A DNA stretch of 64,000 bases from positions 1-64,000 of the forward strand of contig JAILZY010000007.1 in assembly GCA_023512255.1 (NCBI GenBank), read 5' to 3'. Numbering within the stretch: position 1 is the first letter of the stretch; every line of letters starts with the position of its first letter. Positions 1 to 64,000 of the stretch are shown one piece after another. The notes beneath the pieces are model-generated. The model saw only the letters and a program-made list of their open reading frames with translations, ran no database searches and was not told where the DNA came from. The translations under genes were made by a program, and so were the position numbers. The DNA comes from a bacterium. Lineage in GTDB: Bacteria; SZUA-182; DTGQ01.

Positions 1-73
1 TACTATTGTCTTTTACCTCAATACCCTTACCCTGCGGCTTATCTCCTCCTCCTAATTTAAACATGGGGAACAT
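1..73 (-). CDS. Possible 5' end of a gene leaving the window
   Basis: Reading leftwards, an open frame starts at an ATG at 73-71, with a second in-frame ATG at 64-62, and stays open to the window edge (about 24 codons). The peptide is glycine- and lysine-rich (MFPMFKLGGGDKPQGKG...). No convincing ribosome binding site is visible and the product is not recognised. It could be chance coding; only the neighbouring sequence can decide. Confidence 0.25.
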   Translation of the reverse strand, partial: MFPMFKLGGGDKPQGKGIEVKDNS

Positions 74-116
74 CTGAGCAGAACATTTTTGTATTTCTCC
101 CCACTCTCAGAAGGGG

Positions 117-139
117 TATAATAAGACTTTAAGTATAAT
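117..139 (+). promoter_or_regulatory. Twin TATAAT hexamers upstream of the YgiQ-like gene
   Basis: Two perfect TATAAT hexamers stand at 117-122 and 134-139, about 80-100 bases before the start at 216. Neither has a clear TTGACA partner at the usual spacing, so this is only a weak promoter candidate. Confidence 0.25.
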
Positions 140-215
140 AAGGCTTTGATGAAACTGAGGTTTGGTTTTCATAACCCTATATTCCAACAATTTTATTTTC
201 TCACTAAAGGAAAAA

Positions 216-1790
216 ATGATCGCTACCTGTGGCTCTGACTTTGATATCATTCTTATCGGTGGAGAACCTTATGCAGATCATCCGCTATCTGGGGTGGGTT
301 TGATCGCCCGCGTCCTCGATGCCGTAGGATATCGGGTCGGGGTTATAGGCCGACCCGACTGGAGGCGAGATGAGGATTTTTGCAAGCTGGGACGGCCTCG
401 TCTTTTCTTTGGAATTACCTCAGGGGCGATTGATAGTTTACTGGTCAATTACACTCCACTCAAGCGAGAGCGGGCCAAAGACCCTTTCGCTCCCTATTGT
501 TCAGGCCTGCCTGATCGGGCCATCCTGGTCTACAGCAATAAAATCCGCCACCTGTTTCCCGGATCAATCATAGTCATCGGCGGGGTAGAGGCCTCACTGC
601 GACGTTTTGGCCACTACGATTATTGGCAAAACAGGGTCCGCCGAAGTCTATTAGTAGATTCTCGGGCCGACCTCCTTGTCTATGGGCCAGGAGAGTTGCA
701 GATCATCGAAATTGCCCGGCGGCTAGAGCAAGGACAAGACCTTGACGGTATTGCTGGAACCTGTATTATAGGCTCTAAAATTCCAGCGGGATTTCAACTG
801 CTCCCCTCCTTTGAAGAGGTCTGTGAGCATCCGCAAGCATTTTGCCAGGCGCAAAACCTCTTTTCCAATCAGCGTAACTTGGCCCAAGCCCATGCCAACC
901 GCTTTGTCCTTCAGTATCGGATGCCAGCCTATCGTCCCCAGGATCTTGACTGGATTTATAGCCTGCCCTTTTCCCGGAAAATTCCGGCTGAGTTTCCACA
1001 GCTAGCCATGGCTCGCTTTTCGGTCGTAACTCACCGCGGCTGTTTCGGCAGCTGCTCTTTCTGCTCCCTGGCTCTTCATCAGGGAACCAGGATCATATCA
1101 AGAAGCGAAGAATCCATTCTGGCTGAAATCGAGCTCCTGACCAAACATCCTGATTTTAAAGGATATATTGATGACCTAGGAGGCCCATCGGCTAACATGT
1201 ACGGCCTAGACTGCCGCCAGTGCGAAACCGGACACTGCCTATCCTGCTCCCGGCGAGACCGAAGTTACCAGCGGCTGATCAATCTACTCCAGAAGAGCCG
1301 ACAGATTCGGGGAATCAAGAAAGTGTTTGTGCGAAGCGGCATCCGCTATGAGCTGGCTATGGAAAGCCCAAAATACCTCGAGGAGCTGTGCCGCTATCAT
1401 CTCTCCGGCTGCCTAAAGATAGCCCCAGAACATGTCTCCGAAAAGGTCTTATCCCTCATGAATAAGGATGGTAGCCGCCTTGAAGAGTTTCGCCAGCTCT
1501 TTCGCCAGATTAACGGCCGCCGCCCCCAGCACCTTAAATATTACTTTATGGTGGCCCACCCCGGCACAGGCCGGGCAGAAGCCAAAGAGCTGGCCACTGC
1601 CCTGCGACGGCTCGAGCGCGAAGGAGAGCACAACCCCATCGAAGGGGTCCAAATCTTCACCCCAACACCAATGACTCGCTCAACTTGCATGTATCATACC
1701 GGACTCGACCCAGCCACCGGAAAACCAGTCTTTGTCCCTCGAAGCTTTGCGGAAAAAAAAGAGCAAAAGAAAATGCTTAAGCCAAGATAG
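216..1790 (+). CDS. YgiQ-family radical SAM protein
   Basis: The 524-residue protein has the family opening FDIILIGGEPYADHPLSG, a cobalamin-binding-like N-terminal half, and in the middle the radical SAM cysteine motif CFGSCSFC that holds a 4Fe-4S cluster. Further family features are the DLGGPSANMYG segment, a second cysteine group (CRQCETGHCLSC) and a C-terminal GVQIFTPTPMTRSTCMY block. The start at 216 is chosen over the upstream in-frame ATG at 162 because AAAGGA lies just before it and homology begins there. It is shorter than E. coli YgiQ (over 700 residues), like compact forms in other phyla. The family is well conserved but its substrate is not established. It has no operon partner here; the three-hairpin repeat follows directly and may end transcription. 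Confidence 0.93.
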   Translation: MIATCGSDFDIILIGGEPYADHPLSGVGLIARVLDAVGYRVGVIGRPDWRRDEDFCKLGRPRLFFGITSGAIDSLLVNYTPLKRERAKDPFAPYCSGLPDRAILVYSNKIRHLFPGSIIVIGGVEASLRRFGHYDYWQNRVRRSLLVDSRADLLVYGPGELQIIEIARRLEQGQDLDGIAGTCIIGSKIPAGFQLLPSFEEVCEHPQAFCQAQNLFSNQRNLAQAHANRFVLQYRMPAYRPQDLDWIYSLPFSRKIPAEFPQLAMARFSVVTHRGCFGSCSFCSLALHQGTRIISRSEESILAEIELLTKHPDFKGYIDDLGGPSANMYGLDCRQCETGHCLSCSRRDRSYQRLINLLQKSRQIRGIKKVFVRSGIRYELAMESPKYLEELCRYHLSGCLKIAPEHVSEKVLSLMNKDGSRLEEFRQLFRQINGRRPQHLKYYFMVAHPGTGRAEAKELATALRRLEREGEHNPIEGVQIFTPTPMTRSTCMYHTGLDPATGKPVFVPRSFAEKKEQKKMLKPR

Positions 1791-1946
1791 TTTAAGGGGA
1801 AAACCCTTTTGAAAAAGGGTTTTCCCCTTAAAACCCCTTTCCTAAAACTTTAATATAATAATTATATTAAAGTTTTAGGAGGATGGTTTGGAAGGAACCC
1901 TTTTTCAAAAGGGTTCCTTCCAAATTCAAAAGGGTTCCTTCCAAAA
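1791..1946. repeat. Three-hairpin repeat, copy 1
   Basis: Three near-perfect palindromes stand in a row: 1794-1829 (17-bp arms AAGGGGAAAACCCTTTT, 2-nt loop), 1841-1879 (arms CCTAAAACTTTAATATAA) and 1887-1924 (arms TTTGGAAGGAACCCTTTT). A part-copy of the third arm follows to 1946. A second copy lies at 8859-9009. It sits between two convergent genes, where the first hairpin could act as a bidirectional terminator. Its tail supplies the last codons and stop of the minus-strand gene at 1926. Confidence 0.85.
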
Positions 1947-4373
1947 GCGATAACCTAAGAACCACCACTGATGCGCTCTGGCTGTCTGTGCTCCCGGCCA
2001 AAAGTATGGCAACATGAAAAAGCATGATGGCCAAACCGATTTCCCAGCAGGCTCTTGAGCCGGCAGGGTAGCCGAAACCGGACCGTAAAAAACACTTGTG
2101 TCTGTCGTATCTTGCTTCTCCAACTTATAGTAGTAGGTAGCTCCAGGTCTGACTGCGGTATCAGTGAAAGAATAGTCTGCACCATAGGTAGCACCACCTC
2201 TTGCCTCAATGAGAGTGTGGTTTATCCTGCTGTATGCTCCTTTTTCCTCTTCACTTCGCCAGAGATTAAATCCTGCGGCCTCGCCCTCGGTTTTCGTTTT
2301 AAAGGTGATGATGATCCGGTCTGAGCGAGGGGTAGCTGTAAATTGGTCAAGTTCGATCAAGGTTGGCGCGTCGAGCTTATAGATATGGACCTCATAGGGG
2401 GAGAAATGATCAGTGAATCTGCCATCTTTCACCTCAAGCTGACGGTTATTCTCGAACAGAACGTCAATGATTGCTGGACGATAGGCCAGATTGATCTGAA
2501 AAGATACGCCGCTTATCTCATCTGGCTGGGTATTGACGGCAAAGAGGTAATAGCTGTTTGCCTGCTTCATCAGTTTGCAATCGATGATGTTGCTGCTGTG
2601 GCTACAGAGGATATCCTGGTCAGAGGTCTCCTCGATTGACAGAAATATTGACCTTAACGATTTTATTTCATTAGCAATTTTTTTTATTGCCACCCAATGG
2701 GTTTGATAGTAATCCTCAGAGCGGATGTCGAAATAGGAGTAGTAAATTAGCCCCTTGGCTCCGTGGTTAGTGGCTAGATAAGTCATAGCTCGGATCTCTT
2801 GCGGGGTAGGGAGCCTGCCGGAGTGCCCAGGATAGTGGCTTTGGTCAAAGATCTGAGGAACCAGCCACAAGGGCCGATATCCCCCTCGGCTTGCCTCTTT
2901 GGCCCAATCAGCCATCTCAGAAACCAGGGTAATGGGGCGGTCAGGTATGGGGTATGGGTCAACCCCTAGGATATCCGTAGTGTGGGCCTCTCCGATGAGA
3001 TAGCTTTTTTGATAATGCACCGACCAGACCGGATGATTTTCATCAAGCTGGCGGACTTTCCGGTAGCGGGCTTCAAGCTCAGGCAGATACTCAAGGCCGC
3101 TCTCGTCATTCAGATACCAGCTTATAATTGCTGGATGATCTCGATAGGCAGTAACCTTCTGGGCTATAGTGTCAAGATCGGCCTGGCCATTGCCAAGGTA
3201 GTCTTTGAGAGAGTAGATGAGCTTGAGCCCCTTAGAATGCAGATAATTTAAATAGTTAGTAATTTGAGTTGAATTGCCAGAGTTGATTTCATAATTCATA
3301 ATGGTATCAAAGGGGCTGTCGGCTATTTCATCAGCCTGGGAATATCCCCACTGAGGCCCTATTCCAAGATAGAGGCCGATCGGGAAGAAGGGCTCTCCGT
3401 TTAGGATGAAGCGGTTGTGGCTGTCGATATAGGAGGTGAGCTTGGCAAAACGATCCTGGGAGAGCTTGTCCAAGACATAAGCATTTTGGGCCATCTGAGC
3501 GCCATCTTTGGTCATAAGTACGATCTCAAGATCATAGCCTACTGCAGGTGCAGTTGGCGGCAAATCAAGACTGAGGCAAAAGGTAGCCGATGGGGGAGGA
3601 TCGGCACTCTTTTGGATAATGATAGTCTTTGTGGTTTGATCTTTCAGCGTAGCCGCAACTTTCACCTGATTTAGGGAGAGGCTGCTTTCTTCAAGATTCA
3701 AACTAACCTCGACCTCGATCTCTGGAGATGGTGCATCCGGCAAAATTTTATATGCATAGTTAGGCCGCAGGATAAAGCTGCTCAGAAGAGGCTTGGTGCG
3801 TCTTTCCACAATGACATCATCAAACCAGGCCGATCCTGCTGATCCCTTAGCCAGCTCAAGATAAATGATCGCTTGATCGGCTTTCTCCGGGGCCTGCACC
3901 ATCGGAAGGCTGACGAATTGCCAGTCCGCGGTCCCCTTGATCTTCCGAAATCCCCATTCTCCACCGAGCCATTGCCCATTTCCAGACCATTCGATAAATA
4001 TGGTGGCTCCGCCACCGCTCACTCCCTGGGTCTTGATCCAGGCGCCAATCTGGTAAAATTCACCGGCAGTGATGCTGATTTGCTGCCCAGCCAGATTATA
4101 CTCCTGAGCGGATTGATAGCTGACCTTGAAACTCCAGGTGCCGGAATGAGCTGCGCTCTGATCACGGGACCAGTTCTTGCTCTCATTTTGAGCCCACCAC
4201 GGCCTTGGCCAATTCTCCCATCGTGTTCTAGTCTCAAAGCCTGAATTGGCCACGATATTTGCAGCTTCGACCGCTATTGCCAAGGGCAAAAGGCTAAACC
4301 AAATCAAAGCCAGAAGCAGCGATAAGGCTAATTGTATCTTTAGAAACCTTGTTAAAAACCTTGCGGCCATCAT
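1926..4373 (-). CDS. Secreted glycoside-hydrolase-like protein with carbohydrate-binding and FnIII-like domains
   Basis: The 815-residue protein starts with a signal peptide (hydrophobic run about residues 12-35). Next come a CenC/CBM4-9-like jelly roll (about 40-190, with the motif GSAWFDDV), a linker domain, a TIM-barrel-like region from FILNGEPFFPIGLY (about 318) to about 600 and an FnIII-like module near 680-775. WYLNDES resembles the acid/base strand of clan GH-A enzymes. Substrate and exact GH family cannot be named. An AGGAG site lies 9 bases before the start. The C-terminus is odd: after the FnIII-like region the last residues (FWKEPF) are encoded by the hairpin repeat, so the original end was probably replaced. 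Another frame near 1945-2045 would encode a hydrophobic, anchor-like stretch, which hints at a frameshift. Confidence 0.7.
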   Translation of the reverse strand: MMAARFLTRFLKIQLALSLLLALIWFSLLPLAIAVEAANIVANSGFETRTRWENWPRPWWAQNESKNWSRDQSAAHSGTWSFKVSYQSAQEYNLAGQQISITAGEFYQIGAWIKTQGVSGGGATIFIEWSGNGQWLGGEWGFRKIKGTADWQFVSLPMVQAPEKADQAIIYLELAKGSAGSAWFDDVIVERRTKPLLSSFILRPNYAYKILPDAPSPEIEVEVSLNLEESSLSLNQVKVAATLKDQTTKTIIIQKSADPPPSATFCLSLDLPPTAPAVGYDLEIVLMTKDGAQMAQNAYVLDKLSQDRFAKLTSYIDSHNRFILNGEPFFPIGLYLGIGPQWGYSQADEIADSPFDTIMNYEINSGNSTQITNYLNYLHSKGLKLIYSLKDYLGNGQADLDTIAQKVTAYRDHPAIISWYLNDESGLEYLPELEARYRKVRQLDENHPVWSVHYQKSYLIGEAHTTDILGVDPYPIPDRPITLVSEMADWAKEASRGGYRPLWLVPQIFDQSHYPGHSGRLPTPQEIRAMTYLATNHGAKGLIYYSYFDIRSEDYYQTHWVAIKKIANEIKSLRSIFLSIEETSDQDILCSHSSNIIDCKLMKQANSYYLFAVNTQPDEISGVSFQINLAYRPAIIDVLFENNRQLEVKDGRFTDHFSPYEVHIYKLDAPTLIELDQFTATPRSDRIIITFKTKTEGEAAGFNLWRSEEEKGAYSRINHTLIEARGGATYGADYSFTDTAVRPGATYYYKLEKQDTTDTSVFYGPVSATLPAQEPAGKSVWPSCFFMLPYFWPGAQTARAHQWWFLGYRFWKEPF

Positions 4374-4556
4374 TTCTCTTTCTCCTCATTCTTCTTCGTT
4401 TTTTAATGGATTCTTCTTCGTTTCTTTAAATAAAGCTGCCTGGTTGTTTATTTCATGGTACCTAAGTGGGATATAGAATTTATTCTATCCTTTCTCTTAA
4501 TATACTAAATTTTCTAAAATCATGTCAAATTATAAATCAATTACTTTTTAGCCTGT

Positions 4557-5729
4557 TTAGCCTGCCCGAAGCGCCTCGGCGATATTCATCCCGCAGGCTT
4601 TGAAGGCCGGAAAAAGCCCACCGCCAAGGCCCATGATCAGAGAGAAGGCCAAGGCCTGGCAGGCTATTTTAACAGACAGGGCAAAAGAGAAGGTCAGCTC
4701 TGAGAAGGTCTGGAAGTTAGTGGTCGAAATCGTAACCAGCTGAAGGAAGGAGGCGAGAAAAAGTCCCACAAGACCACCCAGAAAGCCAAGGAGCGCAGCC
4801 TCCAGCAGGAAGGCTAAAAGGATATCTCGACGCCGGAAGCCAAGAGCCCGAAGGGTGCCGATCTCACGGGTCCTGGTAGCCACAGCCGCGTTCATGGTAA
4901 TAATAGCTCCGATCACAGCGCCAAGGGAGAAGATCACGGTCAGCGAGGCTCCCAGGATGCGCAAAAACTTAGCCATCCATTTTGACTGCTCTGCATAGTA
5001 TTCAGCCTCCCGCTTAACTTCCAGGGTCAGGCGGGGATTAGTTTCAATATCCGCCTTGAGCCTTTCGAATTCTGAAGCTTTATCTAGCCTAAAGATAATC
5101 GAAGAGTAGACCGGACGGCGAAAAGCCTGCATGAGCTGATCGACATCAGCCCAGATTTCCGAGCTAAAGCCGCTGTTGCCCGCATCGAATAGGCCGCAAA
5201 CCCTCCACTCTTGAAGGCCAAGGCGTAGTGTTTCCCCAAGGCCGCATCCTTTGAATCGCCTGGCGATATTCTTGCCGACGATAATTTCTGCTGTGGCTGG
5301 TCTTGGCAGGCGTCCTTCTACCAGTTTCACCTTTGGCCTAAGCCGCAATGATTGCTCGCGGCCACCCCGAATGACCACATTCGATTGCTTGTCGCTTCCC
5401 CGCCTCTGGAGAGTAATCAGCACTACCACCTCCCTGGCCAGCAGGGGCTGCCCTTCGGCCCCAAGCGCAATTTCGGGCTGCGTCTCAACGATGGCTGCCT
5501 GCTCACGGGTAATGCCGCTTAGAACCTCGGTCGTGGCTCCTTTGCGAATAACCACTACATTGTCTGCTGAGCCGGTCTCAACCAGGGTTTTTTCTAGCCC
5601 TTCAGCCAGCATCAGGCTTGAGGCCAGAACAAACACCACCAGGGCCATGCCAAGGGAAGTGAGAATCGTAGTCAGACGCCGAGCCATGAGGTTACGGAAG
5701 CTATAGGATAAGAGGATAGCAGAGAGCAT
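4557..5729 (-). CDS. MacB/FtsX-type ABC transporter permease (distal)
   Basis: This 390-residue inner-membrane protein has the FtsX/MacB permease plan: an N-terminal helix (LTTILTSLGMALVVFVLASS), a large periplasmic domain (about residues 35-250), then three helices with the conserved RTREIGTLRALGFRRRDI loop. It is the last gene of a four-gene minus-strand operon (adaptor, ATPase, permease, permease). Its ATG overlaps the upstream permease stop by one base (TGATG), which indicates translational coupling. Such systems export lipoproteins, peptides or drugs by a mechanotransmission mechanism; the cargo cannot be told from sequence. The two permeases presumably form a heterodimer. Confidence 0.88.
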   Translation of the reverse strand: MLSAILLSYSFRNLMARRLTTILTSLGMALVVFVLASSLMLAEGLEKTLVETGSADNVVVIRKGATTEVLSGITREQAAIVETQPEIALGAEGQPLLAREVVVLITLQRRGSDKQSNVVIRGGREQSLRLRPKVKLVEGRLPRPATAEIIVGKNIARRFKGCGLGETLRLGLQEWRVCGLFDAGNSGFSSEIWADVDQLMQAFRRPVYSSIIFRLDKASEFERLKADIETNPRLTLEVKREAEYYAEQSKWMAKFLRILGASLTVIFSLGAVIGAIITMNAAVATRTREIGTLRALGFRRRDILLAFLLEAALLGFLGGLVGLFLASFLQLVTISTTNFQTFSELTFSFALSVKIACQALAFSLIMGLGGGLFPAFKACGMNIAEALRAG

Positions 5730-6886
5730 CAGGCGATCCTCCGCAAGGCTTCAGCTATGGGGATCTTAGCCGCCCGGCAGGCCGGTATTATGGCGGCCAC
5801 TACCCCAACTAGAAAAGAGGCGGCTAGATAAAAATAAAAGATTTCTCTCTTCAGTCTGAATATAGGCAAATAATTCCGCAAGGTTCGGCCAAAGGTGCTG
5901 ACCATCGGAAAGGTAAGGGCAGTGGCTATAATGCAGCCCGCTAAGGTGATTATCAGAGACTCGGCCAGGATCAAAACGATAATCTTTCGGGGGCCAAAAC
6001 CCAGGGTTTTCAAGACCACCCACTCGCCAGTTCTTTCCCTGACCGACATGGCCATGGTGTTAGCAGCCACAGCCATGATGATCAGGATCACTACTAGGGA
6101 TATGAGCTGAATAGCCTTAATGATCGCCTCGCTCATGGTAACGAAGCTTAGCTGAAAAGAGCGTTCGGTTTCAGTCAGGGTTTCAGCCAGGGAGTTTTTG
6201 AAGGTCTGGTCTATAGCCTGAGCCACTTCGGTGGTCAAATCAGCCTTACTTACCCCGATGATGTAGAAATCGACCATATCCGCCCGATGAGGCATGATTT
6301 TCTTAAGCGCCTGATTGAGATAGTCCCAATGAAAGAAAAACTGGGACTCATCAAGATCGACAGTTCCACGGCTGTAGATACCAGCCAGTACAAATTCCCA
6401 GTTGCCGGGAAAGATCGTCCCCCGCAAGGTAATAATGTCGCCGATCCTCCAGCCGAATCTCTCCACCAGCCTTCGGCCAGCAACGGCCGAGCGTCGATCG
6501 CGCAGAAAGCGCTCCTTTTGGTCAGCCGGGAGTTTATAATCATAGAGTCTGAGGTACCCATGCGGTTCAATGGCAAAGTTAGCGAAAAAGTTTTTTTCTT
6601 CGATATAGATACCGCCAAACCAGCTTCCATAAGTTATTGCCTCTACTCCCTCAATCTGGCGAATCTTATCCCGATAGGCCAGGGGAAGGGGAAAGGTAAG
6701 AGAAATAGAGTTCCTGCACACCAGTCGGCGGGCGGAAGAGGCTTCTGCACCTGCATACCAGGCATCAATGAATGTTTGCAGAAGTCCAAAAGCTAAAAGA
6801 GCTACGGTAACGCTGAGAATGGTCAAAAAGGCGCGAAACTTGCGGCGGAAGGCGTTTTTAAACAGCAGCTTGAGCTGAAGGATCAC
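5729..6886 (-). CDS. MacB/FtsX-type ABC transporter permease (proximal)
   Basis: This 385-residue protein has the same plan as the next gene: one N-terminal helix (FLTILSVTVALLAFGLLQTF), a periplasmic domain and three C-terminal helices. It carries the cytoplasmic motif RERTGEWVVLKTLGFGPRKI and a C-terminal AAIIPACRAAKIPIAEALR. The start is GTG at 6886 and overlaps the ATPase stop by four bases (GTGA). Divergence from its neighbour suggests a heteromeric permease pair. No TolC-like outer-membrane gene is present nearby. Confidence 0.88.
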   Translation of the reverse strand: MILQLKLLFKNAFRRKFRAFLTILSVTVALLAFGLLQTFIDAWYAGAEASSARRLVCRNSISLTFPLPLAYRDKIRQIEGVEAITYGSWFGGIYIEEKNFFANFAIEPHGYLRLYDYKLPADQKERFLRDRRSAVAGRRLVERFGWRIGDIITLRGTIFPGNWEFVLAGIYSRGTVDLDESQFFFHWDYLNQALKKIMPHRADMVDFYIIGVSKADLTTEVAQAIDQTFKNSLAETLTETERSFQLSFVTMSEAIIKAIQLISLVVILIIMAVAANTMAMSVRERTGEWVVLKTLGFGPRKIIVLILAESLIITLAGCIIATALTFPMVSTFGRTLRNYLPIFRLKREIFYFYLAASFLVGVVAAIIPACRAAKIPIAEALRRIA

Positions 6887-7563
6887 TGCAAGAGCCCTTT
6901 TTCCAAGTGCCTTATGAGCCGGGCCTTATCCGCTGCCCGTGGGTCATGAGTAACCATGATGATGGTTTTCCCTAACTCCCGGTTGAGACGGTCCATAAGA
7001 GTAAGGACCTCCTCAGCAGAAATACGGTCCAGATCTCCGGTTGGCTCATCAGCTACAATAATGGTCGGATCAGTGATAATGGCCCGGGCAATGGCTACCC
7101 GCTGCTGCTCGCCGCCAGAGAGCTGGCCAGGGTAGTGATCTTTCCGGTCAAAGAGGTTGACCAGATGCAGGGCTGTCTCTACATGCTCCCGCCTCTCCTG
7201 CCGAGACAGGCGGGTCAGAAGCAGGGGCAACTCAATATTTTCAAAGGCCGTAAGCACCGGAATCAGGTTGTAAAATTGGAAAATAAACCCTACATTGGCC
7301 GCTCGCCACCGGGCAAGCTGAGCTTCGGAAAGAAGAGCGATGTCAACGCCGCCCACTCTGACTGTCCCGCTATCCGGCCTGTCTATTCCGGCGATTAGGT
7401 TCAAAAGAGTGCTCTTGCCAGAGCCCGAGGGCCCCATCAGGGCAAGGAATTCTCTGGCTTCGATCTCAAGGCTTATATGCTGAAGAACTGAAATCGTCTG
7501 GCTATTTCGGTGATAAGACTTGGATAGATCTTTTATCTCAACGATCAAAGGAGGCTGCTCCAT
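6883..7563 (-). CDS. ABC transporter ATP-binding protein, LolD/MacB type
   Basis: This 226-residue ATPase has Walker [11 protein letters not shown]-loop [12 protein letters not shown], signature [14 protein letters not shown], Walker [13 protein letters not shown] and the H-loop MVTHD, all intact. LolD, FtsE and MacB ATPases share the sequence around [18 protein letters not shown]. It would drive the two FtsX-type permeases encoded after it. Its ATG directly abuts the adaptor stop (TAAATG). Cargo unknown. Confidence 0.95.
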
Positions 7564-8784
7564 TTACTCTCCCAAAATTTTTACCCTAGCCCCATCCCGT
7601 AATTTCTCATCAGGTCTGGCCACTACCCTATCCCCGACCGCTACCCCACTGGCCACCTCCACCAGATCAGCAAACCGGCTTCCCACAGTTACCGGTCTTT
7701 CAATCGCCCGGCCATCCCTGACCACAAAGACTGCTTTCTTGCCCTGCCGGCTTACCACCGCGCTCTGACTGAGGAGTATCCGCGGACGCCTCTCCTCATC
7801 TCTCAGAGGACGCGAGAGAAAGTTAACCTTAGCGCTCATATCAGGAAGGATGCGGCTGTCTTGGTCTAAAAACCTGATCTTGACCATAATGGCGGCCTTA
7901 GCTCGGTCCACAGTCGGGACAATCATATGAACTACTCCCCGAAACCGGGCTCGAGGCAGGGCATCGAGCTGAATCTCACATGCCTGGCCTATATTTACCT
8001 TTTCCAGGTTGGATTCGGAAATATCCACCTCGACTTGCAAGGAGCCAAGATCAGCAATGGTAACCACGGCAGCTTTTATGTTAGCCGCAGCTCCAAGAGG
8101 TGTAACCACATCACCAATATCGGCGTTTTTGGTCAAAACGACAGCATCGAATGGGGCCCGGATAAAAGTATGGTCAAAAGAGATTTTAGCTCCCTCAAAG
8201 GCTGCTCTCTGAGCCTCCACTGCGGCCTCGGCGGCTGAGGCCGCAGCTGAGGCTTTCTGATAGCGGGCTTTGACCGCATCATAGTCTGCCTGGGACAGGA
8301 AGCCCCGGCTCAGCATCTGCTCGCTTCGATTCAGGACCCGAGCGGTTTCGCTAAGCTCAGCTCTTGCCTGCTCAAGATTAAACCTGGCTACCCTCAAATT
8401 GGCCTTAGCCTGATTTAGAGCCGAGACAGCATCAGCCTCATCAAGCCGAGCAATTACCTGCCCCTTCACTACCCGACTTCCCTCCTCAACCGCCACTGAT
8501 ACCAGACGGCCAGTGATCTTGGATGATACGGCCGCCCTGCGCTGGGCAACCACATAACCGCTGGCGGTTAAAACAGTAAGGGCTTGAGAGGGATAGCTCT
8601 CAGATATGGTAGTAACTTCAACCTGCCAAGTAGGAAGCAATATCTTTTTCCCAAAGAGTAAAGCCATGCCTAGAAAAATGAGCGCCGCGGCCACCAGCCA
8701 CCACCTTGGCCGGGCAAGCTTGGCCGAAGGGACAGCTAGTTCAGATTTATCTATCTTAAGCTTTGATAAATCAATCTCAGGCAT
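7564..8784 (-). CDS. HlyD/MacA-type periplasmic adaptor
   Basis: First gene of the export operon, 406 residues. An N-terminal helix (WWLVAAALIFLGMALLF) anchors it in the inner membrane. A split lipoyl/barrel-sandwich domain (SGYVVAQRRAAVSSKITGRL ... FIRAPFDAVVL) flanks a helical hairpin rich in Ala/Glu/Gln (about residues 150-230), followed by beta-barrel and membrane-proximal domains. The start at 8784 is preferred because GGGG lies upstream and the frame beyond it runs into the hairpin repeat at 8859-9009. Adaptors of this kind link the inner-membrane pump to an outer-membrane channel, which would have to be encoded elsewhere. Confidence 0.9.
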   Translation of the reverse strand: MPEIDLSKLKIDKSELAVPSAKLARPRWWLVAAALIFLGMALLFGKKILLPTWQVEVTTISESYPSQALTVLTASGYVVAQRRAAVSSKITGRLVSVAVEEGSRVVKGQVIARLDEADAVSALNQAKANLRVARFNLEQARAELSETARVLNRSEQMLSRGFLSQADYDAVKARYQKASAAASAAEAAVEAQRAAFEGAKISFDHTFIRAPFDAVVLTKNADIGDVVTPLGAAANIKAAVVTIADLGSLQVEVDISESNLEKVNIGQACEIQLDALPRARFRGVVHMIVPTVDRAKAAIMVKIRFLDQDSRILPDMSAKVNFLSRPLRDEERRPRILLSQSAVVSRQGKKAVFVVRDGRAIERPVTVGSRFADLVEVASGVAVGDRVVARPDEKLRDGARVKILGE

Positions 8785-8858
8785 TCTCTCTGCCCCCCTT
8801 CTATTTACTCCTCTACATTTCGGCAAGGCCGCGACAAGATCTTTGCGCCAGCAAAGAT

Positions 8859-9009
8859 TAGAAGGGGAAAACCCTTTTGAAAAAGGGTTTTCCCCTTCTA
8901 CCCCCTTTCCCAAAACTTTAATTTTATTAATTAAAGTTTTGGGAGGATGGTTTGGAAGGAACCCTTTTTCAAAAGGGTTCCTTCCAAAAAAAGGGTTCCT
9001 TCCAAAAAG
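8859..9009. repeat. Three-hairpin repeat, copy 2
   Basis: Same structure as 1791-1946: hairpins at 8862-8897, 8909-8943 and 8951-8988, plus a part-copy of the third arm. The outer hairpins are almost identical to copy 1. The middle hairpin differs on both arms in a compensating way (CCTAAAA/TTTTAGG against CCCAAAA/TTTTGGG), which suggests that the stem is conserved. It lies between the divergent export operon and the DapF-like gene and is open in several frames, giving false N-terminal extensions of both. Confidence 0.85.
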
Positions 9010-9106
9010 CCTCACCCTCTGTGGCTTTGAGCAAATGAACCTGCCGATTGTGGGGTATAGGGTAGAGGGTCTATATGAGATGAGAGGATGGAGTAAGGAT
9101 AAGACT

Positions 9107-10027
9107 ATGATAAGACAATTACGCCCCCCAAGGGGAATACCTGTTGAGCTTGGACATACACTTTTAAACCATTTTATCTTGCTTGATTGTAGGGGAATAA
9201 TGGAAGATCTTTCAATGGATTATCTTTTTTGGTTGGCAGAAATTCTCTGCTCTACTCCCCTGGCCGATGATCTGCTTGTACTCCAAGATTCGATAAGGGC
9301 TGATGTGCGGCTTAGAGTTTTAGGCGGTGATGGAAATGAGGCTGATTTTTGCGGAAACGGGATGATCTATGCAGCGGCCAAGATCGGTCAGGAGATGGGC
9401 GTAAACAGAATTAAAATTGAAAGTGCAAGCGGAGTGAAGCTGGCGATCAAACTCGATGAAGAATGGGAGGTGGAAATCGGGCCTGCAATTTTTCTCACTC
9501 AGGAATTAGCCAAAATCCCTCCATTTTTGCTTCAGGGAAAATCGGTCTTTGGGCTGGTGCGGGCAGGAGAGCCTCATCTGGTGATCAATATGCCGGCTGC
9601 GTTCAGCAGATCTCATACCCATCAGAAGGATTTTGAGGACTACTGCCGCCCTTTGCGGGATATTACCGGCATTGAAGGTGGGGTAAATGTTACGATGGTG
9701 TTTGAGACCAAGGACAGAAGCGCTCTCATCAGAACCTATGAGCGGGGAGCACGGCGGCAAACTTTTTCCTGTGGCACTGGCTCGGTATCAGCCGCGGCCG
9801 TATTATTCGATAGCCCACAGAACGGGAGTGAATTCGATATCTGCTCTCCTGGCGGGCGACATACGGTCATCTATGAACAAAATAAATGGTTTCTTCGGGC
9901 CGCTCCTCAAAGGATCAGCAACGGCTATCTGACCGACTCAGGGCTGCATTTGCCGTTCTCAGGACTGGAGAGCTATCCGGTTCAGAGCGCATTAATGAAG
10001 AGAAGATATGTTTATATTGAAAAATGA
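9107..10027 (+). CDS. Diaminopimelate epimerase (DapF) family protein
   Basis: The 306-residue protein keeps both catalytic cysteines of PLP-independent amino-acid racemases, in DGNEADFCGNG and SCGTGS, along with AGEPHLV and NVTMVFE. It is a divergent member: the usual GLGNDF near the N-terminus reads TLLNHF and CGNGAR reads CGNGMI. Known members epimerise diaminopimelate for lysine and peptidoglycan, and some racemise other amino acids, so the substrate is uncertain. The start at 9107 has TAAGGA upstream; in-frame ATGs at 9080 and 9035 are alternatives. No lysine genes are adjacent. Confidence 0.8.
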   Translation: MIRQLRPPRGIPVELGHTLLNHFILLDCRGIMEDLSMDYLFWLAEILCSTPLADDLLVLQDSIRADVRLRVLGGDGNEADFCGNGMIYAAAKIGQEMGVNRIKIESASGVKLAIKLDEEWEVEIGPAIFLTQELAKIPPFLLQGKSVFGLVRAGEPHLVINMPAAFSRSHTHQKDFEDYCRPLRDITGIEGGVNVTMVFETKDRSALIRTYERGARRQTFSCGTGSVSAAAVLFDSPQNGSEFDICSPGGRHTVIYEQNKWFLRAAPQRISNGYLTDSGLHLPFSGLESYPVQSALMKRRYVYIEK

Positions 10028-10140
10028 CGTATGAATAGCACGGAAGAGGAGTTTTTTCTCCCATTTCGCTATGGAGCAATAGGGTGTTAATAGATTGTAT
10101 TTTTTATATTTAAGCTTAAGATGGTTCACTAAAAATAATT

Positions 10141-10170
10141 TTGACAAATTCATTGCCGGTATGGTAAATT
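10141..10170 (+). promoter_or_regulatory. Candidate promoter of the Mrp-like cluster
   Basis: A perfect TTGACA (10141-10146) is followed after 18 bases by TAAATT (10165-10170), about 150 bases before the first cluster gene. The -10 box is a four-of-six match. It is the best sigma-70-like candidate in the 296-base gap 10028-10323; the rest of that gap holds short GC-rich inverted repeats but no gene. Confidence 0.4.
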
Positions 10171-10323
10171 TTTAACGTGTCTGGTGTTTGCCGCTCGCCT
10201 CGTGTGGCGGGATTTGTATAGGCTGGATCACTAGCTAATTACCAGCTCATACTGCTCGCCTTCGGGTAGCGAAGTATAAAACGCGGTATTTGTAAAAAAC
10301 ATGCTGTGTGTGGTGGGTAGGTT

Positions 10324-10881
10324 TTGAAAGGGTTAGTGAGGAAGAAAAAGCGGGATGAATTTTGGGTAGCGGTGATTAGCCTTTTTCTATTCTGGATGGC
10401 TATCTCCTCCTGCCAGGCCAAGATCTGGTCAAAATTAGGCCTGATAAACCTTATCGAACATAGTATCGTCGGATTAATTATTTCTCTGCTCATTGTTTCT
10501 CTGTACCCAAAGCCTATTTTCAGCTCCGAGCAAATTGCCACCTATCGTAACTTTGGAGTGATCGTACGCTTACTCCTATACATAAGGCGACTGATGATCG
10601 AGATAGTTATGGCTGGAATTGATGTTGCCAGAAGGGTATTGCGCAGGCAGCTTATGATCTCGCCGGGCATTGTCCAGATCGAAACCCCTCTTAACAGCGA
10701 GGGGGAGATTACCCTGAACGCCAATTCGATTACTCTTACCCCTGGCACGATCACCATTGAGGTTAAAAAAACAGAAAAAGGGAGTATTTTTTGGGTTCAT
10801 TGCATCAGTCAGGAAGCGGTAAAGGAAATAATGGAGAGCGGAGGATTTGTAGACCAAATCCGCGCTCTTTATCGGAGGTAG
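10324..10881 (+). CDS. mrpE: Mrp/MBH antiporter subunit E
   Basis: The 185-residue protein has N-terminal membrane helices and the family-defining motif NSITLTPGTITIEV before a soluble tail (IFWVHCISQEA). MrpE (MbhA in archaeal membrane-bound hydrogenase) is a small structural subunit of Mrp cation/proton antiporter modules. It opens a tightly packed plus-strand cluster in the order mbhA to mbhH. The start is uncertain: TTG at 10324 and GTG at 10336 are both possible. Confidence 0.88.
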   Translation: MKGLVRKKKRDEFWVAVISLFLFWMAISSCQAKIWSKLGLINLIEHSIVGLIISLLIVSLYPKPIFSSEQIATYRNFGVIVRLLLYIRRLMIEIVMAGIDVARRVLRRQLMISPGIVQIETPLNSEGEITLNANSITLTPGTITIEVKKTEKGSIFWVHCISQEAVKEIMESGGFVDQIRALYRR

Positions 10882-10888
10882 CAGGTTT

Positions 10889-11161
10889 ATGGGGCTTGAT
10901 GTTTTGTTAAAATTAGCTATTTTGGTTCTCTCCTGCACAATATTTTTCTGTCTCTACCGGGCAATTCTGGGGCCAACCACAGCCGATCGGATTATTGGCA
11001 TCAACGTGGTAGGGACTAAGGCGGTGGTGGCTTTTGTTTTTCTGGCAGCCATCTTTCAGAAAAGCTCTTATCTGGATATCGCCATGCTCTATGCCATGCT
11101 AATTTATGTAACTACCATTGCTTTTATCAAATACCTAGAGCACCGGCAGTTGGGTGAGTAA
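10889..11161 (+). CDS. mrpF: Mrp/MBH antiporter subunit F
   Basis: This 90-residue protein has three membrane helices and the conserved GPTTADRIIGINVVGTK loop of MrpF/MbhB. GGAGG lies before the ATG. It begins 7 bases after mrpE and its TAA overlaps the next ATG by one base. Small hydrophobic scaffold subunit of the antiporter module. Confidence 0.93.
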   Translation: MGLDVLLKLAILVLSCTIFFCLYRAILGPTTADRIIGINVVGTKAVVAFVFLAAIFQKSSYLDIAMLYAMLIYVTTIAFIKYLEHRQLGE

Positions 11162-11520
11162 TGATCTACGTGAGAATAGCGCTACAGATTTTAGCCGCAG
11201 TGTTTATTATCGCTGGAGTATTTTTCTTCATCGCGGCCACAGTCGGCATTATCCGCATGCCCGACCCTTACAATCGGGCCCATGCAGCCGGCAAAGGAGA
11301 CAGCCCCGGATTTCTCCTTTCATTAACCGGTGTGTGGCTCTACTGGCTGACCATAAATCCAGCGGAGAGTTTTAAGATTTTGCTAATTATTCTCTTTATG
11401 CTGTTTGCCAATCCGATAGCGGTTCATGCTATTTTGCGGTTCTGCTATCGGACGGGTGTGCCGTGGGTGAAGGAAACCACAGTGCATCTTTTGAAGGATC
11501 AAAGGGAAGAGAAGGATTAG
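11161..11520 (+). CDS. mrpG: Mrp/MBH antiporter subunit G
   Basis: The 119-residue protein has three helices and the conserved block GIIRMPDPYNRAHAAGKGDS typical of MrpG/MbhC. Its start overlaps the mrpF stop (TAATG). Structural subunit of the membrane module. Confidence 0.93.
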   Translation: MIYVRIALQILAAVFIIAGVFFFIAATVGIIRMPDPYNRAHAAGKGDSPGFLLSLTGVWLYWLTINPAESFKILLIILFMLFANPIAVHAILRFCYRTGVPWVKETTVHLLKDQREEKD

Positions 11521-11540
11521 GGAAAAAGGGAAGATAAGAT

Positions 11541-11789
11541 ATGGACATGGTGATCCTGGCGCATGTAATTATCCTGATATTTTTGGTGGCCACAGCCCTT
11601 GCGGCCATCATATCCAGGGACCTTTTGGAGTCGGTTATTATTTACAGTGCCTACAGCTTTACCATTACGGTAACCTACAGCATATTGAGGGTTGTGGATG
11701 TAGCCATGACCGAGGCGGCCGTCGGAGCAGGGATTTCCAGCGTCCTGTTTGTAGCCGCTCTCTGCAAAACAAAAAGGAGGGAGGATTAA
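11541..11789 (+). CDS. DUF4040 subunit (MbhD-like; C-terminal part of MrpA)
   Basis: The 82-residue, three-helix protein carries the DUF4040 pattern (RDLLESVIIYSAYSF ... VDVAMTEAAVGAGISSVLF). In Bacillus MrpA this is fused behind the NuoL-like domain; in Pyrococcus MBH it is the separate MbhD. The free-standing form places this cluster with the MBH type. It is related to NuoJ and helps shape a transmembrane ion path. Confidence 0.9.
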   Translation: MDMVILAHVIILIFLVATALAAIISRDLLESVIIYSAYSFTITVTYSILRVVDVAMTEAAVGAGISSVLFVAALCKTKRRED

Positions 11790-11790
11790 G

Positions 11791-12117
11791 TTGAAGAAAT
11801 TTCTCCCGGCTATCCTGTTCACGGTTTTTGCCTTCAGCATGATTATAGTCATCATGGGGTTTAACCCGATTGGAGATCCGCATCTTCCAGGGTATGCAGA
11901 TTTTGTCTCCTCCCCCATAAGCAAACATCAGGTGGTTAAGCAGGCCGATTCCATAGCCCTGCACTACAACCGCCATGCCTGCTCGGACACAGGGGCGATG
12001 GATATTATTGCGGCCATTATTTTTGATTACCGGGGGTATGATACCCTGTTTGAAACCACAGTCTTATTCACTGCCCTGATCGGGGTGCTTTCCATTATCG
12101 GGGTAAAAGAGAGCTGA
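11791..12117 (+). CDS. MbhE-like antiporter subunit
   Basis: The 108-residue protein starts at TTG one base after the previous stop, which suggests coupling. It has an N-terminal helix, a soluble loop with HYNRHACSDTGAMDIIAAIIFDYRGYDTLFE and a C-terminal helix. The DTLFET motif marks the MbhE/MrpA-C-terminal family. In fused MrpA proteins this segment follows DUF4040. Confidence 0.88.
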   Translation: MKKFLPAILFTVFAFSMIIVIMGFNPIGDPHLPGYADFVSSPISKHQVVKQADSIALHYNRHACSDTGAMDIIAAIIFDYRGYDTLFETTVLFTALIGVLSIIGVKES

Positions 12118-12119
12118 TT

Positions 12120-12668
12120 GTGCTAATGAGCGGCCAAAAGGATAAGAAGGAATCGGAATATTGGTCAGGCATTGTCATTCAACTGGTCAGCCGGATCATG
12201 TGTCCGTTCATTATCATGTTTGGAATTTACCTGATAACGCACGGGCACCTGACTCCAGGGGGGGGATTTCAGGGCGGAGTGACTATCGCGGCCTCATTCA
12301 TCCTGTTTGCTCTAGCCTTCAATAAAAAGGAGGGCCGGCAGATGGTCCCATCATTTTGGTTAAAATGTGGAGCAAGTGGGGGAATACTTATTTATATCGG
12401 GGTGGGGTTGGCCGGTATACTCCTTGGGTATAATTTTCTAGCTAACAAAGTGGCTGGCATCTTCCCTCGCGGCCTGCCGGGTGAGCTTCTTAGCTCAGGC
12501 AGCATTTTCTGGATCAATATCGGTGTTGGCCTGGCTGTGGCCAGTATATTCACTGATTTATTTTTCTCGTTTCTGGAAGAGCGCCCGGATGAAACCTGTC
12601 TGAAGACTAAGCAGGAGCTGCCATACCGGAGGAGATGGTCGGATGTTGATAGAAACGGTCTTAAGTAG
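12120..12668 (+). CDS. mrpB: Mrp/MBH antiporter subunit B
   Basis: The 182-residue protein has four helices and the hallmark YLITHGHLTPGGGFQGGV of MrpB/MbhF. GTG at 12120 is spaced well from AGAGAG; ATG at 12126 is an alternative. The 3' end overlaps mrpC by 26 bases. The C-terminal basic tail (about 20 residues) is dispensable-looking and variable in the family. Confidence 0.92.
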   Translation: MLMSGQKDKKESEYWSGIVIQLVSRIMCPFIIMFGIYLITHGHLTPGGGFQGGVTIAASFILFALAFNKKEGRQMVPSFWLKCGASGGILIYIGVGLAGILLGYNFLANKVAGIFPRGLPGELLSSGSIFWINIGVGLAVASIFTDLFFSFLEERPDETCLKTKQELPYRRRWSDVDRNGLK

Positions 12669-13047
12669 AATCGACTACATTGTTACTGTCATTTTGTTTT
12701 GTATCGGGCTCTATGCCTTGATTATAAAACCCAATTTGATTAAGAAGCTGATCGGGATGAACGTGATTGAAACCTCAGTTTACCTGTTTTTCATCGCTTC
12801 GGCAGATGTGCGGCTTGGGCCTGCCAGTTGGCAGTGGGCAGGGCCGTCGGAAATCGCTGATGCCGCGCAAGCGGCTCGCGTGGCAGCCGGGCAGGTGGCT
12901 TTGGTCAATCCGATACCATCGGCCCTCATCTTAACGGCCATTGTGGTTAGCATCAGTGTTACGGCTATCTCTCTGGCCTTATCTATAAAGATCTATGAAC
13001 ATTACGGCACATTGGATACTCGAAAGATCATGAGACTCAAAGGGTAG
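12643..13047 (+). CDS. mrpC: Mrp/MBH antiporter subunit C (NuoK-like)
   Basis: The 134-residue protein has three helices with GMNVIETSVYLFF and NPIPSALILTAIVVSISVTAISLAL, diagnostic of MrpC/MbhG/NuoK. A hydrophilic alanine-rich insert (SEIADAAQAARVAAGQ) sits between helices 2 and 3. Overlap with mrpB indicates co-translation. NuoK-like subunits contribute acidic residues to ion translocation. Confidence 0.93.
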   Translation: MLIETVLSRIDYIVTVILFCIGLYALIIKPNLIKKLIGMNVIETSVYLFFIASADVRLGPASWQWAGPSEIADAAQAARVAAGQVALVNPIPSALILTAIVVSISVTAISLALSIKIYEHYGTLDTRKIMRLKG

Positions 13048-13236
13048 TTATTATTCTTTAAAAATAAAAACATAATCTATAATCCTTGCAGGGCGCGACA
13101 TCAAGGCTAAGAATGCTGTGCGGCTCAGAAGGTGGCGGATGATCATGACAGCGATCCTACGGTGGATATCATTAGAGCGCGAAAGATAGCCAGGTATAAG
13201 CAACTTGTTGATCTAAAGCTCAAAAGAGGCAGACTT

Positions 13237-14802
13237 ATGGATTCATCTATTGGCATCGGTGCATCTCATTTACAAATCTTGATACCGGTTATTATGATAG
13301 CCAGCGCACTCCTGGTTCCCCTAATCTCTAGGGGCAACCCGAGGTATCGCCTCCCGCTGGTCCTTCTGGTTACTGCAGCTGCCTTTCTTGGTTCTGTAGA
13401 CATCCTGGTAAAGGTTATCCTCTCCCCTACTGGATATCTCGAATATATGGCCGGGTATCAATGGGGGGGAAAGAGTCTTCTTCGGACAGGCCAGCCGATC
13501 GGTATTGTCCTTCGCACGGATCTTCTCGGAGCCATCCTGCTGCTTTTGATCAACGGCATTGGTTTTCTAGTGACATTGTATTCCTGCAGATCCGCTCACC
13601 ATGAGGTGCCAGAGGGAAAGCAGCCCTATTATTATACCCTGCTGCTGCTAATGCTGGCCGGCATGTCTGGGATCGCTATAGCCGGCGATTGCTTCAATTT
13701 CTACGTCTTTTTTGAAATTGCTTCTATCAGCTCCTATACTCTAGTCTCTATTAGCGGACGACCGGAATCGCTTGAAGCTACGTTCAAATATATTCTTACC
13801 GGTGCCTTGAGTTCGATCCTCATTGTTTTCGGCATCGGGCTTCTGTTCAATGCCACTGGAACACTCAATATGTATTATGCCTCCCAGCAGATTGCTAAAA
13901 TTGTCAGCTCCCATCCCGAATCGCCCCTCTTTCCCTACCGATACCTGATTTATGCCTCTCTGGGACTATTCATCATGGGGTTTAGCATCAAGGCTGCCTT
14001 TTTCCCCAGCCATGCCTGGTTAGCTGACGCCCATCCGGCAGCCCCATCTTCGATCAGTGCTCTTTTATCAGGTCTGGTGGTCAAAACAACTGGAATTTTC
14101 CTGCTCATTCGCTTCGTATTCACGGTTTTCGGGATTCATAAAGGCTACCTAGGAGAGGTTCTCTCTGTGCTCTTTTTGATTATCAGCATCATCACCATTA
14201 TAAGCGGCTCGCTTTTTGCTATAGTCCAGACTCAATTGAAAAGAATGCTGGCCTACTCAACCATTGCCCAAATGGGCTACATTCTTTTCGGTGTAGCCCT
14301 GGTCACTCCATACGGGCTGGCTGGATCTATTCTCCATATTGTTAATCATGCCATAGTCAAGAGCTTGATGTTTCTGTGCGCTGGAATAATCCTGCACAAA
14401 ACAGACATCAGGGATATAACTGATATGGGAAGATTGGGATATAGAATGCCGGCCACTATGGCCTGCTTCACCATCGGAGCCTGTTCGCTGGTTGGGGTTC
14501 CTCCCATGTGCGGCTTTATGAGCAAATGGGTTTTGGCTACTTCAGCTATTCAGGCGGGCATGCCCTATCTGGTTATTATCCTTTTGATCAGCAGCTTGCT
14601 GAATGCGGTTTATTATTTCCGGGTAGTGGCGATCAGCTATTTTGGAAATCCGAAGATAGAGATAGATACCGTCGATGAAGCACCGAAGACAATGTTGGTG
14701 CCGGTCTGCATATTAGCCGTATTAGTCATTATCCTGGGAGTGCTGGTAAAATATCCTTATCATGCTGCCGCGTTGCCCGCGGCTAGGTTGCTGTTAAGGT
14801 AA
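13237..14802 (+). CDS. mrpD: Mrp/MBH antiporter subunit D (NuoN/NuoM-like), first copy
   Basis: A 521-residue polytopic proton/cation-translocating subunit. It keeps the key charged residues: TM5 glutamate in FYVFFEIASISSYTLVS, TM7 lysine in FSIKAAFFPSHAWLADAHP and TM8 lysine in SGLVVKTTGIF. The distal half-channel region is VGVPPMCGFMSKW. The start at 13237 has GAGG eight bases upstream and matches the family. The frame is open upstream to a GTG at 13132, adding about 35 charged residues, which is less likely. It corresponds to MbhH and closes the canonical eight-gene module. Confidence 0.92.
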   Translation: MDSSIGIGASHLQILIPVIMIASALLVPLISRGNPRYRLPLVLLVTAAAFLGSVDILVKVILSPTGYLEYMAGYQWGGKSLLRTGQPIGIVLRTDLLGAILLLLINGIGFLVTLYSCRSAHHEVPEGKQPYYYTLLLLMLAGMSGIAIAGDCFNFYVFFEIASISSYTLVSISGRPESLEATFKYILTGALSSILIVFGIGLLFNATGTLNMYYASQQIAKIVSSHPESPLFPYRYLIYASLGLFIMGFSIKAAFFPSHAWLADAHPAAPSSISALLSGLVVKTTGIFLLIRFVFTVFGIHKGYLGEVLSVLFLIISIITIISGSLFAIVQTQLKRMLAYSTIAQMGYILFGVALVTPYGLAGSILHIVNHAIVKSLMFLCAGIILHKTDIRDITDMGRLGYRMPATMACFTIGACSLVGVPPMCGFMSKWVLATSAIQAGMPYLVIILLISSLLNAVYYFRVVAISYFGNPKIEIDTVDEAPKTMLVPVCILAVLVIILGVLVKYPYHAAALPAARLLLR

Positions 14803-14893
14803 TTTGTTTTAAGGCAAATAAAAAGGTATAAGAGGTGCTCCCCGGCTTTAGTTGAGTATATTTTTCGGACAGCTCGCTAAGGAGAAAACGATT

Positions 14894-16471
14894 ATGATTA
14901 AAAGCTATCTTCCTTTATTAGTAGTTATGTTCCCTCTTATTGCCATGATCTTTCGCCCCTTTGTCCAGAAGCATCGGCTTTATCATTATACGGCTATTGT
15001 CAGTGGCGTTACCCTGCTCCTCATTCTGGCTATGTATCCGGCAATTGTCGACGGGAATATCCTCGATCTGACCCTGGATACGGGGCTGGGATTTAATTTC
15101 GTTTTCCGGGCTGATCTGCTTGGTCTTTTCGTCGGCCTCATCTCGGTAGTGCTATGGACTTTGTCTTCAATTTATAGCATTGAATATATGCGTCACTCTC
15201 ACGCTCATGCCCGGTTTAACATCTTCTCTCTCCTTTCTCTCAGCGGAATGATGGGGGTAGTCTTTACTGGAAATCTTTTCACTCTTTATATATTTTTTGA
15301 ACTTTTAAGTGTGGCCTCGGCTATTCTTGTCTTCCATGAAGAAACCCCCGAGGCTATGAAAGCAGGCTTTAAGTATCTATTTCTGGGAATCGCCGGAGGA
15401 CTCGTTCTGCTTTTTTCCATTATCATGACCTACTATCTTACCGGAACAGGAGATCTTACCCTAATCGGCCTCGGATTGCAGGGGAGCAAGTGGCTGCCAT
15501 GGATCTTCTGGGGCTATATCATCGGCTTCGGGGTCAAGGCCGGCATGTTCCCTCTGCACATCTGGCTTCCTTCAGCTCACCCGGTAGCTCCCTCAGGAGC
15601 CAGTGCGCTTCTCTCAGGCGTTATGATTAAGGCCGGAGCATATGGAATTTTTAAAACCATCTACCATATCATTGGCTATCAGGACATGGTCAAAAATCAC
15701 ATGGGTCTTATGCTGCCGATGCTGATCATCAGCCTCATAACCATCTTTCTTGGGTCAGCCTGCGCCATCACCCAGACGGAGATCAAAAAGATGCTGGCCT
15801 ACTCCAGTATTTCACAGATCGGCTATATCATCATGGGATTTTGCCTCCTGGCCCCGCGGGGCATCGTTGGGGGCATAATGCACATTTTTGCCCATGCCCT
15901 GATGAAAGGGACCCTCTTTATGTGCGCTGGGGCATTTATCTATAAAACAGGTCTGCGCAACCTCGAAGACCTTAAAGGTATTGGAAGGAGAATGCCTTGG
16001 GTTACCTTGGCTTTCAGCATCTGCGCCTTCTCAATGATCGGGCTGCCACCCTTTGTCGGTTTTATCAGTAAGTGGTTCTTAGCCCTGGGAGCGCTGGATA
16101 TGATGAAAATGGGGAATTACTGGCCAGGATTTGGAATAATCGCTCTGCTGACCCTGCTGCTCAGCAGTCTACTGAATTTGGTCTACTATGGCCCGGTGGT
16201 CATCGGTGCCTGGATGCAGCCAAGAGTCGAGGCACAGACGCAGGATGATGAGACTGTGGCCAGCGATCATAATGGCGAAGCAAACCATCAGGCTCAGCCG
16301 CCTATGGTGGCCTTAGCTGATCAGGGAGCAAAGGAGCACAATAGTGAAGATCCCAATTGGGTCATGCTGACCCCAATTTTAATTTTGACTATGGCTGTTT
16401 TGGTCTTTGGCATCGCGCCAGGGATTCCACTTAATATTGCCTGGCAGATCTGCCATATATTTTTCCCCTAA
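14894..16471 (+). CDS. NuoM/MrpD-like antiporter subunit, second copy
   Basis: The 525-residue polytopic protein has TM5 glutamate (LYIFFELLSVAS), TM7 lysine (GFGVKAGMFPLHIWLPSAHP), TM8 lysine (SGVMIKAGAYG) and IGLPPFVGFISKWF. A GGAG site before 14894 fixes the start, rather than the in-frame TTG at 14852. Between the last two helices lies a hydrophilic insert of about 45 residues rich in Asp, Glu, His and Gln. It is closely similar to the 20177 gene, so the pair probably arose by duplication. Confidence 0.92.
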   Translation: MIKSYLPLLVVMFPLIAMIFRPFVQKHRLYHYTAIVSGVTLLLILAMYPAIVDGNILDLTLDTGLGFNFVFRADLLGLFVGLISVVLWTLSSIYSIEYMRHSHAHARFNIFSLLSLSGMMGVVFTGNLFTLYIFFELLSVASAILVFHEETPEAMKAGFKYLFLGIAGGLVLLFSIIMTYYLTGTGDLTLIGLGLQGSKWLPWIFWGYIIGFGVKAGMFPLHIWLPSAHPVAPSGASALLSGVMIKAGAYGIFKTIYHIIGYQDMVKNHMGLMLPMLIISLITIFLGSACAITQTEIKKMLAYSSISQIGYIIMGFCLLAPRGIVGGIMHIFAHALMKGTLFMCAGAFIYKTGLRNLEDLKGIGRRMPWVTLAFSICAFSMIGLPPFVGFISKWFLALGALDMMKMGNYWPGFGIIALLTLLLSSLLNLVYYGPVVIGAWMQPRVEAQTQDDETVASDHNGEANHQAQPPMVALADQGAKEHNSEDPNWVMLTPILILTMAVLVFGIAPGIPLNIAWQICHIFFP

Positions 16472-16497
16472 AAAGCAGGGTGTGGGGAGTGAAGAAG

Positions 16498-17166
16498 ATG
16501 AAGTACTGGCTGCGCTTGATCCATTTTCCCTATAAAGAGCAGGATAAGAGGGGGCGATCGCCGATGCCTGGGCTGACTCAAGTGTTAGGGAAAATACAAG
16601 GGAAGCTTTGGATTGTGGCTTTATCCATGCTGATCCTTCTGGCCGCAGAAGGAGTCTTGTGGTGTTCGTCTCATCATATAATAAAAGAGTCTGGTCATAT
16701 AAAAGAGTCTGCTCATTCTGAGCTCATCACTACCCTCTCTCATAACTCTGATCAGGGAGAAATTAACCATCACTCCACCTCAATTCCTGTTCTATATAAA
16801 CTGTACTGGATCGGTCTAATCATCATGGTGGTCCTAATGGTAGGGTATTTTTTCTTTCTCCATCCAAAGGAGAAATATCAGTTCATCAAGCCGCTAACCA
16901 TAATTTTCATCTTGTTAGCTCTTTCCCTCTATCTTATAGAGCAAGGAAGGGTTTTCACTGGATATTTCGACCCCAGCGCGGGGGGCAGATTTGTCTCTGG
17001 ATATCATGAAAATAACGAGATAGGATTTTTACGATTTGTATACAAGCTGACCCTGGGAATGGCTCTCTGGGCGTTTGGGTTTATTACCTACCAGGTTAGG
17101 CTAAAAAATAAAAAAAGCGCCATGTTAGCGGGGGGGACAAAAGTGAGGCAAGGAGAAGGAGAATGA
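16498..17166 (+). CDS. Three-helix membrane protein of unknown function in the antiporter cluster
   Basis: Not recognised. The 222-residue protein has a basic N-terminus, a first helix (LWIVALSMLILLAAEGVLW), a histidine-rich loop (about residues 55-95), two central helices around WIGLIIMVVLMVGYFFF and LTIIFILLALSLYLIEQG, and possibly a fourth (LGMALWAFGFITYQV). ATG at 16498 has GGGGAG eight bases upstream, better than the GTG at 16480. The stop overlaps the next gene (ATGA), so it is likely co-translated with the receiver-GGDEF protein. It may be an accessory or sensory membrane subunit; that is inference from position only. Confidence 0.75.
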   Translation: MKYWLRLIHFPYKEQDKRGRSPMPGLTQVLGKIQGKLWIVALSMLILLAAEGVLWCSSHHIIKESGHIKESAHSELITTLSHNSDQGEINHHSTSIPVLYKLYWIGLIIMVVLMVGYFFFLHPKEKYQFIKPLTIIFILLALSLYLIEQGRVFTGYFDPSAGGRFVSGYHENNEIGFLRFVYKLTLGMALWAFGFITYQVRLKNKKSAMLAGGTKVRQGEGE

Positions 17167-18173
17167 ATTCCACCGAGCAGACCAAGATTCTAATTGTCGA
17201 TGATGATCCGGATACGCGGGATATTATCAGGTTAAGTTTAAATTCCCGCGCCTACCGCATATCAGAGGCACGAACAGGCGTTGAGGCCTTGGAGAAGGTA
17301 AATGCCTATGATCCTGACATTGTGGTGCTTGATATAATGCTGCCGGAAAAATCAGGCATGGAAGTGTGCAAGGCTATCAAGGAAAGTACTAAAACTGCTC
17401 ATGTTCCAGTAATCATGTTGACCGCCAAGCAGACTATCCACGATAAGATAGAGGGGCTGAATATCGGCGCCGATGACTACCTGGTCAAACCCTTTGATCC
17501 GCTAGAGCTTGAGGCCAGGATCAAGGCCTTGCTCCGAAAAATGAGGCGAGACCTCTATGCCAATCCCCTAACCCACCTGCCGGGCAATGTGCCCATCGAG
17601 AAGGAAATTCAGCGAGCCATTGATGAGCAAAGAAGCTTTGCCGCTTTATTTATTGATCTTGATAATTTTAAAGTCTACAACGATAACTATGGTTATGCAG
17701 CTGGAAATAGAATTATCAAATTCTGCGCTCAAACAATCCTGGACAGCGTGAAGCGCTTTGGGAATGCTCAAGACTTTGTCGGCCATATAGGCGGAGATGA
17801 TTTTGTGGTCCTGACCACGCCGGATAAAGCGGATCAGATCTGTCAGGAAATTATCAGGATCTTTGACAGTCTCATCCCGATTCAATACAACGAGGAGGAT
17901 GTAACCCGAGGCTACCTAATCAGCGAGGATCGGCGGGGAGAGGTGAAAAAGTTTCCGCTGATGACTATTTCAATTGCGGTCATTACCAATGAAAATAATC
18001 AGTTTATCCATCACTTGCAGGTCGCTGAAAAGGCTGCGGAATTAAAACGGCATATTAAAAAGATCGAGGGCAGCAAATACCAGAAAGACCGACGAAAGAG
18101 CCCGACACTGGCCCTCAAAAATGACACGGCTGACCCTTCGCTCTCGGCGCCACCAGCAATGGATGGGCAGTAA
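17163..18173 (+). CDS. Response regulator with GGDEF-type output domain
   Basis: 336 residues. An intact receiver domain (LIVDDDPD, VVLDIMLP, DDYLVKPFDP) covers about residues 8-125. It is followed by a diguanylate-cyclase-fold domain with FAALFIDLDNFKVYND and GGDDF in place of GGDEF. The change is conservative; whether it makes c-di-GMP is open. The C-terminus is a disordered-looking tail. It starts inside the preceding membrane-protein gene (ATGA) and is followed by the hybrid kinase. It lies between two antiporter subunit genes, so it may tie signalling to ion transport. Confidence 0.88.
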   Translation: MNSTEQTKILIVDDDPDTRDIIRLSLNSRAYRISEARTGVEALEKVNAYDPDIVVLDIMLPEKSGMEVCKAIKESTKTAHVPVIMLTAKQTIHDKIEGLNIGADDYLVKPFDPLELEARIKALLRKMRRDLYANPLTHLPGNVPIEKEIQRAIDEQRSFAALFIDLDNFKVYNDNYGYAAGNRIIKFCAQTILDSVKRFGNAQDFVGHIGGDDFVVLTTPDKADQICQEIIRIFDSLIPIQYNEEDVTRGYLISEDRRGEVKKFPLMTISIAVITNENNQFIHHLQVAEKAAELKRHIKKIEGSKYQKDRRKSPTLALKNDTADPSLSAPPAMDGQ

Positions 18174-18192
18174 GTTGCGTATGGATGGGCAG
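18159..18192 (+). repeat. Post-stop duplication of a gene end
   Basis: The last codons of the preceding gene (ATGGATGGGCAG, 18159-18170) recur exactly at 18181-18192, just beyond its TAA. One case of a pattern seen at many gene ends in this window. Confidence 0.75.
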
Positions 18193-18235
18193 AGTAGCGT
18201 GTTGTTTAGGCCTCCAGCTTATTGCGGCTGCTTTC

Positions 18236-18315
18236 AGCAGCATGTGGTAGTAGTTTTTTTCTGAAGTGTTTAGTGAGCAGCATGTGGTAGTAGTTTTTTT
18301 CTGAAGTGTTTAGTG
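18236..18315 (+). repeat. Perfect 40-bp tandem duplication
   Basis: Two identical 40-bp units (18236-18275 and 18276-18315), beginning AGCAGCATGTGGTAGTAG, fill the gap before the hybrid kinase gene. A partial third unit follows (GTAGTTTTTTGAGG). The identity implies a recent duplication. Confidence 0.9.
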
Positions 18316-18343
18316 GTAGTTTTTTGAGGTATTTTCAGGATTT

Positions 18344-20101
18344 ATGAATCTTTCGATTACTCAGAAGCTGGCGATCGGATTTTTGACCATTGCCTTCTCT
18401 ACGGCTGCGGTCGGCACCTTGGCTTATGTTTCCCTGCTGCGGATCGGCTCTGAGCTTCAGGTGGTTGTGGCCGCGCCTTTAAATACTGCATCGGCCAGGG
18501 ACAGAGAAATTGTTCAACGAGTCAGGCGGTTAATTAGGCAATCGGCCCAAGATAAGATCATTCTTTTCGCTGGCATGATCCTGAGCTTTATCATTGCCTG
18601 GTGGGGATGGCTATTTTTATCTCGCCAGGTGGCCGATCCGATTATTTCTTTAACCCAAAAGGCTGATCTGATCAGCCAGCAGAGCGGCAAATTACATGAG
18701 ACAGTCGCCACCAGCGGCCAGGATGAGACCAAAAAGCTAGCCAGGGTCTTCAACCAGATGAGCGCCTCCTTGCAGGAGCAGCAGATGGAGATCGAGAGGA
18801 TTAATCGGGAACTAGAGAGGCGAGATCAGCTATTGGGTGAAGCCAATGCCAAACTGGAGCGACTGAATGCCATGAAATCGGATTTTCTGTCAATTCTCTC
18901 TCATGAGCTACGCACGCCGCTCACGGTAATCAAAGGGTATCTGTCGCTAATGAAAAATCAGCGACTTGGGCCAATCAATGAACAACAACTAAAAGGGCTG
19001 ACCATAGCTGATGAGCGAGCGGATCATCTAAATAGCCTGATCAGTGACCTGCTCGATCTGTCCCGGATCGAATTGAATAAGTATGAAATCCGGCAGGAGG
19101 TTTGGGATTTGGCCAAAATGGCCGAGGCTGCTGTCGATTCTATGCGGCCATTATTTGAAAAAAAGGGGCTGCGATTCAAAACCCATATTCCGGCTGAGCT
19201 TCCGCTGGTTTATGCGGATAAGCAAAAAGTTTCTCAGGTGCTCACCAACCTGTTGAGTAATGCTATTAAGTTTACGCCAGCCGGAGGAGAGGTTATCCTA
19301 GAAGCACTCCCCAGCGTTGAGGAGCGAAGCGGTGAAGAGAGCCGGCCAGAAGGCGATGATTTTGTGCAGATTAATGTCAAAGATACTGGAATTGGTCTGG
19401 CAGAGGAGGAAATTCAGAAGATTTTTGATAAGTTTTATCAAGTAGATGACTCGGTAACTCGAGAACATAGCGGCAGCGGTCTTGGGCTTTGCATTGCCAG
19501 AAATATCGTCGAGTTACATCATGGCCGGATGTGGGTCAAGAGCCGAAAAGGAGAGGGAAGCACCTTTTCCTTCACCCTACCCAAAGCTGACTCTAGCTTA
19601 ATGACTGAGGCGAAGGCCGCGCCCTCGGCCAAAGAAGGAAAGCCGCTGTTTAGCTTGTCAGCAGCCGACAAGAAGGTCAGCTCAGATAGCCGAAAGAGGC
19701 AGGAAAGCGGCGGCGAGGATATGGCTGAGCGCAGCATTCTGCTTGTGGATAATAATCCTCTCATCCAGCAGTTAATCATAACCTGCCTCAGTGCTTTGCC
19801 CTGCAAGATCATAACCGCTAGCGACGGGATCGAGGCCCTAGAGAGGGTGTTTCAAACCCCTGTGGATTTAATTGTGCTCGATATCAATCTCCCAAGGCTC
19901 AGCGGCTATGATCTGTGCCAGATTATCAAAACAAATGAGAAAACCAAACACATTCCAGTTGTCATTCTCTCGGCCTCTGCCCAGCGATCTGAGATCGAAC
20001 GCGGCTTTCAGATGGGAGCAAATGACTATATCACCCACCCCTTCGTACCGGAGGAGGTAGTAAAAAGAATTCACAACTTGATGATAAGCAAGACAGCCTG
20101 A
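18344..20101 (+). CDS. Hybrid sensor histidine kinase with degenerate C-terminal receiver
   Basis: 585 residues. Two helices (about 8-32 and 72-92) enclose a short periplasmic loop. A HAMP-like linker and coiled coil follow, then HisKA (SHELRTPL, phospho-acceptor His187) and HATPase_c (N-box NLLSNAIKFT, DTGIGL, GSGLGL). A receiver domain begins near residue 464. The receiver keeps the phospho-acceptor aspartate (IVLDINLPRLSG), but its acidic pocket reads VDNN instead of VDDD and the conserved Lys is His (DYITHPF), so phosphorylation chemistry is probably impaired. It is likely the partner of the adjacent receiver-GGDEF protein. The sensed signal is unknown; the periplasmic loop is only about 40 residues. 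Confidence 0.9.
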   Translation: MNLSITQKLAIGFLTIAFSTAAVGTLAYVSLLRIGSELQVVVAAPLNTASARDREIVQRVRRLIRQSAQDKIILFAGMILSFIIAWWGWLFLSRQVADPIISLTQKADLISQQSGKLHETVATSGQDETKKLARVFNQMSASLQEQQMEIERINRELERRDQLLGEANAKLERLNAMKSDFLSILSHELRTPLTVIKGYLSLMKNQRLGPINEQQLKGLTIADERADHLNSLISDLLDLSRIELNKYEIRQEVWDLAKMAEAAVDSMRPLFEKKGLRFKTHIPAELPLVYADKQKVSQVLTNLLSNAIKFTPAGGEVILEALPSVEERSGEESRPEGDDFVQINVKDTGIGLAEEEIQKIFDKFYQVDDSVTREHSGSGLGLCIARNIVELHHGRMWVKSRKGEGSTFSFTLPKADSSLMTEAKAAPSAKEGKPLFSLSAADKKVSSDSRKRQESGGEDMAERSILLVDNNPLIQQLIITCLSALPCKIITASDGIEALERVFQTPVDLIVLDINLPRLSGYDLCQIIKTNEKTKHIPVVILSASAQRSEIERGFQMGANDYITHPFVPEEVVKRIHNLMISKTA

Positions 20102-20121
20102 TGATTAGTAAGACTCTTTAA
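20081..20121 (+). repeat. Tandem copy of the kinase C-terminus and stop
   Basis: ATG...TGA at 20081-20101 encodes MISKTA-stop. The next 21 bases, 20101-20121, encode MISKTL-stop with synonymous changes in the I, S and T codons. The unit therefore repeats the end of the gene including the stop codon, with period 20. Confidence 0.7.
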
Positions 20122-20137
20122 GAAGATAAATGCGAGT

Positions 20138-20186
20138 GAGACCTATGAACCAGAAAATAGATAGCAAGAGAGACCTATGAACCAGA
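20138..20186 (+). repeat. Duplicated start region creating an 11-codon leader ORF
   Basis: A 17-bp direct repeat (GAGACCTATGAACCAGA at 20138-20154 and 20170-20186) duplicates the start region of the next gene 32 bases upstream. The upstream ATG at 20145 opens an 11-codon frame whose TGA overlaps the real ATG at 20177 (ATGA), an arrangement suited to translational coupling. Confidence 0.7.
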
Positions 20187-21691
20187 TTATCAGCTTCCTA
20201 CCTTTGTTAGCCTTATCCATTCCTCTGCTCGGAATCATAGTCATCCTTTGGGTCAGCGAGCGATTTCCGCAAAGTGTCAATCTCCTTACCGCGCTCAGCA
20301 CTCTTCTCACCGCTTTTGCGGTAGCCACCATGTATCCAACCATCAGAGCCGGTGGGAGCCTTACCAAGAGCTTTGTCCTATTTACGGCTCCTCAGGTGGG
20401 ATTTATCCCGCTGGTTTTCTCCTTCAGGGTCGATGCGCTGGGGTTTTTCGTTGGGCTGATCGCGACTGTAGTTTGGATGCTGTCAAGCTTTTTTGCCATT
20501 GAATTCATGCGGAAAAAACATGCTCAGATACGCTATGATATTTTTTCACTTCTTACCCTGATCGGTATGCTCGGGGTTGTCTTTGCCGCAGATTTATTTA
20601 CCCTGTATGTTTTCTTTGAGCTTTTAAGTGTTGCCTCCCTGGTGTTGGTAATTCATGAGCAGACTCAGGAGGCCATGCGGGGTGGGGTGATCTACATTTT
20701 CATGGGAATCTGCGGAGGTCTTATTCTCCTTATGTCAATCCTGCTGACCTGTTCCATAAGCGGCTCGACCGATATTGTGGCCGCAGGAGCTGGCCTCAAA
20801 GAAAGCAGGCTGCTGCCGCTGATTTTTTGGGGCTATATTCTTGGCTTTGGAGTCAAGGCTGGCATCTTCCCCCTGCACTTTTGGATGCCTTCGGCCTATC
20901 CGCAAACTCCAACCTGCGCCGTAGCTCTCTCCTCCGGGGTGATGATCAAGGCCGGAGCCTATGGGATCATCAGAACCATCTACAGCATCATCGGTCTTGA
21001 TGCCCTGCGGGGAAGGTGGCTAGTGCCTATCCTGCTAGTTGCAGCTCTGGTATCCATTTTTGTTGGCTCTGCAGCCGCCATCAACCAAAAGGATATCAAA
21101 AAGCTACTTGGCTACTCCAGTGTATCGCAGATCGGCTATATAATCCTTGGTCTGACCCTGCTCTCTCCCCTGGGGCTGACTGCCGGGATTGTCCATATTT
21201 TCAATCACGCGATTATTAAAGCTACCCTATTTTTGTGCGCTGGTGCGATTTTTCACCAAAGCGGCAAAAGGTATCTTGACGAGCTCAAGGGGATTGGAAA
21301 GAGTATGCCCCTGATAACCGCCTGCTTCACTATGGCCGCTCTGTCAATGATTGGGCTTCCACCCTTCAATGGCTTTATCAGCAAGTGGTTTCTGGCTGCC
21401 GGAGCACTGGATGCGGTCAAGATAGGCTCATATCATCTAGGGGTAGGCATTCTGGCTGTTGGCACTCTTATTGTCAGCAGCTTTATGAACCTGATCTACT
21501 ACGGCCCGATTGTCTATAACGCCTGGTTTGGAACCCAAACTTATCCTTCGAAAGATGAGGCGGGGCAAGATCCCAAACCGGTGATGATGATTCCAGTTTT
21601 ACTGCTGGCCCTTGGAACAGTGATTTTCGGAATTTTCCCTGGTTTTCCGCTGAGCATTGCCTGGCGGATCAGTCAATTTTATTTCCACTAG
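20177..21691 (+). CDS. NuoM/MrpD-like antiporter subunit, third copy
   Basis: The 504-residue polytopic protein has TM5 glutamate (LYVFFELLSVASLVL), TM7 lysine (GFGVKAGIFPLHFWMPSAYP), TM8 lysine (SGVMIKAGAYGIIRTIY) and IGLPPFNGFISKWFL. The usual SAHP after TM7 reads SAYP. It is very close to the 14894 gene over its whole length, so the two are probable paralogues from duplication within the cluster. An 11-codon leader frame overlaps its start. Confidence 0.92.
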   Translation: MNQIISFLPLLALSIPLLGIIVILWVSERFPQSVNLLTALSTLLTAFAVATMYPTIRAGGSLTKSFVLFTAPQVGFIPLVFSFRVDALGFFVGLIATVVWMLSSFFAIEFMRKKHAQIRYDIFSLLTLIGMLGVVFAADLFTLYVFFELLSVASLVLVIHEQTQEAMRGGVIYIFMGICGGLILLMSILLTCSISGSTDIVAAGAGLKESRLLPLIFWGYILGFGVKAGIFPLHFWMPSAYPQTPTCAVALSSGVMIKAGAYGIIRTIYSIIGLDALRGRWLVPILLVAALVSIFVGSAAAINQKDIKKLLGYSSVSQIGYIILGLTLLSPLGLTAGIVHIFNHAIIKATLFLCAGAIFHQSGKRYLDELKGIGKSMPLITACFTMAALSMIGLPPFNGFISKWFLAAGALDAVKIGSYHLGVGILAVGTLIVSSFMNLIYYGPIVYNAWFGTQTYPSKDEAGQDPKPVMMIPVLLLALGTVIFGIFPGFPLSIAWRISQFYFH

Positions 21692-21755
21692 GCAAAAAGC
21701 GCAAGAGTTTATCAGCATCGAAAGAGTTTTAGCATCGAAAGAAAAGAGTGGTCCC

Positions 21756-24644
21756 ATGAACAAGACAGCAGCAGCAAGAGCAGCATTGGCCGCCTTTGGC
21801 CTAATTTTTATATTTTCCCTCTGGAGCTTTTTCCCTTTTTCTCATCCGACAGCAGTGTCTGAAATTTGGGCATCCTCGACTTCCTCTTTGCTAGAAGAGA
21901 GTGCCCACCATGCGGCGAGCGAGGCTTATCGAAAAATTGACCCTAAAGCATCTATCTTTTCCCCACTGCCGGTAGTGATTATTCTGATTCCTCTGCTTGG
22001 CGCCCTGATGCTCCTTTGGCTTTGCCGCAAGGACAAACAGGGGCAAGGGGGGATCATCGTAACCTTGAGCAGCGGTCTTGCCCTAGCCACATCCTTCCTA
22101 ATGTATTCGCCAGTCATACAGGGTAAGTGGACTGCCGCTACTTTTGGGGGAGCAGCAGCTTATCGTCAGGGGATTTTCTATACAATTCCCTTTTTGCCTG
22201 CTTTTTCACTCAATCTGACCTTCAGGGTTGATCCGGCTGCCTTGATGTTAGTCATCTTGAGCTGTCTGGTGTGGTTTTGGGTAGCTATTTTTTCGCAAGG
22301 ATATTTAGCCATTGAAGGACAAAGGCTGCGGTATAATGTGGCCAACCTCTGTGCTCTAAGTGCAACTGTGGGGACCTTTTTGGCCGGAGACCTTTTTACC
22401 CTGTACATATTCTATGAATTGATCCTCATTTTTCTCTACCTGATGGTTATTCACCGTGAGGATGAGGAGGCTTTACAGTCGGCCAAAATTTATCTCTACT
22501 TTGGGGTATTTTGTGGCCTTTTGCTATTGTTTGGGATTTTTCTCTTCTCCTATTTTACTGGTACGGTGGATATTCAGAGTGCAGCCGAAGCCCTTGGCCG
22601 GATGAGATATCCAGCCCTCAAGTATTGTCTAGCTGCACTCTTTCTGTTAGGATTTGGCGGCAAGGCCGGCATATTTCTTGAGCATATCTGGATGCCATCC
22701 TCCTACGGTTCTGCTCCTTGTCTCACGGCCGCCCTCTCTTCAGGGATCATGATCGAGGTGGGGGCTTACGGGATATTTCGAACCGTTAACATGATCTTTG
22801 CCCCTTCAAGCCACCTGGGGGAAGGCTCCTCGGCCTGGATAACCTCGGCTCAATTAGGCTATGTGCTAATCTTTGTGGGAATTGTAACTATGCTACTTGG
22901 GGCGATCAATGCCCTTTTCTCCACCCAGGCGCTGCGGCTTTTGGCCTACTCCAGTGTCAGCCAAATGGGCTACATTGTCATGGGCATCGGCTGTGCCGCC
23001 TATATGGGAAGCAGCGGGGCCATGGGGCTTGCGGGTGCGCTATACCACATCATCAACCATGCCCTGTTCAAGGTGGGATTGTTCCTGAGTATCGGTGCGG
23101 TCTACTTTCACACCAGAGAGCTTGACATTCGAAAGCTTGGTGGATTATGGCGGGATTTGCCGATCGCCAGCCTGACATTTTTGATCAGCGCCTTGGCAAT
23201 TGCCGGTTTTCCTCCGCTGAACGGTTTTGCCAGCAAAACCATGCTCCACCATGCCATCCTGGAGGCATATCAGCACTCGGTCCACTTCTCCCCCTCGCAT
23301 CTGCCTGATTTTTGGCTTCGGATAGCTGAAATCGTGTTCATTATTACTGCCGGCGGAACATTTGCCTACAATATGAAACTTTTCAGCATGGTCTTTCTGG
23401 GATCGAAAAAAGAGGGAGAAAAAAAGCCTACTTCCTCATCGCCCCTTAGTATGAATATCGCTCTGCTCCTTTTTGCAGCCGGAATTGTGCTTTTGGGATT
23501 TTTCCCCAACTGGCTGCTAGAAAATTTCATCGGCCCTATGTTGCCCTACTTTGGCTTTGACTCCCACTCTCATGCCTACCATATGATTTATAATCCCAAG
23601 GCCGCTAGCTTTTTACGCTCCGCCTTGCCGCTGTGGTATGATCCTGCTCAACGAAGTCTTCTGGCCAGCAGCCAGGTGATTCACAACCTTTCATCGGGCA
23701 GCACCGCCATTTTGCTTGGAGGCCTGGTTTTCCTTATCTTCCTGGCCTTTGGATTTTCGGAAAAGCAGCTCTCTCCTGCCTGGGCACTGACGACTTACTA
23801 CCAAAAAGTGTTTTTTGGCTTTCACTCTCTGTGCCATCTGATCTACACCACAGTCGTGGCCGCAGCAGAAAAGACCATTTCCGTACTCATGGTCTATCTG
23901 TGGATTCCAGAGATCAAATTGGAATTGATTGTCCCGAAATCACCTGCACAGGCCAAACATGGAATGTTTCGGGTAATTTCCAAGGTGGACGAGCAGTATG
24001 CCCATAGCATAGATCAGACGGTACGAGCTAAGGGAATGTTTGGCCATATTTCAAAAATAGATCAGATGTATGATCATATTTTTGATAAGGCCAAGGATAT
24101 TGTAGCTGAAGATGGGATATTTGACCGAATTTCTGAGGTTGAGGAGAAATTTTCAACCTCCATTGATCGGGCAGCAGAAAGCCGAGGCCTCTTTAGCCGG
24201 GCCACCAAAGCCGATGGCCAATTGAGCGGGGCGTATGACCAGGTTATCTTCAGCAGATTCTTCTGGGGGATCCTGGCCAGACGTGATGAATTCAAGGCCG
24301 GCCTGTGGAAGTATTTCAATCTGATCGAGAACTGGTATGACCGAATCGTCGAGCGTACCCTGTTTGATATCCTCGGCTCTGAAGATCTATCTAAAATTCA
24401 ATTAGCAGGCGAAGACTTTGCCAGCTCATGGTTTTTGCGTCTTTGCAAAAGGGCAAGCGAAATCCATACCGGAGATATCAGCCACTATATCTCTTGGATC
24501 GCTATCGCCTTGACCATTATCATCGGCACTTTAGTTGGCTTTCTCTACATTAAGACATTCTTTGCCATGATCGTGGCTTTATCAACCATCATCACCTTTT
24601 TCGGTGTGCTGGCTGCGGTGATCACATTTTTTTTCAAACGATAG
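21756..24644 (+). CDS. Long NuoL/N-like antiporter subunit with a novel C-terminal repeat extension
   Basis: 962 residues, nearly twice a normal subunit. After an N-terminal helix, about residues 65-640 form a NuoL/M/N-type channel domain with TM5 glutamate (LYIFYELILIFLYL) and TM7 lysine (GFGGKAGIFLEHIWMPSS). The TM8 lysine is replaced by glutamate (SGIMIEVGAYG). About 290 residues follow that normal family members lack. They include four tandem repeats near residues 735, 759, 786 and 810 (pattern xGhFxxISKVDExYxxxID), an amphipathic stretch and two terminal helices (ISWIAIALTIIIGTLVGFLY; FFAMIVALSTIITFFGVL). ATG at 21756 is used because the frame upstream lies inside the preceding gene. The extension may bind a partner or form a lateral strut; that is inference. 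Confidence 0.85.
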   Translation: MNKTAAARAALAAFGLIFIFSLWSFFPFSHPTAVSEIWASSTSSLLEESAHHAASEAYRKIDPKASIFSPLPVVIILIPLLGALMLLWLCRKDKQGQGGIIVTLSSGLALATSFLMYSPVIQGKWTAATFGGAAAYRQGIFYTIPFLPAFSLNLTFRVDPAALMLVILSCLVWFWVAIFSQGYLAIEGQRLRYNVANLCALSATVGTFLAGDLFTLYIFYELILIFLYLMVIHREDEEALQSAKIYLYFGVFCGLLLLFGIFLFSYFTGTVDIQSAAEALGRMRYPALKYCLAALFLLGFGGKAGIFLEHIWMPSSYGSAPCLTAALSSGIMIEVGAYGIFRTVNMIFAPSSHLGEGSSAWITSAQLGYVLIFVGIVTMLLGAINALFSTQALRLLAYSSVSQMGYIVMGIGCAAYMGSSGAMGLAGALYHIINHALFKVGLFLSIGAVYFHTRELDIRKLGGLWRDLPIASLTFLISALAIAGFPPLNGFASKTMLHHAILEAYQHSVHFSPSHLPDFWLRIAEIVFIITAGGTFAYNMKLFSMVFLGSKKEGEKKPTSSSPLSMNIALLLFAAGIVLLGFFPNWLLENFIGPMLPYFGFDSHSHAYHMIYNPKAASFLRSALPLWYDPAQRSLLASSQVIHNLSSGSTAILLGGLVFLIFLAFGFSEKQLSPAWALTTYYQKVFFGFHSLCHLIYTTVVAAAEKTISVLMVYLWIPEIKLELIVPKSPAQAKHGMFRVISKVDEQYAHSIDQTVRAKGMFGHISKIDQMYDHIFDKAKDIVAEDGIFDRISEVEEKFSTSIDRAAESRGLFSRATKADGQLSGAYDQVIFSRFFWGILARRDEFKAGLWKYFNLIENWYDRIVERTLFDILGSEDLSKIQLAGEDFASSWFLRLCKRASEIHTGDISHYISWIAIALTIIIGTLVGFLYIKTFFAMIVALSTIITFFGVLAAVITFFFKR

Positions 24645-24839
24645 GGAAATAAGGCAGATGGTCCCCAGGTAAAAAACAATAGTTGATAAGGTAAATGAGA
24701 AACTCCCCTCTATGGTAATCCGGTCAAGATCGTACTAGGATTGGATATAAATGGGGAGCATCTGGAAATAAGGCAGGTATTTTTTGATTTTTCACAAGGA
24801 ACTTTTTGCTTTTTACTCTTTTTGAAGGACTAGAAGTCG

Positions 24840-25811
24840 ATGCAGTCGAAAGAAAAAGAAAATCTTGGTAGGGCATTGCAAATTATTTTGGCGAGGAGCT
24901 TTACTTATTTAAGCTTATTGGTTATTATAATCTTCATTATCTATTTCGTGAGAAGAAAGCCGTTTCAGGACTCAATTCCGACAGGGGTACGGGACATAGT
25001 AGCCATCGTCGATGGCTACTCGGAATATAAAGCACATATCCAAGGAGTGCGGGAGGGGCTTTTGTTCAAGGGCATTCACACTATCTTCTATGAGGAATCA
25101 AAGCTTGGAGAGATTAAGGAGAATCCTGTCTATGTCATCGGAACAGAGAAGGTGAAACGGGTTCTTGAAAAGCTGCCCGGACGCACCATCATCGGCTATG
25201 CTCAGTTTCAGGAAAAGCCCGCTGACAATTATACGGGAGTTTTTTCAGGATTTGACTGGGCCGAGGGCATTAAGTTCTACAGGCGAATTTTACCAGGGCT
25301 TAAGAGAGTTGGGGTTGTCTATTCGGAAACTATCCCTTGGTCCAGAGAACAGTTTGAGGCCCTGCAAAGCTTTGTCAGCAGCCAGCCAGAACTTGAGATA
25401 GAGATAACTCCTTTGCCGATCCCTAAAAACGGCAGAGAACTTCAAGAAAAATTGGATTCTCTTCTCAACACAGTAGATGCCCTCCTGGGGGTTGTTCAGG
25501 ACAAAAATATTGAGGCCGCCTTGCCGATCATCATCTCAAGCTGCCTCAATCACAAACGCCCTTTCATAGGCGGAGGAAAGACAGGAGCGCAAATGGGAGC
25601 CTTGGCTGCCCTGGAATATGATCAAAAGCGACTCGGCAGGCAGGTAGCAGACACGATTATTTCTCAGATTATCAGGCAGCATAAAACGCCTGCCCAGATT
25701 CCCATTCTTATTCCTCAACCGCAGATCTTTATCAATCTTTCTACTTCCTATAAATTGGGCATCCAGCTTCCCAAAGATATTAAAGATCAAGCCGCGGAGA
25801 AATACTCCTAG
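24840..25811 (+). CDS. Membrane-anchored ABC substrate-binding-like protein
   Basis: The 323-residue protein has one N-terminal helix (LSLLVIIIFIIYFVRR) and then a periplasmic-binding fold of the TrpX/YtrF-like ABC_sub_bind type (EGIKFYRRILPGLKRVGVVY, a central VDALLGVVQDKN, a C-terminal GRQVADTIISQII). No permease or ATPase genes lie next to it, so it may work as a sensor or scaffold rather than in transport. GAAGGA lies upstream. The gap before it contains a 15-bp direct repeat (GGAAATAAGGCAG, near 24647 and 24762). The coiled-coil gene follows after 119 bases. Confidence 0.75.
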   Translation: MQSKEKENLGRALQIILARSFTYLSLLVIIIFIIYFVRRKPFQDSIPTGVRDIVAIVDGYSEYKAHIQGVREGLLFKGIHTIFYEESKLGEIKENPVYVIGTEKVKRVLEKLPGRTIIGYAQFQEKPADNYTGVFSGFDWAEGIKFYRRILPGLKRVGVVYSETIPWSREQFEALQSFVSSQPELEIEITPLPIPKNGRELQEKLDSLLNTVDALLGVVQDKNIEAALPIIISSCLNHKRPFIGGGKTGAQMGALAALEYDQKRLGRQVADTIISQIIRQHKTPAQIPILIPQPQIFINLSTSYKLGIQLPKDIKDQAAEKYS

Positions 25812-25890
25812 GGGGGAAGATATTAGGCAATTTGGATAAGAGCTCTCTTTAAAAAAACCAAACTTGAAGCACTATAGTACTCCTAGGGGG
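25803..25890 (+). repeat. Post-stop duplication of a gene end
   Basis: TACTCCTAGGGGG at 25803-25815 (last two codons and stop of the preceding gene) recurs at 25878-25890. Confidence 0.65.
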
Positions 25891-25930
25891 AGAGAGTAGG
25901 AGATGAAGTTCACCATTTTGGGAGAATGAA

Positions 25931-28600
25931 ATGCAGAAAGATAGTATCACAACGAGCCAATCTGTGTCTCGAGGCGATAGCAAAGACTCAATCCTAGCTG
26001 AAAATATGGCTATTTTGGGTCATATGCTAGAGGAGTCCAGGAAAGAGAGAGAAGGGCTTGAGGCCTTGCTGAATCAGATCAGGATGCAGATAGCCAGCCT
26101 GTGTGAAAACAGCGAGATGATTCTTCGGGTGGAAAAGCGAGTCGAGACCTTGCAGTTTTTGTCTCAGTCAACAGAAAAGAAAATTACCGAGGTTCTTCGA
26201 TTTCGCGACCAAATCGATGAGGTGAATCGAAAACTTGACAGTTTTACCACCCTGGCCCTTGAGCTATCTGAAAAATTCGATGAGCTAAGCGGCCAGGTTG
26301 ATGCCTTTAACCAGGTTAAGGATGGTGTCAGCCAATGCAAAGCGGCGGTTGAGCAGATAAGCCAAACGGTTCAGGTTTTGCAGACTGAAGCCGCTGATCT
26401 GGAAGGGAAAGTGGCTCAAATCTCTGATCGTAAGATAGATATTGACCTGGCAGTGGAAGAGGCCAATCAGTTTTCCGCCCTGACCAAAAAGCTGCGCAGC
26501 GAATTCCAGGGGATAGAGCAGGAGCGGACAGATGCCCTGTCCAAAATGAAGACCTTTGCCGAGCAGATGGCCAAATACGAATCGCTGGCTTTAGATATGC
26601 GGCAGAAGGCTGAAGAGCTAGATCGAGATCGAAAGCTCTATGAGGCTACCAAGCAAAAGCTAGATAGTCTTAACTCCCTGGCCGAATACATCAAAACCAA
26701 AATGAACACCCTATCACAGCAGCGGCTGATCGTGGAAAAGGCCAATGAGGAAGCTGGACGGCTAAATGTCCTGTTCTGGGATATGGAAGCCAAGATCAAC
26801 AAATTGGCTGAAGAAAACAAATTGATCAAAAAAACCGAGAAAAATATCTGGCGTCTGGAATCCATGTTCAATGAGGCCGAGCTCAAGACCAAGCAGGTTG
26901 CCGAGGCCAAGGAATTTCTGACTACCGTTACCGAGCGGATCGAAGACCTGCAGAAGCTGTCAGCAGAAATCTCAAACAAAACCAGGGAGTTGAATGAGAC
27001 GCGGGCAGTCATGAATAACCTGAGCGGCAGGATCGACTATCTGCATTCTCGGCTTGAGGACGCCGAGCGCAAAGGAGACGAGATCCTTACCCTTCAGACC
27101 GATATTCAGCGGGTCAATGAGCAGATTCAGCAGGTAAATCAAGAGCTGCAAGACCTGCAAAAGGAATTTGAAGAGGTGCTCGATCAGAAGGAAGTTATTA
27201 AAGAGGTGAAGACCCAGTTGCTGGAGATAGACCTTCTGGCTCATAATTTGCAATCCGAGGCTGAGAAGATTCAAGAGAAGGGAAAACTGATCGAGCGGAT
27301 CGAAAGCAAAGTGGAGGCTCTGACCTCTAGCCTCATGGATATTGAGGATCGAATGATTACCTTAGAAACCAAAAGATCGGAGTTAGGACAGCTTGAATCT
27401 CAGATCATAGATATCAAAAAATTGGCCGAAGATCTTTCCAAAACAGAAGATGAGATCATTGAGAGGATCGACTTTATCGAAGATGCCAGGCAGCAGATGG
27501 AAAAGCTGATTGCTCTGTCTGGTGAGCTGAACGAAAAGATGGAGCGGGTGGAACGCCGACAGGCCTTGGTCCAGAATCTGGAAAATCGGATCTTGAGACT
27601 TAGCCAGTTAAGTAGCGAGTTAGAAACCCGCATCAGGACGGTTCTTCAGAATAAATCTGAAGTTGAAAGGGTTGAGGATGGGCTGAATGCCTTGAAAGTC
27701 CTTATCGAGGATATTGAGGTCAGAAGCAGTGAACTGCAGGCAGACAAAAAACAGATTCAGGAACAGGCTGCACAACTGGCCGAGCTCAAGACCCAGGCTG
27801 ATGACATCCGGCAGATAATGAATCAAATTAACCGAAATAAAGATGCGGTTCAGCGAATTCATATTGAAATGGTCGAAAGTGAGAACAAAATCTCTAGCCT
27901 CTTTGGAGCCATTGATCACAAAATCAATGATCTTGAACACTGGCGCAGCCAGGCTCAAGGAATAGCGGAAACTTACCGAGCTCAATTCCGTGATCTCCTG
28001 CGGCAGATGGAAGAAGGGGTAGCTCGGGTTTTAAATGAGATGATTGATATTGACAAGATAGAAAATAAGTTGCAAAATCTCTCTCAACTCCATCGGGATA
28101 TCGAACGCAAAATCGATGCTCTCTCGGCTCGCAAATCGGCTCTCTCGGAATTGGAAAGAAAGATCAGCGGTCTTGAAGAGCTATCTCAGGGGATTGACGA
28201 GAATCTGGCCAAAATAGCAGGTGGCAAAGATGTGATCGAAAGAACCAACCGCGATATTCAGGAGGTGCGTCTCCTGGCGCAGGACATTCGAGCCAGAATG
28301 CAAAATCTGCTTTCGGAAAGTGAAAAGGTGGATGAGGTCGGCGCTAGGTTGACAAGTCTTCACGATTTAATTGCTGATACTCACGAGAAGATGGGAGCCA
28401 TTATGAAGAACATCCAGTTGATCGACGAGGCCGACTCAAGGATGAGAAATCTCGATTTGATGGCGGAAGATCTCAAGGTAAAATTGGACACCCTAGCCCA
28501 GCAGCAATCTTTGGTTGAGAGTGCCAATCAGCAGGTCGCTCAGCTGCAATTTTTATTGGGAGAGGCTGAAGTAAAGGCACGAAAATTGCAAGAATCATAA
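25931..28600 (+). CDS. Large coiled-coil protein of unknown function
   Basis: 889 residues, almost entirely heptad-patterned, rich in Glu, Lys, Gln, Leu and Ile, with no cysteine-rich, ATPase or membrane segment visible. Internal repeats are clear: KMNTLSQQRLIVEKANEE near residue 257 resembles KLDTLAQQQSLVESANQQ at the C-terminus, so it grew by duplication. It resembles SMC or myosin-rod coils only in composition; no head domains are present. It lies 119 bases after the substrate-binding-like gene, so the two may be one unit. A cytoskeletal or scaffold role is possible, not shown. Confidence 0.8.
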   Translation: MQKDSITTSQSVSRGDSKDSILAENMAILGHMLEESRKEREGLEALLNQIRMQIASLCENSEMILRVEKRVETLQFLSQSTEKKITEVLRFRDQIDEVNRKLDSFTTLALELSEKFDELSGQVDAFNQVKDGVSQCKAAVEQISQTVQVLQTEAADLEGKVAQISDRKIDIDLAVEEANQFSALTKKLRSEFQGIEQERTDALSKMKTFAEQMAKYESLALDMRQKAEELDRDRKLYEATKQKLDSLNSLAEYIKTKMNTLSQQRLIVEKANEEAGRLNVLFWDMEAKINKLAEENKLIKKTEKNIWRLESMFNEAELKTKQVAEAKEFLTTVTERIEDLQKLSAEISNKTRELNETRAVMNNLSGRIDYLHSRLEDAERKGDEILTLQTDIQRVNEQIQQVNQELQDLQKEFEEVLDQKEVIKEVKTQLLEIDLLAHNLQSEAEKIQEKGKLIERIESKVEALTSSLMDIEDRMITLETKRSELGQLESQIIDIKKLAEDLSKTEDEIIERIDFIEDARQQMEKLIALSGELNEKMERVERRQALVQNLENRILRLSQLSSELETRIRTVLQNKSEVERVEDGLNALKVLIEDIEVRSSELQADKKQIQEQAAQLAELKTQADDIRQIMNQINRNKDAVQRIHIEMVESENKISSLFGAIDHKINDLEHWRSQAQGIAETYRAQFRDLLRQMEEGVARVLNEMIDIDKIENKLQNLSQLHRDIERKIDALSARKSALSELERKISGLEELSQGIDENLAKIAGGKDVIERTNRDIQEVRLLAQDIRARMQNLLSESEKVDEVGARLTSLHDLIADTHEKMGAIMKNIQLIDEADSRMRNLDLMAEDLKVKLDTLAQQQSLVESANQQVAQLQFLLGEAEVKARKLQES

Positions 28601-28688
28601 TTCTATGAATCCTAAGACACATAATTTTGTGTCAGTCAGCAGAGTGGATCTTTTTTGGCAATGAGAGTAGAAAGCAAATAACACCTCT

Positions 28689-30269
28689 ATGCACTGCGAA
28701 AATCATCCAGAAAGACAAGCAAAGGCTCGGTGTCAATATTGCTGGAAACCCTTGTGCCTGGATTGTCAAATTAGGGTGAAAGATCAACTATTTTGCAGCA
28801 AAAGGTGCCATACCCTCTTCCAGATCAAAAACATATGGCTTCGCAGCCAGCAAGCTCTTTTCAGGCACAATCTTTACCTACGGGCCAAGACCGAACACCT
28901 CAATCGATATTCAACCTTTATCCTGATTATGTTAGTTGTGGCCACTGGCGCAATTTCCCTGTATTCGGCCACGACTGAAGAAAGATATACTCCCTCCTCT
29001 CTGGATGGCCATTCTCTGTCCAAAGAAGCTTCTTCCCCCGCGGCTCTCCCTGCTGTCGGCTCAGCTAAGCCTTTGGGGGCAGACAAGCTCTTGAGTGCAA
29101 AGGAGCACAAGTTTTCATCAGCTCATCCATCTGTTGGATGGGCAAAGATGGATTTACGGACAGAGCCTGAGCGAAATTCAATTGAAGGCCTTACTGATGC
29201 GGAGGAAATATGCTCAAATTTTCATATATATCTTGCGCAAAATCGTGTCAAACAACCTTACTATCTTGTCGATATTTGTGGCAATGCCCCGCCTAACAGT
29301 ATCATTGCCCTTTACAAAAATGACCGATTGTGTGATACTGTTCCATGTAAGGGAGAGAGGTTTTTATTCCCACGGATTGGGCTTGAGCGGAACAGGAATA
29401 TTTTACAGGCCAAATTGATCACTGCTGATGGAAAGTTGTGCTATTCTAATACTCTGGAGCTGCTGGTCGATAAGGCAAGCTCACAGGTTACGGAAAAAGG
29501 GCTCGATATCAAGCGGGGAGATATCAATATGCCCAGGATTTGCTTGAGTTTTGATAGCGGAGAAAACGCCGATGCCGCGCCGCTCATATTGGATATTTTA
29601 AAAGAAAAACAAGTGCGGACAACTATTTTTTTGACCGGCGAATTTATTCGCCGAAATCCGAATATCGTCAAAAGAATAGTGGAGGAAGGGCATGAGGTAG
29701 GAAATCATACCGATACCCACCCTCATCTCACCACTCGGTCTGAGGGAGGACGGCTGGTCAAATGCCTGCCTGGAGTTGATCGAGAATTTCTCCATCGTGA
29801 GCTAAAAAAGGCTGAAGAGGCCTTCTATCATCTGACCGGAAAGCACATGAGTCACTACTGGCGAGCCCCCTATGGAGAAACTAACCTTGAGATTCGCAAA
29901 TGGGCCGAGGAGCTCGGTTATATCCATGTCTCTTGGACTTGCGGACGGGATTGGGGGGATGGGCTAGACAGTCTGGACTGGGTAACGGATCCAAGCTCAG
30001 GAAGGTATCATACGGCAGAGCAGATCCGCAATCAGATTATCAACTTCGGCCAGGGTACAGAATTCGGAGCCAACGGGGGGATTGTATTAATGCATTTTAG
30101 CACCTATCGGCCTCATCAGGACAAGGTTTATTTACAATTGCCAGAGATTATTGCTGGCTTGCGGGCCAGGGGGTATGAGATCGTACCCATCTCGCAACTT
30201 CTGGAAGGAAAAGGGATAGATTCGAACAGATGGGCTAAAAAAGGCCGTATCCGTCAGACTGGAAGATGA
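28689..30269 (+). CDS. Polysaccharide deacetylase with N-terminal B-box-like zinc finger
   Basis: 526 residues. The N-terminus has a cysteine/histidine zinc finger (CENHPERQAKARCQYC, CLDC, CSKRCH). A membrane helix near 75-95 is followed by a variable Ser/Ala-rich linker, a beta-rich domain (about 180-270) and a NodB/CE4 deacetylase domain. CE4 motifs seen are SFDSGEN (motif 1, second Asp replaced by Ser), NHTDTHPH (metal histidines), RAPYGE, a Trp/Asp motif SWTCGRDWGD and LMHF. CE4 enzymes remove acetyl groups from peptidoglycan or exopolysaccharide. The zinc finger would be cytoplasmic and the enzyme extracytoplasmic, an uncommon pairing. The Ser in motif 1 may alter metal binding. Confidence 0.85.
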   Translation: MHCENHPERQAKARCQYCWKPLCLDCQIRVKDQLFCSKRCHTLFQIKNIWLRSQQALFRHNLYLRAKTEHLNRYSTFILIMLVVATGAISLYSATTEERYTPSSLDGHSLSKEASSPAALPAVGSAKPLGADKLLSAKEHKFSSAHPSVGWAKMDLRTEPERNSIEGLTDAEEICSNFHIYLAQNRVKQPYYLVDICGNAPPNSIIALYKNDRLCDTVPCKGERFLFPRIGLERNRNILQAKLITADGKLCYSNTLELLVDKASSQVTEKGLDIKRGDINMPRICLSFDSGENADAAPLILDILKEKQVRTTIFLTGEFIRRNPNIVKRIVEEGHEVGNHTDTHPHLTTRSEGGRLVKCLPGVDREFLHRELKKAEEAFYHLTGKHMSHYWRAPYGETNLEIRKWAEELGYIHVSWTCGRDWGDGLDSLDWVTDPSSGRYHTAEQIRNQIINFGQGTEFGANGGIVLMHFSTYRPHQDKVYLQLPEIIAGLRARGYEIVPISQLLEGKGIDSNRWAKKGRIRQTGR

Positions 30270-30294
30270 GAGAGTCTCGCAAAGAAAGAAATTC

Positions 30295-30383
30295 GCTCTT
30301 ATATATTCAGACACCATAAACCCTCGAAGGGGGGCTTAGCTCTTATTAGGGTTATGTCTCTCAATGGTAGCTAATAAAAGAGC
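30295..30383. repeat. Hairpin repeat element C, copy 1
   Basis: An ~89-bp block bounded by GCTCTT and AAGAGC that recurs at 54287-54402. The shared core includes GACACCATAAACCCTC, GCTTAGCTCTTATTAGGG and TTATGTCTCTCAATGGTAGC. AGAAATT flanks it directly on both sides (30287-30293 and 30386-30392), which could be a target duplication. It lies in the gap between the deacetylase and RseC-like genes. Confidence 0.75.
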
Positions 30384-30470
30384 GAAGAAATTTAACATGA
30401 AGGGGCCCAAAAAAGAAATAAAGAAATTCAATAGGAGCCTTGCAGTAATTTCAAGGGAAGTGAATAATAA

Positions 30471-30902
30471 ATGCCTGCTGAGGAAGGGATAGTAACCGGG
30501 CTTGAGGGACCATATGCCCTGGTCAAGGTGGTCCGCAGTGCCGGATGTGCGCATTGCCCATCAGCCGCATCCTGTCACCTTGAGTCGGATCAGACCATGA
30601 TCATCAAAGCACAAAACAGTGTCGGCGCGAAAGTCGGCCAGCGGGTGCAGCTTTTTGTTGCCCCACGGTCGATTTTGGCTGCATCATTTCTGTTGTATCT
30701 CCTACCTTTGGCCGGGCTTATGGTCGGAGCACTTGTTGGGAAAATGCTCTTTAGCCCTGTGGTAGGTAGTCAATTATCAGAGTTTTTCGCTGCCGGGATA
30801 GGTCTTGGGGTAATGATAGCAGTTTTTGTCGGCCTCAGGCTCTATGATCGCCGTCGGAAGTCAAATAAACGTTTCATGCCGCAGATTATCCAGGTGCTTT
30901 AG
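30471..30902 (+). CDS. RseC/MucC family protein (SoxR-reducing system type)
   Basis: The 143-residue protein has an N-terminal domain with the cysteine motif CAHCPSAASC and two adjacent membrane helices (ASFLLYLLPLAGLMVGALVG; FAAGIGLGVMIAVFVGLRL), as in RseC/MucC. In other bacteria the family takes part in sigma-E signalling or in keeping SoxR reduced, often near Rnf genes; neither neighbour is seen here. Exact role unknown. Confidence 0.85.
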   Translation: MPAEEGIVTGLEGPYALVKVVRSAGCAHCPSAASCHLESDQTMIIKAQNSVGAKVGQRVQLFVAPRSILAASFLLYLLPLAGLMVGALVGKMLFSPVVGSQLSEFFAAGIGLGVMIAVFVGLRLYDRRRKSNKRFMPQIIQVL

Positions 30903-31085
30903 TCAGGCGGCACAAGGGGGGGAAGTTTAGGTGCGCTGCATGGGGTCAAGCATAAAAATATTTATTTTTGCAGTAGCGTAAATAAAGAGCCTTGTGCGCG
31001 CTGATAAGTCACAAACCCTTGCCTTAAATCACCCGATTCATAATCACGTATTATCAATCAATCGTTGGCCGAAAGGAGAAAGAGC

Positions 31086-32300
31086 ATGGCTGAAATAAAG
31101 AAAATCGGCATTTTGACGAGTGGTGGTGACTGTGGCGGCCTAAATGCAGTAATCAAAGGCGCCGCCCACATGGCTCATTCCCTGGGGATTGAGTCAGTGA
31201 TTATTCCGAATGGGTATGCAGGGCTCTATAACCTGGTGAATTTTGAGCGTCTGGTTACGCTTACGCCAAGTCGCCTGGATCAATTTGAAGCCTATCTTGC
31301 TGGATCAGAGGCTGGCCATTCACGGGTACAAATAAAAAAAATCAAGGATGAGGCCAAGTACGAGAGAATAAAACAGGGGTTGCAGCGCTTTGCTATTGAT
31401 GCCCTGGTTATCAGTGGCGGAGATGATACGGGAAGCGTGATGGTGGACCTATCAAGTAAAGGCATCCCCTGTATCCATGCCCCCAAGACCATGGATCTAG
31501 ACCTTCAGAGCTATTCGGTAGGTGGGGATTCGACCATCAACCGGATTAGCCGATTTATTCATGAGCTGAAAACGACGGGCAGAACCCATAATCGGGTAGT
31601 AGTAACTGAGGTTTTTGGCCGATACGCCGGCCACACGGCCTTCCGGGGCGGAGTGGCCGCGGAGGCTGATGCTATTCTTATTCCAGAGATTCCGGTAGAT
31701 TTTGACCTTCTCTATGAGCACATGTTTTCTCGCCTTACCAGGCGGATCATGGAAAGTGATGTTAGAGCTGGAACCTATACCATTGTTGTGGCCGAGGGGC
31801 TGACCGATGCTTCAGGCCGGGAAATAGTCGATGAGAGCGCCGGAGTCGATGCTTTTGGCCACAAAAAGCTGGCCGGCGCGGCCAAGTATGTCTGCCAAGA
31901 GCTGGAAAAAAGGCTTAAGGCTGACCCTAGGGTCAGGAAGTTCATGCAGGAGAGCGGCCAGTTCGTGGAGGGAGTTTATGAGATCCCCGAGGTCCGCAGT
32001 GTTACCCCAGGACACCTGGTGCGCTGTGGCGAGTCTTCCGCCTACGATGTCAACTTTGGCAAGGAGGCAGGAGCAGGAGCCGTGCTGCTGCTGAAGAAGG
32101 GAATTACCGGAGTGACAATCTGTGGAGTCAAGGGAAAGAGCATCCTATACCAAAAAACTGAGGACATTATCAAACAGCGACATGTTGACCTTGATATGGT
32201 GGCTCTATACGAAGAGATGGGGTTTTGCTTTGGCCGAAAACCTGGTCGCTACCAAGGCGAAGCGGTAGAGATCTGCGGCCCGATTGATCGAATTTATTAA
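31086..32300 (+). CDS. 6-phosphofructokinase, pyrophosphate-type signature
   Basis: 404 residues. The phosphofructokinase fold is clear: TSGGDCGGLNAVI, the phosphoryl-donor loop ISGGDDTG, PKTMDLDL and GRYAGHTAF. The Asp after GGD and the Lys of PKT are the residues that distinguish pyrophosphate-dependent enzymes; ATP enzymes have GGDGS and PGT. The usual TIDND reads TMDLD, keeping both aspartates. PPi enzymes act reversibly in glycolysis and gluconeogenesis. GGAG upstream of 31086 fixes the start rather than the in-frame TTG at 31065. It is monocistronic, with a strong terminator after it. Confidence 0.9.
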   Translation: MAEIKKIGILTSGGDCGGLNAVIKGAAHMAHSLGIESVIIPNGYAGLYNLVNFERLVTLTPSRLDQFEAYLAGSEAGHSRVQIKKIKDEAKYERIKQGLQRFAIDALVISGGDDTGSVMVDLSSKGIPCIHAPKTMDLDLQSYSVGGDSTINRISRFIHELKTTGRTHNRVVVTEVFGRYAGHTAFRGGVAAEADAILIPEIPVDFDLLYEHMFSRLTRRIMESDVRAGTYTIVVAEGLTDASGREIVDESAGVDAFGHKKLAGAAKYVCQELEKRLKADPRVRKFMQESGQFVEGVYEIPEVRSVTPGHLVRCGESSAYDVNFGKEAGAGAVLLLKKGITGVTICGVKGKSILYQKTEDIIKQRHVDLDMVALYEEMGFCFGRKPGRYQGEAVEICGPIDRIY

Positions 32301-32351
32301 CCATCCATATAAAATTTATTAACCCTCCATTTGAAAAATTTTTGAAAAATT
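32291..32351 (+). repeat. Post-stop duplications behind the phosphofructokinase gene
   Basis: AATTTATTAACCATCCA (32291-32307, containing the stop) recurs with one change at 32313-32329, so I-Y-stop is written twice. An exact tandem 11-mer TTTGAAAAATT follows at 32330-32351. Confidence 0.7.
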
Positions 32352-32356
32352 GGAAA

Positions 32357-32399
32357 GCTAAAAGCTGAGTCTTGCAAGACCCAGCTTTTAGCTTTTTTT
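32357..32399 (+). terminator. Rho-independent terminator after the phosphofructokinase gene
   Basis: The arms GCTAAAAGCTG and CAGCTTTTAGC, extended inward by GTCTTGCAAGAC, form a long stem followed directly by seven T. It is the clearest terminator in the window. Confidence 0.9.
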
Positions 32400-32862
32400 G
32401 GCCTTTTTCCTATTCTTATTTCCCCTCCCCCGGCTGATTTCTCTGAATAAAAATACGCTCATGTCTATCATTCGTGAACGCCGGAATCCTGGTAATTTTA
32501 CCTTTGGATTACTGCTTTTGCTCAGAATTACGGCATACAGAATGATGGCATGCTGAAATTACTCGACTTTTCACTAAAAATGGACATGAGAGTAAAAATA
32601 TCTTTATCCTACCAGATAATACAAAAAAAACACGATATATAGATAAACTACTTTAATTTAAGATTGTGCGGGCTCATGCGGTAGACTTATACCGCACGAT
32701 GAATGAATACACACACGATCACGATGAATGTAAGGGAGTTTTTCCCCCATTAATAAGAGGAGAAAAGATATAGGCGAGAAGATAAATAGGGACGACAGGG
32801 GATCAATCTCTCTATATAAGAGTATTCAATGTCTAACATGTCTTTATAAAAGGAGAATAATC
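32400..32862. other. Intergenic region upstream of the outer-membrane protein
   Basis: No gene is supported. A perfect inverted repeat TGCGGTA-N6-TACCGCA (32677-32696) could be an operator for the downstream gene. A degenerate copy of the widespread CGGAATCC-type intergenic repeat lies near 32470-32495. CTCATGTC near 32457 and GACATGAG near 32583 are inverted to each other. Confidence 0.4.
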
Positions 32863-33465
32863 ATGAAAAGGATTTTTAAGATATTGACAGTAGGGATTCT
32901 ATCTGCGGTGCTGATTGGTGTCTTTTCCTTACCCGTTTTTGCTCAAGCTCAAGAGGGCCGCAAATTCAAAGTAAACACTCTGATGGAGGTAAATAACGAG
33001 AAATTTGATTTTGATGCCGGAGGCGAAATAAAAAGTACCGGCTATAATGTATTAGGTGGAGTCGGCTTTTTTATGTGGGAGATGTTTGAGGTTGGGCCTG
33101 AAATCTCGTTTGGACAGGTTAAAATAGAGACCGAAAATGGTGGTCATGATGAGACCAAGCTTACCGACTGGGCTATTGGGGCCAGGATCAATGCGCATTT
33201 TAATCCCACCGGCAAGATATGTCCCTATATCGGGGCCAATCTGGCCTTTGCTAATCGGAAGTATGAATATGAACAGCCCATTCGATATTCAACTGATGAT
33301 TCCACCTTTCTCTACGGAGCCCAAGTAGGTGTAGATTACTTTCTGGCTGAGCATATATCTTTCAATCCAGAACTGCGCTATACAATGGGCAAATTTAGCT
33401 TTGATGGCCAAGATGCAGACTATACCAATATTTCTCTGATGATAGGGTTTGCTTTCCTTATGTAA
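32863..33465 (+). CDS. Outer-membrane beta-barrel protein
   Basis: The 200-residue protein has a signal peptide (residues 1-28, ending VFAQAQ) and alternating hydrophobic strands typical of a small eight-stranded barrel: YNVLGGVGFFMWEMFEVGPE, WAIGARINAHF, FLYGAQVGVDYFLAEHISF, with a final strand TNISLMIGFAFLM. GGAG stands 9 bases before the ATG. Such barrels are general structural or adhesion proteins; no specific function can be given. It shows that the organism has an outer membrane. Confidence 0.85.
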   Translation: MKRIFKILTVGILSAVLIGVFSLPVFAQAQEGRKFKVNTLMEVNNEKFDFDAGGEIKSTGYNVLGGVGFFMWEMFEVGPEISFGQVKIETENGGHDETKLTDWAIGARINAHFNPTGKICPYIGANLAFANRKYEYEQPIRYSTDDSTFLYGAQVGVDYFLAEHISFNPELRYTMGKFSFDGQDADYTNISLMIGFAFLM

Positions 33466-33566
33466 CCTTAACAGGAAATTAAAGAGAGAAAAGAATCATA
33501 GAAAAGCATCATAGGGGGAAGATGCCGCGCCGGCTTCTTCCTCCCTACCTTTCCAGGAAAGGTAAG

Positions 33567-33637
33567 GTTTTGCCGAGAGTTAGGTCCAGGAGATGATGAC
33601 TAGTTTTGCCGAGATTAGATCCAGGAGATGATGACTA
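33567..33637 (-). repeat. 36-bp tandem duplication of a gene end
   Basis: 33603-33637 (the last codons and stop of the minus-strand gene plus 3' bases) is copied at 33567-33602 with one substitution and one indel. The copied frame reads VIISWT-stop against VIISWI-stop. Confidence 0.85.
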
Positions 33638-34013
33638 CGCCCAAGACGACCAGAATCAATCCCCAGAGCCGAATTAAGCGGTCAGAGGCTTTATAAAACC
33701 ACCACTGCAAGAGCTTTCTGGTGCTGTTAGGCGGAAGAAAGAAGAAGAGAATTCCCTTGATGCAGGCAAGCAGTCCCAGGGAGAAAACTAGCCAAAGCGG
33801 CTTCCACACCGATTGGCTCCCCATTGGCTCATAATTCAGGAGCGAAGCCAAGCAAAGCAAAAATCCTATCAGGAAGGGGATAAAAGCTACGGCCTTGGGA
33901 TTGCTCTCAGCCATGAGTTTTCTTAGAGTGGCAGTTGACTTTTCAGTATAAATGATCTGAACTGTGCCAATGATAATCCACACAAAGCTGATAGTATAAA
34001 GGACCCATTTCAT
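33615..34013 (-). CDS. Small four-helix membrane protein, unknown
   Basis: Not recognised by name. The 132-residue protein has helices at about 3-22, 43-60, 70-92 and 112-131 (WGLILVVLGVVIISWI). It has short loops and a basic segment (RKLLQWWFYKASDRLIRLW). It is the only minus-strand gene between 10 and 41 kb. Its 3' end is part of a tandem duplication. Function unknown. Confidence 0.65.
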   Translation of the reverse strand: MKWVLYTISFVWIIIGTVQIIYTEKSTATLRKLMAESNPKAVAFIPFLIGFLLCLASLLNYEPMGSQSVWKPLWLVFSLGLLACIKGILFFFLPPNSTRKLLQWWFYKASDRLIRLWGLILVVLGVVIISWI

Positions 34014-34029
34014 CGCCTATCTCTCTCCT

Positions 34030-34160
34030 TGCAAGGTATTAATTATATAAATTATATTATATACTAATAATTATATTATATATTATTTAATATATATTAT
34101 ATATTATTTTATATTTTATTGTTTATTATTGCATATTTTATTGCTTATTACTTAATTGCT
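34030..34160. other. Extremely AT-rich tract
   Basis: About 130 bases of almost pure A/T made of TATATTA-like steps, with only isolated C or G. It lies between the divergent genes at 33615 and 34457, and could be a curved or nucleoid-protein-binding promoter region or a simple-repeat expansion. The rest of the 34014-34456 gap holds a promoter candidate and nothing else recognisable. Confidence 0.6.
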
Positions 34161-34339
34161 TATCTGGTTCTTCGAGGTTAAGAGTTTTCGCGGCTTAAGC
34201 AGGAAGTGGCAGCTAGTTTTCCAGTTTAGTTTTTTTTCATGATTATGTCAATAAAATTATGATTATTTGGCTGAATATAATTTATTTTCCATCTTTTATC
34301 TCAAATTGAGAATCTTAGCCTGCCGAGGCACAAAAGAGA

Positions 34340-34367
34340 TTGACAATCGTGGTAATAATATGATACT
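34340..34367 (+). promoter_or_regulatory. Candidate sigma-70 promoter of the STN-TPR gene
   Basis: A perfect TTGACA (34340-34345) and GATACT (34362-34367) are 16 bases apart, about 90 bases before the gene at 34457. Confidence 0.45.
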
Positions 34368-34456
34368 TTTGACAAAGGTAAAATTTTTAAGAAAAAGCTG
34401 GTTATTTTTTGAGTTTTCATTCAACATCCTGATTTTTTAGTGTGAGGGCAATATTC

Positions 34457-35575
34457 ATGCACAGGAAAACTAAGTATCAAGGCATGATTTTATTTTTCAT
34501 GTTCGGTTTAGGAGTGTTTTTACTCTCTGCCCGATCGGCTTCTCAAGCTCAGGATCAGACAGCAGGGTGGGGTGGCAGTGTCATCGAGGTTAAGGCGAAA
34601 GATGGGCTTCTATCAGTAAAGCTGGAGAATGCCGATATAAGGCAGGTTATTCAGGAGATTGCCCGCCAGACAGGGGTAAAGTTTGAAGGCTGGGAAAAGG
34701 CGCAAGGACAGGTAACTCAGCAGTTTGACAATCTTCCCCTCGATGAGGGTCTGCGGAAAATCAGTCAAAGCTTCGTCATGGTCTTAAAAAAGACAGGTGA
34801 GGAAGGCAAACCGCTTCGAGTTGAGAAAGTGATCATTGTTGCTCAGAAGGGAACATCTTCTTCACCCTCAGATCTGCCAAAATCAAAGCCGGACGAGAAG
34901 GCTAAAGATCTGGCCGCGCCCTCCCCTCATCCTTCTTCTCAGCTAGAAAGCCTGCCTGCTCAGCAGCAGGCAATAAGCAGTATTGGGTCGCAGCAGCAGT
35001 CTCTGCCCGCGGAAAAGCTCTCATCTGCCGCTGCTATGCCTTCCGAGGAAAAAGCAGCCCAAGAGCAGCCGCCGCAGGAGAATGCTTTGCTGGAGCAGGA
35101 CAATAGCCAAGAGAATAAGGGAGAAAATAAAGCCTCAGAAAAAGCTGGCCCAAAAGTTTTGGCTGATAAATCCAAAATAAATACTTCTACTAAGGTTGGA
35201 TTAGCGAGAGAAGGCAAGAGTAACAAAAACAAGAAGAGTTCTTCTGCGGTCAAAACAGCTTCCTCGTCCCCCTCGGATTCCTCCAATGATCGAGTACGCG
35301 GGGAGGAATTCTTCAGGCAAAAAAGATGGGATAAGGTAGTAATTTATTTTGAAAAATATTTGAAGCAAAATCCGTCAGATCAGCAGATCCAGGAAAAACT
35401 AGAAATTGCCAAGCAAAATGCGGAACAGGCGATTAATCTATACCGACAGGGAAGGAAGTTTGAAGAGGAGAAAAACTTTGCGGCTGCATATGAAAGTTAC
35501 AAGAAGGTCTGTGATATCTATCCTGTTCTCTACGATGCTTGGGAGAGGATGAAGGCTACTGAACGGAAAAAATAA
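34457..35575 (+). CDS. Secreted STN-domain and TPR protein
   Basis: 372 residues. A signal peptide or anchor (ILFFMFGLGVFLLSARSASQ) precedes a secretin/TonB short N-terminal-like domain (VKLENADIRQVIQEIARQTG ... LPLDEGLRKI). A long low-complexity linker rich in Ser, Gln, Glu, Lys and Pro (about 125-280) follows, then a C-terminal TPR pair (GEEFFRQKRWDKVVIYFEKY ... KNFAAAYESYKKV). STN domains usually sit in secretins or TonB-dependent receptors, so a periplasmic assembly or binding role is likely, but no secretin is nearby. GAGGG before 34457 supports this start over the GTG at 34442. The gene end is duplicated downstream around a MITE insertion. Confidence 0.75.
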   Translation: MHRKTKYQGMILFFMFGLGVFLLSARSASQAQDQTAGWGGSVIEVKAKDGLLSVKLENADIRQVIQEIARQTGVKFEGWEKAQGQVTQQFDNLPLDEGLRKISQSFVMVLKKTGEEGKPLRVEKVIIVAQKGTSSSPSDLPKSKPDEKAKDLAAPSPHPSSQLESLPAQQQAISSIGSQQQSLPAEKLSSAAAMPSEEKAAQEQPPQENALLEQDNSQENKGENKASEKAGPKVLADKSKINTSTKVGLAREGKSNKNKKSSSAVKTASSSPSDSSNDRVRGEEFFRQKRWDKVVIYFEKYLKQNPSDQQIQEKLEIAKQNAEQAINLYRQGRKFEEEKNFAAAYESYKKVCDIYPVLYDAWERMKATERKK

Positions 35576-35766
35576 AACTAGGCTTGGCCGCAAAATTTTA
35601 ATTAACTACACTTTTGCAGAAATTTCTTAACGTCTTGAAATCCTTGAAAGTTATCTCTAACAGCAAATCCAGTAAAATCAAGGCTTTCAGAGAAAAAGGG
35701 CGAAAGTAAAGTATAGAATTAAGTAACAAAAAATAAAAGTGGGCTAGCCGTAAGATTTTTATAAGG
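35564..35766 (+). repeat. Post-stop duplication split by a MITE
   Basis: A block covering the gene end and about 30 bases downstream (35564-35601, AAAAATAAAACTAGGCTTGG...) is repeated with several changes from about 35730 (AAAAATAAAAGTGGGCTAG...). The MITE copy 35606-35716 sits between the two. Confidence 0.6.
35606..35716 (+). mobile_element. MITE-like element family A, copy 1
   Basis: A 111-bp element starting CTACACTTTTGCAG. Its inverted right end is the least conserved of the four copies (GTATAG retained). AATTAA flanks both sides. Internal halves are inverted to each other (TCTTGA near the left, TCAAGG near the right), so the whole forms a hairpin. No coding capacity. Confidence 0.75.
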
Positions 35767-35957
35767 TGTTTAACTAACTGAAAGATTTACGGATAAGCAT
35801 CAATTTAACCCTGCAAGAATACATCATAAATTAATCCTGCCTCTTTGGAGATATTTGGCTCAAGTTGGGCCATACGATTGGCTTTCAAAATTGTGCTCGA
35901 GAGTTGTTTAACCTGGGTGTGTAAGCTGAGGTTTTCATTAAGGAGAGATAGGACAAT

Positions 35958-36860
35958 ATGGGCGAGGGGAAAATTTTAATTGTTGATGATGACGGTAATA
36001 CTAGAGCTGCCTATAAAGACCTGTTCATCGGATGTGGTTTTGAGGCTGCGGTAGCCGAAAATGAAAACCAGGCACTGGAACTGTTGAGGAGCGAAAGTTT
36101 TCAAGCCGTACTTTTGGACCTAAGAGTCTCCAATAATGTATTGCTGCCAATTGCTGAGAGGATGAAAAAAGAATTTCCCAAGGTCTTTATCTCCATGATG
36201 CTTATTGATTCTACTCCGGCTTTGATGAAAAGAGCGATTAAGGCAGGAATTGATGATTATCAGGTCAAGCCTATCCTGCCGATGCGGCTAATTGATGTAA
36301 TTCAAAAGGGGATCTTACGCTATACCTTAGAGGAGGAAAATTTTCAGTTAAAAAAAATGGTCGCTGAGCTTCAAGAACGACAAAAATGGATCATGCATGA
36401 CCTTGAAACTGGTGTATTTAATAGCCAGTATTTTTCTGAGCGACTGGATATGGAAGTCAAGAGAGCTAAACGCCATGAGCATTGGCTCTCCCTGCTGCTT
36501 TGCGACATGGCTCGAAGCAGTCAAGGGGTTGAGGGGAACGAGGAGACTAGTGCCTCTCCTCCTTCTTCCGAGATTTTGGAGTTATTGAAAGTCTTGTCTG
36601 GAAACGTTCGGAATGTGGACATTATCAGCCGCTACAACACAGGATTTGCCATTATCCTGCCTGAAACCACAACGGAAGGATCCTTTATCCTATGTAATCG
36701 ACTAAAACGAACCCTGGCCGATACATTTGAGGGCAGCGGAAGTAGATCGGACTGTGGTTCTAATCGCCGGCTGAATGTCCGATTTGGTGTAGCTACCTAT
36801 CCTGTTGACTCGCATCTGCCCAGAAAGTTAATCAAAATCGCCGAAGATCGGCTGCAATAA
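35958..36860 (+). CDS. Response regulator with degenerate GGDEF-like domain
   Basis: 300 residues. The receiver (ILIVDDDGNTRAAY, AVLLDLRV, DDYQVKP) has the acidic pocket, phospho-acceptor and lysine. A GGDEF-fold domain follows (LLLCDMARSS ... ISRYNTGFAIILPET ... FGVATYP) in which the GGDEF signature is lost (RYNTGF), so it cannot be a standard cyclase; it may bind nucleotide or a partner. AGGAGAG precedes the start. It lies 160 bases upstream of the sigma-54 activator, a plausible functional partner. Confidence 0.85.
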   Translation: MGEGKILIVDDDGNTRAAYKDLFIGCGFEAAVAENENQALELLRSESFQAVLLDLRVSNNVLLPIAERMKKEFPKVFISMMLIDSTPALMKRAIKAGIDDYQVKPILPMRLIDVIQKGILRYTLEEENFQLKKMVAELQERQKWIMHDLETGVFNSQYFSERLDMEVKRAKRHEHWLSLLLCDMARSSQGVEGNEETSASPPSSEILELLKVLSGNVRNVDIISRYNTGFAIILPETTTEGSFILCNRLKRTLADTFEGSGSRSDCGSNRRLNVRFGVATYPVDSHLPRKLIKIAEDRLQ

Positions 36861-37019
36861 TAGGCTTTTCATATTCAGGCACTTTCTGCCCATAATTCTT
36901 ATTATATTCATATTATATTATTATTAAACTTAGCACAGGCTAGAAGCTTAATTAAACATTAGCACGGGCTGCTAGCTGCTTGATAAAAAATTCAAGCTTT
37001 TCTTCACTCCTCATAGTGT

Positions 37020-40000
37020 ATGAACTTACATGACCTTGCAGAAAGGTATATTGCTTCTGGAGAGATTACTTCTTCCGGTATCTATATGCTGCGCTCTGCC
37101 TTGAAAAAACTCTCCGAGGCCTACGGGGTGGAAAATGGAGAGGAGATACTGGAAACCTCTTGCTCCCGCCTTCTGGATCAGCTTGAAGAGCATTTACAAA
37201 AACAAGGGAAAACCTCTAAGGTAATCAGGGAAAATAGATACTGGATTCGCCGGTTGATTAAATTTGGGATCCAAGCTGGTCTCATATCTGTGGTGGATGG
37301 ACAAATCAGGCTGCTTCCCCAATCAATCCCAGAGCCGAAGCAGGAAGACTCCTCTCCCGCTGAATCTCCTGCCAAACCTGCGCCTCAAGACCTAAATGAG
37401 CCGCATACTGCCGAACCTGCGCCTCAAGACCCAAATGGGCCTGAGCCGCAGGTGTATACTGATCTCAGCCAGGAGAATGATGCTAAGGGCACTGATTTTC
37501 AACTGATCAATGATTCTCAAATAAGGAAAGATGGCACCTCTCATTCAGGGAAAGAAGAAGGTCAAGGTCTATCGGGGGCTGGTTCTAATTTGCCGGAGTC
37601 AGAAAGTGTCAAGATTTTTAAAACCCCTTGGGCCATCAAACTCGTTTTGATCTTGATCGGTATTGTTGTCGTTGGTATGCTGTTTATTGCCGACATTATT
37701 CATCGACAGTTTGAAAGCTATGTTTTTGAACAATTTCAGCAACATCAGCTTGTCATCGCTCAAAGCGTGGCCAATGGGCTCCATGAATTCATGATGGAGA
37801 TCGAGCGGGAACTTAACTTTCTCACCCAATCCCGCTCGATTCAGCTTATGGATCCACGCTGTCAGGCTGAATTAAATAAGATTTATCAAATTAATCAGAA
37901 ATATTTCCGAAGTCTCAAGCTGATTGACTCTCGCGGCTTTGTTCGTTTTGGGGTCACAGAAGAGGGAAAGGTTATCGAAAGAGATGCCCCTAGTGGGCTT
38001 GAGGTGTATCTGCCTTCTGCTCAAAAATGGTCAGAGCAGGTTCATACCGTACTGCTTTCCTCTCCATCTTCCAAGGACAGGCTGCTGTTGATGTTTGTTC
38101 CGATTACTATTATCTGCCCAATGGTGAAGAATTTACCGGAGGTTTCAGGTGGAGAGATCCAGGCCAGATTTATTGTGGCCGAAATCGACCTCCTGAAAAC
38201 CGCTCAAACTTTTCTCCAGCACGTGAATTCAGGGGATAAAAAGTATGGTCTGCTAATCGACCGGGATGGGAAAATTTTGTATCACCCAAACAATAAATAC
38301 ATAGGGGAAAATTTTTTATCTGATGATCCATCTAGTTCATCATCTCGGAGTCGTCAGAAGCAGCAAAACAGCCGGCAGCTAGTGCTGGAAAAAATCCAAA
38401 AGGGGCTAGAGGGATTCAGCGAGGAAAGCTCTCTGGACGATATAAAGCTTATCGGAAGCAACCAGTTGAAATTGTTTGCTTATTCTCCACTCAGGATTCA
38501 TGAGCAACTCTGGTCAGTAGTGATAGCCGCCCCTTATGAGGAGATTCATCCGATTAATCGGGTTCATCGCAACATCGCCTTGCTTGTTATTGGCCTCTTT
38601 TGTTTGGTCAGTCTGGGAACCTTTATTATTTTTAAAGTTAATAAAAAGCGGATAAAGGTTGAAGAGGAGATCAAGCATCTGGAAAAGAAACTTGATATGG
38701 AGGATCAGATTCGCAAATCAGAAGAGCGGTTGCGGGCTATTCTGGAATCTATAGGCAGTGACCGGATCTCTATTTTAAACAAAAATCTGGAGATCATCTG
38801 GGCCAATCCAGTAGCTCTTCAAAAATATGGACAGGATATCATTGGCCGCAAGTGTTATCAGGTATATAAAAAGATAGACACCCCCTGCACCTTCTGTCCG
38901 GTGCAGAAAACTTTCGCTGATGGGAAAATTTACTCAGCCGAAGAATTTAGTATCGCTGACCAAGATGGTGCCACTGTCCTATATCTTACCAGCACATCTC
39001 CCATTCGTGATCGGAATGGGGAAATTACTTCAGTCGTTGAAGTCTCAAAGGATATTACCGAGAGGGTGAGACTTCAGGAGGAGATCAAGAGCAGCCGGGA
39101 TTTACTGGATGCTATATTAAATAACATGAACGATGGGATCCGGGTTATTGATACCAAGTATAATATTCTGTTCATGAATCAGAATTTAATCGATCTGTTC
39201 GGAAATCAAATCAGCAAAAAATGCTATCGGGTGTTTATGGGAGGTGATGCTCCCTGCAATCCATGCGCTTTGGACAAAATTTTTAAAGAGAATCAAGGGA
39301 CAATTAATTTTATCAAAGAGGATAAACAGAGGCGGCTAATCGAAATTTCCGCTTCTCCCCTGAGCATGGAAGAAGGGAGTCGCTCAATTATCGAGGTGGT
39401 CCGCGATATCACGGAAAGGAAGAGACTGGAATCACAGCTTATCGAATCAGAGCAGCGGCGGATCAAAGAGCTGAAAGAGCGGTATAGATTTGGTAATATT
39501 ATCGGCAAAAATCCTAAGATGCAAGAAATCTATGAGCTTATTCAGGTTGTAGCTCAAAATATGACTACGGTTTTGCTGTTAGGGGAAAGCGGGACAGGGA
39601 AAGAGTTAATCGCCAGGGCTATTCATTATAATAGCCCTCAAAATGAAAAGCCCTTTGTGGAGGTTTGCTGCTCTGTATTATCTGAAAATCTACTTGAGAG
39701 CGAATTATTCGGCCATGTCAAGGGTGCGTTCACTGGGGCCATACGTGATAAAATAGGCCGATTTGAAATGGCTGATGGTGGGACCATCTTTCTCGATGAG
39801 GTTGGTGATATCAGCCCATCTATCCAGGTTAAGCTGCTTCGGGTTATTCAGGAGCGGGAATTTGTTCCTGTTGGTGGAGAAAAGGTAAAAAAAATAAATG
39901 TCAGGATTATCGCGGCAACCAACAAAGATCTGAAAAAAGCGGTTGAACGCAAAGAATTTCGGGAAGATCTCTACTATCGTCTCAACGTAATCACCATCCA

Positions 40001-40478
40001 TATCCCACCCTTGCGAGAGCGAATGGAAGATTTGCCGATCTTGGTTAACCATTTCATTGAAAAGTTCCGGGAAAAGACGAAAAAACCGATTCAATCGATT
40101 AGCAATCAGGCCTTGGACCTGTTGTTCGCTTATTCCTGGCCTGGGAATGTGCGAGAGCTGGAAAACGCTATCGAGCATGCCTTTGTCAAGTGCGAGGGCA
40201 CAATCATTAGACCGGAAAATCTACCGCTGGAGCTACAGTACCCACGAAGTAGAGAATATCCCGCTCGCCCCATTGACCAGCAGCCGCTGATGGATGAGTA
40301 TCCTGACAATAAGCAGGATTTAAGCTTGAATGACTTTAAAAAAGATCTCCTGCTCAAGGTATTGAAAGATACCGATTGGGACACAGATGAGAGCGCCAGG
40401 ATTTTGAAAATTAGCCGAGCCACCTTTTATCGCTGGCTTAAAAAGTACAACATTAGTCGAAATTCTGTATCAAATTGA
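37020..40478 (+). CDS. Membrane-bound sigma-54-dependent activator with Cache and tandem cysteine-rich PAS domains
   Basis: 1152 residues. Order: an N-terminal helical domain (about 1-90) resembling integrase core-binding folds; a Pro/Gln/Glu-rich linker; membrane helix 1 (about 205-227); a Cache-like extracytoplasmic sensor; membrane helix 2 (about 519-540); PAS1 with [15 protein letters not shown] (about 611-625); PAS2 with [15 protein letters not shown] (about 734-748); an AAA+ domain with [14 protein letters not shown] and FLDEVGD; and a C-terminal Fis-type HTH ([16 protein letters not shown]). GAFTGA means it contacts sigma-54. The C-x8-P-C-x2-C pattern in both PAS domains suggests a metal, haem or redox switch (inference). 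A transcription activator tethered by two helices is uncommon. Target promoters are not visible nearby. Confidence 0.92.
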
Positions 40479-40810
40479 GATTTTATTCTATAGCGCTACA
40501 AAATCTAATAACTATTTGTAAATATAGATATTTTTATCTATACTAAAGTGTCGATCCTAATAATTGTCTCACCGTGATATCTCTTTTTGTCCATAAATTT
40601 ATTCTAAACCTATCCATAAAATAACTGATTTAAATCGAGATGACGGTAAATTACCTTGTAGATTCAAAGGCTCGATCTATAAAATCTCCAATTCCCAAAA
40701 TTGGCATCAGAAATGCATTTTTTAAGAAGCGTAAGGATAAGATAAAAAGTAATAACTTAGAAAAGATGTGAAAACAACAGAGAATAAAATTTAATAATAA
40801 GGTAAATTTT

Positions 40811-40894
40811 GGCCATACATGTAGGGGATACTCTCTAAGATGTATGCCTGGGGCTATCAGTGCGGTGCTGGGGAGCAACTGATAGCCTTTTTTT
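40811..40894 (+). ncRNA. Candidate structured RNA ending in a terminator
   Basis: Two hairpins in tandem: CATACAT/ATGTATG (40814-40820 with 40840-40846) around a purine-rich loop GGGGATACTCTCTAAG, then GGCTATCAGT/ACTGATAGCC enclosing TGCT-GGGG-AGCA. The second is followed by seven T. It fits no riboswitch class that I recognise. It lies 330 bases after the sigma-54 activator and could be a small RNA, a leader or a plain terminator with an upstream stem. Confidence 0.45.
40852..40894 (+). terminator. Rho-independent terminator
   Basis: A 10-bp perfect stem GGCTATCAGT/ACTGATAGCC with an inner 4-bp stem, followed by TTTTTTT. It is oriented for plus-strand transcription. Confidence 0.8.
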
Positions 40895-40919
40895 ATTTAC
40901 TCTCATCTACTCTTACTCT

Positions 40920-41025
40920 CTACACTTTTGCAGAAATCTCTCCATGTCTTAAAATCATTACGAAAGTTATCTTTCCATACCAAACCCAATAAAATCGAGG
41001 GTTCTGAGAAAGTGCCAAAGTATAG
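40920..41025 (+). mobile_element. MITE-like element family A, copy 2
   Basis: 106 bp, starting CTACACTTTTGCAGAAAT and ending in the inverted sequence CCAAAGTATAG. Flanks TTACTCT and TTATTCT match at six of seven bases, like an aged target duplication. The rest of the 40479-41178 gap holds the structured RNA candidate and AT-rich sequence. Confidence 0.8.
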
Positions 41026-41178
41026 TTATTCTCCTTTAACGAGAAAGTATTATCCTGCCCCTACCTTGTATTTTGCCCCAAAATCCGATATCATAGTCAA
41101 CAAATTAAGTTAACAAATTAAATGGTACGATAAAAAATTTATTCACCAAAAAGCCTCGTCAAAAAGGACGAAAGCAAG

Positions 41179-41568
41179 ATGCAAACTTCTACTATTGTGG
41201 TTAGCCTCCGCCAGGTGTTCTCATTTCTGATCTATGCTGTTTTCTTTATCCTATGGATAGCCTTTCCGGTTTGGTTTGGTATCCGAAGAAGACAGGGATT
41301 AATTAATCTCAGAAATCAGAATGAGCATGGTACGGAAAGAAGAATGGTTGATTATTTAGAGTTAGGCATATTTTTCTTTGCCATCCCATTTACCAGCTTT
41401 TTTATTGTCGTTACCGCCAACCTCATCCTAAGTCCCTTTATTGCTGAACCGATGGCTAGGCGCGAGACGAGTCTCGAGCTGGCTTCTCTGCTCATGGATG
41501 TTGCCCTTATTCTTTATATAATTTTAGCTGAGCGGAAGATTCACCTAAAGCGGACAATCGGGAAATAA
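41179..41568 (+). CDS. Small three-helix membrane protein, unknown
   Basis: Not recognised. The 129-residue protein has hydrophobic segments near residues 13-33, 60-85 and 104-118, with a charged cytoplasmic-type loop (RRRQGLINLRNQNEHGTERR) and basic ends. It is isolated between two MITE copies and shows no operon partner. An 8-bp GC-rich hairpin (41586-41612, CTGCCGCT/AGCGGCAG) follows but has no T run. Confidence 0.6.
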   Translation: MQTSTIVVSLRQVFSFLIYAVFFILWIAFPVWFGIRRRQGLINLRNQNEHGTERRMVDYLELGIFFFAIPFTSFFIVVTANLILSPFIAEPMARRETSLELASLLMDVALILYIILAERKIHLKRTIGK

Positions 41569-41768
41569 TAGATGAAAGACAAAATCTGCCGCTGGACAGT
41601 CTCAAGCGGCAGTCGCATGAAAATTCGCTCTTATACCTTTACTCGGCAGTTAAAAGCTCTCCTCTAAGTCTCAAAATTAGACTAATAAGCAAATTAAACA
41701 CATGACAAAAAGCATCGGTCCTTTGCCTAGTCGAACTTTTTAATTTTAACATGATAGTTAATAAATAA

Positions 41769-41873
41769 CTATACTTTTGCACTTTTTCTCTGACCCCTTG
41801 ATTTTAGTGGGTTTGGTATGAAAGATAACTTTCAAGAAGTTCAAGGCATGGGGAGAGTTCTGCAAAAGTGTAG
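41769..41873 (-). mobile_element. MITE-like element family A, copy 3 (inverted)
   Basis: 105 bp, in opposite orientation to the other three copies: the right end at 41861-41873 (GCAAAAGTGTAG) corresponds to the CTACACTTTTGC terminus and the left end reads CTATACTTTTGC. AATAA flanks both sides. The remainder of the 41569-41928 gap is AT-rich; a 15-base match to the start of element C copy 1 (AAATTCGCTCTTATA) lies at about 41620-41635. Confidence 0.8.
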
Positions 41874-41928
41874 AATAATAGTGAAGTGGGAATAAAAGTG
41901 GTAATGGACGCGAATTTCTTTTCTTGCC

Positions 41929-42003
41929 TGGTGGAGGACAGGGGATTTGAACCCCTGACTTCTGCCATGCGAAGGCAGCGCTCTCCCGCTGAGCTAGTCC
42001 CCC
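41929..42003 (-). tRNA. tRNA-Ala (anticodon CGC)
   Basis: Cloverleaf on the minus strand: acceptor GGGGGAC/GTCCTCC, D stem GCTC/GAGC, anticodon stem CTGCC/GGCAG with loop TTCGCAT (anticodon CGC, codon GCG), T stem AGGGG/CCCCT with loop TTCAAAT, discriminator A. The 3' CCA is encoded at 41931-41929. Confidence 0.96.
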
Positions 42004-42252
42004 GATCTATTTGAACAATTGATTATAATAAACCTCCCCGATTAAAGTCAACTCATAAAATGCATAAAAACCACAAGCTGCTATATTTCATAGCCGTTAT
42101 TTATAACTGAAGCAAACACTCTCTCTTTGCTTATCACAGAACCCAAGGGCATAATGTGATATTACCATTGTGAAAAGTATCAAAAAAGAGTATACTCTTC
42201 AGCAAATAGCAAGATTCATGATGAGCCTGTTTGCTGTGAGGGAGCATTGAGG

Positions 42253-43374
42253 ATGAATTCAAAACAAGAGTTTGAAGTTGTGGTCATAGGCGGGGGACCT
42301 GCTGGAGCGATAGCTGGCCGATATGCAGCCTTGCGGGGAGCGAGGGTCCTTTTGCTAGAGCAGAAAAAGAAGATCGGCATTCCTATCCGCTGCGGCGAGT
42401 TTTTCCCGACAGCCGAAGAATTAGAAAAGATTTTTGTGCGCAGCCAATTGGTCCCTGAGCTTTACCATATCCGCGACGATCTTATCGCCCAGCGGATCGA
42501 GATCGTCAGGGTGTACTCTCCAAAAGGCAGCAGCTTTGATATGCCGCTCAAAGGGCATAGTGTATACCGGGATAGGTTTGAGCAACATCTGCTGGAGGAG
42601 GCAGCCAAAGCCGGAGTTACGATTCAAATGGACAGCCGGGTCGATAAGGTTCAAAATGGTGCAGTTTATGCGAAAGGGAGAATTTTTCGCCCCCAGGTCA
42701 TTATCCTGGCCTGCGGCCCGAACCGAAACCTGCTCAATCCTCTAGGTATATCCGTTCAGAAAGATATTGCTATCTGTGTCCAGTACCTCATGGAAAATGT
42801 CAAGATCGAGCCCAGGGTGGTTGAAATGTATTATGGAAATGTCTCGCCGGGGGGATATGCCTGGGTAATCCCCAAGGGAGGGGATCGGGCGAATATTGGG
42901 CTTGGGATACGCCGAAGGTTTTACGATCAGAATATCTTAAAGCTTCTGGACGAGTTTATTCAAAGTCCCTCTATGATAAATAAGACAGCCTGTGGCCGGA
43001 AAATTTCCACTATCGCTGGTCTGGTGCCGGTCAATGGCCCTGTGCGAAAAACCGTTATCGGAAACATCATCCTGGTCGGTGATGCCGCAGGGCACGTTAT
43101 GGCTACCAATGGCGGGGGAATCCCTACGGCCATGATCTGTGGCCGCATAGCTGGAGAGGTCAGCGCTGATCATGTTCGGCAGGACAGACCTCTTGAGGAC
43201 TACGAAAAGCAGTGGAAGAGAGAATGTGGCCGTGAATTTGCCAATGCTCTTCATACCCGAAAGCGAGCTGATTTTGTTATCTATCGATTGGGCTGGGCAG
43301 CGGAAATCTTGATGAGGCTTGTAGGCCCTAGAGTTATTTCACGGGCTTTGAAATGTGCCTTTGTCGGGCCATAA
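42253..43374 (+). CDS. Geranylgeranyl-reductase-family FAD-dependent oxidoreductase
   Basis: The 373-residue flavoprotein has an N-terminal Rossmann motif VVIGGGPAGAIAGRYAA, the PIRCGE block, the aromatic GGYAWVIPKGGDRANIGLG segment and the FAD-binding GDAAGHVMATNGGGI. The family reduces isoprenoid chains of lipids, chlorophyll or quinones. GGAG eight bases before 42253 supports this start over TTG at 42247. It lies 58 bases before a radical SAM gene and a HAD phosphatase, likely one transcription unit. The product could be a reduced polyprenyl lipid or quinone; this is inference. Confidence 0.88.
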   Translation: MNSKQEFEVVVIGGGPAGAIAGRYAALRGARVLLLEQKKKIGIPIRCGEFFPTAEELEKIFVRSQLVPELYHIRDDLIAQRIEIVRVYSPKGSSFDMPLKGHSVYRDRFEQHLLEEAAKAGVTIQMDSRVDKVQNGAVYAKGRIFRPQVIILACGPNRNLLNPLGISVQKDIAICVQYLMENVKIEPRVVEMYYGNVSPGGYAWVIPKGGDRANIGLGIRRRFYDQNILKLLDEFIQSPSMINKTACGRKISTIAGLVPVNGPVRKTVIGNIILVGDAAGHVMATNGGGIPTAMICGRIAGEVSADHVRQDRPLEDYEKQWKRECGREFANALHTRKRADFVIYRLGWAAEILMRLVGPRVISRALKCAFVGP

Positions 43375-43432
43375 TTTTTGGAAATTCATGGTAAGAAAGT
43401 ATAATAAATAAAATTAAAAATAAATATAAAAT

Positions 43433-44293
43433 ATGAATGCTATTGACTATATAAATATCTGGTATCGCATTGTGCGGCGAAAACCGATCGGGTTTAGCAT
43501 CGACCTCACTCATCGCTGTACCCTCTCTTGTCAGACCTGCTACATGAAATGGTACCAAAATCAGCCGGAAATGTCCACCGAGCAATGGGAAAAGCTGCTC
43601 TCTTCTTTTCCGCCAAGCTACCGCTACTATGGAGCCTGGACAGGAGGGGAGCCTCTTTTGCGGGCCGAAAGTATTGAGAAATTGATTCACCTGTTTAAAT
43701 GGAACTGGGTGGCCACAAATGGCACTATCCCGCTCCCTACTACCTGGAGGAATGTCTCCTTTCTGGTTTCCATTGATGGCAATCAGGAGATTCATGACCA
43801 ACAACGGGGGCACTGGGCAGAGATAGTCAAAAATGTGCGCCCTGACTGTTTTGTCATCTATGATATCACTACTATCAACTGTACAGAGAAGATCTTACGA
43901 GAAACTGTAGATTTCTGGCACAAGCGGTGTCGGGGAATAATCTTCGGTTTCTATACGCCATCGCTCAATGATACCTCAGGGCTGCTCCTAGGGCCGCAGG
44001 AGCGCCGAGCCACGGTAGAGATTATCAGAAAATTAAAACAAGAACATCCCTATTTCATTGTCAACAGTATAAAACAGCTGGAAAATTGCTGCACTACTCC
44101 CTGGAGCCAAAATTGCCCTGCGGGCAACTGTATTGTCGGATTAACCGCTCAGGGTGAGTTCAAAAATCCATGTGTTATGGGCTCTCAAGTAGATTGCTCA
44201 AAATGTGGCTGTGCAGTGCCTCAGTTTATGTATCTTGTGCAGCGCCTTGATATTCCGGCAATTCTGTCTTCAATTCGGATACTCTCAAAGTAG
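43433..44293 (+). CDS. Radical SAM protein with C-terminal cysteine cluster
   Basis: The 286-residue protein has the radical SAM motif CTLSCQTCYM near residue 29, WTGGEPLL and SIDGNQEIHD. Late in the protein a cysteine-rich segment (NCC, NCPAGNC, CVMGSQVDCSKCGC) could bind an auxiliary iron-sulfur cluster, as in SPASM-type enzymes. Substrate unknown. No strong ribosome binding site precedes the ATG. It follows the flavoprotein gene and ends 6 bases before the phosphatase gene. Confidence 0.85.
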   Translation: MNAIDYINIWYRIVRRKPIGFSIDLTHRCTLSCQTCYMKWYQNQPEMSTEQWEKLLSSFPPSYRYYGAWTGGEPLLRAESIEKLIHLFKWNWVATNGTIPLPTTWRNVSFLVSIDGNQEIHDQQRGHWAEIVKNVRPDCFVIYDITTINCTEKILRETVDFWHKRCRGIIFGFYTPSLNDTSGLLLGPQERRATVEIIRKLKQEHPYFIVNSIKQLENCCTTPWSQNCPAGNCIVGLTAQGEFKNPCVMGSQVDCSKCGCAVPQFMYLVQRLDIPAILSSIRILSK

Positions 44294-44299
44294 CTTTCA

Positions 44300-44938
44300 A
44301 TGGATAAGACTCCGATCCAGGCCATCATCTACGATCTTGATGGAACTTTGATTGATTCACGGCCCGATCTGTACACAGCCACCAATGCCATGCTTAGGCA
44401 GTTGGGGCTTGCTCCAAAGGGAGGTGAGGAGCTCAAAGGCTATATCGGCATGGGGGTGAGGCACTTGGTTAGGCGAGCGATTGGGGATCATGAGCATCTG
44501 TATGAGGAAGGTTTCAGGGTCTTTTGCCATTACTACCACCAGCACTTGACCGATCGCACTTTACTGTACCCGGGAGTGAGTGAAGCGCTTGAGTATTTCA
44601 GGCATAAAAAACAATTTGTCCTAACCAATAAGCTTGATCGGGAAGCGAAAATGATAGTGCAACAACTGGGCATCGCCTCCTATTTTACTGAGGTCATTGG
44701 CGAGCGTGAAGGGATGCCGTTAAAGCCAGATCCATTCGGGCTACTGGCCATTCTCGACACATACGCTCTTGAGCGGACAGGTACGGTTATGGTTGGAGAC
44801 AGCGCTATTGATATTGAAACTGGCCGTAAGGCAGGGGTGATCACGGCCTTTGTAAGCAGTGGATTTGGCCAGCCGGCGGATTTGAGAGCAGATATCACCG
44901 TTGACTGCCTGAGTGATCTTAAGAATTACTTCGCCTGA
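44300..44938 (+). CDS. HAD-family phosphatase, phosphoglycolate-phosphatase-like
   Basis: The 212-residue protein has HAD motifs I DLDGTLIDS (both catalytic aspartates), II LTNK, III LKPDP and IV VGDSAIDIETG. A helical cap typical of Gph-type enzymes lies between motifs I and II. The physiological substrate may be phosphoglycolate, or in this context a phosphorylated lipid intermediate. The gene end is duplicated in tandem (44924-44959). Confidence 0.88.
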   Translation: MDKTPIQAIIYDLDGTLIDSRPDLYTATNAMLRQLGLAPKGGEELKGYIGMGVRHLVRRAIGDHEHLYEEGFRVFCHYYHQHLTDRTLLYPGVSEALEYFRHKKQFVLTNKLDREAKMIVQQLGIASYFTEVIGEREGMPLKPDPFGLLAILDTYALERTGTVMVGDSAIDIETGRKAGVITAFVSSGFGQPADLRADITVDCLSDLKNYFA

Positions 44939-44959
44939 TCTAATTACTTCGCCTAATCT
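44924..44959 (+). repeat. Exact-period tandem duplication of a gene end
   Basis: AATTACTTCGCCTGATCT (44924-44941) is followed directly by AATTACTTCGCCTAATCT (44942-44959). Both encode NYFA-stop, with TGA in the gene and TAA in the copy. Confidence 0.85.
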
Positions 44960-44988
44960 CGGCAACATATAAGGCATATTTTTATCTC

Positions 44989-45094
44989 CTACACTTTTGC
45001 AGAAATTTCTTAGCGCCTTGACATCCTTAGAAAATTACCTCTAATAGCAAATCCAGTAAAATCAAGGCCTTAGAGAAAAAATGCAAAAGCATAG
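44989..45094 (+). mobile_element. MITE-like element family A, copy 4
   Basis: 106 bp, CTACACTTTTGCAG to GCAAAAGCATAG, with a perfect 7-bp flanking direct repeat TTATCTC (44982-44988 and 45095-45101). The best-preserved insertion of the family; it defines its ends. Confidence 0.88.
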
Positions 45095-45101
45095 TTATCT
45101 C

Positions 45102-45897
45102 AACTATGTAAAAACACAGCCTAAAAAGAGCAATAAATGTGCTTTTTAAGCTGTGACTTGCCGTGATATCTAAAACAACCCCTCATCCGATAAATAACCC
45201 ATCATCCGATCCTCAATGATCGAGTTTCCGATAGAGAAATTGCAAACCACATCTTGTTGGGAATTATTCTGGAGAGAAGAGAGTAGATTATTGCCCATGC
45301 TAAGGTAGCTGGTAGGCAAAGTTTTTATCTCAGTATGTTTTTTTCTCACTGCGGACATTATCTTTTAAGGATACGGACCCGTGGCTGGACCTACTCCAGT
45401 TTATGTGACTTCTTGCGGTGTCTTTGGCCTCTGGCTCGGATCAAGTTCCTGTTCTTGCTCAGGGAGCGGCTCTTTAGGCGTATTCTTGTGGAATGGTGCA
45501 TTTTTTGAATGACAGCGACAGCTCTTTTTCCTATGGGTGTGACTTGTTGAGGCTCAAGTTCGATTCCTTGGCGCGCTCTTTTTGATCCTTTGGTTCACTC
45601 TCCCTTTCTCCCGCCACCTTCCGTATCCTTATTCTTTTAAGGGATATCCTCTCATAAGAGAATTCAGGCACCTTTCGGTAAAAACAGCATCGAAAAGGTG
45701 CCTGGCTCCTTACCATCCCATCACTATCTCACCCTTATGTTCCACCACTACTATCTCACCCTTATGTTGTCTCTCCCTAGAGATAGGATCATTTACTCTT
45801 TCTAAAAAAACCGATACTTGTTCATCAATCGCAAAACCCATATACAAGCAACTTACGACAATCGCAAGACAAGATATAAATTAAATGGAGAAAAGAC
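45102..45897. other. Long gap with decayed or unrecognised sequence
   Basis: No gene is firmly supported. A 62-codon minus-strand frame (45358-45170, MSAVRKKHTEIK...) reads like protein but lacks a clear ribosome binding site and homology. Minus-strand sequence about 45400-45600 also reads as protein-like peptides split between frames (IELEPQQVTPIGKRAVAV then APFHKNTPKEPLPEQEQE), so it may be a decayed gene. A strong hairpin CAGGCACCTTTCG/CGAAAAGGTGCCTG stands at 45665-45704. A 19-bp exact direct repeat (ACTATCTCACCCTTATGTT) lies at 45723-45741 and 45750-45768. Confidence 0.4.
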
Positions 45898-46800
45898 ATG
45901 TACGAGACAATCATTGTGGGGGCTGGCATTGCTGGTTTGACCGCCAGCATCTATGCTGCCCGAAAGAGGATGAATTTTCTTTGTATTTGCAAGCAATTTG
46001 GGGGACAAATCCTGGAAAGCGGAGAGATTTTGAATTATCCAGGGATTGTCAAAACCAATGGTTTTGAATTTATGGAGACTTTAAGAAAACAGGCCGAATT
46101 CAATAAAATCCCCATCCAGGAAGGAGAGGAGGTCGGACGGATCGAAAAGCGCAAAGGTGGTTTTCTGGTGATTTCAGATCGAGGTGAGTATCATACCAAA
46201 TCGGTAATCCTGGCCACCGGAGCTCGGGCGAGAAAGCTCAATGTTCCTGGTGAAAGCCGTCTGGCCAATCGGGGAGTGAGTTATTGCGCTATCTGCGATG
46301 GGCCTCTCTTTAGCGGCAAGGATGTAGCTATTATCGGGGGGGGAAGCTCAGCTCTTGAGGCCGCGGATTACCTGATGCAGATCGCTAGGAAGATCTATAT
46401 AGTCAATATTGGCTCATCCTTCACGGCTCATGAATACTTGATTGACCTGATTACCAGCCAGGAGGCGGTGAGGGTCATCCCTGAAGCCAATACCACGGCT
46501 ATTTTAGGCGAGCAGAGCGTTGAGGCCATCGAATATGAGCAGTATGGAGAGAAAAAGAGGCTTCCTGTGCAGGGGGTGTTTGTGGAAATTGGGCGAAGTC
46601 CTAATACAGAATTTCTGCAAGGGTTTCTTGAGCTAGATAATCATAATCATATTATCATTGATTGCCATACCCATACTTCAGTCAAAGGGGTCTATGCAGC
46701 CGGGGATTGCTCTTCAATCCACGAGTATCAATACGTCATTGCCGCTGGCCAGGGATGTACCGCCTTACTCAAGGTGGCCAAATATCTGCAGGAAATATGA
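45898..46800 (+). CDS. Thioredoxin-reductase-like flavoprotein
   Basis: The 300-residue protein has FAD motif IIVGAGIAGLTASIYAARK, the redox-active CAIC (SYCAICDGPLF), the second Rossmann motif IIGGGSSALEAADYL and C-terminal GVYAAGDCS. Length and order fit low-molecular-weight thioredoxin reductase. The NAD(P) motif GGGSSA and the following IYIVNIGSS lack the HRR..R arginines of strict NADPH enzymes, so the donor may be NADH or ferredoxin. GGAG precedes the start. No thioredoxin gene is adjacent. GCAGGAAATAT at the gene end is partly repeated 20 bases downstream. Confidence 0.85.
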   Translation: MYETIIVGAGIAGLTASIYAARKRMNFLCICKQFGGQILESGEILNYPGIVKTNGFEFMETLRKQAEFNKIPIQEGEEVGRIEKRKGGFLVISDRGEYHTKSVILATGARARKLNVPGESRLANRGVSYCAICDGPLFSGKDVAIIGGGSSALEAADYLMQIARKIYIVNIGSSFTAHEYLIDLITSQEAVRVIPEANTTAILGEQSVEAIEYEQYGEKKRLPVQGVFVEIGRSPNTEFLQGFLELDNHNHIIIDCHTHTSVKGVYAAGDCSSIHEYQYVIAAGQGCTALLKVAKYLQEI

Positions 46801-47159
46801 TTTAAGCAGCGGGAAATATACTCCCTCATATTTGATAGCGCCACATATTTGCTAATATTGGATAGCCACCACATTCATTCTTTGTCATGCCTGGGCGAAA
46901 GCTCAGAATGCAAGAATATTCAGACCTTGGCGGGGTTCTCTGCGCTTTTGCTCCGAATGACGATATTTTTGGCTTTGTAAGAGGTTTTTTAACACATATT
47001 TGAGCGAAATATACTTTGTGGCCGAAGAGCGGCGATTTTTTGCTTCGCCCGATCCGATATAATGGTCAAGAGGAAAAAGGGAAGCAGCTCGTTTTTATTC
47101 ACCCGCATCCTTATATCAAACAATACGTTCTCCTCCTTTTAACTTTAAGGAATCACATT
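46801..47159. other. Intergenic region upstream of the ATP synthase genes
   Basis: No gene is supported. It contains an imperfect duplication (GATAGCGCCACATATTT against GGATAGCCACCACATT, 46835-46875) and a degenerate widespread intergenic repeat (46880-46975). Open frame upstream of 47160 has no ribosome binding site. No clear promoter for the operon is visible. Confidence 0.4.
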
Positions 47160-47933
47160 ATGAATGCTCATGAAGAGGGAATTTTAAATATTTTGCTTCA
47201 TCATATTGGAGATGCGCCGCTAGTACACCTTTCTCTCTGGGGAATTGATCTGAGCATTACCAAGCATTTGGTAGCCATGTGGGTAGTTTGCGCTTTCCTG
47301 GTGATCGTGCTGTCTATTGCCGCCCGGCAATTTTCAACCCGCAGCCTGGAGCGGCCTACCAGGCTTATGATCCTAGTGGAGGCATTTGTCAACTTTATTC
47401 GAGATGATATTGTCAAGCCGTTTGTGGGCAATAATTGGCGGCCCTTTTTGCCTTTTTTCTGTACTCAATTTCTGTTTATTCTTTTTTGCAACCTCCTCGG
47501 TCTCTTCCCCTTTGGCAAAACAGCCACAGCTAATCTGGCGGTTACTATGGCCCTGGCAGTAGTAACCTTTATTTTTACCCAAATTTACGGCATGGCTCGA
47601 CAGGGAGTAATTCGCTACTGGAAGCACCTTTTGCCTGATGGGATGCCGATGGTTTTGTCGCCGATCATCGTTTTAAATGAATTCGTTGGCCTGTTCAGCA
47701 AACCCTTTGCTCTGATGATTCGACTATTCGCTAACATGCTGGGTGGCCATATTATTTTGATTGTTCTCCTCTATCTGATCATTATGTTTCAACATGCCGC
47801 CATTGGACTAGGCTCTGTGCCCATGGCTGTGGCTGTAGGCTTGCTGGAAGTTCTCGAATGCCTGCTTCAGGCATATATCTTCACTTTCCTATCCGCCATC
47901 TATGTAGGTATGGCAGGTAGTGAAGGACACTAA
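47160..47933 (+). CDS. atpB: F-type ATP synthase subunit a
   Basis: The 257-residue polytopic protein has the essential stator arginine in MIRLFANMLGGH and the conserved NEFVGLFSKPFAL and LLEVLECLLQAYIFTFLSAIYV. It forms the proton half-channels against the c-ring. The start at 47160 is preceded by AAGGA; longer frames upstream lack a site. First gene of the set atpB-E-F-H-A-G-D-C. Confidence 0.95.
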   Translation: MNAHEEGILNILLHHIGDAPLVHLSLWGIDLSITKHLVAMWVVCAFLVIVLSIAARQFSTRSLERPTRLMILVEAFVNFIRDDIVKPFVGNNWRPFLPFFCTQFLFILFCNLLGLFPFGKTATANLAVTMALAVVTFIFTQIYGMARQGVIRYWKHLLPDGMPMVLSPIIVLNEFVGLFSKPFALMIRLFANMLGGHIILIVLLYLIIMFQHAAIGLGSVPMAVAVGLLEVLECLLQAYIFTFLSAIYVGMAGSEGH

Positions 47934-48019
47934 GACATTAAGCATCTGACCTCATATGTAATTATTATTCAATTACAGAGAATCATTACAGAAACCGGAA
48001 AACCAGTTGAAGGAGGTAA

Positions 48020-48250
<231 letters not shown>

Positions 48251-48308
48251 GTGATCAGAAGCCAAAACCAGCCAAACCAGCTTAAGACTCAAAGAAGGAG
48301 AGCTTTTT

Positions 48309-48839
48309 ATGTTATCGATTCTGCAAGATGGACTGTTGAAGGTAGAACCAGGTCTGTTTATCTGGACCTTGTTGACCTTTGGTCTCCTGGTGGCGGTCCT
48401 CTGGAAACTGGTGTGGGGCAAGGTACTCGATGGGCTGGATGGCCGAGCGGCAAAAATCAGCAGCGACCTTGAGTATGCCAAGAAGGAGAGAGAAAAGGTG
48501 GATTTGCTTTTGGCTAACCGAAAAGAGACACTCCTCAAGGCAAAGGAAGAGGCTTTGGATATTATCAACAAGAGTAAGGCCTCAGCTATTGAGATTAAAA
48601 ACAAGATCCTAACCGAAGCCAAGATTCAGGCAGAGGCGCTGCTGAAAAAGGCGGAAATGGATATTGAGCAGACCAGAGCCAAGGCCCTGGATGAGTTTAA
48701 AAAGGACATTATCGATATCTCTTTTCAGTTGACCTACCGTTACTTGCAAAGAGATCTTGACGGTCCCAAAGGCTACGAGCTTCTGGAGCGCTACCTGACC
48801 GAATACCAGAGAAATTGTTCGCAATTTAAACCACATTAG
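48309..48839 (+). CDS. atpF: F-type ATP synthase subunit b
   Basis: The 176-residue protein has an N-terminal helix (FIWTLLTFGLLVAVLWKLVW) and then a long charged coiled coil ending in DISFQLTYRYLQRDLDG. It is the peripheral stalk connecting a to delta and alpha. Only one b gene is present, so a b homodimer is expected. GGAG precedes the start. Confidence 0.93.
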   Translation: MLSILQDGLLKVEPGLFIWTLLTFGLLVAVLWKLVWGKVLDGLDGRAAKISSDLEYAKKEREKVDLLLANRKETLLKAKEEALDIINKSKASAIEIKNKILTEAKIQAEALLKKAEMDIEQTRAKALDEFKKDIIDISFQLTYRYLQRDLDGPKGYELLERYLTEYQRNCSQFKPH

Positions 48840-48955
48840 GCTTTTAACTGCTGTTAGGCATTCACCATGAATATATAGCGATAGCTCAAATGGTGATTAT
48901 AAGGTAGCCTCAAAAGGGTGAGGATAAGGGTAAGGAACGCAAAGAGGCCGGAAAG

Positions 48956-49516
48956 ATGAGAAAAAATAAAATAGCCGCAGCCTACGCTAATGCCATCTTT
49001 CATTTTGCCAAGGCTCACGGTTTGGTAGAGGAAATCGGAGAGCAATTCGGGCAGCTCATTCAGGCGTGGACCGACTATCCACTGCTTAGAAAATTTTTTC
49101 TGTCTCAGGCCATAACCAGGGAAGAAAAAACAGCCAAACTTGAGAGCATTTTTGCCCCATCCCTCCATCCAGCCTTTCGGTCTGTTATCCGGTTTATGAT
49201 CCGCTGGAATCATATTGGAATTCTTCCTCTCGTTTATAAAAGCTTCAGCCATCTGCAGGATAGTTATCTTAATATTCATCGGGTAAGGATTATTTCCTCC
49301 TTCCCTTTGGATGAGCAGTATTATCAACGGTTCCAAACCTTGCTGAGTAAAGTTTTTACCCAAAATATCATTCTGACACCAATAGTCGATCCGCAAATCC
49401 TCGGTGGCTTTATCATCAATAGCGATTCTTTCCATATTGATTGCTCAATCAAGCATGAGCTGGAACTGTTGCGAAAACGCTTTTATCTTCTGTTAAACAT
49501 GGGGGTGAAAAACTAA
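48956..49516 (+). CDS. atpH: F-type ATP synthase subunit delta
   Basis: The 186-residue protein has the N-terminal helical bundle [17 protein letters not shown] and the C-terminal signature [20 protein letters not shown] typical of delta/OSCP. It links the b stalk to the top of F1. One base separates its stop from the atpA start. Confidence 0.93.
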
Positions 49517-49517
49517 G

Positions 49518-51059
49518 ATGAAGGTCAACATGACCGAATTATCTACCATCATCCAGAAGGAGCTTGAAACCTACGAAACCAGGCTTGAAATGGATGAGGT
49601 TGGAACCGTCATGGAGGTGGGAGACGGGATTGCCCGCATCAGCGGCCTTCGAGATGTCATGGCTGGGGAGATTATCGAGTTTGAGAATGGGACCCAGGGG
49701 CTGGCCTTTAACCTTGAGCCGGAAACCGTAGGCGCGGTGGTGTTGGGTGATTATCTGCAGATCCGTGAGGGCTGTCTGGTCAAGCGTCTCAAGCGGCTTC
49801 TCTCTGTTCCCGTTGGTGATGGGCTGATTGGACGGGTTATCGACCCTCTGGGAAACCCACTGGATGGTCGCGGCCCTATTCCCTTCAAATATCGGCGAAT
49901 GGTTGAGCGCCCAGCGCCCGGCATCGTTGACCGCCAGCCTATTCGCATTCCGCTTCAGACTGGCATCAAGGCCATTGACAGCATGGTTCCTATCGGACGG
50001 GGACAGCGGGAGCTGATTATTGGCGATCGGAAAACCGGAAAGACAGCTATTGCCCTGGATGCTATTCTAAACCAAAAAGGAAGCGGGGTTATTTGTGTCT
50101 ATGTAGCTATCGGCCAGAAAACCTCAACTATTGCCGCCATTGTGGAAAGGCTCCGCAAGCATGATGCTATGGATTATACGGTTGTGGTTTCAGCCAGCGC
50201 CAGCACCTTTGCTCCCATGCAATACATAGCCCCCTATGTCGGCTGCACCATTGCCGAGGAATTTATGTATGAGCAGCACAAGGATACCCTGGTGGTCTAT
50301 GATGATCTATCAAAACAGGCTGATGCCTACCGACAGATTTCCCTGCTATTGAACCGTCCGCCGGGTCGGGAAGCCTATCCGGGCGATGTTTTCTACTGTC
50401 ACTCTAGGCTGCTTGAGAGAGCAGGGAAATTGTCTGACAAGCTTGGCGGAGGCTCTCTCACCGCTCTCCCCATTATCGAAACCCAGGAGGGGGAAGTTTC
50501 AGCCTATATCCCCACCAATGTCATTTCGATTACTGACGGCCAGATCTATCTTTTGCCTAATCTTTTTGCCTCTGGCATCCGTCCGGCTATTGATGTCGGC
50601 ATCTCGGTGTCTCGGGTTGGAGGCAATGCCCAGAGCAAGGCCATGAAAAAAGTGGCCGGCTCCCTGCGCCTTGAAATGGCTCAGTACCGAGAGCTGCTCA
50701 CCTTCGCCCAGCTTGGTACGGATCTTGACAAAGCCACCAAGAAACAACTCAATCGGGGAGAAAAACTGGTTGAGGTATTAAAACAGCCTCAGTATATGCC
50801 CATGCCGATGGAGGATCAGGTCCTAATCCTCTTTGCAGCCACTCGAGGCGGACTGGACAGGGTTCCAAACAACCTGATTTCCACCTTCGAGAAGGAATTT
50901 TTAAACTATGTCCACAGTATCTATCCAGAAATTCCAGCCCTGATTGAGGATACCGGAGATTTGACTGATGAAGAAAAACTAAAAGAAATCTTACAGGAAT
51001 TTTCTGTCAAGTTTGCCCGGGATCACAAGCTAAAATCTCAGGAGGAGGAAGCAGAGTGA
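49518..51059 (+). CDS. atpA: F-type ATP synthase subunit alpha
   Basis: The 513-residue protein has the P-loop GDRKTGKTA, the domain opening [36 protein letters not shown] and the arginine-finger region [10 protein letters not shown]. It is the non-catalytic nucleotide-binding F1 subunit, of normal length. ATG follows the atpH stop by one base. The 180-base gap to atpG is unusually long and carries short tandem repeats (TTAACCAATT at 51115 and 51131). Confidence 0.97.
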
Positions 51060-51239
51060 TAGGCGCAAAGATCTGACTAAGATGAAATTGAGGAGATAAA
51101 GATACAGGTAAAAGTTAACCAATTATTACTTTAACCAATTTTAGTACTTTCATATTACTTTCAGCAAACTGGCTATTCTATTTAAGATCACAGGGCCAGC
51201 AGCTAGCTACTCTAATCATACATAGAGAGCGATACGCCA

Positions 51240-52136
51240 ATGCCAAATCTACGGGATATTAGAAAAAGAATCGAGGCCTCCATAAGCATCAGCAAAATCA
51301 CTATGACCATGGAAAAGATCGCCACGGTCCGCATGACCCGCATGATGCAGCGGATGGAATCAGCCAAGGCCTATAACACCATGCTGCTCGATATGGCTGA
51401 GGACTTTTTTCTCTCACTCCTAGGGGAAGATATCAGCCCGGAGCTTGGCAGCATAAGCCGCCGGAAAAACATCAAGACCGCGGGAGTTGTCTTCATTGCT
51501 TCCAACCAGGGATTGTGTGCCGGCTTTAATGTAGCTCTCAATCATGAGCTAGAGAGATTGGAAGAGCGACTGCGGGAGTCGAAGGTCAAGCTGCGCTACT
51601 ACAGCGCGGGCAAGAAAGCTATCCAGTATCTAGAGCGCTGCCAGCTGCCGATCGAATACTCTCTGGACAATTTGACCGACCGATTTACCTATGCACAAAT
51701 TGTAGAGCTGGGCCATAGGCTGATGCAGGACCTTAATCTTGGCAAAATTGACGATCTGTATCTCGTTTACACCCATTATGTGGCTAGCGCTACCTATCGG
51801 GTCGTGGCTGAGCATCTTTCGCCATGGGAGGAATTTCTCAAAAGGATCAAAGAGGAAAAGTCAGCGAAGGCTCGTCCCATTCTCTGCCATCCTAACAGTG
51901 CAGAGCTTATGGATGCTCTACTGCCTGAGCTGATTATCAATCGGATCTACAAGGCTCTGCTGGAAAGCATGGTCTGTGAGCAGATCGCCCGGCGGCTAGC
52001 TATGAAACAGGCTACGGATGCAGCCGAGGACAAGATCGAGGAGCTGAGGATCATGTATCACACACTTCGTCAGGCTAAGATTACCAAAGAGGTCAATGAA
52101 ATGATGGGTACGGTTTTAGCTCTTCAGCGAGATTAG
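51240..52136 (+). CDS. atpG: F-type ATP synthase subunit gamma
   Basis: The 298-residue protein has the N-terminal coiled-coil helix NLRDIRKRIEASISISKITM, ASNQGLCAGFN and the C-terminal helix MKQATDAAEDKIEELRIMYHTLRQAKITKEVNEM. It is the rotor shaft of F1. The N-terminal helix is rich in Met (TMTMEKIATVRMTRMMQRM), which differs from the usual TKAMKMVAAAKLRRAQ. Long gaps on both sides are unusual for this operon. Confidence 0.95.
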   Translation: MPNLRDIRKRIEASISISKITMTMEKIATVRMTRMMQRMESAKAYNTMLLDMAEDFFLSLLGEDISPELGSISRRKNIKTAGVVFIASNQGLCAGFNVALNHELERLEERLRESKVKLRYYSAGKKAIQYLERCQLPIEYSLDNLTDRFTYAQIVELGHRLMQDLNLGKIDDLYLVYTHYVASATYRVVAEHLSPWEEFLKRIKEEKSAKARPILCHPNSAELMDALLPELIINRIYKALLESMVCEQIARRLAMKQATDAAEDKIEELRIMYHTLRQAKITKEVNEMMGTVLALQRD

Positions 52137-52299
52137 CCTCCGCTAGCTCTTTTTAGGGCCAAGTGGATGATTTTTGAGGGGAATTGCCGTCATCAGTAAG
52201 TGGTTCTATCGCTAAGTAAAATCTACTTTAACGATAACATCATCTAGGCCAAAACCTTAATAATTGGCCTTTAACTTAAGATTAGCCTTTAATTAGTGA

Positions 52300-53748
<1,449 letters not shown>

Positions 53749-53769
53749 GGATACCAGGAGGATTTTTAA

Positions 53770-53801
53770 TACTTATCTTTGGATATACTTGTCTTTGGAT
53801 A
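53770..53801 (+). repeat. 16-bp tandem duplication between atpD and atpC
   Basis: TACTTATCTTTGGATA (53770-53785) is followed directly by TACTTGTCTTTGGATA (53786-53801), one change. Confidence 0.8.
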
Positions 53802-53843
53802 ATAAGAGATTTCAAACCCAGGAGAAGATGAGGAGAAAAAGTC

Positions 53844-54137
53844 ATGGAAGTAGAGAGCCGCGAACCCTTACAACTCAGAGTCATAACCCCTGATAAGACC
53901 ATATTTGATCACCAGGTTGACCATGTAGTCTTGCCAACCTCTGATGGAGAGATCGGCATCTATGCTCACCATGCTCCGCTCATCACCAAGGTTACCAAAG
54001 GAACCGTCAGAATCCATCTTATGGACAGCCGCCTGCTCAACCTCTCATTCGATTATGGCCTGGCCAGAACCAGGGATAATTTGCTCACCATCCTAATTCA
54101 CGGCAATGTAAGACTGGCTGAAGATAAGGATAATTAA
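53844..54137 (+). CDS. atpC: F-type ATP synthase subunit epsilon, short form
   Basis: The 97-residue protein has the N-terminal beta-sandwich (LQLRVITPDKTIFDHQVDHV, LPTSDGEIGIYAHHAPL) but ends where the C-terminal two-helix domain of ordinary epsilon (about 130-140 residues) would begin. The helices inhibit ATP hydrolysis in many bacteria, so this enzyme may lack that brake. The downstream sequence does not encode an obvious continuation in another frame, so the short form looks natural. Confidence 0.9.
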   Translation: MEVESREPLQLRVITPDKTIFDHQVDHVVLPTSDGEIGIYAHHAPLITKVTKGTVRIHLMDSRLLNLSFDYGLARTRDNLLTILIHGNVRLAEDKDN

Positions 54138-54584
54138 CCCGGGGAATATAAAAAAGTTGATCTTCCAGACGGGAGTGAAAATCACGAATTAATATCGGCC
54201 AGGGGAGGAGAAAAAGTAACCCCCCTATATAAGTCGACCCTAATTTTGATATATAAGATAAGTTGTTGAAAATATTAAATTTGGATGCTCTTATATATCA
54301 GACACCATAAACCCTCAAGGTATATCAGAACAACAATAAACCCTCAAAGGAGCTTAGCTCTTATTAGGGTTATGTCTCTCAATGGTAGCTAATAATAAGA
54401 GCTAATTTGGATGCTAATTTTGCTGAAATCTTGGAGGATAATTTACCAATTTATCGAAATTAAAGCATATTAATTATTCAAGACATTGAAATTATTAATT
54501 TTATATTTTCTCTGTAAGTTATTGAAATTATTAACTAAATATTGAATATAAGATAACTTATTAAAAATATTAATTTTATACAAA
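54138..54584. other. AT-rich spacer between the ATP synthase genes and the accessory island
   Basis: No gene is supported. The stretch is AT-rich with repeated TTATTGAAATTATTAA-like steps and contains element C copy 2. It marks the border of the accessory region. Confidence 0.5.
54287..54402. repeat. Hairpin repeat element C, copy 2
   Basis: A 116-bp block matching 30295-30383 at both ends and in the core, with an internal duplication of the TATATCAGA...ATAAACCCTCAA part (about 30 bases). Perfect 10-base inverted arms GCTCTTATTA and TAATAAGAGC form a hairpin in the right half. A 12-bp direct repeat AATTTGGATGCT flanks it (54278-54289 and 54404-54415, overlapping the left end by three bases). 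Confidence 0.75.
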
Positions 54585-54846
54585 TTATTTGCTTTTCTGC
54601 CCCCTCATTTTTCTGCCCCCATTTTGATTCGCAAGCGATCCACTTCCTTGCACCAATTTTTTGTAAGAGTTATATAGCTCTTGTTTTTCGATTTTAACAG
54701 ATTGTTCTATCAAACATAGTTCATGAATAAACTCAATAACATTGTCATTTTCTTCTTTGTATTTTTTCATTTCAGCAATAACGCTTTCTGGTTCATTGAA
54801 TCGTTTATTGCTGATTAAGTCTTTGAGTTCAACAATACATATGGAT
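54585..54846 (-). pseudogene. Remnant of a phage/plasmid-type primase C-terminus
   Basis: A minus-strand frame ending at 54585 reads VELKDLISNKRFNEPESV, then AEMKKYKEENDNVIEFIHEL and SVKIEKQELYNSYKKL. This pattern matches the C-terminal region of P4/D5-type primase-helicases (a variable helix, D-x-V-x-x-F-I, then ELYxxY). The frame is closed upstream by a stop near 54850 and no helicase domain remains, so it is a 5'-truncated relic. It indicates a past integrative element at the edge of this island. Confidence 0.5.
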
Positions 54847-54995
54847 TACCCTTCTACTATAGCGAGGTTTAAGGGTATCGGCAGGAAGCAGACCAGGGGG
54901 GAAATTCCCCTTGAATTTTTGAGGCTATATTCAATATAATTATGGCAATATGGCTAAACTGAGAACTCCCTGGCTAAGAGCTGAGGTAAACAAAT

Positions 54996-55165
54996 ATGAG
55001 AAAGACGACCATTGAACTTACTGAGGAGCAGTATTTTCCCCTTAAGGAGAAAGCCTTAGATCTTAAGAAGCAAAATCAGAACCTCTCCATTGTGTCCATA
55101 TCCGGGCCCTAATTGAGAAGAATAGACAGAAGTGGATGGAGAGGGAGAAGGAAAAGCGAGGATAA
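54996..55165 (+). pseudogene. Frameshifted antitoxin-like small gene
   Basis: The frame from 54996 reads MRKTTIELTEEQYFPLKEKA and on to SIVSISGP-stop. A one-base shift near 55105 continues it as IRALIEKNRQKW and on to KEKRG-stop at 55165. The joined product (about 55 residues) looks like a ribbon-helix-helix type antitoxin or small DNA-binding protein. No toxin gene is present. A single frameshift explains the break. Confidence 0.5.
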
Positions 55166-55170
55166 CAGTC

Positions 55171-56970
55171 ATGCATAAACTTTCAGAGCAGGAGATCGAA
55201 AGGATCGTAAACCTCCTAAGGGAAGGCAAACACCTACCAGAGGACTACAAGGCGATCCTCTTCGACACCAAGAAGGAATACGAGCTTATCTACGCCGACA
55301 AGGAGCGGGAAGAGGACATTCTGGCGGACACGATGGCCGTGCCTCTACAAAAGGTCAAGACCTTCCGAAACGGACAAGGCGGTAACGGTTGGACGAATAT
55401 GCTCATTTTCGGCGACAATCTTCAGGTGCTCAAAACCCTGCTGCAAATGAAGCAAGAAGGGAAGCTCAAGAACGCTGACGGCACGCCAGGGGTGAGGCTG
55501 GTTTATATTGATCCGCCGTTTGGAACTGGGGATGAGTACATTATAAGCAAAGGAGCATCTGCATACTCCGCTAAAACGATGGGGGCACGGTTTATCGAGT
55601 TTTTGCGAAAGCGGCTAATTTTTCTCCGTGAAACTCTTGCGTATGATGGCAGTATCTATGTGAGGATTGATTATCATTTTGGTCATTATATCAAAGCAAT
55701 CATGGATGAAGTCTTTGGTCCAGAAAACTTCCAAAACGAAATTGTGATTAATCGGTTTAAGAGACAGTTATTAAATATTACCCGCTACAACGTGGCAACC
55801 GATTCATTGTCTTATTACACATTGTCTTCCGATGCTGTTTTCAATGAACAATATCGTAAACGCATTTGCTCATTCTGTGGGAGTGAGGCACCACCACAAT
55901 GGAGAGGCATGAGTTCGCCTGGTTTAAGAAATCCTCCGGAACGAATCATCTTGGGGAAAAAGTTACTACCGCCACGTGGAAGACACTGGACTTTTACACA
56001 GCAAAAAATTAGTCAGATGGAGGCGGAAGGTCGGATACGAATAAACGACAGTGTACAGTATGTTGACCTCGATGGAAAAAGGATCAAGGGATTACCTGAG
56101 TACCTACAGACAGAAGATACTCCTATTGATTCAAATTGGACTGATCTTAAGGGTTACGTCTTTGGAGCAAAGTATCCTACAGAAAACCCGGAGGAACTTT
56201 TACGGCGAGTTATTTTAGCCTCTTCCAACCCTGGCGATCTTGTCCTTGACTGTTTTGCTGGCTCAGGCACGACCCTTGCCGTGGCGGAGAAGTTAGGCAG
56301 GCGTTGGATTGGAGTAGATTGTGGCAAACTTGCCATTTACACCATGCAGAAGCGGCTCTTAAACATCGCCGAGAGCAAGGATTGGGAGAATACAAATAAG
56401 AAATACGGCAAGCCTCCCAAACCTTTCACCCTCTACAATGCCGGCCTATATGACTACAAGATGATCAAGGGACTCCCCTGGGAGCAATACAGGGACTTTG
56501 CCTTAAAACTCTTTCAGTGTCGGGATGAGCGGCATGAGATTTCCAAGACTGAACTGGACGGCTATTTGGGGGCAGACAGCGTCATGGTCTTTAACTATCA
56601 GAAGCACAAGGACGCCGTGTTGGACAGGGACTTTATTGACGACCTGCATAAAAACCTTGGGTCTAAAATCGGCAGACGCTTCTTTATCATCGCCCCTGCC
56701 GCTTCGGTGCAATTTCTTGAGGATTATATTGAGAAGGGTAATACAAAATACTTTATCCTCCGCATTCCTTACTCCATTATAGAGGAGATACACAATCGGG
56801 GCTTTACTAAGATCAAACAGCCGGTTAGCGAAATGGATGTCAACGATACAGTGGATGCCGTAGGCTTTGACTTTATTCAGGTGCCGACAGTGGAGTGCCA
56901 ATACTCCATTAAATACTTTACTGATAACACGAAGGGGCAAATGAAGTTAAAAATGCGAATTAAGGGTTGA
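55171..56970 (+). pseudogene. mod: Type III restriction-modification DNA methyltransferase (Mod), 5' part
   Basis: 599 residues carrying all catalytic motifs of an adenine-N6 methyltransferase: motif IV DPPFGTGDEY after LVYIDP, motif I DCFAGSGTTLA, and a target-recognition region between them containing CSFCGS. The Mod C-terminal segment is missing; it reappears at 57483-57701 in frame behind a transposase fragment. The protein therefore stops at the left edge of an inserted IS. Whether the shortened protein methylates DNA is open. The ATG at 55171 has GAGG upstream. The Res gene follows. Confidence 0.85.
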
Positions 56971-57482
56971 ATAAATCCATTGTTCTCCTCCGATAAGGGG
57001 GTAGATTATTAAACTTGCCACCCCTATCGAAAGGAGAGACAATGGATTGGCAAACCCTATTAATCACTGTTTTTGTATATATCAGTGAAAAGTATAAAAC
57101 CCAGCTTTGGCCTTTTTGCCAAAGGATGAGTAACAACAACAATCCCCAATTTAGCGATGAAGAACTGCTCACCATTTTTATTTATGGTGTTATGAAAAAA
57201 CGTTTCGAGCTTAAAGATATCTACAACTACGCCAATAACCACTTGCGGGAATGGTTTCCCAAATTACCTTCCTATGTAGCCTTTGTCCAACGTCTTAATC
57301 GGTTCGATAGCCTATTTCCCATGCTTATTGAACTCATTCTCAATGATTTTTCCGAATCTGACCTCATCCCCCACATCCAGCTTATCGACTCTATGCCCAT
57401 AATCTTAGCTAAGGCCAAAAGAAGTGCTAAGGCTAAGGTTGCCAACCAGGTGGCCAATAAAGGATATTGTGCCTCTAAGGAT
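56971..57482 (+). mobile_element. IS982-like insertion-sequence fragment in mod
   Basis: A left-end piece of an IS with the first half of a transposase. A long imperfect inverted repeat (56977-57003 with 57018-57045) surrounds the transposase start and would fold its ribosome binding site into a hairpin. The 3' half of the element is deleted, the join to mod lying at about 57480, so no target duplication can be checked. Family assignment rests on the transposase pattern (SNNNNPQFSDEELLTIFIYG, LIDSMPIILA). Confidence 0.7.
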
Positions 57483-57701
57483 GGTAATTTAGAAACGCTC
57501 TCTATGGTCATGCTGGACTACGACTTTGACGGCGAGGTCTTTGACCTGGATGAGGTCTTCTACGCTGAGGAATTAAAGAAGAATGGCTACGAGGTGCGCT
57601 TTGCCGAGGACAAGGTTAAAGAGCGGATCATGGTAATCTACATTGATATCTTCGGCAATGAGAAGCGGGAGATAAAGAAGCTCTCTGACTTCAACGGGTA
57701 A
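57042..57701 (+). CDS. Chimeric ORF: truncated transposase fused in frame to the Mod C-terminus
   Basis: 219 residues. Residues 1 to about 147 are the N-terminal half of an IS982-like DDE transposase (first catalytic Asp in LIDSMP, last recognisable part NKGYCASKD). From about 148 the frame continues as GNLETLSMVMLDYDFDGEVF and on to YIDIFGNEKREIKKLSDF, the C-terminal domain of type III Mod proteins. The fusion is in frame, so the deletion that removed the IS 3' half restored reading into mod. AAGGAGAG precedes the ATG. A functional product is unlikely but cannot be excluded. Confidence 0.75.
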   Translation: MDWQTLLITVFVYISEKYKTQLWPFCQRMSNNNNPQFSDEELLTIFIYGVMKKRFELKDIYNYANNHLREWFPKLPSYVAFVQRLNRFDSLFPMLIELILNDFSESDLIPHIQLIDSMPIILAKAKRSAKAKVANQVANKGYCASKDGNLETLSMVMLDYDFDGEVFDLDEVFYAEELKKNGYEVRFAEDKVKERIMVIYIDIFGNEKREIKKLSDFNG

Positions 57702-57715
57702 AGGAAGAGGTAATC

Positions 57716-60208
57716 ATGCTTGAACAACCCTTTCAAAATAAGGACTTAGTCCTTAAGGTGTCCTCCAACTACGACCCGAAGAGGTTTGATCCGAATAAAT
57801 ACGAGGCTTTTTTAGATGCCCTTTGCGGGGACAGGGAGTATCAGAAAGAGGCCATTCGGGCGACGCTACGCTATTTTTTGGGGGGCGAATACAAAAGCCT
57901 CAAGGAACTGGCGGATGAAAACTATAACCAAAACCCCAAGCTTCAAGAGAAGTATTCCTCTTTCGAGGATTTTCTTGCGCACCTGCAACTACCGGATAAG
58001 CTCTCCTGCTCCCTGGATCATGCGACTGCCACAGGCAAAAGTTATGTGATGTATGGCATCGCCCGCATTATGCTTGCTGATGGAGCTATAGATCAGGTTT
58101 TGGTCCTGTGTCCTTCTAACACCATTGAAGAAGGTTTAACGGAGAAGTTTCGGAGCCTATCCGCTGATAGAACCCTCAAAGACCTTCTGCCTACCGATTC
58201 CAAAGTTGCTAATCCCCGGATCATCAATGCCTCTAACACTATCCAAAAGGGGGACATCTGCATTGAGAACATCCACGCCACCTACAGCAACACCAAGTCG
58301 GCCATAGAAGACAGTCTTGTCGGGAAAGGTGAGCGAACTCTGGTATTGAATGATGAGGCGCATCATTTGATGAGCCCCTCCTCCAATACTGCCCTCAAAA
58401 AATGGAAGGAATTTTTACTTGATCCCAAATACGGCTTCAAATTTATCGTGAATGTTTCGGGCACCTGTTATATTGGGAATGACTATTTCACTGATGTCAT
58501 TCATCGCTTTTCTTTAAGGGATTCCATCGAGAAGAAGTTTATCAAATCTATCCGATATGTGGCGGAGGACTCCTCGGGCAGCGAGGGCGAGAAGTTTCAA
58601 AAGATTTACGATAATCATATTGAGAATAAGACGGTCAAATATCGCAAGGTTAAACCTATCACCATCCTAGTTACCAAGAACATCGCCGCTTGCAAGCGTC
58701 TCACCGATAAACTGATCGATTTCCTTGCCAAAAAAGAAAATATCAGCAAGGAGCAAGCTGCCAAGAAGGTCTTAATTGTTACCTCTGCCAGCGAACACAA
58801 GGACAATATACCTATCCTGCGGAGTGTGGATGATAAGGACAATCCCATTGAGTGGATTACTTCCGTCAGTATGCTCTCCGAAGGCTGGGATGTGAAAAAT
58901 GTCTTTCAGATCGTCCCCCATGAAGAACGGGCGTTCAATTCAAAGCTCCTTATTGCCCAGGTCTTGGGAAGAGGCTTGAGGGTGCCTGAGGTTTACAAGG
59001 GCAATCAGCCTGTAGTAACCGTTTTCAATCATGATAAGTGGTCAAAGAAAATCAAACACCTGGTAGATGAGGTTCTGGAACTTGAGAAGCGCGTATACTC
59101 TTATCCTGTTATGAAGAAAGAGGATTATAACTTTGACCTTTACAACATTGATTACAAGCGTAACGAGGAGGAGGTTGAATACCCGCAGAAAGACCCCTAT
59201 GAACTCCTGAAAAATGGTTACATCAACTATTCGAGCCAGGCGGAGAAGGTAGAAAAGAACACAATCTATGCCAGGGCAGTCTCCGGCGAGCAGGATATCA
59301 AAAAGACGCTGATTGAATTAAAGATGTATTCCATTGAAGAAGTAGCGCACGATGTCTTTAACCGTCTTTTTATTTATGATCAAGAGGCAGGAACGAGCTA
59401 TAGAGAGCAGTTTCCTAAGGACAAGATTGCAGAGATAATCAAGACCTCTCTTGAACGCATTAGCGACAAGACTGGCAAGCTGAGCGAGGCGAACCGTAAT
59501 CAGACCCTAGCAGCATTTAGCGTGATTAGAAGAAAGGGAGCAAAGAGCCTACGGCTAAGTATCGAAGACAAGGAACTCATCAAAATAAGCACCAGAAAAA
59601 TCGGCAAAAACAGCTTAGGTGTAGGATCACTTCGGCGTTATAGCACGGTCTTTTACGATGATTATTCCTTAAGCCTGGGGGAGGCGGCGGATAGAAAATT
59701 GCTAAAAGAGCTTGAGGAGGATGAGAGCCTTCCAAAATCTGCCCTGATAAAGGTGGAGAATAAATACAACTTCAAGACGCCTCTCAATTTGGTCCTGGTT
59801 TCCTACGAACCTGAACGCAGGTTTATCCTGGGGTTGACTGACAAGCAGACAGCCAAGGAAATAGATGCCTGGATTAAGTCCCTCGATGTGGGTTTCTACA
59901 GTATCGAATACTCCTGGCGGAAGGGAGAGCATCCCAAGCAGGGAAGTTTCAATCCTGATTTCTTTATCAAGAAAGGCAATGACATTGTTGTAGTGGAAAT
60001 TAAAATGGACAACGATGTATCCGATGAGAATAGGGCTAAGCTCAGGTATGCAAGGGAGCACTTTGCCAAGGTAAACGAGTTGCAGCAGGAGCAGAAGTAT
60101 TATTTCAAATTCCTCTCCCCGGGGAGCTTTGACCTATTTTTCGAGGCGCTCAGGAACGGCGCTTACAAGGACTTCAAATCCGAGCTTGAGAGAAAGTTAG
60201 AGGAATAG
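57716..60208 (+). CDS. res: Type III restriction enzyme Res subunit
   Basis: 830 residues with a superfamily 2 helicase: motif I HATATGKSYV, DEAH-type motif II NDEAHHL, motif III VSGTCY and motif VI QVLGRGLRVPE. The C-terminal nuclease has the PD-(D/E)xK form FNPDFFIKKGNDIVVVEIKMD. It appears intact. Res needs Mod to recognise DNA, and the partner gene upstream is split, so the system is probably inactive unless the 599-residue Mod still folds. The ATG follows GGAAGAGG, 14 bases after the chimeric ORF. Confidence 0.92.
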   Translation: MLEQPFQNKDLVLKVSSNYDPKRFDPNKYEAFLDALCGDREYQKEAIRATLRYFLGGEYKSLKELADENYNQNPKLQEKYSSFEDFLAHLQLPDKLSCSLDHATATGKSYVMYGIARIMLADGAIDQVLVLCPSNTIEEGLTEKFRSLSADRTLKDLLPTDSKVANPRIINASNTIQKGDICIENIHATYSNTKSAIEDSLVGKGERTLVLNDEAHHLMSPSSNTALKKWKEFLLDPKYGFKFIVNVSGTCYIGNDYFTDVIHRFSLRDSIEKKFIKSIRYVAEDSSGSEGEKFQKIYDNHIENKTVKYRKVKPITILVTKNIAACKRLTDKLIDFLAKKENISKEQAAKKVLIVTSASEHKDNIPILRSVDDKDNPIEWITSVSMLSEGWDVKNVFQIVPHEERAFNSKLLIAQVLGRGLRVPEVYKGNQPVVTVFNHDKWSKKIKHLVDEVLELEKRVYSYPVMKKEDYNFDLYNIDYKRNEEEVEYPQKDPYELLKNGYINYSSQAEKVEKNTIYARAVSGEQDIKKTLIELKMYSIEEVAHDVFNRLFIYDQEAGTSYREQFPKDKIAEIIKTSLERISDKTGKLSEANRNQTLAAFSVIRRKGAKSLRLSIEDKELIKISTRKIGKNSLGVGSLRRYSTVFYDDYSLSLGEAADRKLLKELEEDESLPKSALIKVENKYNFKTPLNLVLVSYEPERRFILGLTDKQTAKEIDAWIKSLDVGFYSIEYSWRKGEHPKQGSFNPDFFIKKGNDIVVVEIKMDNDVSDENRAKLRYAREHFAKVNELQQEQKYYFKFLSPGSFDLFFEALRNGAYKDFKSELERKLEE

Positions 60209-60267
60209 ATAGATTGATGGAAATTAACCGATGCCCCGACACCGAAGCCTGAATCTAAAGAAGTTTA

Positions 60268-60714
60268 TTGGATTCAATACCTGAGCCTCTGATTGAGGAG
60301 TATTTCAAGCAGAAGATTGAAAGGATTCTTTTCCCCTCAAAATTTTTGACTACTACCTGCCAGGATGTCGCCAAATCTGCGCCTTTGCTCCTCCAATTAA
60401 AGATTAATAAGTGGCCGGAGCCTGCGTTCAGTCAAGATGGGCGAGGGCAAGGGATCGCTAAGAGCAGCAATGGCTTTAATGGATAAAAATCTTCTCATTT
60501 TCAAGCTGCTACAGACAGCTTCAGAAGAAAGGATTGGGCCGAATATGGGCGATGCCAGGCGAAAATGCACCAGGCTATTCAGGACCTGTCAGCAGCCTTA
60601 GACAAAAGCGATAAGATGAAGCAGCAGATCAGCGACCATAATCATAAGAACCCCCAGCCTAAAAATCGCTACTCAGGGAAGGACTTGTCAAACAAGCTGG
60701 CCCACAGGCAATGA
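60268..60714 (+). pseudogene. Decayed gene with an in-frame stop
   Basis: One reading frame from 60268 (MDSIPEPLIEEYFKQKIERI...) to 60714 (...KLAHRQ) is interrupted by TAA at 60484-60486. Downstream it reads FQAATDSFRRKDWAEYGRC and then QAIQDLSAAL, which resembles the C-terminal tail of UPF0182-type membrane proteins. No start region or membrane part is present. The remaining 60209-60267 holds nothing recognisable. Confidence 0.4.
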
Positions 60715-60740
60715 GAAAGATCAGCCCCCTATTTTTTGCC

Positions 60741-61745
60741 TTATCCGCCGATACTGTTCATGAAGCGATTACACTTTAGGGCTGAGAGTCGGCTTCGGTC
60801 AGGCCCTGAGGCTGGTTTGTTTTCAATCCCCTTGATGAAAAGCTGCCGCAGCTCATCATCACTGCCCCCTGCCCGCAGGGCTGCTTTGATGTCTATCTCC
60901 TGGCTTGAGAAGAGGCAGCTTCTCAGTTTCCCATCCGCCGTGATCCTGATTCGGTTGCAGGTTGAGCAGAAGTGATTGCTCATCGGACTGATGAACCCGA
61001 TCTTTCCAGCCGCCCCTCCCTCAAATTGAAATAGTTGAGCCGGACCATTTTCTGAGCCTAATGAGGAGTCGCCACAGGTGGCTAAAGGGATGAGGGGGCG
61101 GTAGGCAGTAATAATCTCCTTTATCTGCTGACAGGAGAAAAATTGCCGCTCTTGCCAGAGCTGGCTGTTGCCGAGAGGCATGAATTCGATGAACCGGATG
61201 TGAAAAGGATAATTAAGGCTTAATTTGGCCAGATCCAAAACCTCATCCTCGTTGATCCCCCTTATGACCACCATGTTGATCTTAATGGGAAAAAATCCAA
61301 TTTCTCTGGCCTTTTGAATCCCTCTCAAAACCTGGATCAGCCGATCATGGCCAGTGATATCTTGATATTTTTTTCGGTTTAAAGAATCAAGACTAATGTT
61401 TATCCTTCGAAGACCTGCCTTATAGAGATCAGGCGCCATTTGCTCTAGCAACACTCCATTTGTAGTCAGAGAAATATCCCTCACTCCCTCAAGCCGGGCA
61501 ATCGCCTCTACCAGCTTAGTGACATCTTTTCGGACCAGCGGATCTCCCCCAGTGAGACGAACCTTGCTGATTCCGCATCTGACCGCAATCTGAATTAAAT
61601 GCAGAATTTCCTCATATGAGAGAATCTGAGACCTTTCAAGCTGACGGAGTTTTTTAGGCGGCTGGCAGTAGATACACTTGAGGTTGCACTTGTCAGTAAT
61701 TGACACACGGATGTAGTTGATCTGACGCTGATGTAAGTCTAACAT
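60741..61745 (-). CDS. moaA: GTP 3',8-cyclase (molybdenum cofactor biosynthesis)
   Basis: 334 residues. It has the N-terminal radical SAM motif CNLKCIYC, RLTGGDPLVRKD, the C-terminal second cluster cysteines (FCSTCNRIRITADGKLRSCLF) and the terminal GG that is needed for activity. MoaA starts molybdopterin synthesis from GTP. AAGGAAAG precedes the ATG. It is divergent from mobBA and moeA. No moaC appears in the window. Confidence 0.96.
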   Translation of the reverse strand: MLDLHQRQINYIRVSITDKCNLKCIYCQPPKKLRQLERSQILSYEEILHLIQIAVRCGISKVRLTGGDPLVRKDVTKLVEAIARLEGVRDISLTTNGVLLEQMAPDLYKAGLRRINISLDSLNRKKYQDITGHDRLIQVLRGIQKAREIGFFPIKINMVVIRGINEDEVLDLAKLSLNYPFHIRFIEFMPLGNSQLWQERQFFSCQQIKEIITAYRPLIPLATCGDSSLGSENGPAQLFQFEGGAAGKIGFISPMSNHFCSTCNRIRITADGKLRSCLFSSQEIDIKAALRAGGSDDELRQLFIKGIENKPASGPDRSRLSALKCNRFMNSIGG

Positions 61746-62108
61746 AATCTTTCCTTGCCAAAATTATGAACTAAAATTACAATATTCTCCTTATTTTTCA
61801 TAAGGCCGAGCTTGATTAATAGACTGCGCCCTTGTTACATATCCAGGCAAGATGGGCCGAGATAATCACTAGGCGACCTTATCATTAACGTTATCATTAT
61901 TAAGTATACCATTTATTAAGTATACCATTGGTCTGCCATTTACTTCCACCGAATGAGAGAGTGTTTTTAAATATTTTTATTTTTTTTCTCAAGTGGCTAT
62001 GGTAAAAAATAATGTCTAGTTGCACACTCTCTTTTAGTTACATGCTCTATTTTTAAAGATATTGGAAAGATACTAGAACTATTTAGAATTTAGAGAAGAG
62101 GATATCCC
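61746..62108. other. Divergent intergenic region between moaA and mobBA
   Basis: No gene and no recognisable molybdenum-cofactor riboswitch fold. It contains tandem short repeats: TTATCATTA twice (61880-61905) and ATTAAGTATACCATT twice (61907-61929). Promoters for both directions should lie here; none is clear. Confidence 0.4.
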
Positions 62109-63149
62109 GTGAAAGTAATTGTTATTTCAGGCTCAAGTTCTAATGTCGGCAAAACCACCTTGGCCAAAGCAATCTGTGAAACCTTGCCTGGAGCCGTATT
62201 TGTCAAAATCGGTACCGGAGCCAGGAAAGAGACCTCCTCAGATATCCTGTATCCTTTTGGCACATCCTTTCGGGATATAGAGGCAGATCATTCTGGAGCA
62301 AGCTTTCTGATAATTGAAAGTAATCACATTTTGACTGAACTTGATCCTGATCTTTGTATTTTTCTGGGGGGAAGCCCTGGCCGGGATGAAAAGCCATCCG
62401 CTGCTCTGGCTAGGCAAAAGGCCGACATTGTCCGCGGCCAGAGGGTGAGTGGAGAAAAAGCCGCCGCTTTGGGCCGCAGACTCAATCTCTGCCTGGATAA
62501 AATCCACGAGCTTTGTTTTTTGGCGGGAGCAAATCCAGAACCTGTCAGTGCCATCATCATGGCCGGCGGATCAAGTTCTAGGATGGGGAGGAACAAGGCT
62601 CTCCTCAGCATGGCTGGCAAGACCATGATCAGGCATATTTATGATACCTTGAGGCCGCTCTTTGACGAGGTGATTGTTTCGGTATCGAAGAAAGAGCACA
62701 CCTCACTGATTCCAGAGGCCAATACGGTGATTGATCTAAAATCTGGGCAGGGGCCGCTTATGGGGATCTACTCTAGCCTCAAGGCATCTTCCAGCCGGGT
62801 GAATTTCATCATCGCCTGCGATATCCCTACGGTTAACCTGCCCCTTTTAAGAAGGCTTCTATCCTGTTCTTGGCAATATGATATTGCTGTTCCATCATTT
62901 AAGCCGGGAGAATACGAGCCGCTTTTTGCCGTCTACACCAAAAAAGTGGCCGAGGCAGCCAAGACTCTCCTAGATCAGGATAGGAGGAGAATTTGTGAAT
63001 TATTTTCCATCTGTAACACGAAGGTTGTGGAAATTGCCAACCACCTCTGGTATGCAAACCTAAATACTCCCTCCGATTATCAGGATTTTATTTCGAAGGA
63101 AAAGGATAAGAAGAAAAATAAGGAGGATGAAGAGCATGATTTATTTTGA
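62109..63149 (+). CDS. mobA: MobB-MobA fusion: molybdopterin guanine dinucleotide synthesis
   Basis: 346 residues, GTG start with GAGG upstream. Residues 1 to about 145 form a MobB-like P-loop domain (GSSSNVGKTTL). From about 150 a complete MobA nucleotidyltransferase follows (IIMAGGSSSRMGRNKALL, IIACDIPTV). MobA adds GMP to molybdopterin; MobB is an auxiliary GTP-binding partner. The MobB half is somewhat shorter than usual. The last 14 bases overlap moeA. A lysine-rich tail ends the protein. Confidence 0.92.
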   Translation: MKVIVISGSSSNVGKTTLAKAICETLPGAVFVKIGTGARKETSSDILYPFGTSFRDIEADHSGASFLIIESNHILTELDPDLCIFLGGSPGRDEKPSAALARQKADIVRGQRVSGEKAAALGRRLNLCLDKIHELCFLAGANPEPVSAIIMAGGSSSRMGRNKALLSMAGKTMIRHIYDTLRPLFDEVIVSVSKKEHTSLIPEANTVIDLKSGQGPLMGIYSSLKASSSRVNFIIACDIPTVNLPLLRRLLSCSWQYDIAVPSFKPGEYEPLFAVYTKKVAEAAKTLLDQDRRRICELFSICNTKVVEIANHLWYANLNTPSDYQDFISKEKDKKKNKEDEEHDLF

Positions 63150-64000
63150 TGAAGCCTTGCAGATCGTATTGTCATCTGCGGTGGTAATAACGGAGAGTGA
63201 ACACGTTGGCCTGAGCATGACGCTGGGAAGAATTCTGGCCAGTGATATCATTTCTGATATCGATATTCCACCCTTTGACAAATCAGCCATGGATGGCTAT
63301 GCTTGTCGGGCGGCTGATCTTGATCGGCTGTTAAAAGTGATTGAAGTTATACCCGCCGGCTATCGACCCCAGAAGGTAATTGGCCAGGGAGAATGCTCAA
63401 AGATTATGACCGGAGCTATGGTTCCCGAAGGGGCTGACTGCGTGGTTATGGTTGAGCACACGCAGGAAGAGAATGGATTTGTGCGGGTGCTGAAAAAGGG
63501 CGGCCCGGCCAATATCTCCCCTAGGGCTGAAGACCTCAAGCAGGGAGATACAGTTTTGAGCCGGGGAACTATAATAACTCCCGCGGAAATCGCTGTCTTG
63601 GCCTCGGTTGGCTGTGATCCGGTGCCGGTTGTCCGAAGGCCGGTAGTTGGAGTTTTAGCCACCGGCAGTGAGCTGGTTGAGCCCTGTCAGAAACCTACCC
63701 CAGTTCAGATCAGAAACAGCAATAGTTATCAGCTCTGTGCCCAGATTGAGCGAGCAGGCTGTGTGTCTTGCTACTTTGGCATAGCTGAAGATAATCCGCA
63801 GATCATTGATCGGATGCTCAAGCAGGCACTTGCGGAATCCGATGTTGTCCTGCTGTCCGGCGGAGTATCAATGGGAGATTTTGACTTCGTGCCTGAAATC
63901 TTACGGCAAAACGGGGTCAGCCTCAAATTTGAAAAGGTGGCTATAAAGCCTGGCAAGCCGACCGTATTCGGCATTCGCGACGGTAGGCCGGGGGCCAGAT
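63136..64000 (+). CDS. moeA: Molybdopterin molybdenumtransferase (3' end outside window)
   Basis: 288 residues are visible. The MoeA opening is IPPFDKSAMDGYACRA, followed by IMTGAMVPEGADCVVM, PRAEDLKQGD, GVLATGSELVEP and LSGGVSMGDFDFVPEIL. MoeA inserts molybdate into adenylylated molybdopterin. It starts 14 bases inside mobBA, so the two are co-translated. The window ends after KPTVFGIRDGRPGAR. Confidence 0.95.
   Translation, partial: MIYFDEALQIVLSSAVVITESEHVGLSMTLGRILASDIISDIDIPPFDKSAMDGYACRAADLDRLLKVIEVIPAGYRPQKVIGQGECSKIMTGAMVPEGADCVVMVEHTQEENGFVRVLKKGGPANISPRAEDLKQGDTVLSRGTIITPAEIAVLASVGCDPVPVVRRPVVGVLATGSELVEPCQKPTPVQIRNSNSYQLCAQIERAGCVSCYFGIAEDNPQIIDRMLKQALAESDVVLLSGGVSMGDFDFVPEILRQNGVSLKFEKVAIKPGKPTVFGIRDGRPGAR

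Follow-up and report, generated by a model that had tools for sequence, protein, structure and literature searches.

Stand-alone Mrp antiporters of group 3 have been described in Pyrococcus furiosus, where the genes are arranged as mrpEFGBB'CD without a redox module, and several copies of mrpD are known in this group (PMC8415708). The related membrane-bound hydrogenase (MBH) and sulfane reductase (MBS) complexes of the Thermococcales combine subunits A-H with the hydrogenase or reductase subunits I-N. The classical Mrp complexes of groups 1 and 2 consist of a NuoL-like end subunit with a lateral helix, MrpD and small subunits, and in the Mrp structure MrpA-N is located at the far end, while helix HL acts as a brace for the complex (PMC7419157). 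Additional pumps have also been reported in complex I, namely in the rhizobial green complex I, in Nitrospira 2M and in Complex_I_3 of Manganitrophaceae, where MrpD-like subunits are located between nuoK and nuoM and the lateral helix is longer when there are more pumps (PMC9040806). Five antiporter-like subunits is the highest number that we found in the literature.

The window, here meaning the whole stretch of 64,000 nucleotides that was analysed, contains a gene cluster at positions 10324-24644 that is predicted from its sequence to encode a full Mrp base of the MBH type (group 3) plus three extra antiporter-like subunits. The features of the cluster and its downstream neighbour are:

10324..10881, + strand, MrpE/MbhA-like subunit (PF01899, 9.5e-28)
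10889..11161, + strand, MrpF/MbhB-like subunit (PF04066, 9.4e-16)
11161..11520, + strand, MrpG/MbhC-like subunit (PF03334, 1.9e-23)
11541..11789, + strand, MbhD-like protein, MrpA C-terminal part (PF13244, 2.1e-17)
11791..12117, + strand, MbhE-like protein, MrpA C-terminal part (PF20501, 4e-7, barely above the cut-off; several MrpA C-terminal NCBIfam models)
12120..12668, + strand, MrpB/MbhF-like subunit (PF04039, 6.8e-30)
12643..13047, + strand, MrpC/MbhG-like subunit (PF00420)
13237..14802, + strand, D1, MrpD/MbhH-like antiporter subunit (PF00361; the reading frame opens at 13132)
14852..16471, + strand, D2, extra MrpD-like antiporter subunit of the putative cassette (PF00361)
16480..17166, + strand, TM3, small conserved membrane protein between D2 and D3/D4L (no Pfam family)
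17163..18173, + strand, receiver-GGDEF protein with a GGDDF motif, putative embedded insertion (PF00072, PF00990)
18344..20101, + strand, hybrid histidine kinase, putative embedded insertion (HAMP-HisKA-HATPase-REC)
20177..21691, + strand, D3, second extra MrpD-like antiporter subunit (PF00361)
21756..24644, + strand, D4L, MrpA/NuoL-like end subunit with a very long lateral-helix region (PF00361, weak PF00662)
23793..24464, + strand, lateral-helix region of D4L between TM15 and TM16, about 223 residues (linker lengths, amphipathicity)
23958..24254, + strand, four degenerate repeats of 24-25 residues in the lateral-helix region of D4L (profile match)
24840..25811, + strand, membrane-anchored PF04392 binding-protein-like gene beside D4L (Pfam; conserved neighbour in the order)

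All genes in the cluster are on the plus strand and most are tightly packed. In the MrpE-MrpC stretch, neighbouring genes are separated by -26 to 20 nt; TM3 follows D2 after 8 nt and overlaps the receiver-GGDEF gene by 4 nt (ATGA at 17163). Wider gaps are located upstream of D1 (189 nt) and upstream of the kinase (170 nt). The Pfam families MNHE, MrpF, MrpG, MbhD, MbhE, MnhB and NuoK/MrpC were identified along with four Proton_antipo_M subunits, and the signalling genes contain Response_reg and GGDEF domains and HAMP-HisKA-HATPase-REC domains, respectively. The order is E-F-G-MbhD-MbhE-B-C-D1, followed by D2, TM3, the receiver-GGDEF gene, the hybrid kinase gene, D3 and D4L. The cluster is nearly as an initial annotation of this DNA had described it, with the first eight genes following the order of mbhA-H, three additional NuoL/M/N-like subunits (D2, D3 and D4L, all PF00361), tight packing with overlaps on one strand, two signalling genes, and no redox partner. 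Neither a hydrogenase nor a NuoBCD-like gene is present in the cluster. For D1, a start at 13237 is more likely than one at 13132, since the first 35 residues are missing in the relatives. The 962-aa subunit of the initial annotation corresponds to D4L translated from the ATG at 21756, and the reading frame from the TTG at 21657 encodes 995 aa. The PF04392 gene is found at the same place in G001, G002, G003 and G004, the four genomes of the order (80, 55, 51 and 31% identity, respectively), and is possibly an accessory of the transporter.

Compared to the described systems, the base has the subunits of the P. furiosus group 3 Mrp with almost the same gene order, and it likewise lacks a redox module (PMC8415708). 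However, the P. furiosus complex contains a single MrpD and lacks the energy-input (MrpA-N) module, while the cluster in the window adds D2, D3, TM3 and the NuoL/MrpA-like D4L. The A-H subunit order is shared with MBH and MBS, although other antiporter subunits are placed on the side where these complexes have subunits I-N. Similar to the classical Mrp, the cluster encodes a NuoL-like end subunit with a predicted lateral helix, MrpD and small subunits, but MrpA is split (D4L, MbhD and MbhE), there are four rather than two antiporter subunits, the lateral-helix region is very long, and TM3 is present. The nuo redox genes (NuoB, C, D, H, I), which distinguish the extra-pump complex I, are absent from the cluster in the window. 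The stand-alone group 3 Mrp of P. furiosus has been described (PMC8415708), so the combination of an MBH-type Mrp with the lack of a redox partner is not new. The extra subunits belong to a cassette common to complex I, which could not be recognised in the earlier analysis.

The sequences of the base point to the same kinship. D1 is most similar to MbhH of P. furiosus (6cfw_H, 278 bits versus 176 for Mrp D), and MrpC to subunit G of MBH and MBS (6cfw_G 69.6 and 6u8y_G 68.1, versus 34.9 bits for Mrp C). The whole subunit set of group 3 Mrp (B, C, D, E, F and G) was identified in one cluster with Pfam and NCBIfam; an intact mrpA gene is absent, its C-terminal part being represented by separate MbhD- and MbhE-type genes next to the four PF00361 genes. 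The Glu in TM5, Lys in TM7 and Lys in TM12 are retained in D1, D2, D3 and D4L, and the E/K/K/K residues of the proton path are intact in D1, D2 and D3. D4L retains the E/K pair and the Lys in TM12, with a Glu replacing the Lys in TM8. The GPT..DR and LD motifs are kept in MrpF (aligned with MrpF of 6z16 and MbhB of 6cfw), and the DVAMTEAAVGAG motif with the coupling Glu is conserved in MbhD, as seen in an alignment to 6u8y_D and 6cfw_D. Gene content and the proton-path and coupling residues thus place the cluster in group 3, with exchange activity as a prediction. In MrpC, the classical Mrp His pair is replaced, and a Glu is found at the position of His in Mrp and Asp in MBH, which makes the transported ion uncertain.

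The lateral-helix region of D4L spans about 220 residues, as compared to about 44 in NuoL of Escherichia coli. A TG-Y anchor motif was identified in D4L, and the linker is amphipathic at the helical period (z of about 3 at 90-95 degrees); the AlphaFold model of D4L was poor, with a mean pLDDT of 49, so the long helix is a prediction. Four repeats with the consensus GIFDxISxxDxxYxxxIDxA were identified, and a profile built solely from G002 and G004 recovered all four units in the window (sequence E 9.7e-25; the best shuffled linker reached 4.7 bits). A repeat profile from the order of the window gave 5.9 bits against the Mrp linker of G094, below the 6.7 bits of the shuffled control, and the nuo repeat of G094 had no convincing match to the Mrp repeat units. 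Within complex I, the length of the lateral helix rises with the number of antiporter subunits, from about 44 residues in E. coli (three subunits) and about 72 in Rhizobium (four) to 109-137 (five) and 211-263 (six). A strict ruler, in which length is set by subunit number, was nevertheless rejected because there is a difference of 52 residues between G094 and G235 despite equal subunit number, and because the Mrp copies with four subunits range from 153 to 246 residues. Length thus does not track subunit number across the two complex types, which counts against the antiporter model given below.

TM3, which the initial annotation had listed as an unknown three-helix protein, is a conserved family without a match in Pfam. 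Its three-helix core is preceded by a hydrophobic segment at the N-terminus and by a linker rich in His, and P, Y, W, H and G residues are invariant. In a search of 386 genomes, the TM3 profile matched all nine genomes of the class and one genus of another phylum. The fold had no match in the PDB below E = 3. Homology to the small ORF between MrpD1 and MrpD2 in the Rhizobium complex I was not supported (1.3 bits).

Each of the four genomes in the order retains the full set of transporter genes, D2, TM3, D3 and D4L among them, as one block in G001, G002 and G004 and on split contigs in G003. A base followed by Dx-D2-(TM3)-D4L was also identified in G005, G008, G094 and G235, although split over contigs in G008 and G094. 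No MbhJ-N or MbsJ-N redox genes were found in the cluster of the window or its relatives. Among the genomes with the cluster, the complex I large subunit is absent from G002 and G003, and G004, which is 93% complete, has neither the 49-kDa complex I subunit (PF00346) nor a [NiFe] hydrogenase (PF00374). Since the cluster is kept in four genomes of the order, one of which lacks both of these proteins, it is likely to encode an Mrp-family cation/proton antiporter that works on its own, with a group 3 MBH-type base and an enlarged proton-translocating arm. This agrees with one of the two options left in the initial annotation, a stand-alone antiporter or a module coupled to a redox partner.

The gene content, conservation, kinship and kept residues suggest how such a complex may be assembled. 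The E, F, G, MbhD, MbhE, B and C subunits would form the cation path, most likely for Na+, with D1 adjoining the small subunits, D2, D3 and D4L lengthening the arm outward, and TM3 as an additional small membrane subunit. D4L would cap the far end, and its predicted very long amphipathic lateral helix would strap the row and run back to its anchor, TM16, next to the small subunits. As each cation path would be served by four proton channels rather than two, more protons may be moved per cation. Compared with an ordinary Mrp, cations could then be expelled up a steeper gradient, or when the proton-motive force is lower. The order of assembly, the ion, the stoichiometry and the direction are inferred.

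The other option, in which the Mrp module would serve as the membrane arm of a redox-driven pump and the genes for the redox part would lie elsewhere, we consider unlikely. The genome does contain a complex I cluster on contig C147 (nuoA-D, H-K, M and N, without nuoL or nuoEFG) and [NiFe] hydrogenases on other contigs; none of these is conserved with the Mrp cluster. One candidate is on C130, which encodes a hydrogenase-like large subunit (RICGICP ligand motif near the N-terminus) together with a ferredoxin-like protein and a small subunit similar to NuoB, but no membrane subunits; the MBH/MBS type of the base would also fit this option. However, a 49-kDa match of the C130 type is missing in G001-G004, all of which have the Mrp cluster, both PF00346 and PF00374 are absent from G004, and in the MBH structure the redox module docks at the site that D2-D4L would occupy (PMC7419157).

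The initial annotation had also considered the signalling genes to be a feature of the system. While D2, TM3, D3 and D4L are kept together, the signalling pair is fixed in one family only. Its orthologues are in place in G001-G003, and the pair is absent from the cluster in G004, which represents the other family of the order, in G005, G008, G094 and G235, and in the rest of the class. It thus seems improbable that the locus encodes a dedicated signal-gated transporter, in which the receiver-GGDEF protein and the hybrid kinase sense ion stress and set activity or expression, even though the pair occupies the same place and order within the operon in three genera and overlaps TM3 in the window. 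In G094 and G235, the pair (60% and 36% identity; 60% for the receiver-GGDEF protein) forms a separate two-gene unit beside a different, sensor-like gene. Because the same pair stands alone in another phylum, we read it as an insertion and not as a part of the transporter; it would be a later addition that provides co-regulation at most.

The D2-TM3-(D3)-D4L block is also located inside nuo operons, between nuoK and nuoM/N, in relatives from the class (G005, G006 and G007) and in another phylum (G094 and G235). These operons encode five or six antiporter-like subunits (Dx-D2-TM3-(D3)-D4L plus M and N), as compared to the four or five reported. The operon with six subunits in G235 is nuoABCDHIJK-Dx-D2-TM3-D3-D4L-M-N-E-F-G, and that of G094 was seen as far as the contig was read. 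In the phylogeny, D1 belongs to a clade with Mrp proteins only (support 100/99), D2 of the window to the same clade as D2 from complex I operons, and D3 falls within the D2 clade. D4L clusters with the NuoL-type end subunits from complex I operons in a clade that unites Mrp and complex I copies (support 100/99). It is very improbable that D2-TM3-D3-D4L serve the complex I of the same genome, leaving an Mrp of the first eight genes only, as might be suggested by the missing nuoL on C147 and the related cassettes in complex I operons, given that a separate pair of D and D4L-like genes on C42 (C87 in G001) could fill this role, that the block adjoins the Mrp base in G002-G004 without the complex I large subunit, and that D4L of the window is sister to D4L of G004.

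The three extra subunits and TM3 may represent an interchangeable extension cassette of MrpD-like subunits, TM3 and a repeat-extended D4L that plugs into both Mrp and complex I. It would bring a stand-alone Mrp to four channels and a complete complex I to six, so that bacteria would tune their proton/ion ratio by adding channel units, a proposal to which we give an even chance. The shared cassette indicates that the membrane arm is composed of blocks that passive antiporters and redox pumps can exchange. With four channels in Mrp and five and six in complex I, it also offers a ready natural comparison for studying how electron transfer in complex I is linked to remote proton channels, and whether one proton passes through every antiporter subunit in each cycle. 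If one proton is moved per channel, the H+/ion and H+/electron ratios should climb with the number of channels.

The fourteen genes at 10324-24644 on the forward strand were found as the initial annotation had described them, all on one strand and separated by gaps that are mostly tiny or overlapping, on contig C77 of a 3.8 Mb draft genome that is 96.6% complete. Searches against Pfam and NCBIfam identified MrpE, F, G, MbhD, MbhE, MrpB, MrpC, and four antiporter-like subunits, here called D1, D2, D3, and D4L, the last of which is an end piece of the NuoL/MrpA type. The family search assigned no family to the small membrane protein TM3 (16480-17166, 228 aa), and a receiver-GGDEF protein and a hybrid kinase are encoded between TM3 and D3. 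Since D1 is closest to MbhH of P. furiosus and MrpC to MbhG/MbsG, the base of the cluster is, by sequence similarity, of the MBH type. This type falls in group 3 Mrp of the published scheme, whose members lack mrpA, in some cases carry several mrpD genes, and include redox-linked as well as stand-alone systems (PMC8415708). One of the stand-alone systems is present in P. furiosus itself (PMC8415708), and MBH-type genes without a hydrogenase were therefore already known.

The cluster including the signalling pair is retained in three genomes of the same genus or family (G001-G003, on split contigs in G003), while G004, from the other family of the order, retains every transporter gene and lacks the pair. 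The Mrp clusters of the class relatives G005 and G008 contain D1, Dx (another antiporter-like subunit), D2, and TM3, with D4L following in G005 and placed on a separate contig in G008. Similar Mrp clusters occur in G094 and G235, which belong to a single genus of a different phylum; the G094 copy is split over two contigs, and TM3 is not present in that of G235. Directly downstream of D4L is a membrane-anchored binding-protein-like gene that accompanies the transporter more widely than the signalling pair does:

24840-28600, PF04392 binding-protein-like gene and 889-aa coiled-coil protein, after D4L

The PF04392 gene stays with the cluster in G001-G004, and the coiled-coil gene adjoins it in G004 too.

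The proposal of a signal-linked transport system was not borne out. Copies of the receiver-GGDEF protein in G094 and G235 are 59-60% identical to the window gene, and the adjoining kinases are 36-37% identical to the window kinase, but these pairs are located away from any transporter:

L094, 9875-13423, stand-alone receiver-GGDEF and hybrid kinase pair, other phylum
L095, 9997-13525, stand-alone receiver-GGDEF and hybrid kinase pair, other phylum

Given these transporter-free copies and the absence from G004, the pair is most likely a separate two-gene unit inserted into this operon. Both stand-alone pairs adjoin a possibly globin-like sensor gene.

Elsewhere in the window, a nested palindromic repeat has inverted copies paired about 90 nt apart:

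8859-9006, nested palindromic repeat AACCCTTTTTCAAAAGGGTT
1799-1915, nested palindromic repeat AACCCTTTTTCAAAAGGGTT

Its own genome has 108 exact copies (both strands of the palindromic-like motif counted), and G001 of the same genus, G002, and G004 have none, which marks it as a genome-specific REP/MITE-like element.

A redox-less hydrogenase remnant was rejected; the cluster is a real, enlarged group 3 Mrp. The 49-kDa complex I family was found in none of G002, G003, and G004, and [NiFe]-hydrogenase was not found in G004, although all three retain the cluster. Any single absence is weak in these drafts (91-95% complete), but together with the retained cluster the absences speak for a stand-alone transporter. 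In the genome that carries the cluster, contig C130 (L060, 9274-12027) encodes a large and a small subunit resembling those of hydrogenase, along with a ferredoxin-like protein, and no membrane subunits; the 49-kDa match of this large subunit was not found in G001-G004. A complex I cluster with nuoA, B, C, D, H, I, J, K, M, and N, lacking nuoL and nuoEFG, is located on contig C147 (C79 in G001). Contig C42 (C87 in G001) carries a D gene paired with a shortened D4L of 669 aa, in which the TM16 anchor motif was not found, and this pair may substitute for NuoL in that complex.

The TM5 Glu, TM7 Lys, and TM12 Lys are retained in all four antiporter subunits, so that none of them looks dead. The cation-side motifs are retained in MbhD and MrpF, while MrpC, like MBS, carries a Glu at the site of the His/Asp cation ligand. 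The inferred product is an antiporter whose proton arm is long and whose proton-to-cation ratio would be high, with ion, stoichiometry, and direction putative.

The TM15-TM16 interval of D4L is 223 residues, versus about 44 in E. coli NuoL when its sequence is measured between similar anchors. It shows helical amphipathic periodicity (z ~3 at 90-95 degrees versus shuffles) and no signal at strand periods in the same test. A long lateral helix is predicted here, and the quality of the structure model is too low to display it. The linker contains four degenerate units of 24-25 residues, matched by a profile built solely from G002 and G004. The complex I D4L of G094 has near-perfect 25-aa tandem repeats (a 75-nt DNA repeat, 3.4 copies) and that of G235 has fewer units. 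In extra-pump complex I, the corresponding helix is reported to carry an insert of 26 residues, taken as space for one added pump (PMC9040806); a strict ruler, in which the number of antiporter subunits sets the helix length, is not supported here.

In a tree of 63 antiporter-like subunits, the D4L copies of Mrp and complex I form one clade (100/99), and those of Dx and those of D2/D3 each do likewise. D1 is confined to Mrp, and NuoM and NuoN to complex I; D2 and D3 form one clade, within which the tree does not fix the place of D3. A TM3 profile gave clear matches among 386 genomes only in the nine genomes of the class and in G094 and G235, and the D4L linker search gave a similar distribution, with no match in G006 or G007.

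The same D-D2-TM3-D4L block is found within complex I operons as well as Mrp clusters. In G005, G006, and G007 it lies between nuoK and nuoM/N, giving five antiporter-like subunits (Dx, D2, D4L, M, N). In the G007 draft, a frame change interrupts the D2-type gene. The order in G094 and G235 is nuo...C D H I J K-Dx-D2-TM3-D3-D4L-M-N-E-F-G, giving six:

G094 contig C96 (L088), 3175-14109, six-subunit complex I operon with TM3
G235 contig C9 (L089), 6423-16968, six-subunit complex I operon with TM3

The G235 operon spans nuoA to nuoF, with nuoG extending past the stretch read, and Pfam supports its A, B, C, D, H, I, J, K, E, and F genes. A second nuo-type cluster in G005 (contig C50, L048, 4675-18561), with a contig end immediately upstream of nuoJ, contains J, K, two NuoM-like proteins, a NuoN-like protein, Dx, D2, TM3, and D4L, again six antiporter-like subunits. 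Two small proteins with cyclic-nucleotide-binding domains (Pfam shown for L051 only) are encoded around nuoE/nuoF in complex I operons (L051, 12664-15983; L050, 10971-14418).

In the searchable literature, which covers few subscription journals, Manganitrophaceae have the highest reported number of ion-pumping subunits, namely five (PMC9040806), and no report of a complex I with more was found there. Judged from sequence, the extra Mrp subunits belong to a cassette common to unusual complex I operons, and this link between Mrp and complex I, together with the six-pump complex I of the relatives, is worth specialist attention.

Follow-up and report, generated by a model that had tools for sequence, protein, structure and literature searches.

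A repeat-lengthened lateral helix in a NuoL/MrpA-type subunit and its predicted role as a brace for a row of antiporter-like subunits

The NuoL-like antiporter subunit encoded on the forward strand at 21756..24644 of the window, the whole 64,000-nucleotide stretch of bacterial DNA analysed here, has a lateral helix (HL) that was probably lengthened by tandem amphipathic helical units of 24-27 residues, and this segment is predicted to form a cytoplasmic brace for the row of antiporter-like subunits. The role of the HL as piston, clamp or passive brace has long been disputed in complex I research. With its relatives from at least three lineages, the window protein provides a natural series of HL lengths in steps of about 25 residues at a nearly constant number of pump genes, which breaks the simple rule for HL length and supplies natural variants for testing the role of the HL.

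The repeat carrier is a protein of 962 aa with a single channel domain in a Pfam scan (PF00361, Proton_antipo_M, residues 210-506, E=8.6e-49), and it keeps E221, K303, H431, H435 and K439, corresponding to the TM5 Glu, the TM7 Lys, the TM11 His pair and the TM12 Lys. TM15 (residues 650-668, 23703..23759), a hydropathy peak that aligns across relatives, is the final hydrophobic segment ahead of the HL region and leaves about 290 of the 962 residues beyond it, the length given in the original prediction. The two terminal membrane helices that it had proposed were also recovered, as hydrophobic segments within residues 908-962 (24477..24641) that comprise a TM16 equivalent, aligning with the canonical NuoL QTG..Y end, and an extra TM17, which is also present in L067, L068, L069, L072 and L074.

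At the central TM8 position, residue 334 (22755-22757), the window protein carries Glu, as do the four orthologues closest to it (L067, L068, L069 and L070). This position, which we take to be the equivalent of NuoM K265, is Lys in 116 and Glu in 8 of 136 aligned antiporter-like sequences; the Lys is present in 32 of the 37 long members and is retained in the three remaining antiporter-like subunits of the operon. Glu334 is a variant residue that gives no reason to place the protein outside the NuoL/MrpA-type family, and it may alter proton conduction by this subunit.

When the protein is aligned with its orthologues and paralogues, the repeats fall between TM15 and the terminal helix IHTGDISHYISWIAIAL. 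This helix lines up with the canonical QTGFLQHYAIVIILG end seen in NuoL-like relatives, among them the repeat-free L076 (MQTGFLQHYAIVIILG), L028 and L026. In L103, from another genome, similar units are followed by the canonical VIDGFVN...LQTGRVSSYA end. Alignment and hydropathy together give the NuoL-type layout of TM15, lateral segment and TM16 with a NuoL-type end. Because the repeats sit between TM15 and this canonical end, the extension is, as judged from the alignment, a repeat-expanded HL of a NuoL/MrpA-type subunit and not a domain beyond NuoL. The extension had been thought to be additional to the NuoL lateral helix or to replace it, a view with which the placement of the repeats inside TM15-HL-TM16 is at odds. 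The pre-repeat part of the HL region (residues 672-733, 23769..23954, forward strand) is common to repeat-free relatives in an alignment with L076, L028 and L077, and homology between the window units and the HL part of repeat-free relatives was not detectable (hhalign 0.5%, score within controls). In Mrp, the HL runs from TMH15 to TMH16 and braces the antiporter-like subunits (PMC7419157). The HL is located at the cytoplasmic membrane surface (PMC9568556), and by homology the HL segment of the window protein would be cytoplasmic.

The repeat block, on the same strand, consists of unit 1 (residues 736-759, 23961..24032), unit 2 (residues 760-786, 24033..24113), unit 3 (residues 787-810, 24114..24185) and unit 4 (residues 811-834, 24186..24257), which score 31.9, 32.9, 29.5 and 25.0 bits, respectively, with the unit HMM. 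The four predicted units of 24-27 residues are real, and their starts at 736, 760, 787 and 811 lie within 1-2 residues of the predicted positions. A degenerate fifth unit, GLWKYFNLIENWYDRIVERTLFDIL (residues 849-873, 24300..24374), aligns with a segment of L068 that scores 30.7 bits; in the window copy itself this unit is not matched by the unit HMM. The best ungapped 22-residue self-match scored 55 (BLOSUM62), a value reached in none of 500 shuffles (maximum 38), and a separate autocorrelation gave offsets of 24, 27 and 51 with scores that reached 81, where 60 shuffles gave no more than 36. As DNA, the units are 40-63% identical and the repeat is barely detectable; because this signal is almost gone, the duplications are old, and recent DNA slippage is ruled out as their origin.

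A unit profile was built from the four window units and then run on the close orthologues. Among 20 aligned units of the window's class, positions 2, 3, 6, 9, 13 and 17 are hydrophobic in all 20 and positions 1, 4, 10 and 18 in none; position 1 is Gly in 13 of the 20 and positions 10 and 18 are mostly Asp, a regularity that is partly by construction because the units were collected with the profile. Helix-angle periodicity is weak in the window block (peak at 105 degrees, 55/1000 shuffles), and for the repeats of L033 and L058 the peak lies at 101 degrees per residue (0/1000 shuffles). The recurrent Gly, which is Gly-Pro in archaeal units, suggests breaks and not one straight helix. Neither the extension alone nor the repeat block gave a significant match in Pfam, NCBIfam or PDB, which agrees with the expectation that the repeats are new to family libraries, and no description of tandem repeats in the lateral-helix region was found in the open-access literature.

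Matches to the tail were obtained in 8 of 60 relatives searched, all within the window's class, and in none of the more distant genomes sampled among those 60. In the Bacillota around L033, a relative of the L033 tail is present in 61 of 99 genomes searched, with 25-residue units (for example, FDGALNEAYEKSGKLARQLADKTAE) in the same place in NuoL-like proteins; this is also the position of 25-residue units (for example, FDKDVDEAYVKGAKEFLRLARPATK) in archaea around L058 (L092-L094). Comparison of the Bacillota and archaeal repeats gave an hhalign probability of 98.3% (controls at most 1.8%), and by this profile match the two sets of units are related. The relation between window and Bacillota units is suggestive (hhalign 57.8%, score 33 against at most 13 in controls). 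HL periods across relatives are mostly 24-26 residues, being 24-25 in Bacillota and archaea and 26 in the paralogue L073, and others of 29, 36-37 and 40 were found; all are near whole numbers of helical turns. The original interpretation therefore stands in part: the repeats are real, helix-like and outside the family libraries, but they are neither a separate extension nor peculiar to one genome, as HLs with a period of about 25 residues also occur in many Bacillota and several archaea. The L073 paralogue (3675-6479, the same as L029 5800-8604), which sits in a cluster of six antiporter-like genes, shows a duplication, 26 residues long, of the canonical HL motif FDKxVIDGxVN.

By its gene content, the operon is of the Mrp/Mbh type with four antiporter-like subunits. 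The window genes named in this paragraph are on the forward strand. Pfam matches identify the small subunits MnhE, MrpF, MnhG, MbhD-like, MbhE-like, MnhB and MnhC (10324..13047), which are followed by antiporter-like subunit 1 (MrpD-like; 13132..14802; PF00361 8.7e-66), subunit 2 (14852..16471; PF00361 5e-61), subunit 3 (20177..21691; PF00361 4.8e-58) and the repeat carrier. The MbhD-like and MbhE-like proteins are encoded by separate genes at 11541 and 11791, and the C-terminal fusion of MrpA type is absent. No redox subunits were detected with Pfam in 10324-20101 and 21756-28600, where only Mrp-type, regulatory and ABC_sub_bind genes were found. Downstream of the repeat carrier, 24840..25811 encodes an ABC_sub_bind protein (PF04392 2.9e-19) with one N-terminal hydrophobic helix; L069 has an ABC_sub_bind gene in the same place (PF04392 1.4e-19) and L067 an ORF of the same size. 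No transporter genes adjoin the ABC_sub_bind gene.

The stretch at 17163-20101, inside the operon and between antiporter-like genes 2 and 3, encodes a GGDEF-domain response regulator and a hybrid histidine kinase. The genus-mate L067 has ORFs similar in size to this pair, and in the order-mate L069 the gap holds only a 225-aa ORF. The preceding gene (16480-17166) encodes a membrane protein of 228 aa for which no curated family scored above cut-off, and the 225-aa ORF lies in its slot in L069.

In the proposed explanation, the HL of this NuoL/MrpA-type subunit grew as an amphipathic helical unit, 24-27 residues long, was duplicated in tandem. Each unit would form a helix of roughly 20 residues with a Gly kink at its end, and the chain of units would run along the cytoplasmic side of the operon's four antiporter-like subunits and brace the row, with TM16-17 anchoring the far end of the chain. 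The helical strut suggested in the original prediction remains the best guess, although it would not be extra to the lateral helix; the repeats are helix-like by sequence pattern. Work in E. coli indicated a structural rather than a piston role for the HL, and truncation of the HL was harmful (PMC3274701). Counting against the brace are the weak helix-angle periodicity of the window block, the recurrent Gly and a unit number that does not follow antiporter gene number. The segment is also too long for a simple four-subunit brace, as residues 672-907 would measure about 350 A as one helix (1.5 A per residue), far above the need of four subunits. Because of this excess, the surplus length would have to double back, project into the cytoplasm as a helical arm or extend to a neighbouring protomer.

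The same excess could reflect an arm of helical repeats or coiled coil in the cytoplasm that, rather than following the membrane arm, docks onto another protein or links two protomers, a possible but rather unlikely arrangement. The Gly starting most units fits separate helices with turns, the HL of MBS participates in the dimer interface (PMC7684303), and the membrane-anchored ABC_sub_bind protein follows the NuoL-like gene in both the window and L069. However, the units keep a hydrophobic stripe of the kind that a helix lying against a membrane or a protein requires, and the genes next to the repeat carriers are different in other phyla (in L112, ApbE and others). It is improbable, if conceivable, that the repeated HL acts as a modular tie extending past its own complex, docking onto the antiporter-like subunits of neighbouring protomers and organising dimers or rows, with unit number setting its reach.

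Constraint on the units bears on a further doubtful alternative to the brace, in which the HL region is a length-tolerant linker and duplication of its units matters little for function. Loci with the same number of genes can differ widely in copy number, and each close orthologue has 4-5 units by the unit profile, including the degenerate last one; in the genus-mate L067, one whole extra unit lies between those homologous to units 1 and 2. Several short HL insertions are tolerated by E. coli NuoL (PMC3274701). Between the window and L067, dN/dS is 0.21 for the units, 0.09 for the channel, 0.08 for the segment after the units and 0.05 for TM16-17, the units thus evolving about 2.3 times faster than the channel by this measure. 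These values therefore indicate that the units are under purifying selection, but of a looser kind than the rest of the protein. Such selection argues against a linker of this kind, as do the strict pattern over 20 units and the age and divergence of the units, which are not products of recent slippage. In addition, a 6-7 residue HL insertion at P552 of the E. coli protein reduced pumping to 22-27% (PMC3274701).

The length of the HL has been reported to match the number of subunits (PMC7684303; PMC9474812), and a 26-residue HL insertion goes with one extra pumping subunit (PMC9040806). Antiporter-like genes were counted from six-frame ORFs with an HMM made from the window's four subunits, and because the counts use local ORFs and a window-derived HMM, a subunit encoded elsewhere in the genome would escape them. 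HL length and gene number are loosely correlated over the 27 loci that had room on both sides (Spearman 0.58, p=0.0015, uncorrected for relatedness), but they are not proportional. HLs of 241-264 residues go with four antiporter-like genes in the window and its close orthologues, whereas five-gene clusters in the window's class have shorter HLs of 126-155 residues. The HL segment of the window protein is longer than the idea of length equalling subunit number predicts. The window combines four units with four antiporter-like genes, but L067 has five units with four genes, and the ranges are 4-5 units for 4 genes in the class, 4-7 for 2-3 in Bacillota and 3-6 for 4 in archaea. With 3-7 units found alongside 2-4 antiporter genes, a rule of one unit per subunit does not hold, and a strict ruler, in which each unit of about 25 residues (about 37 A of helix) spans one antiporter-like subunit and unit number equals the subunits bridged, is contradicted by the HL lengths and unit counts and very unlikely, barring subunits encoded elsewhere or fixed-ratio oligomerisation.

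The lengthened segment resembles the HL of NuoL/ND5, MrpA and MbsH' in belonging to the same family and in its place after TM15, its amphipathic character, its cytoplasmic location by homology and a closing membrane anchor that carries the canonical end motif of NuoL. It differs in its length of about 240 residues, against the usual tens, in its tandem units and in the presence of TM17 after TM16. An HL unit of about 26 residues between TM15 and TM16, together with extra antiporter-like subunits, is shared with the 2M complex I (Nitrospira NuoL) and with MrpD2 of the Ca. Manganitrophaceae Complex_I_3 (PMC9040806). In contrast to these complexes, the window has 4-5 units (up to seven elsewhere) in an Mrp/Mbh-type operon with no redox module, and, unlike in the 2M complex I, the unit number of the repeats here does not track the number of subunits. 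The operon encodes the same MnhE, MrpF, MnhG, MbhD-like, MbhE-like, MnhB, MnhC and MrpD-like proteins as Mrp (CPA3)/Mbh-type Na+/H+ antiporter modules, but with four antiporter-like subunits where those modules have two, and its NuoL-like subunit lacks the fused MbhD/MbhE-like domains of MrpA.

The region at 25931-28600 encodes an 889-aa protein of coiled-coil appearance over its full length, for which Pfam matches were sub-threshold only. At 7564-10027, overlapping ORFs on opposite strands both carry runs like GENPFEKGFSPS, which suggests a repeated DNA element that is read through in both directions.
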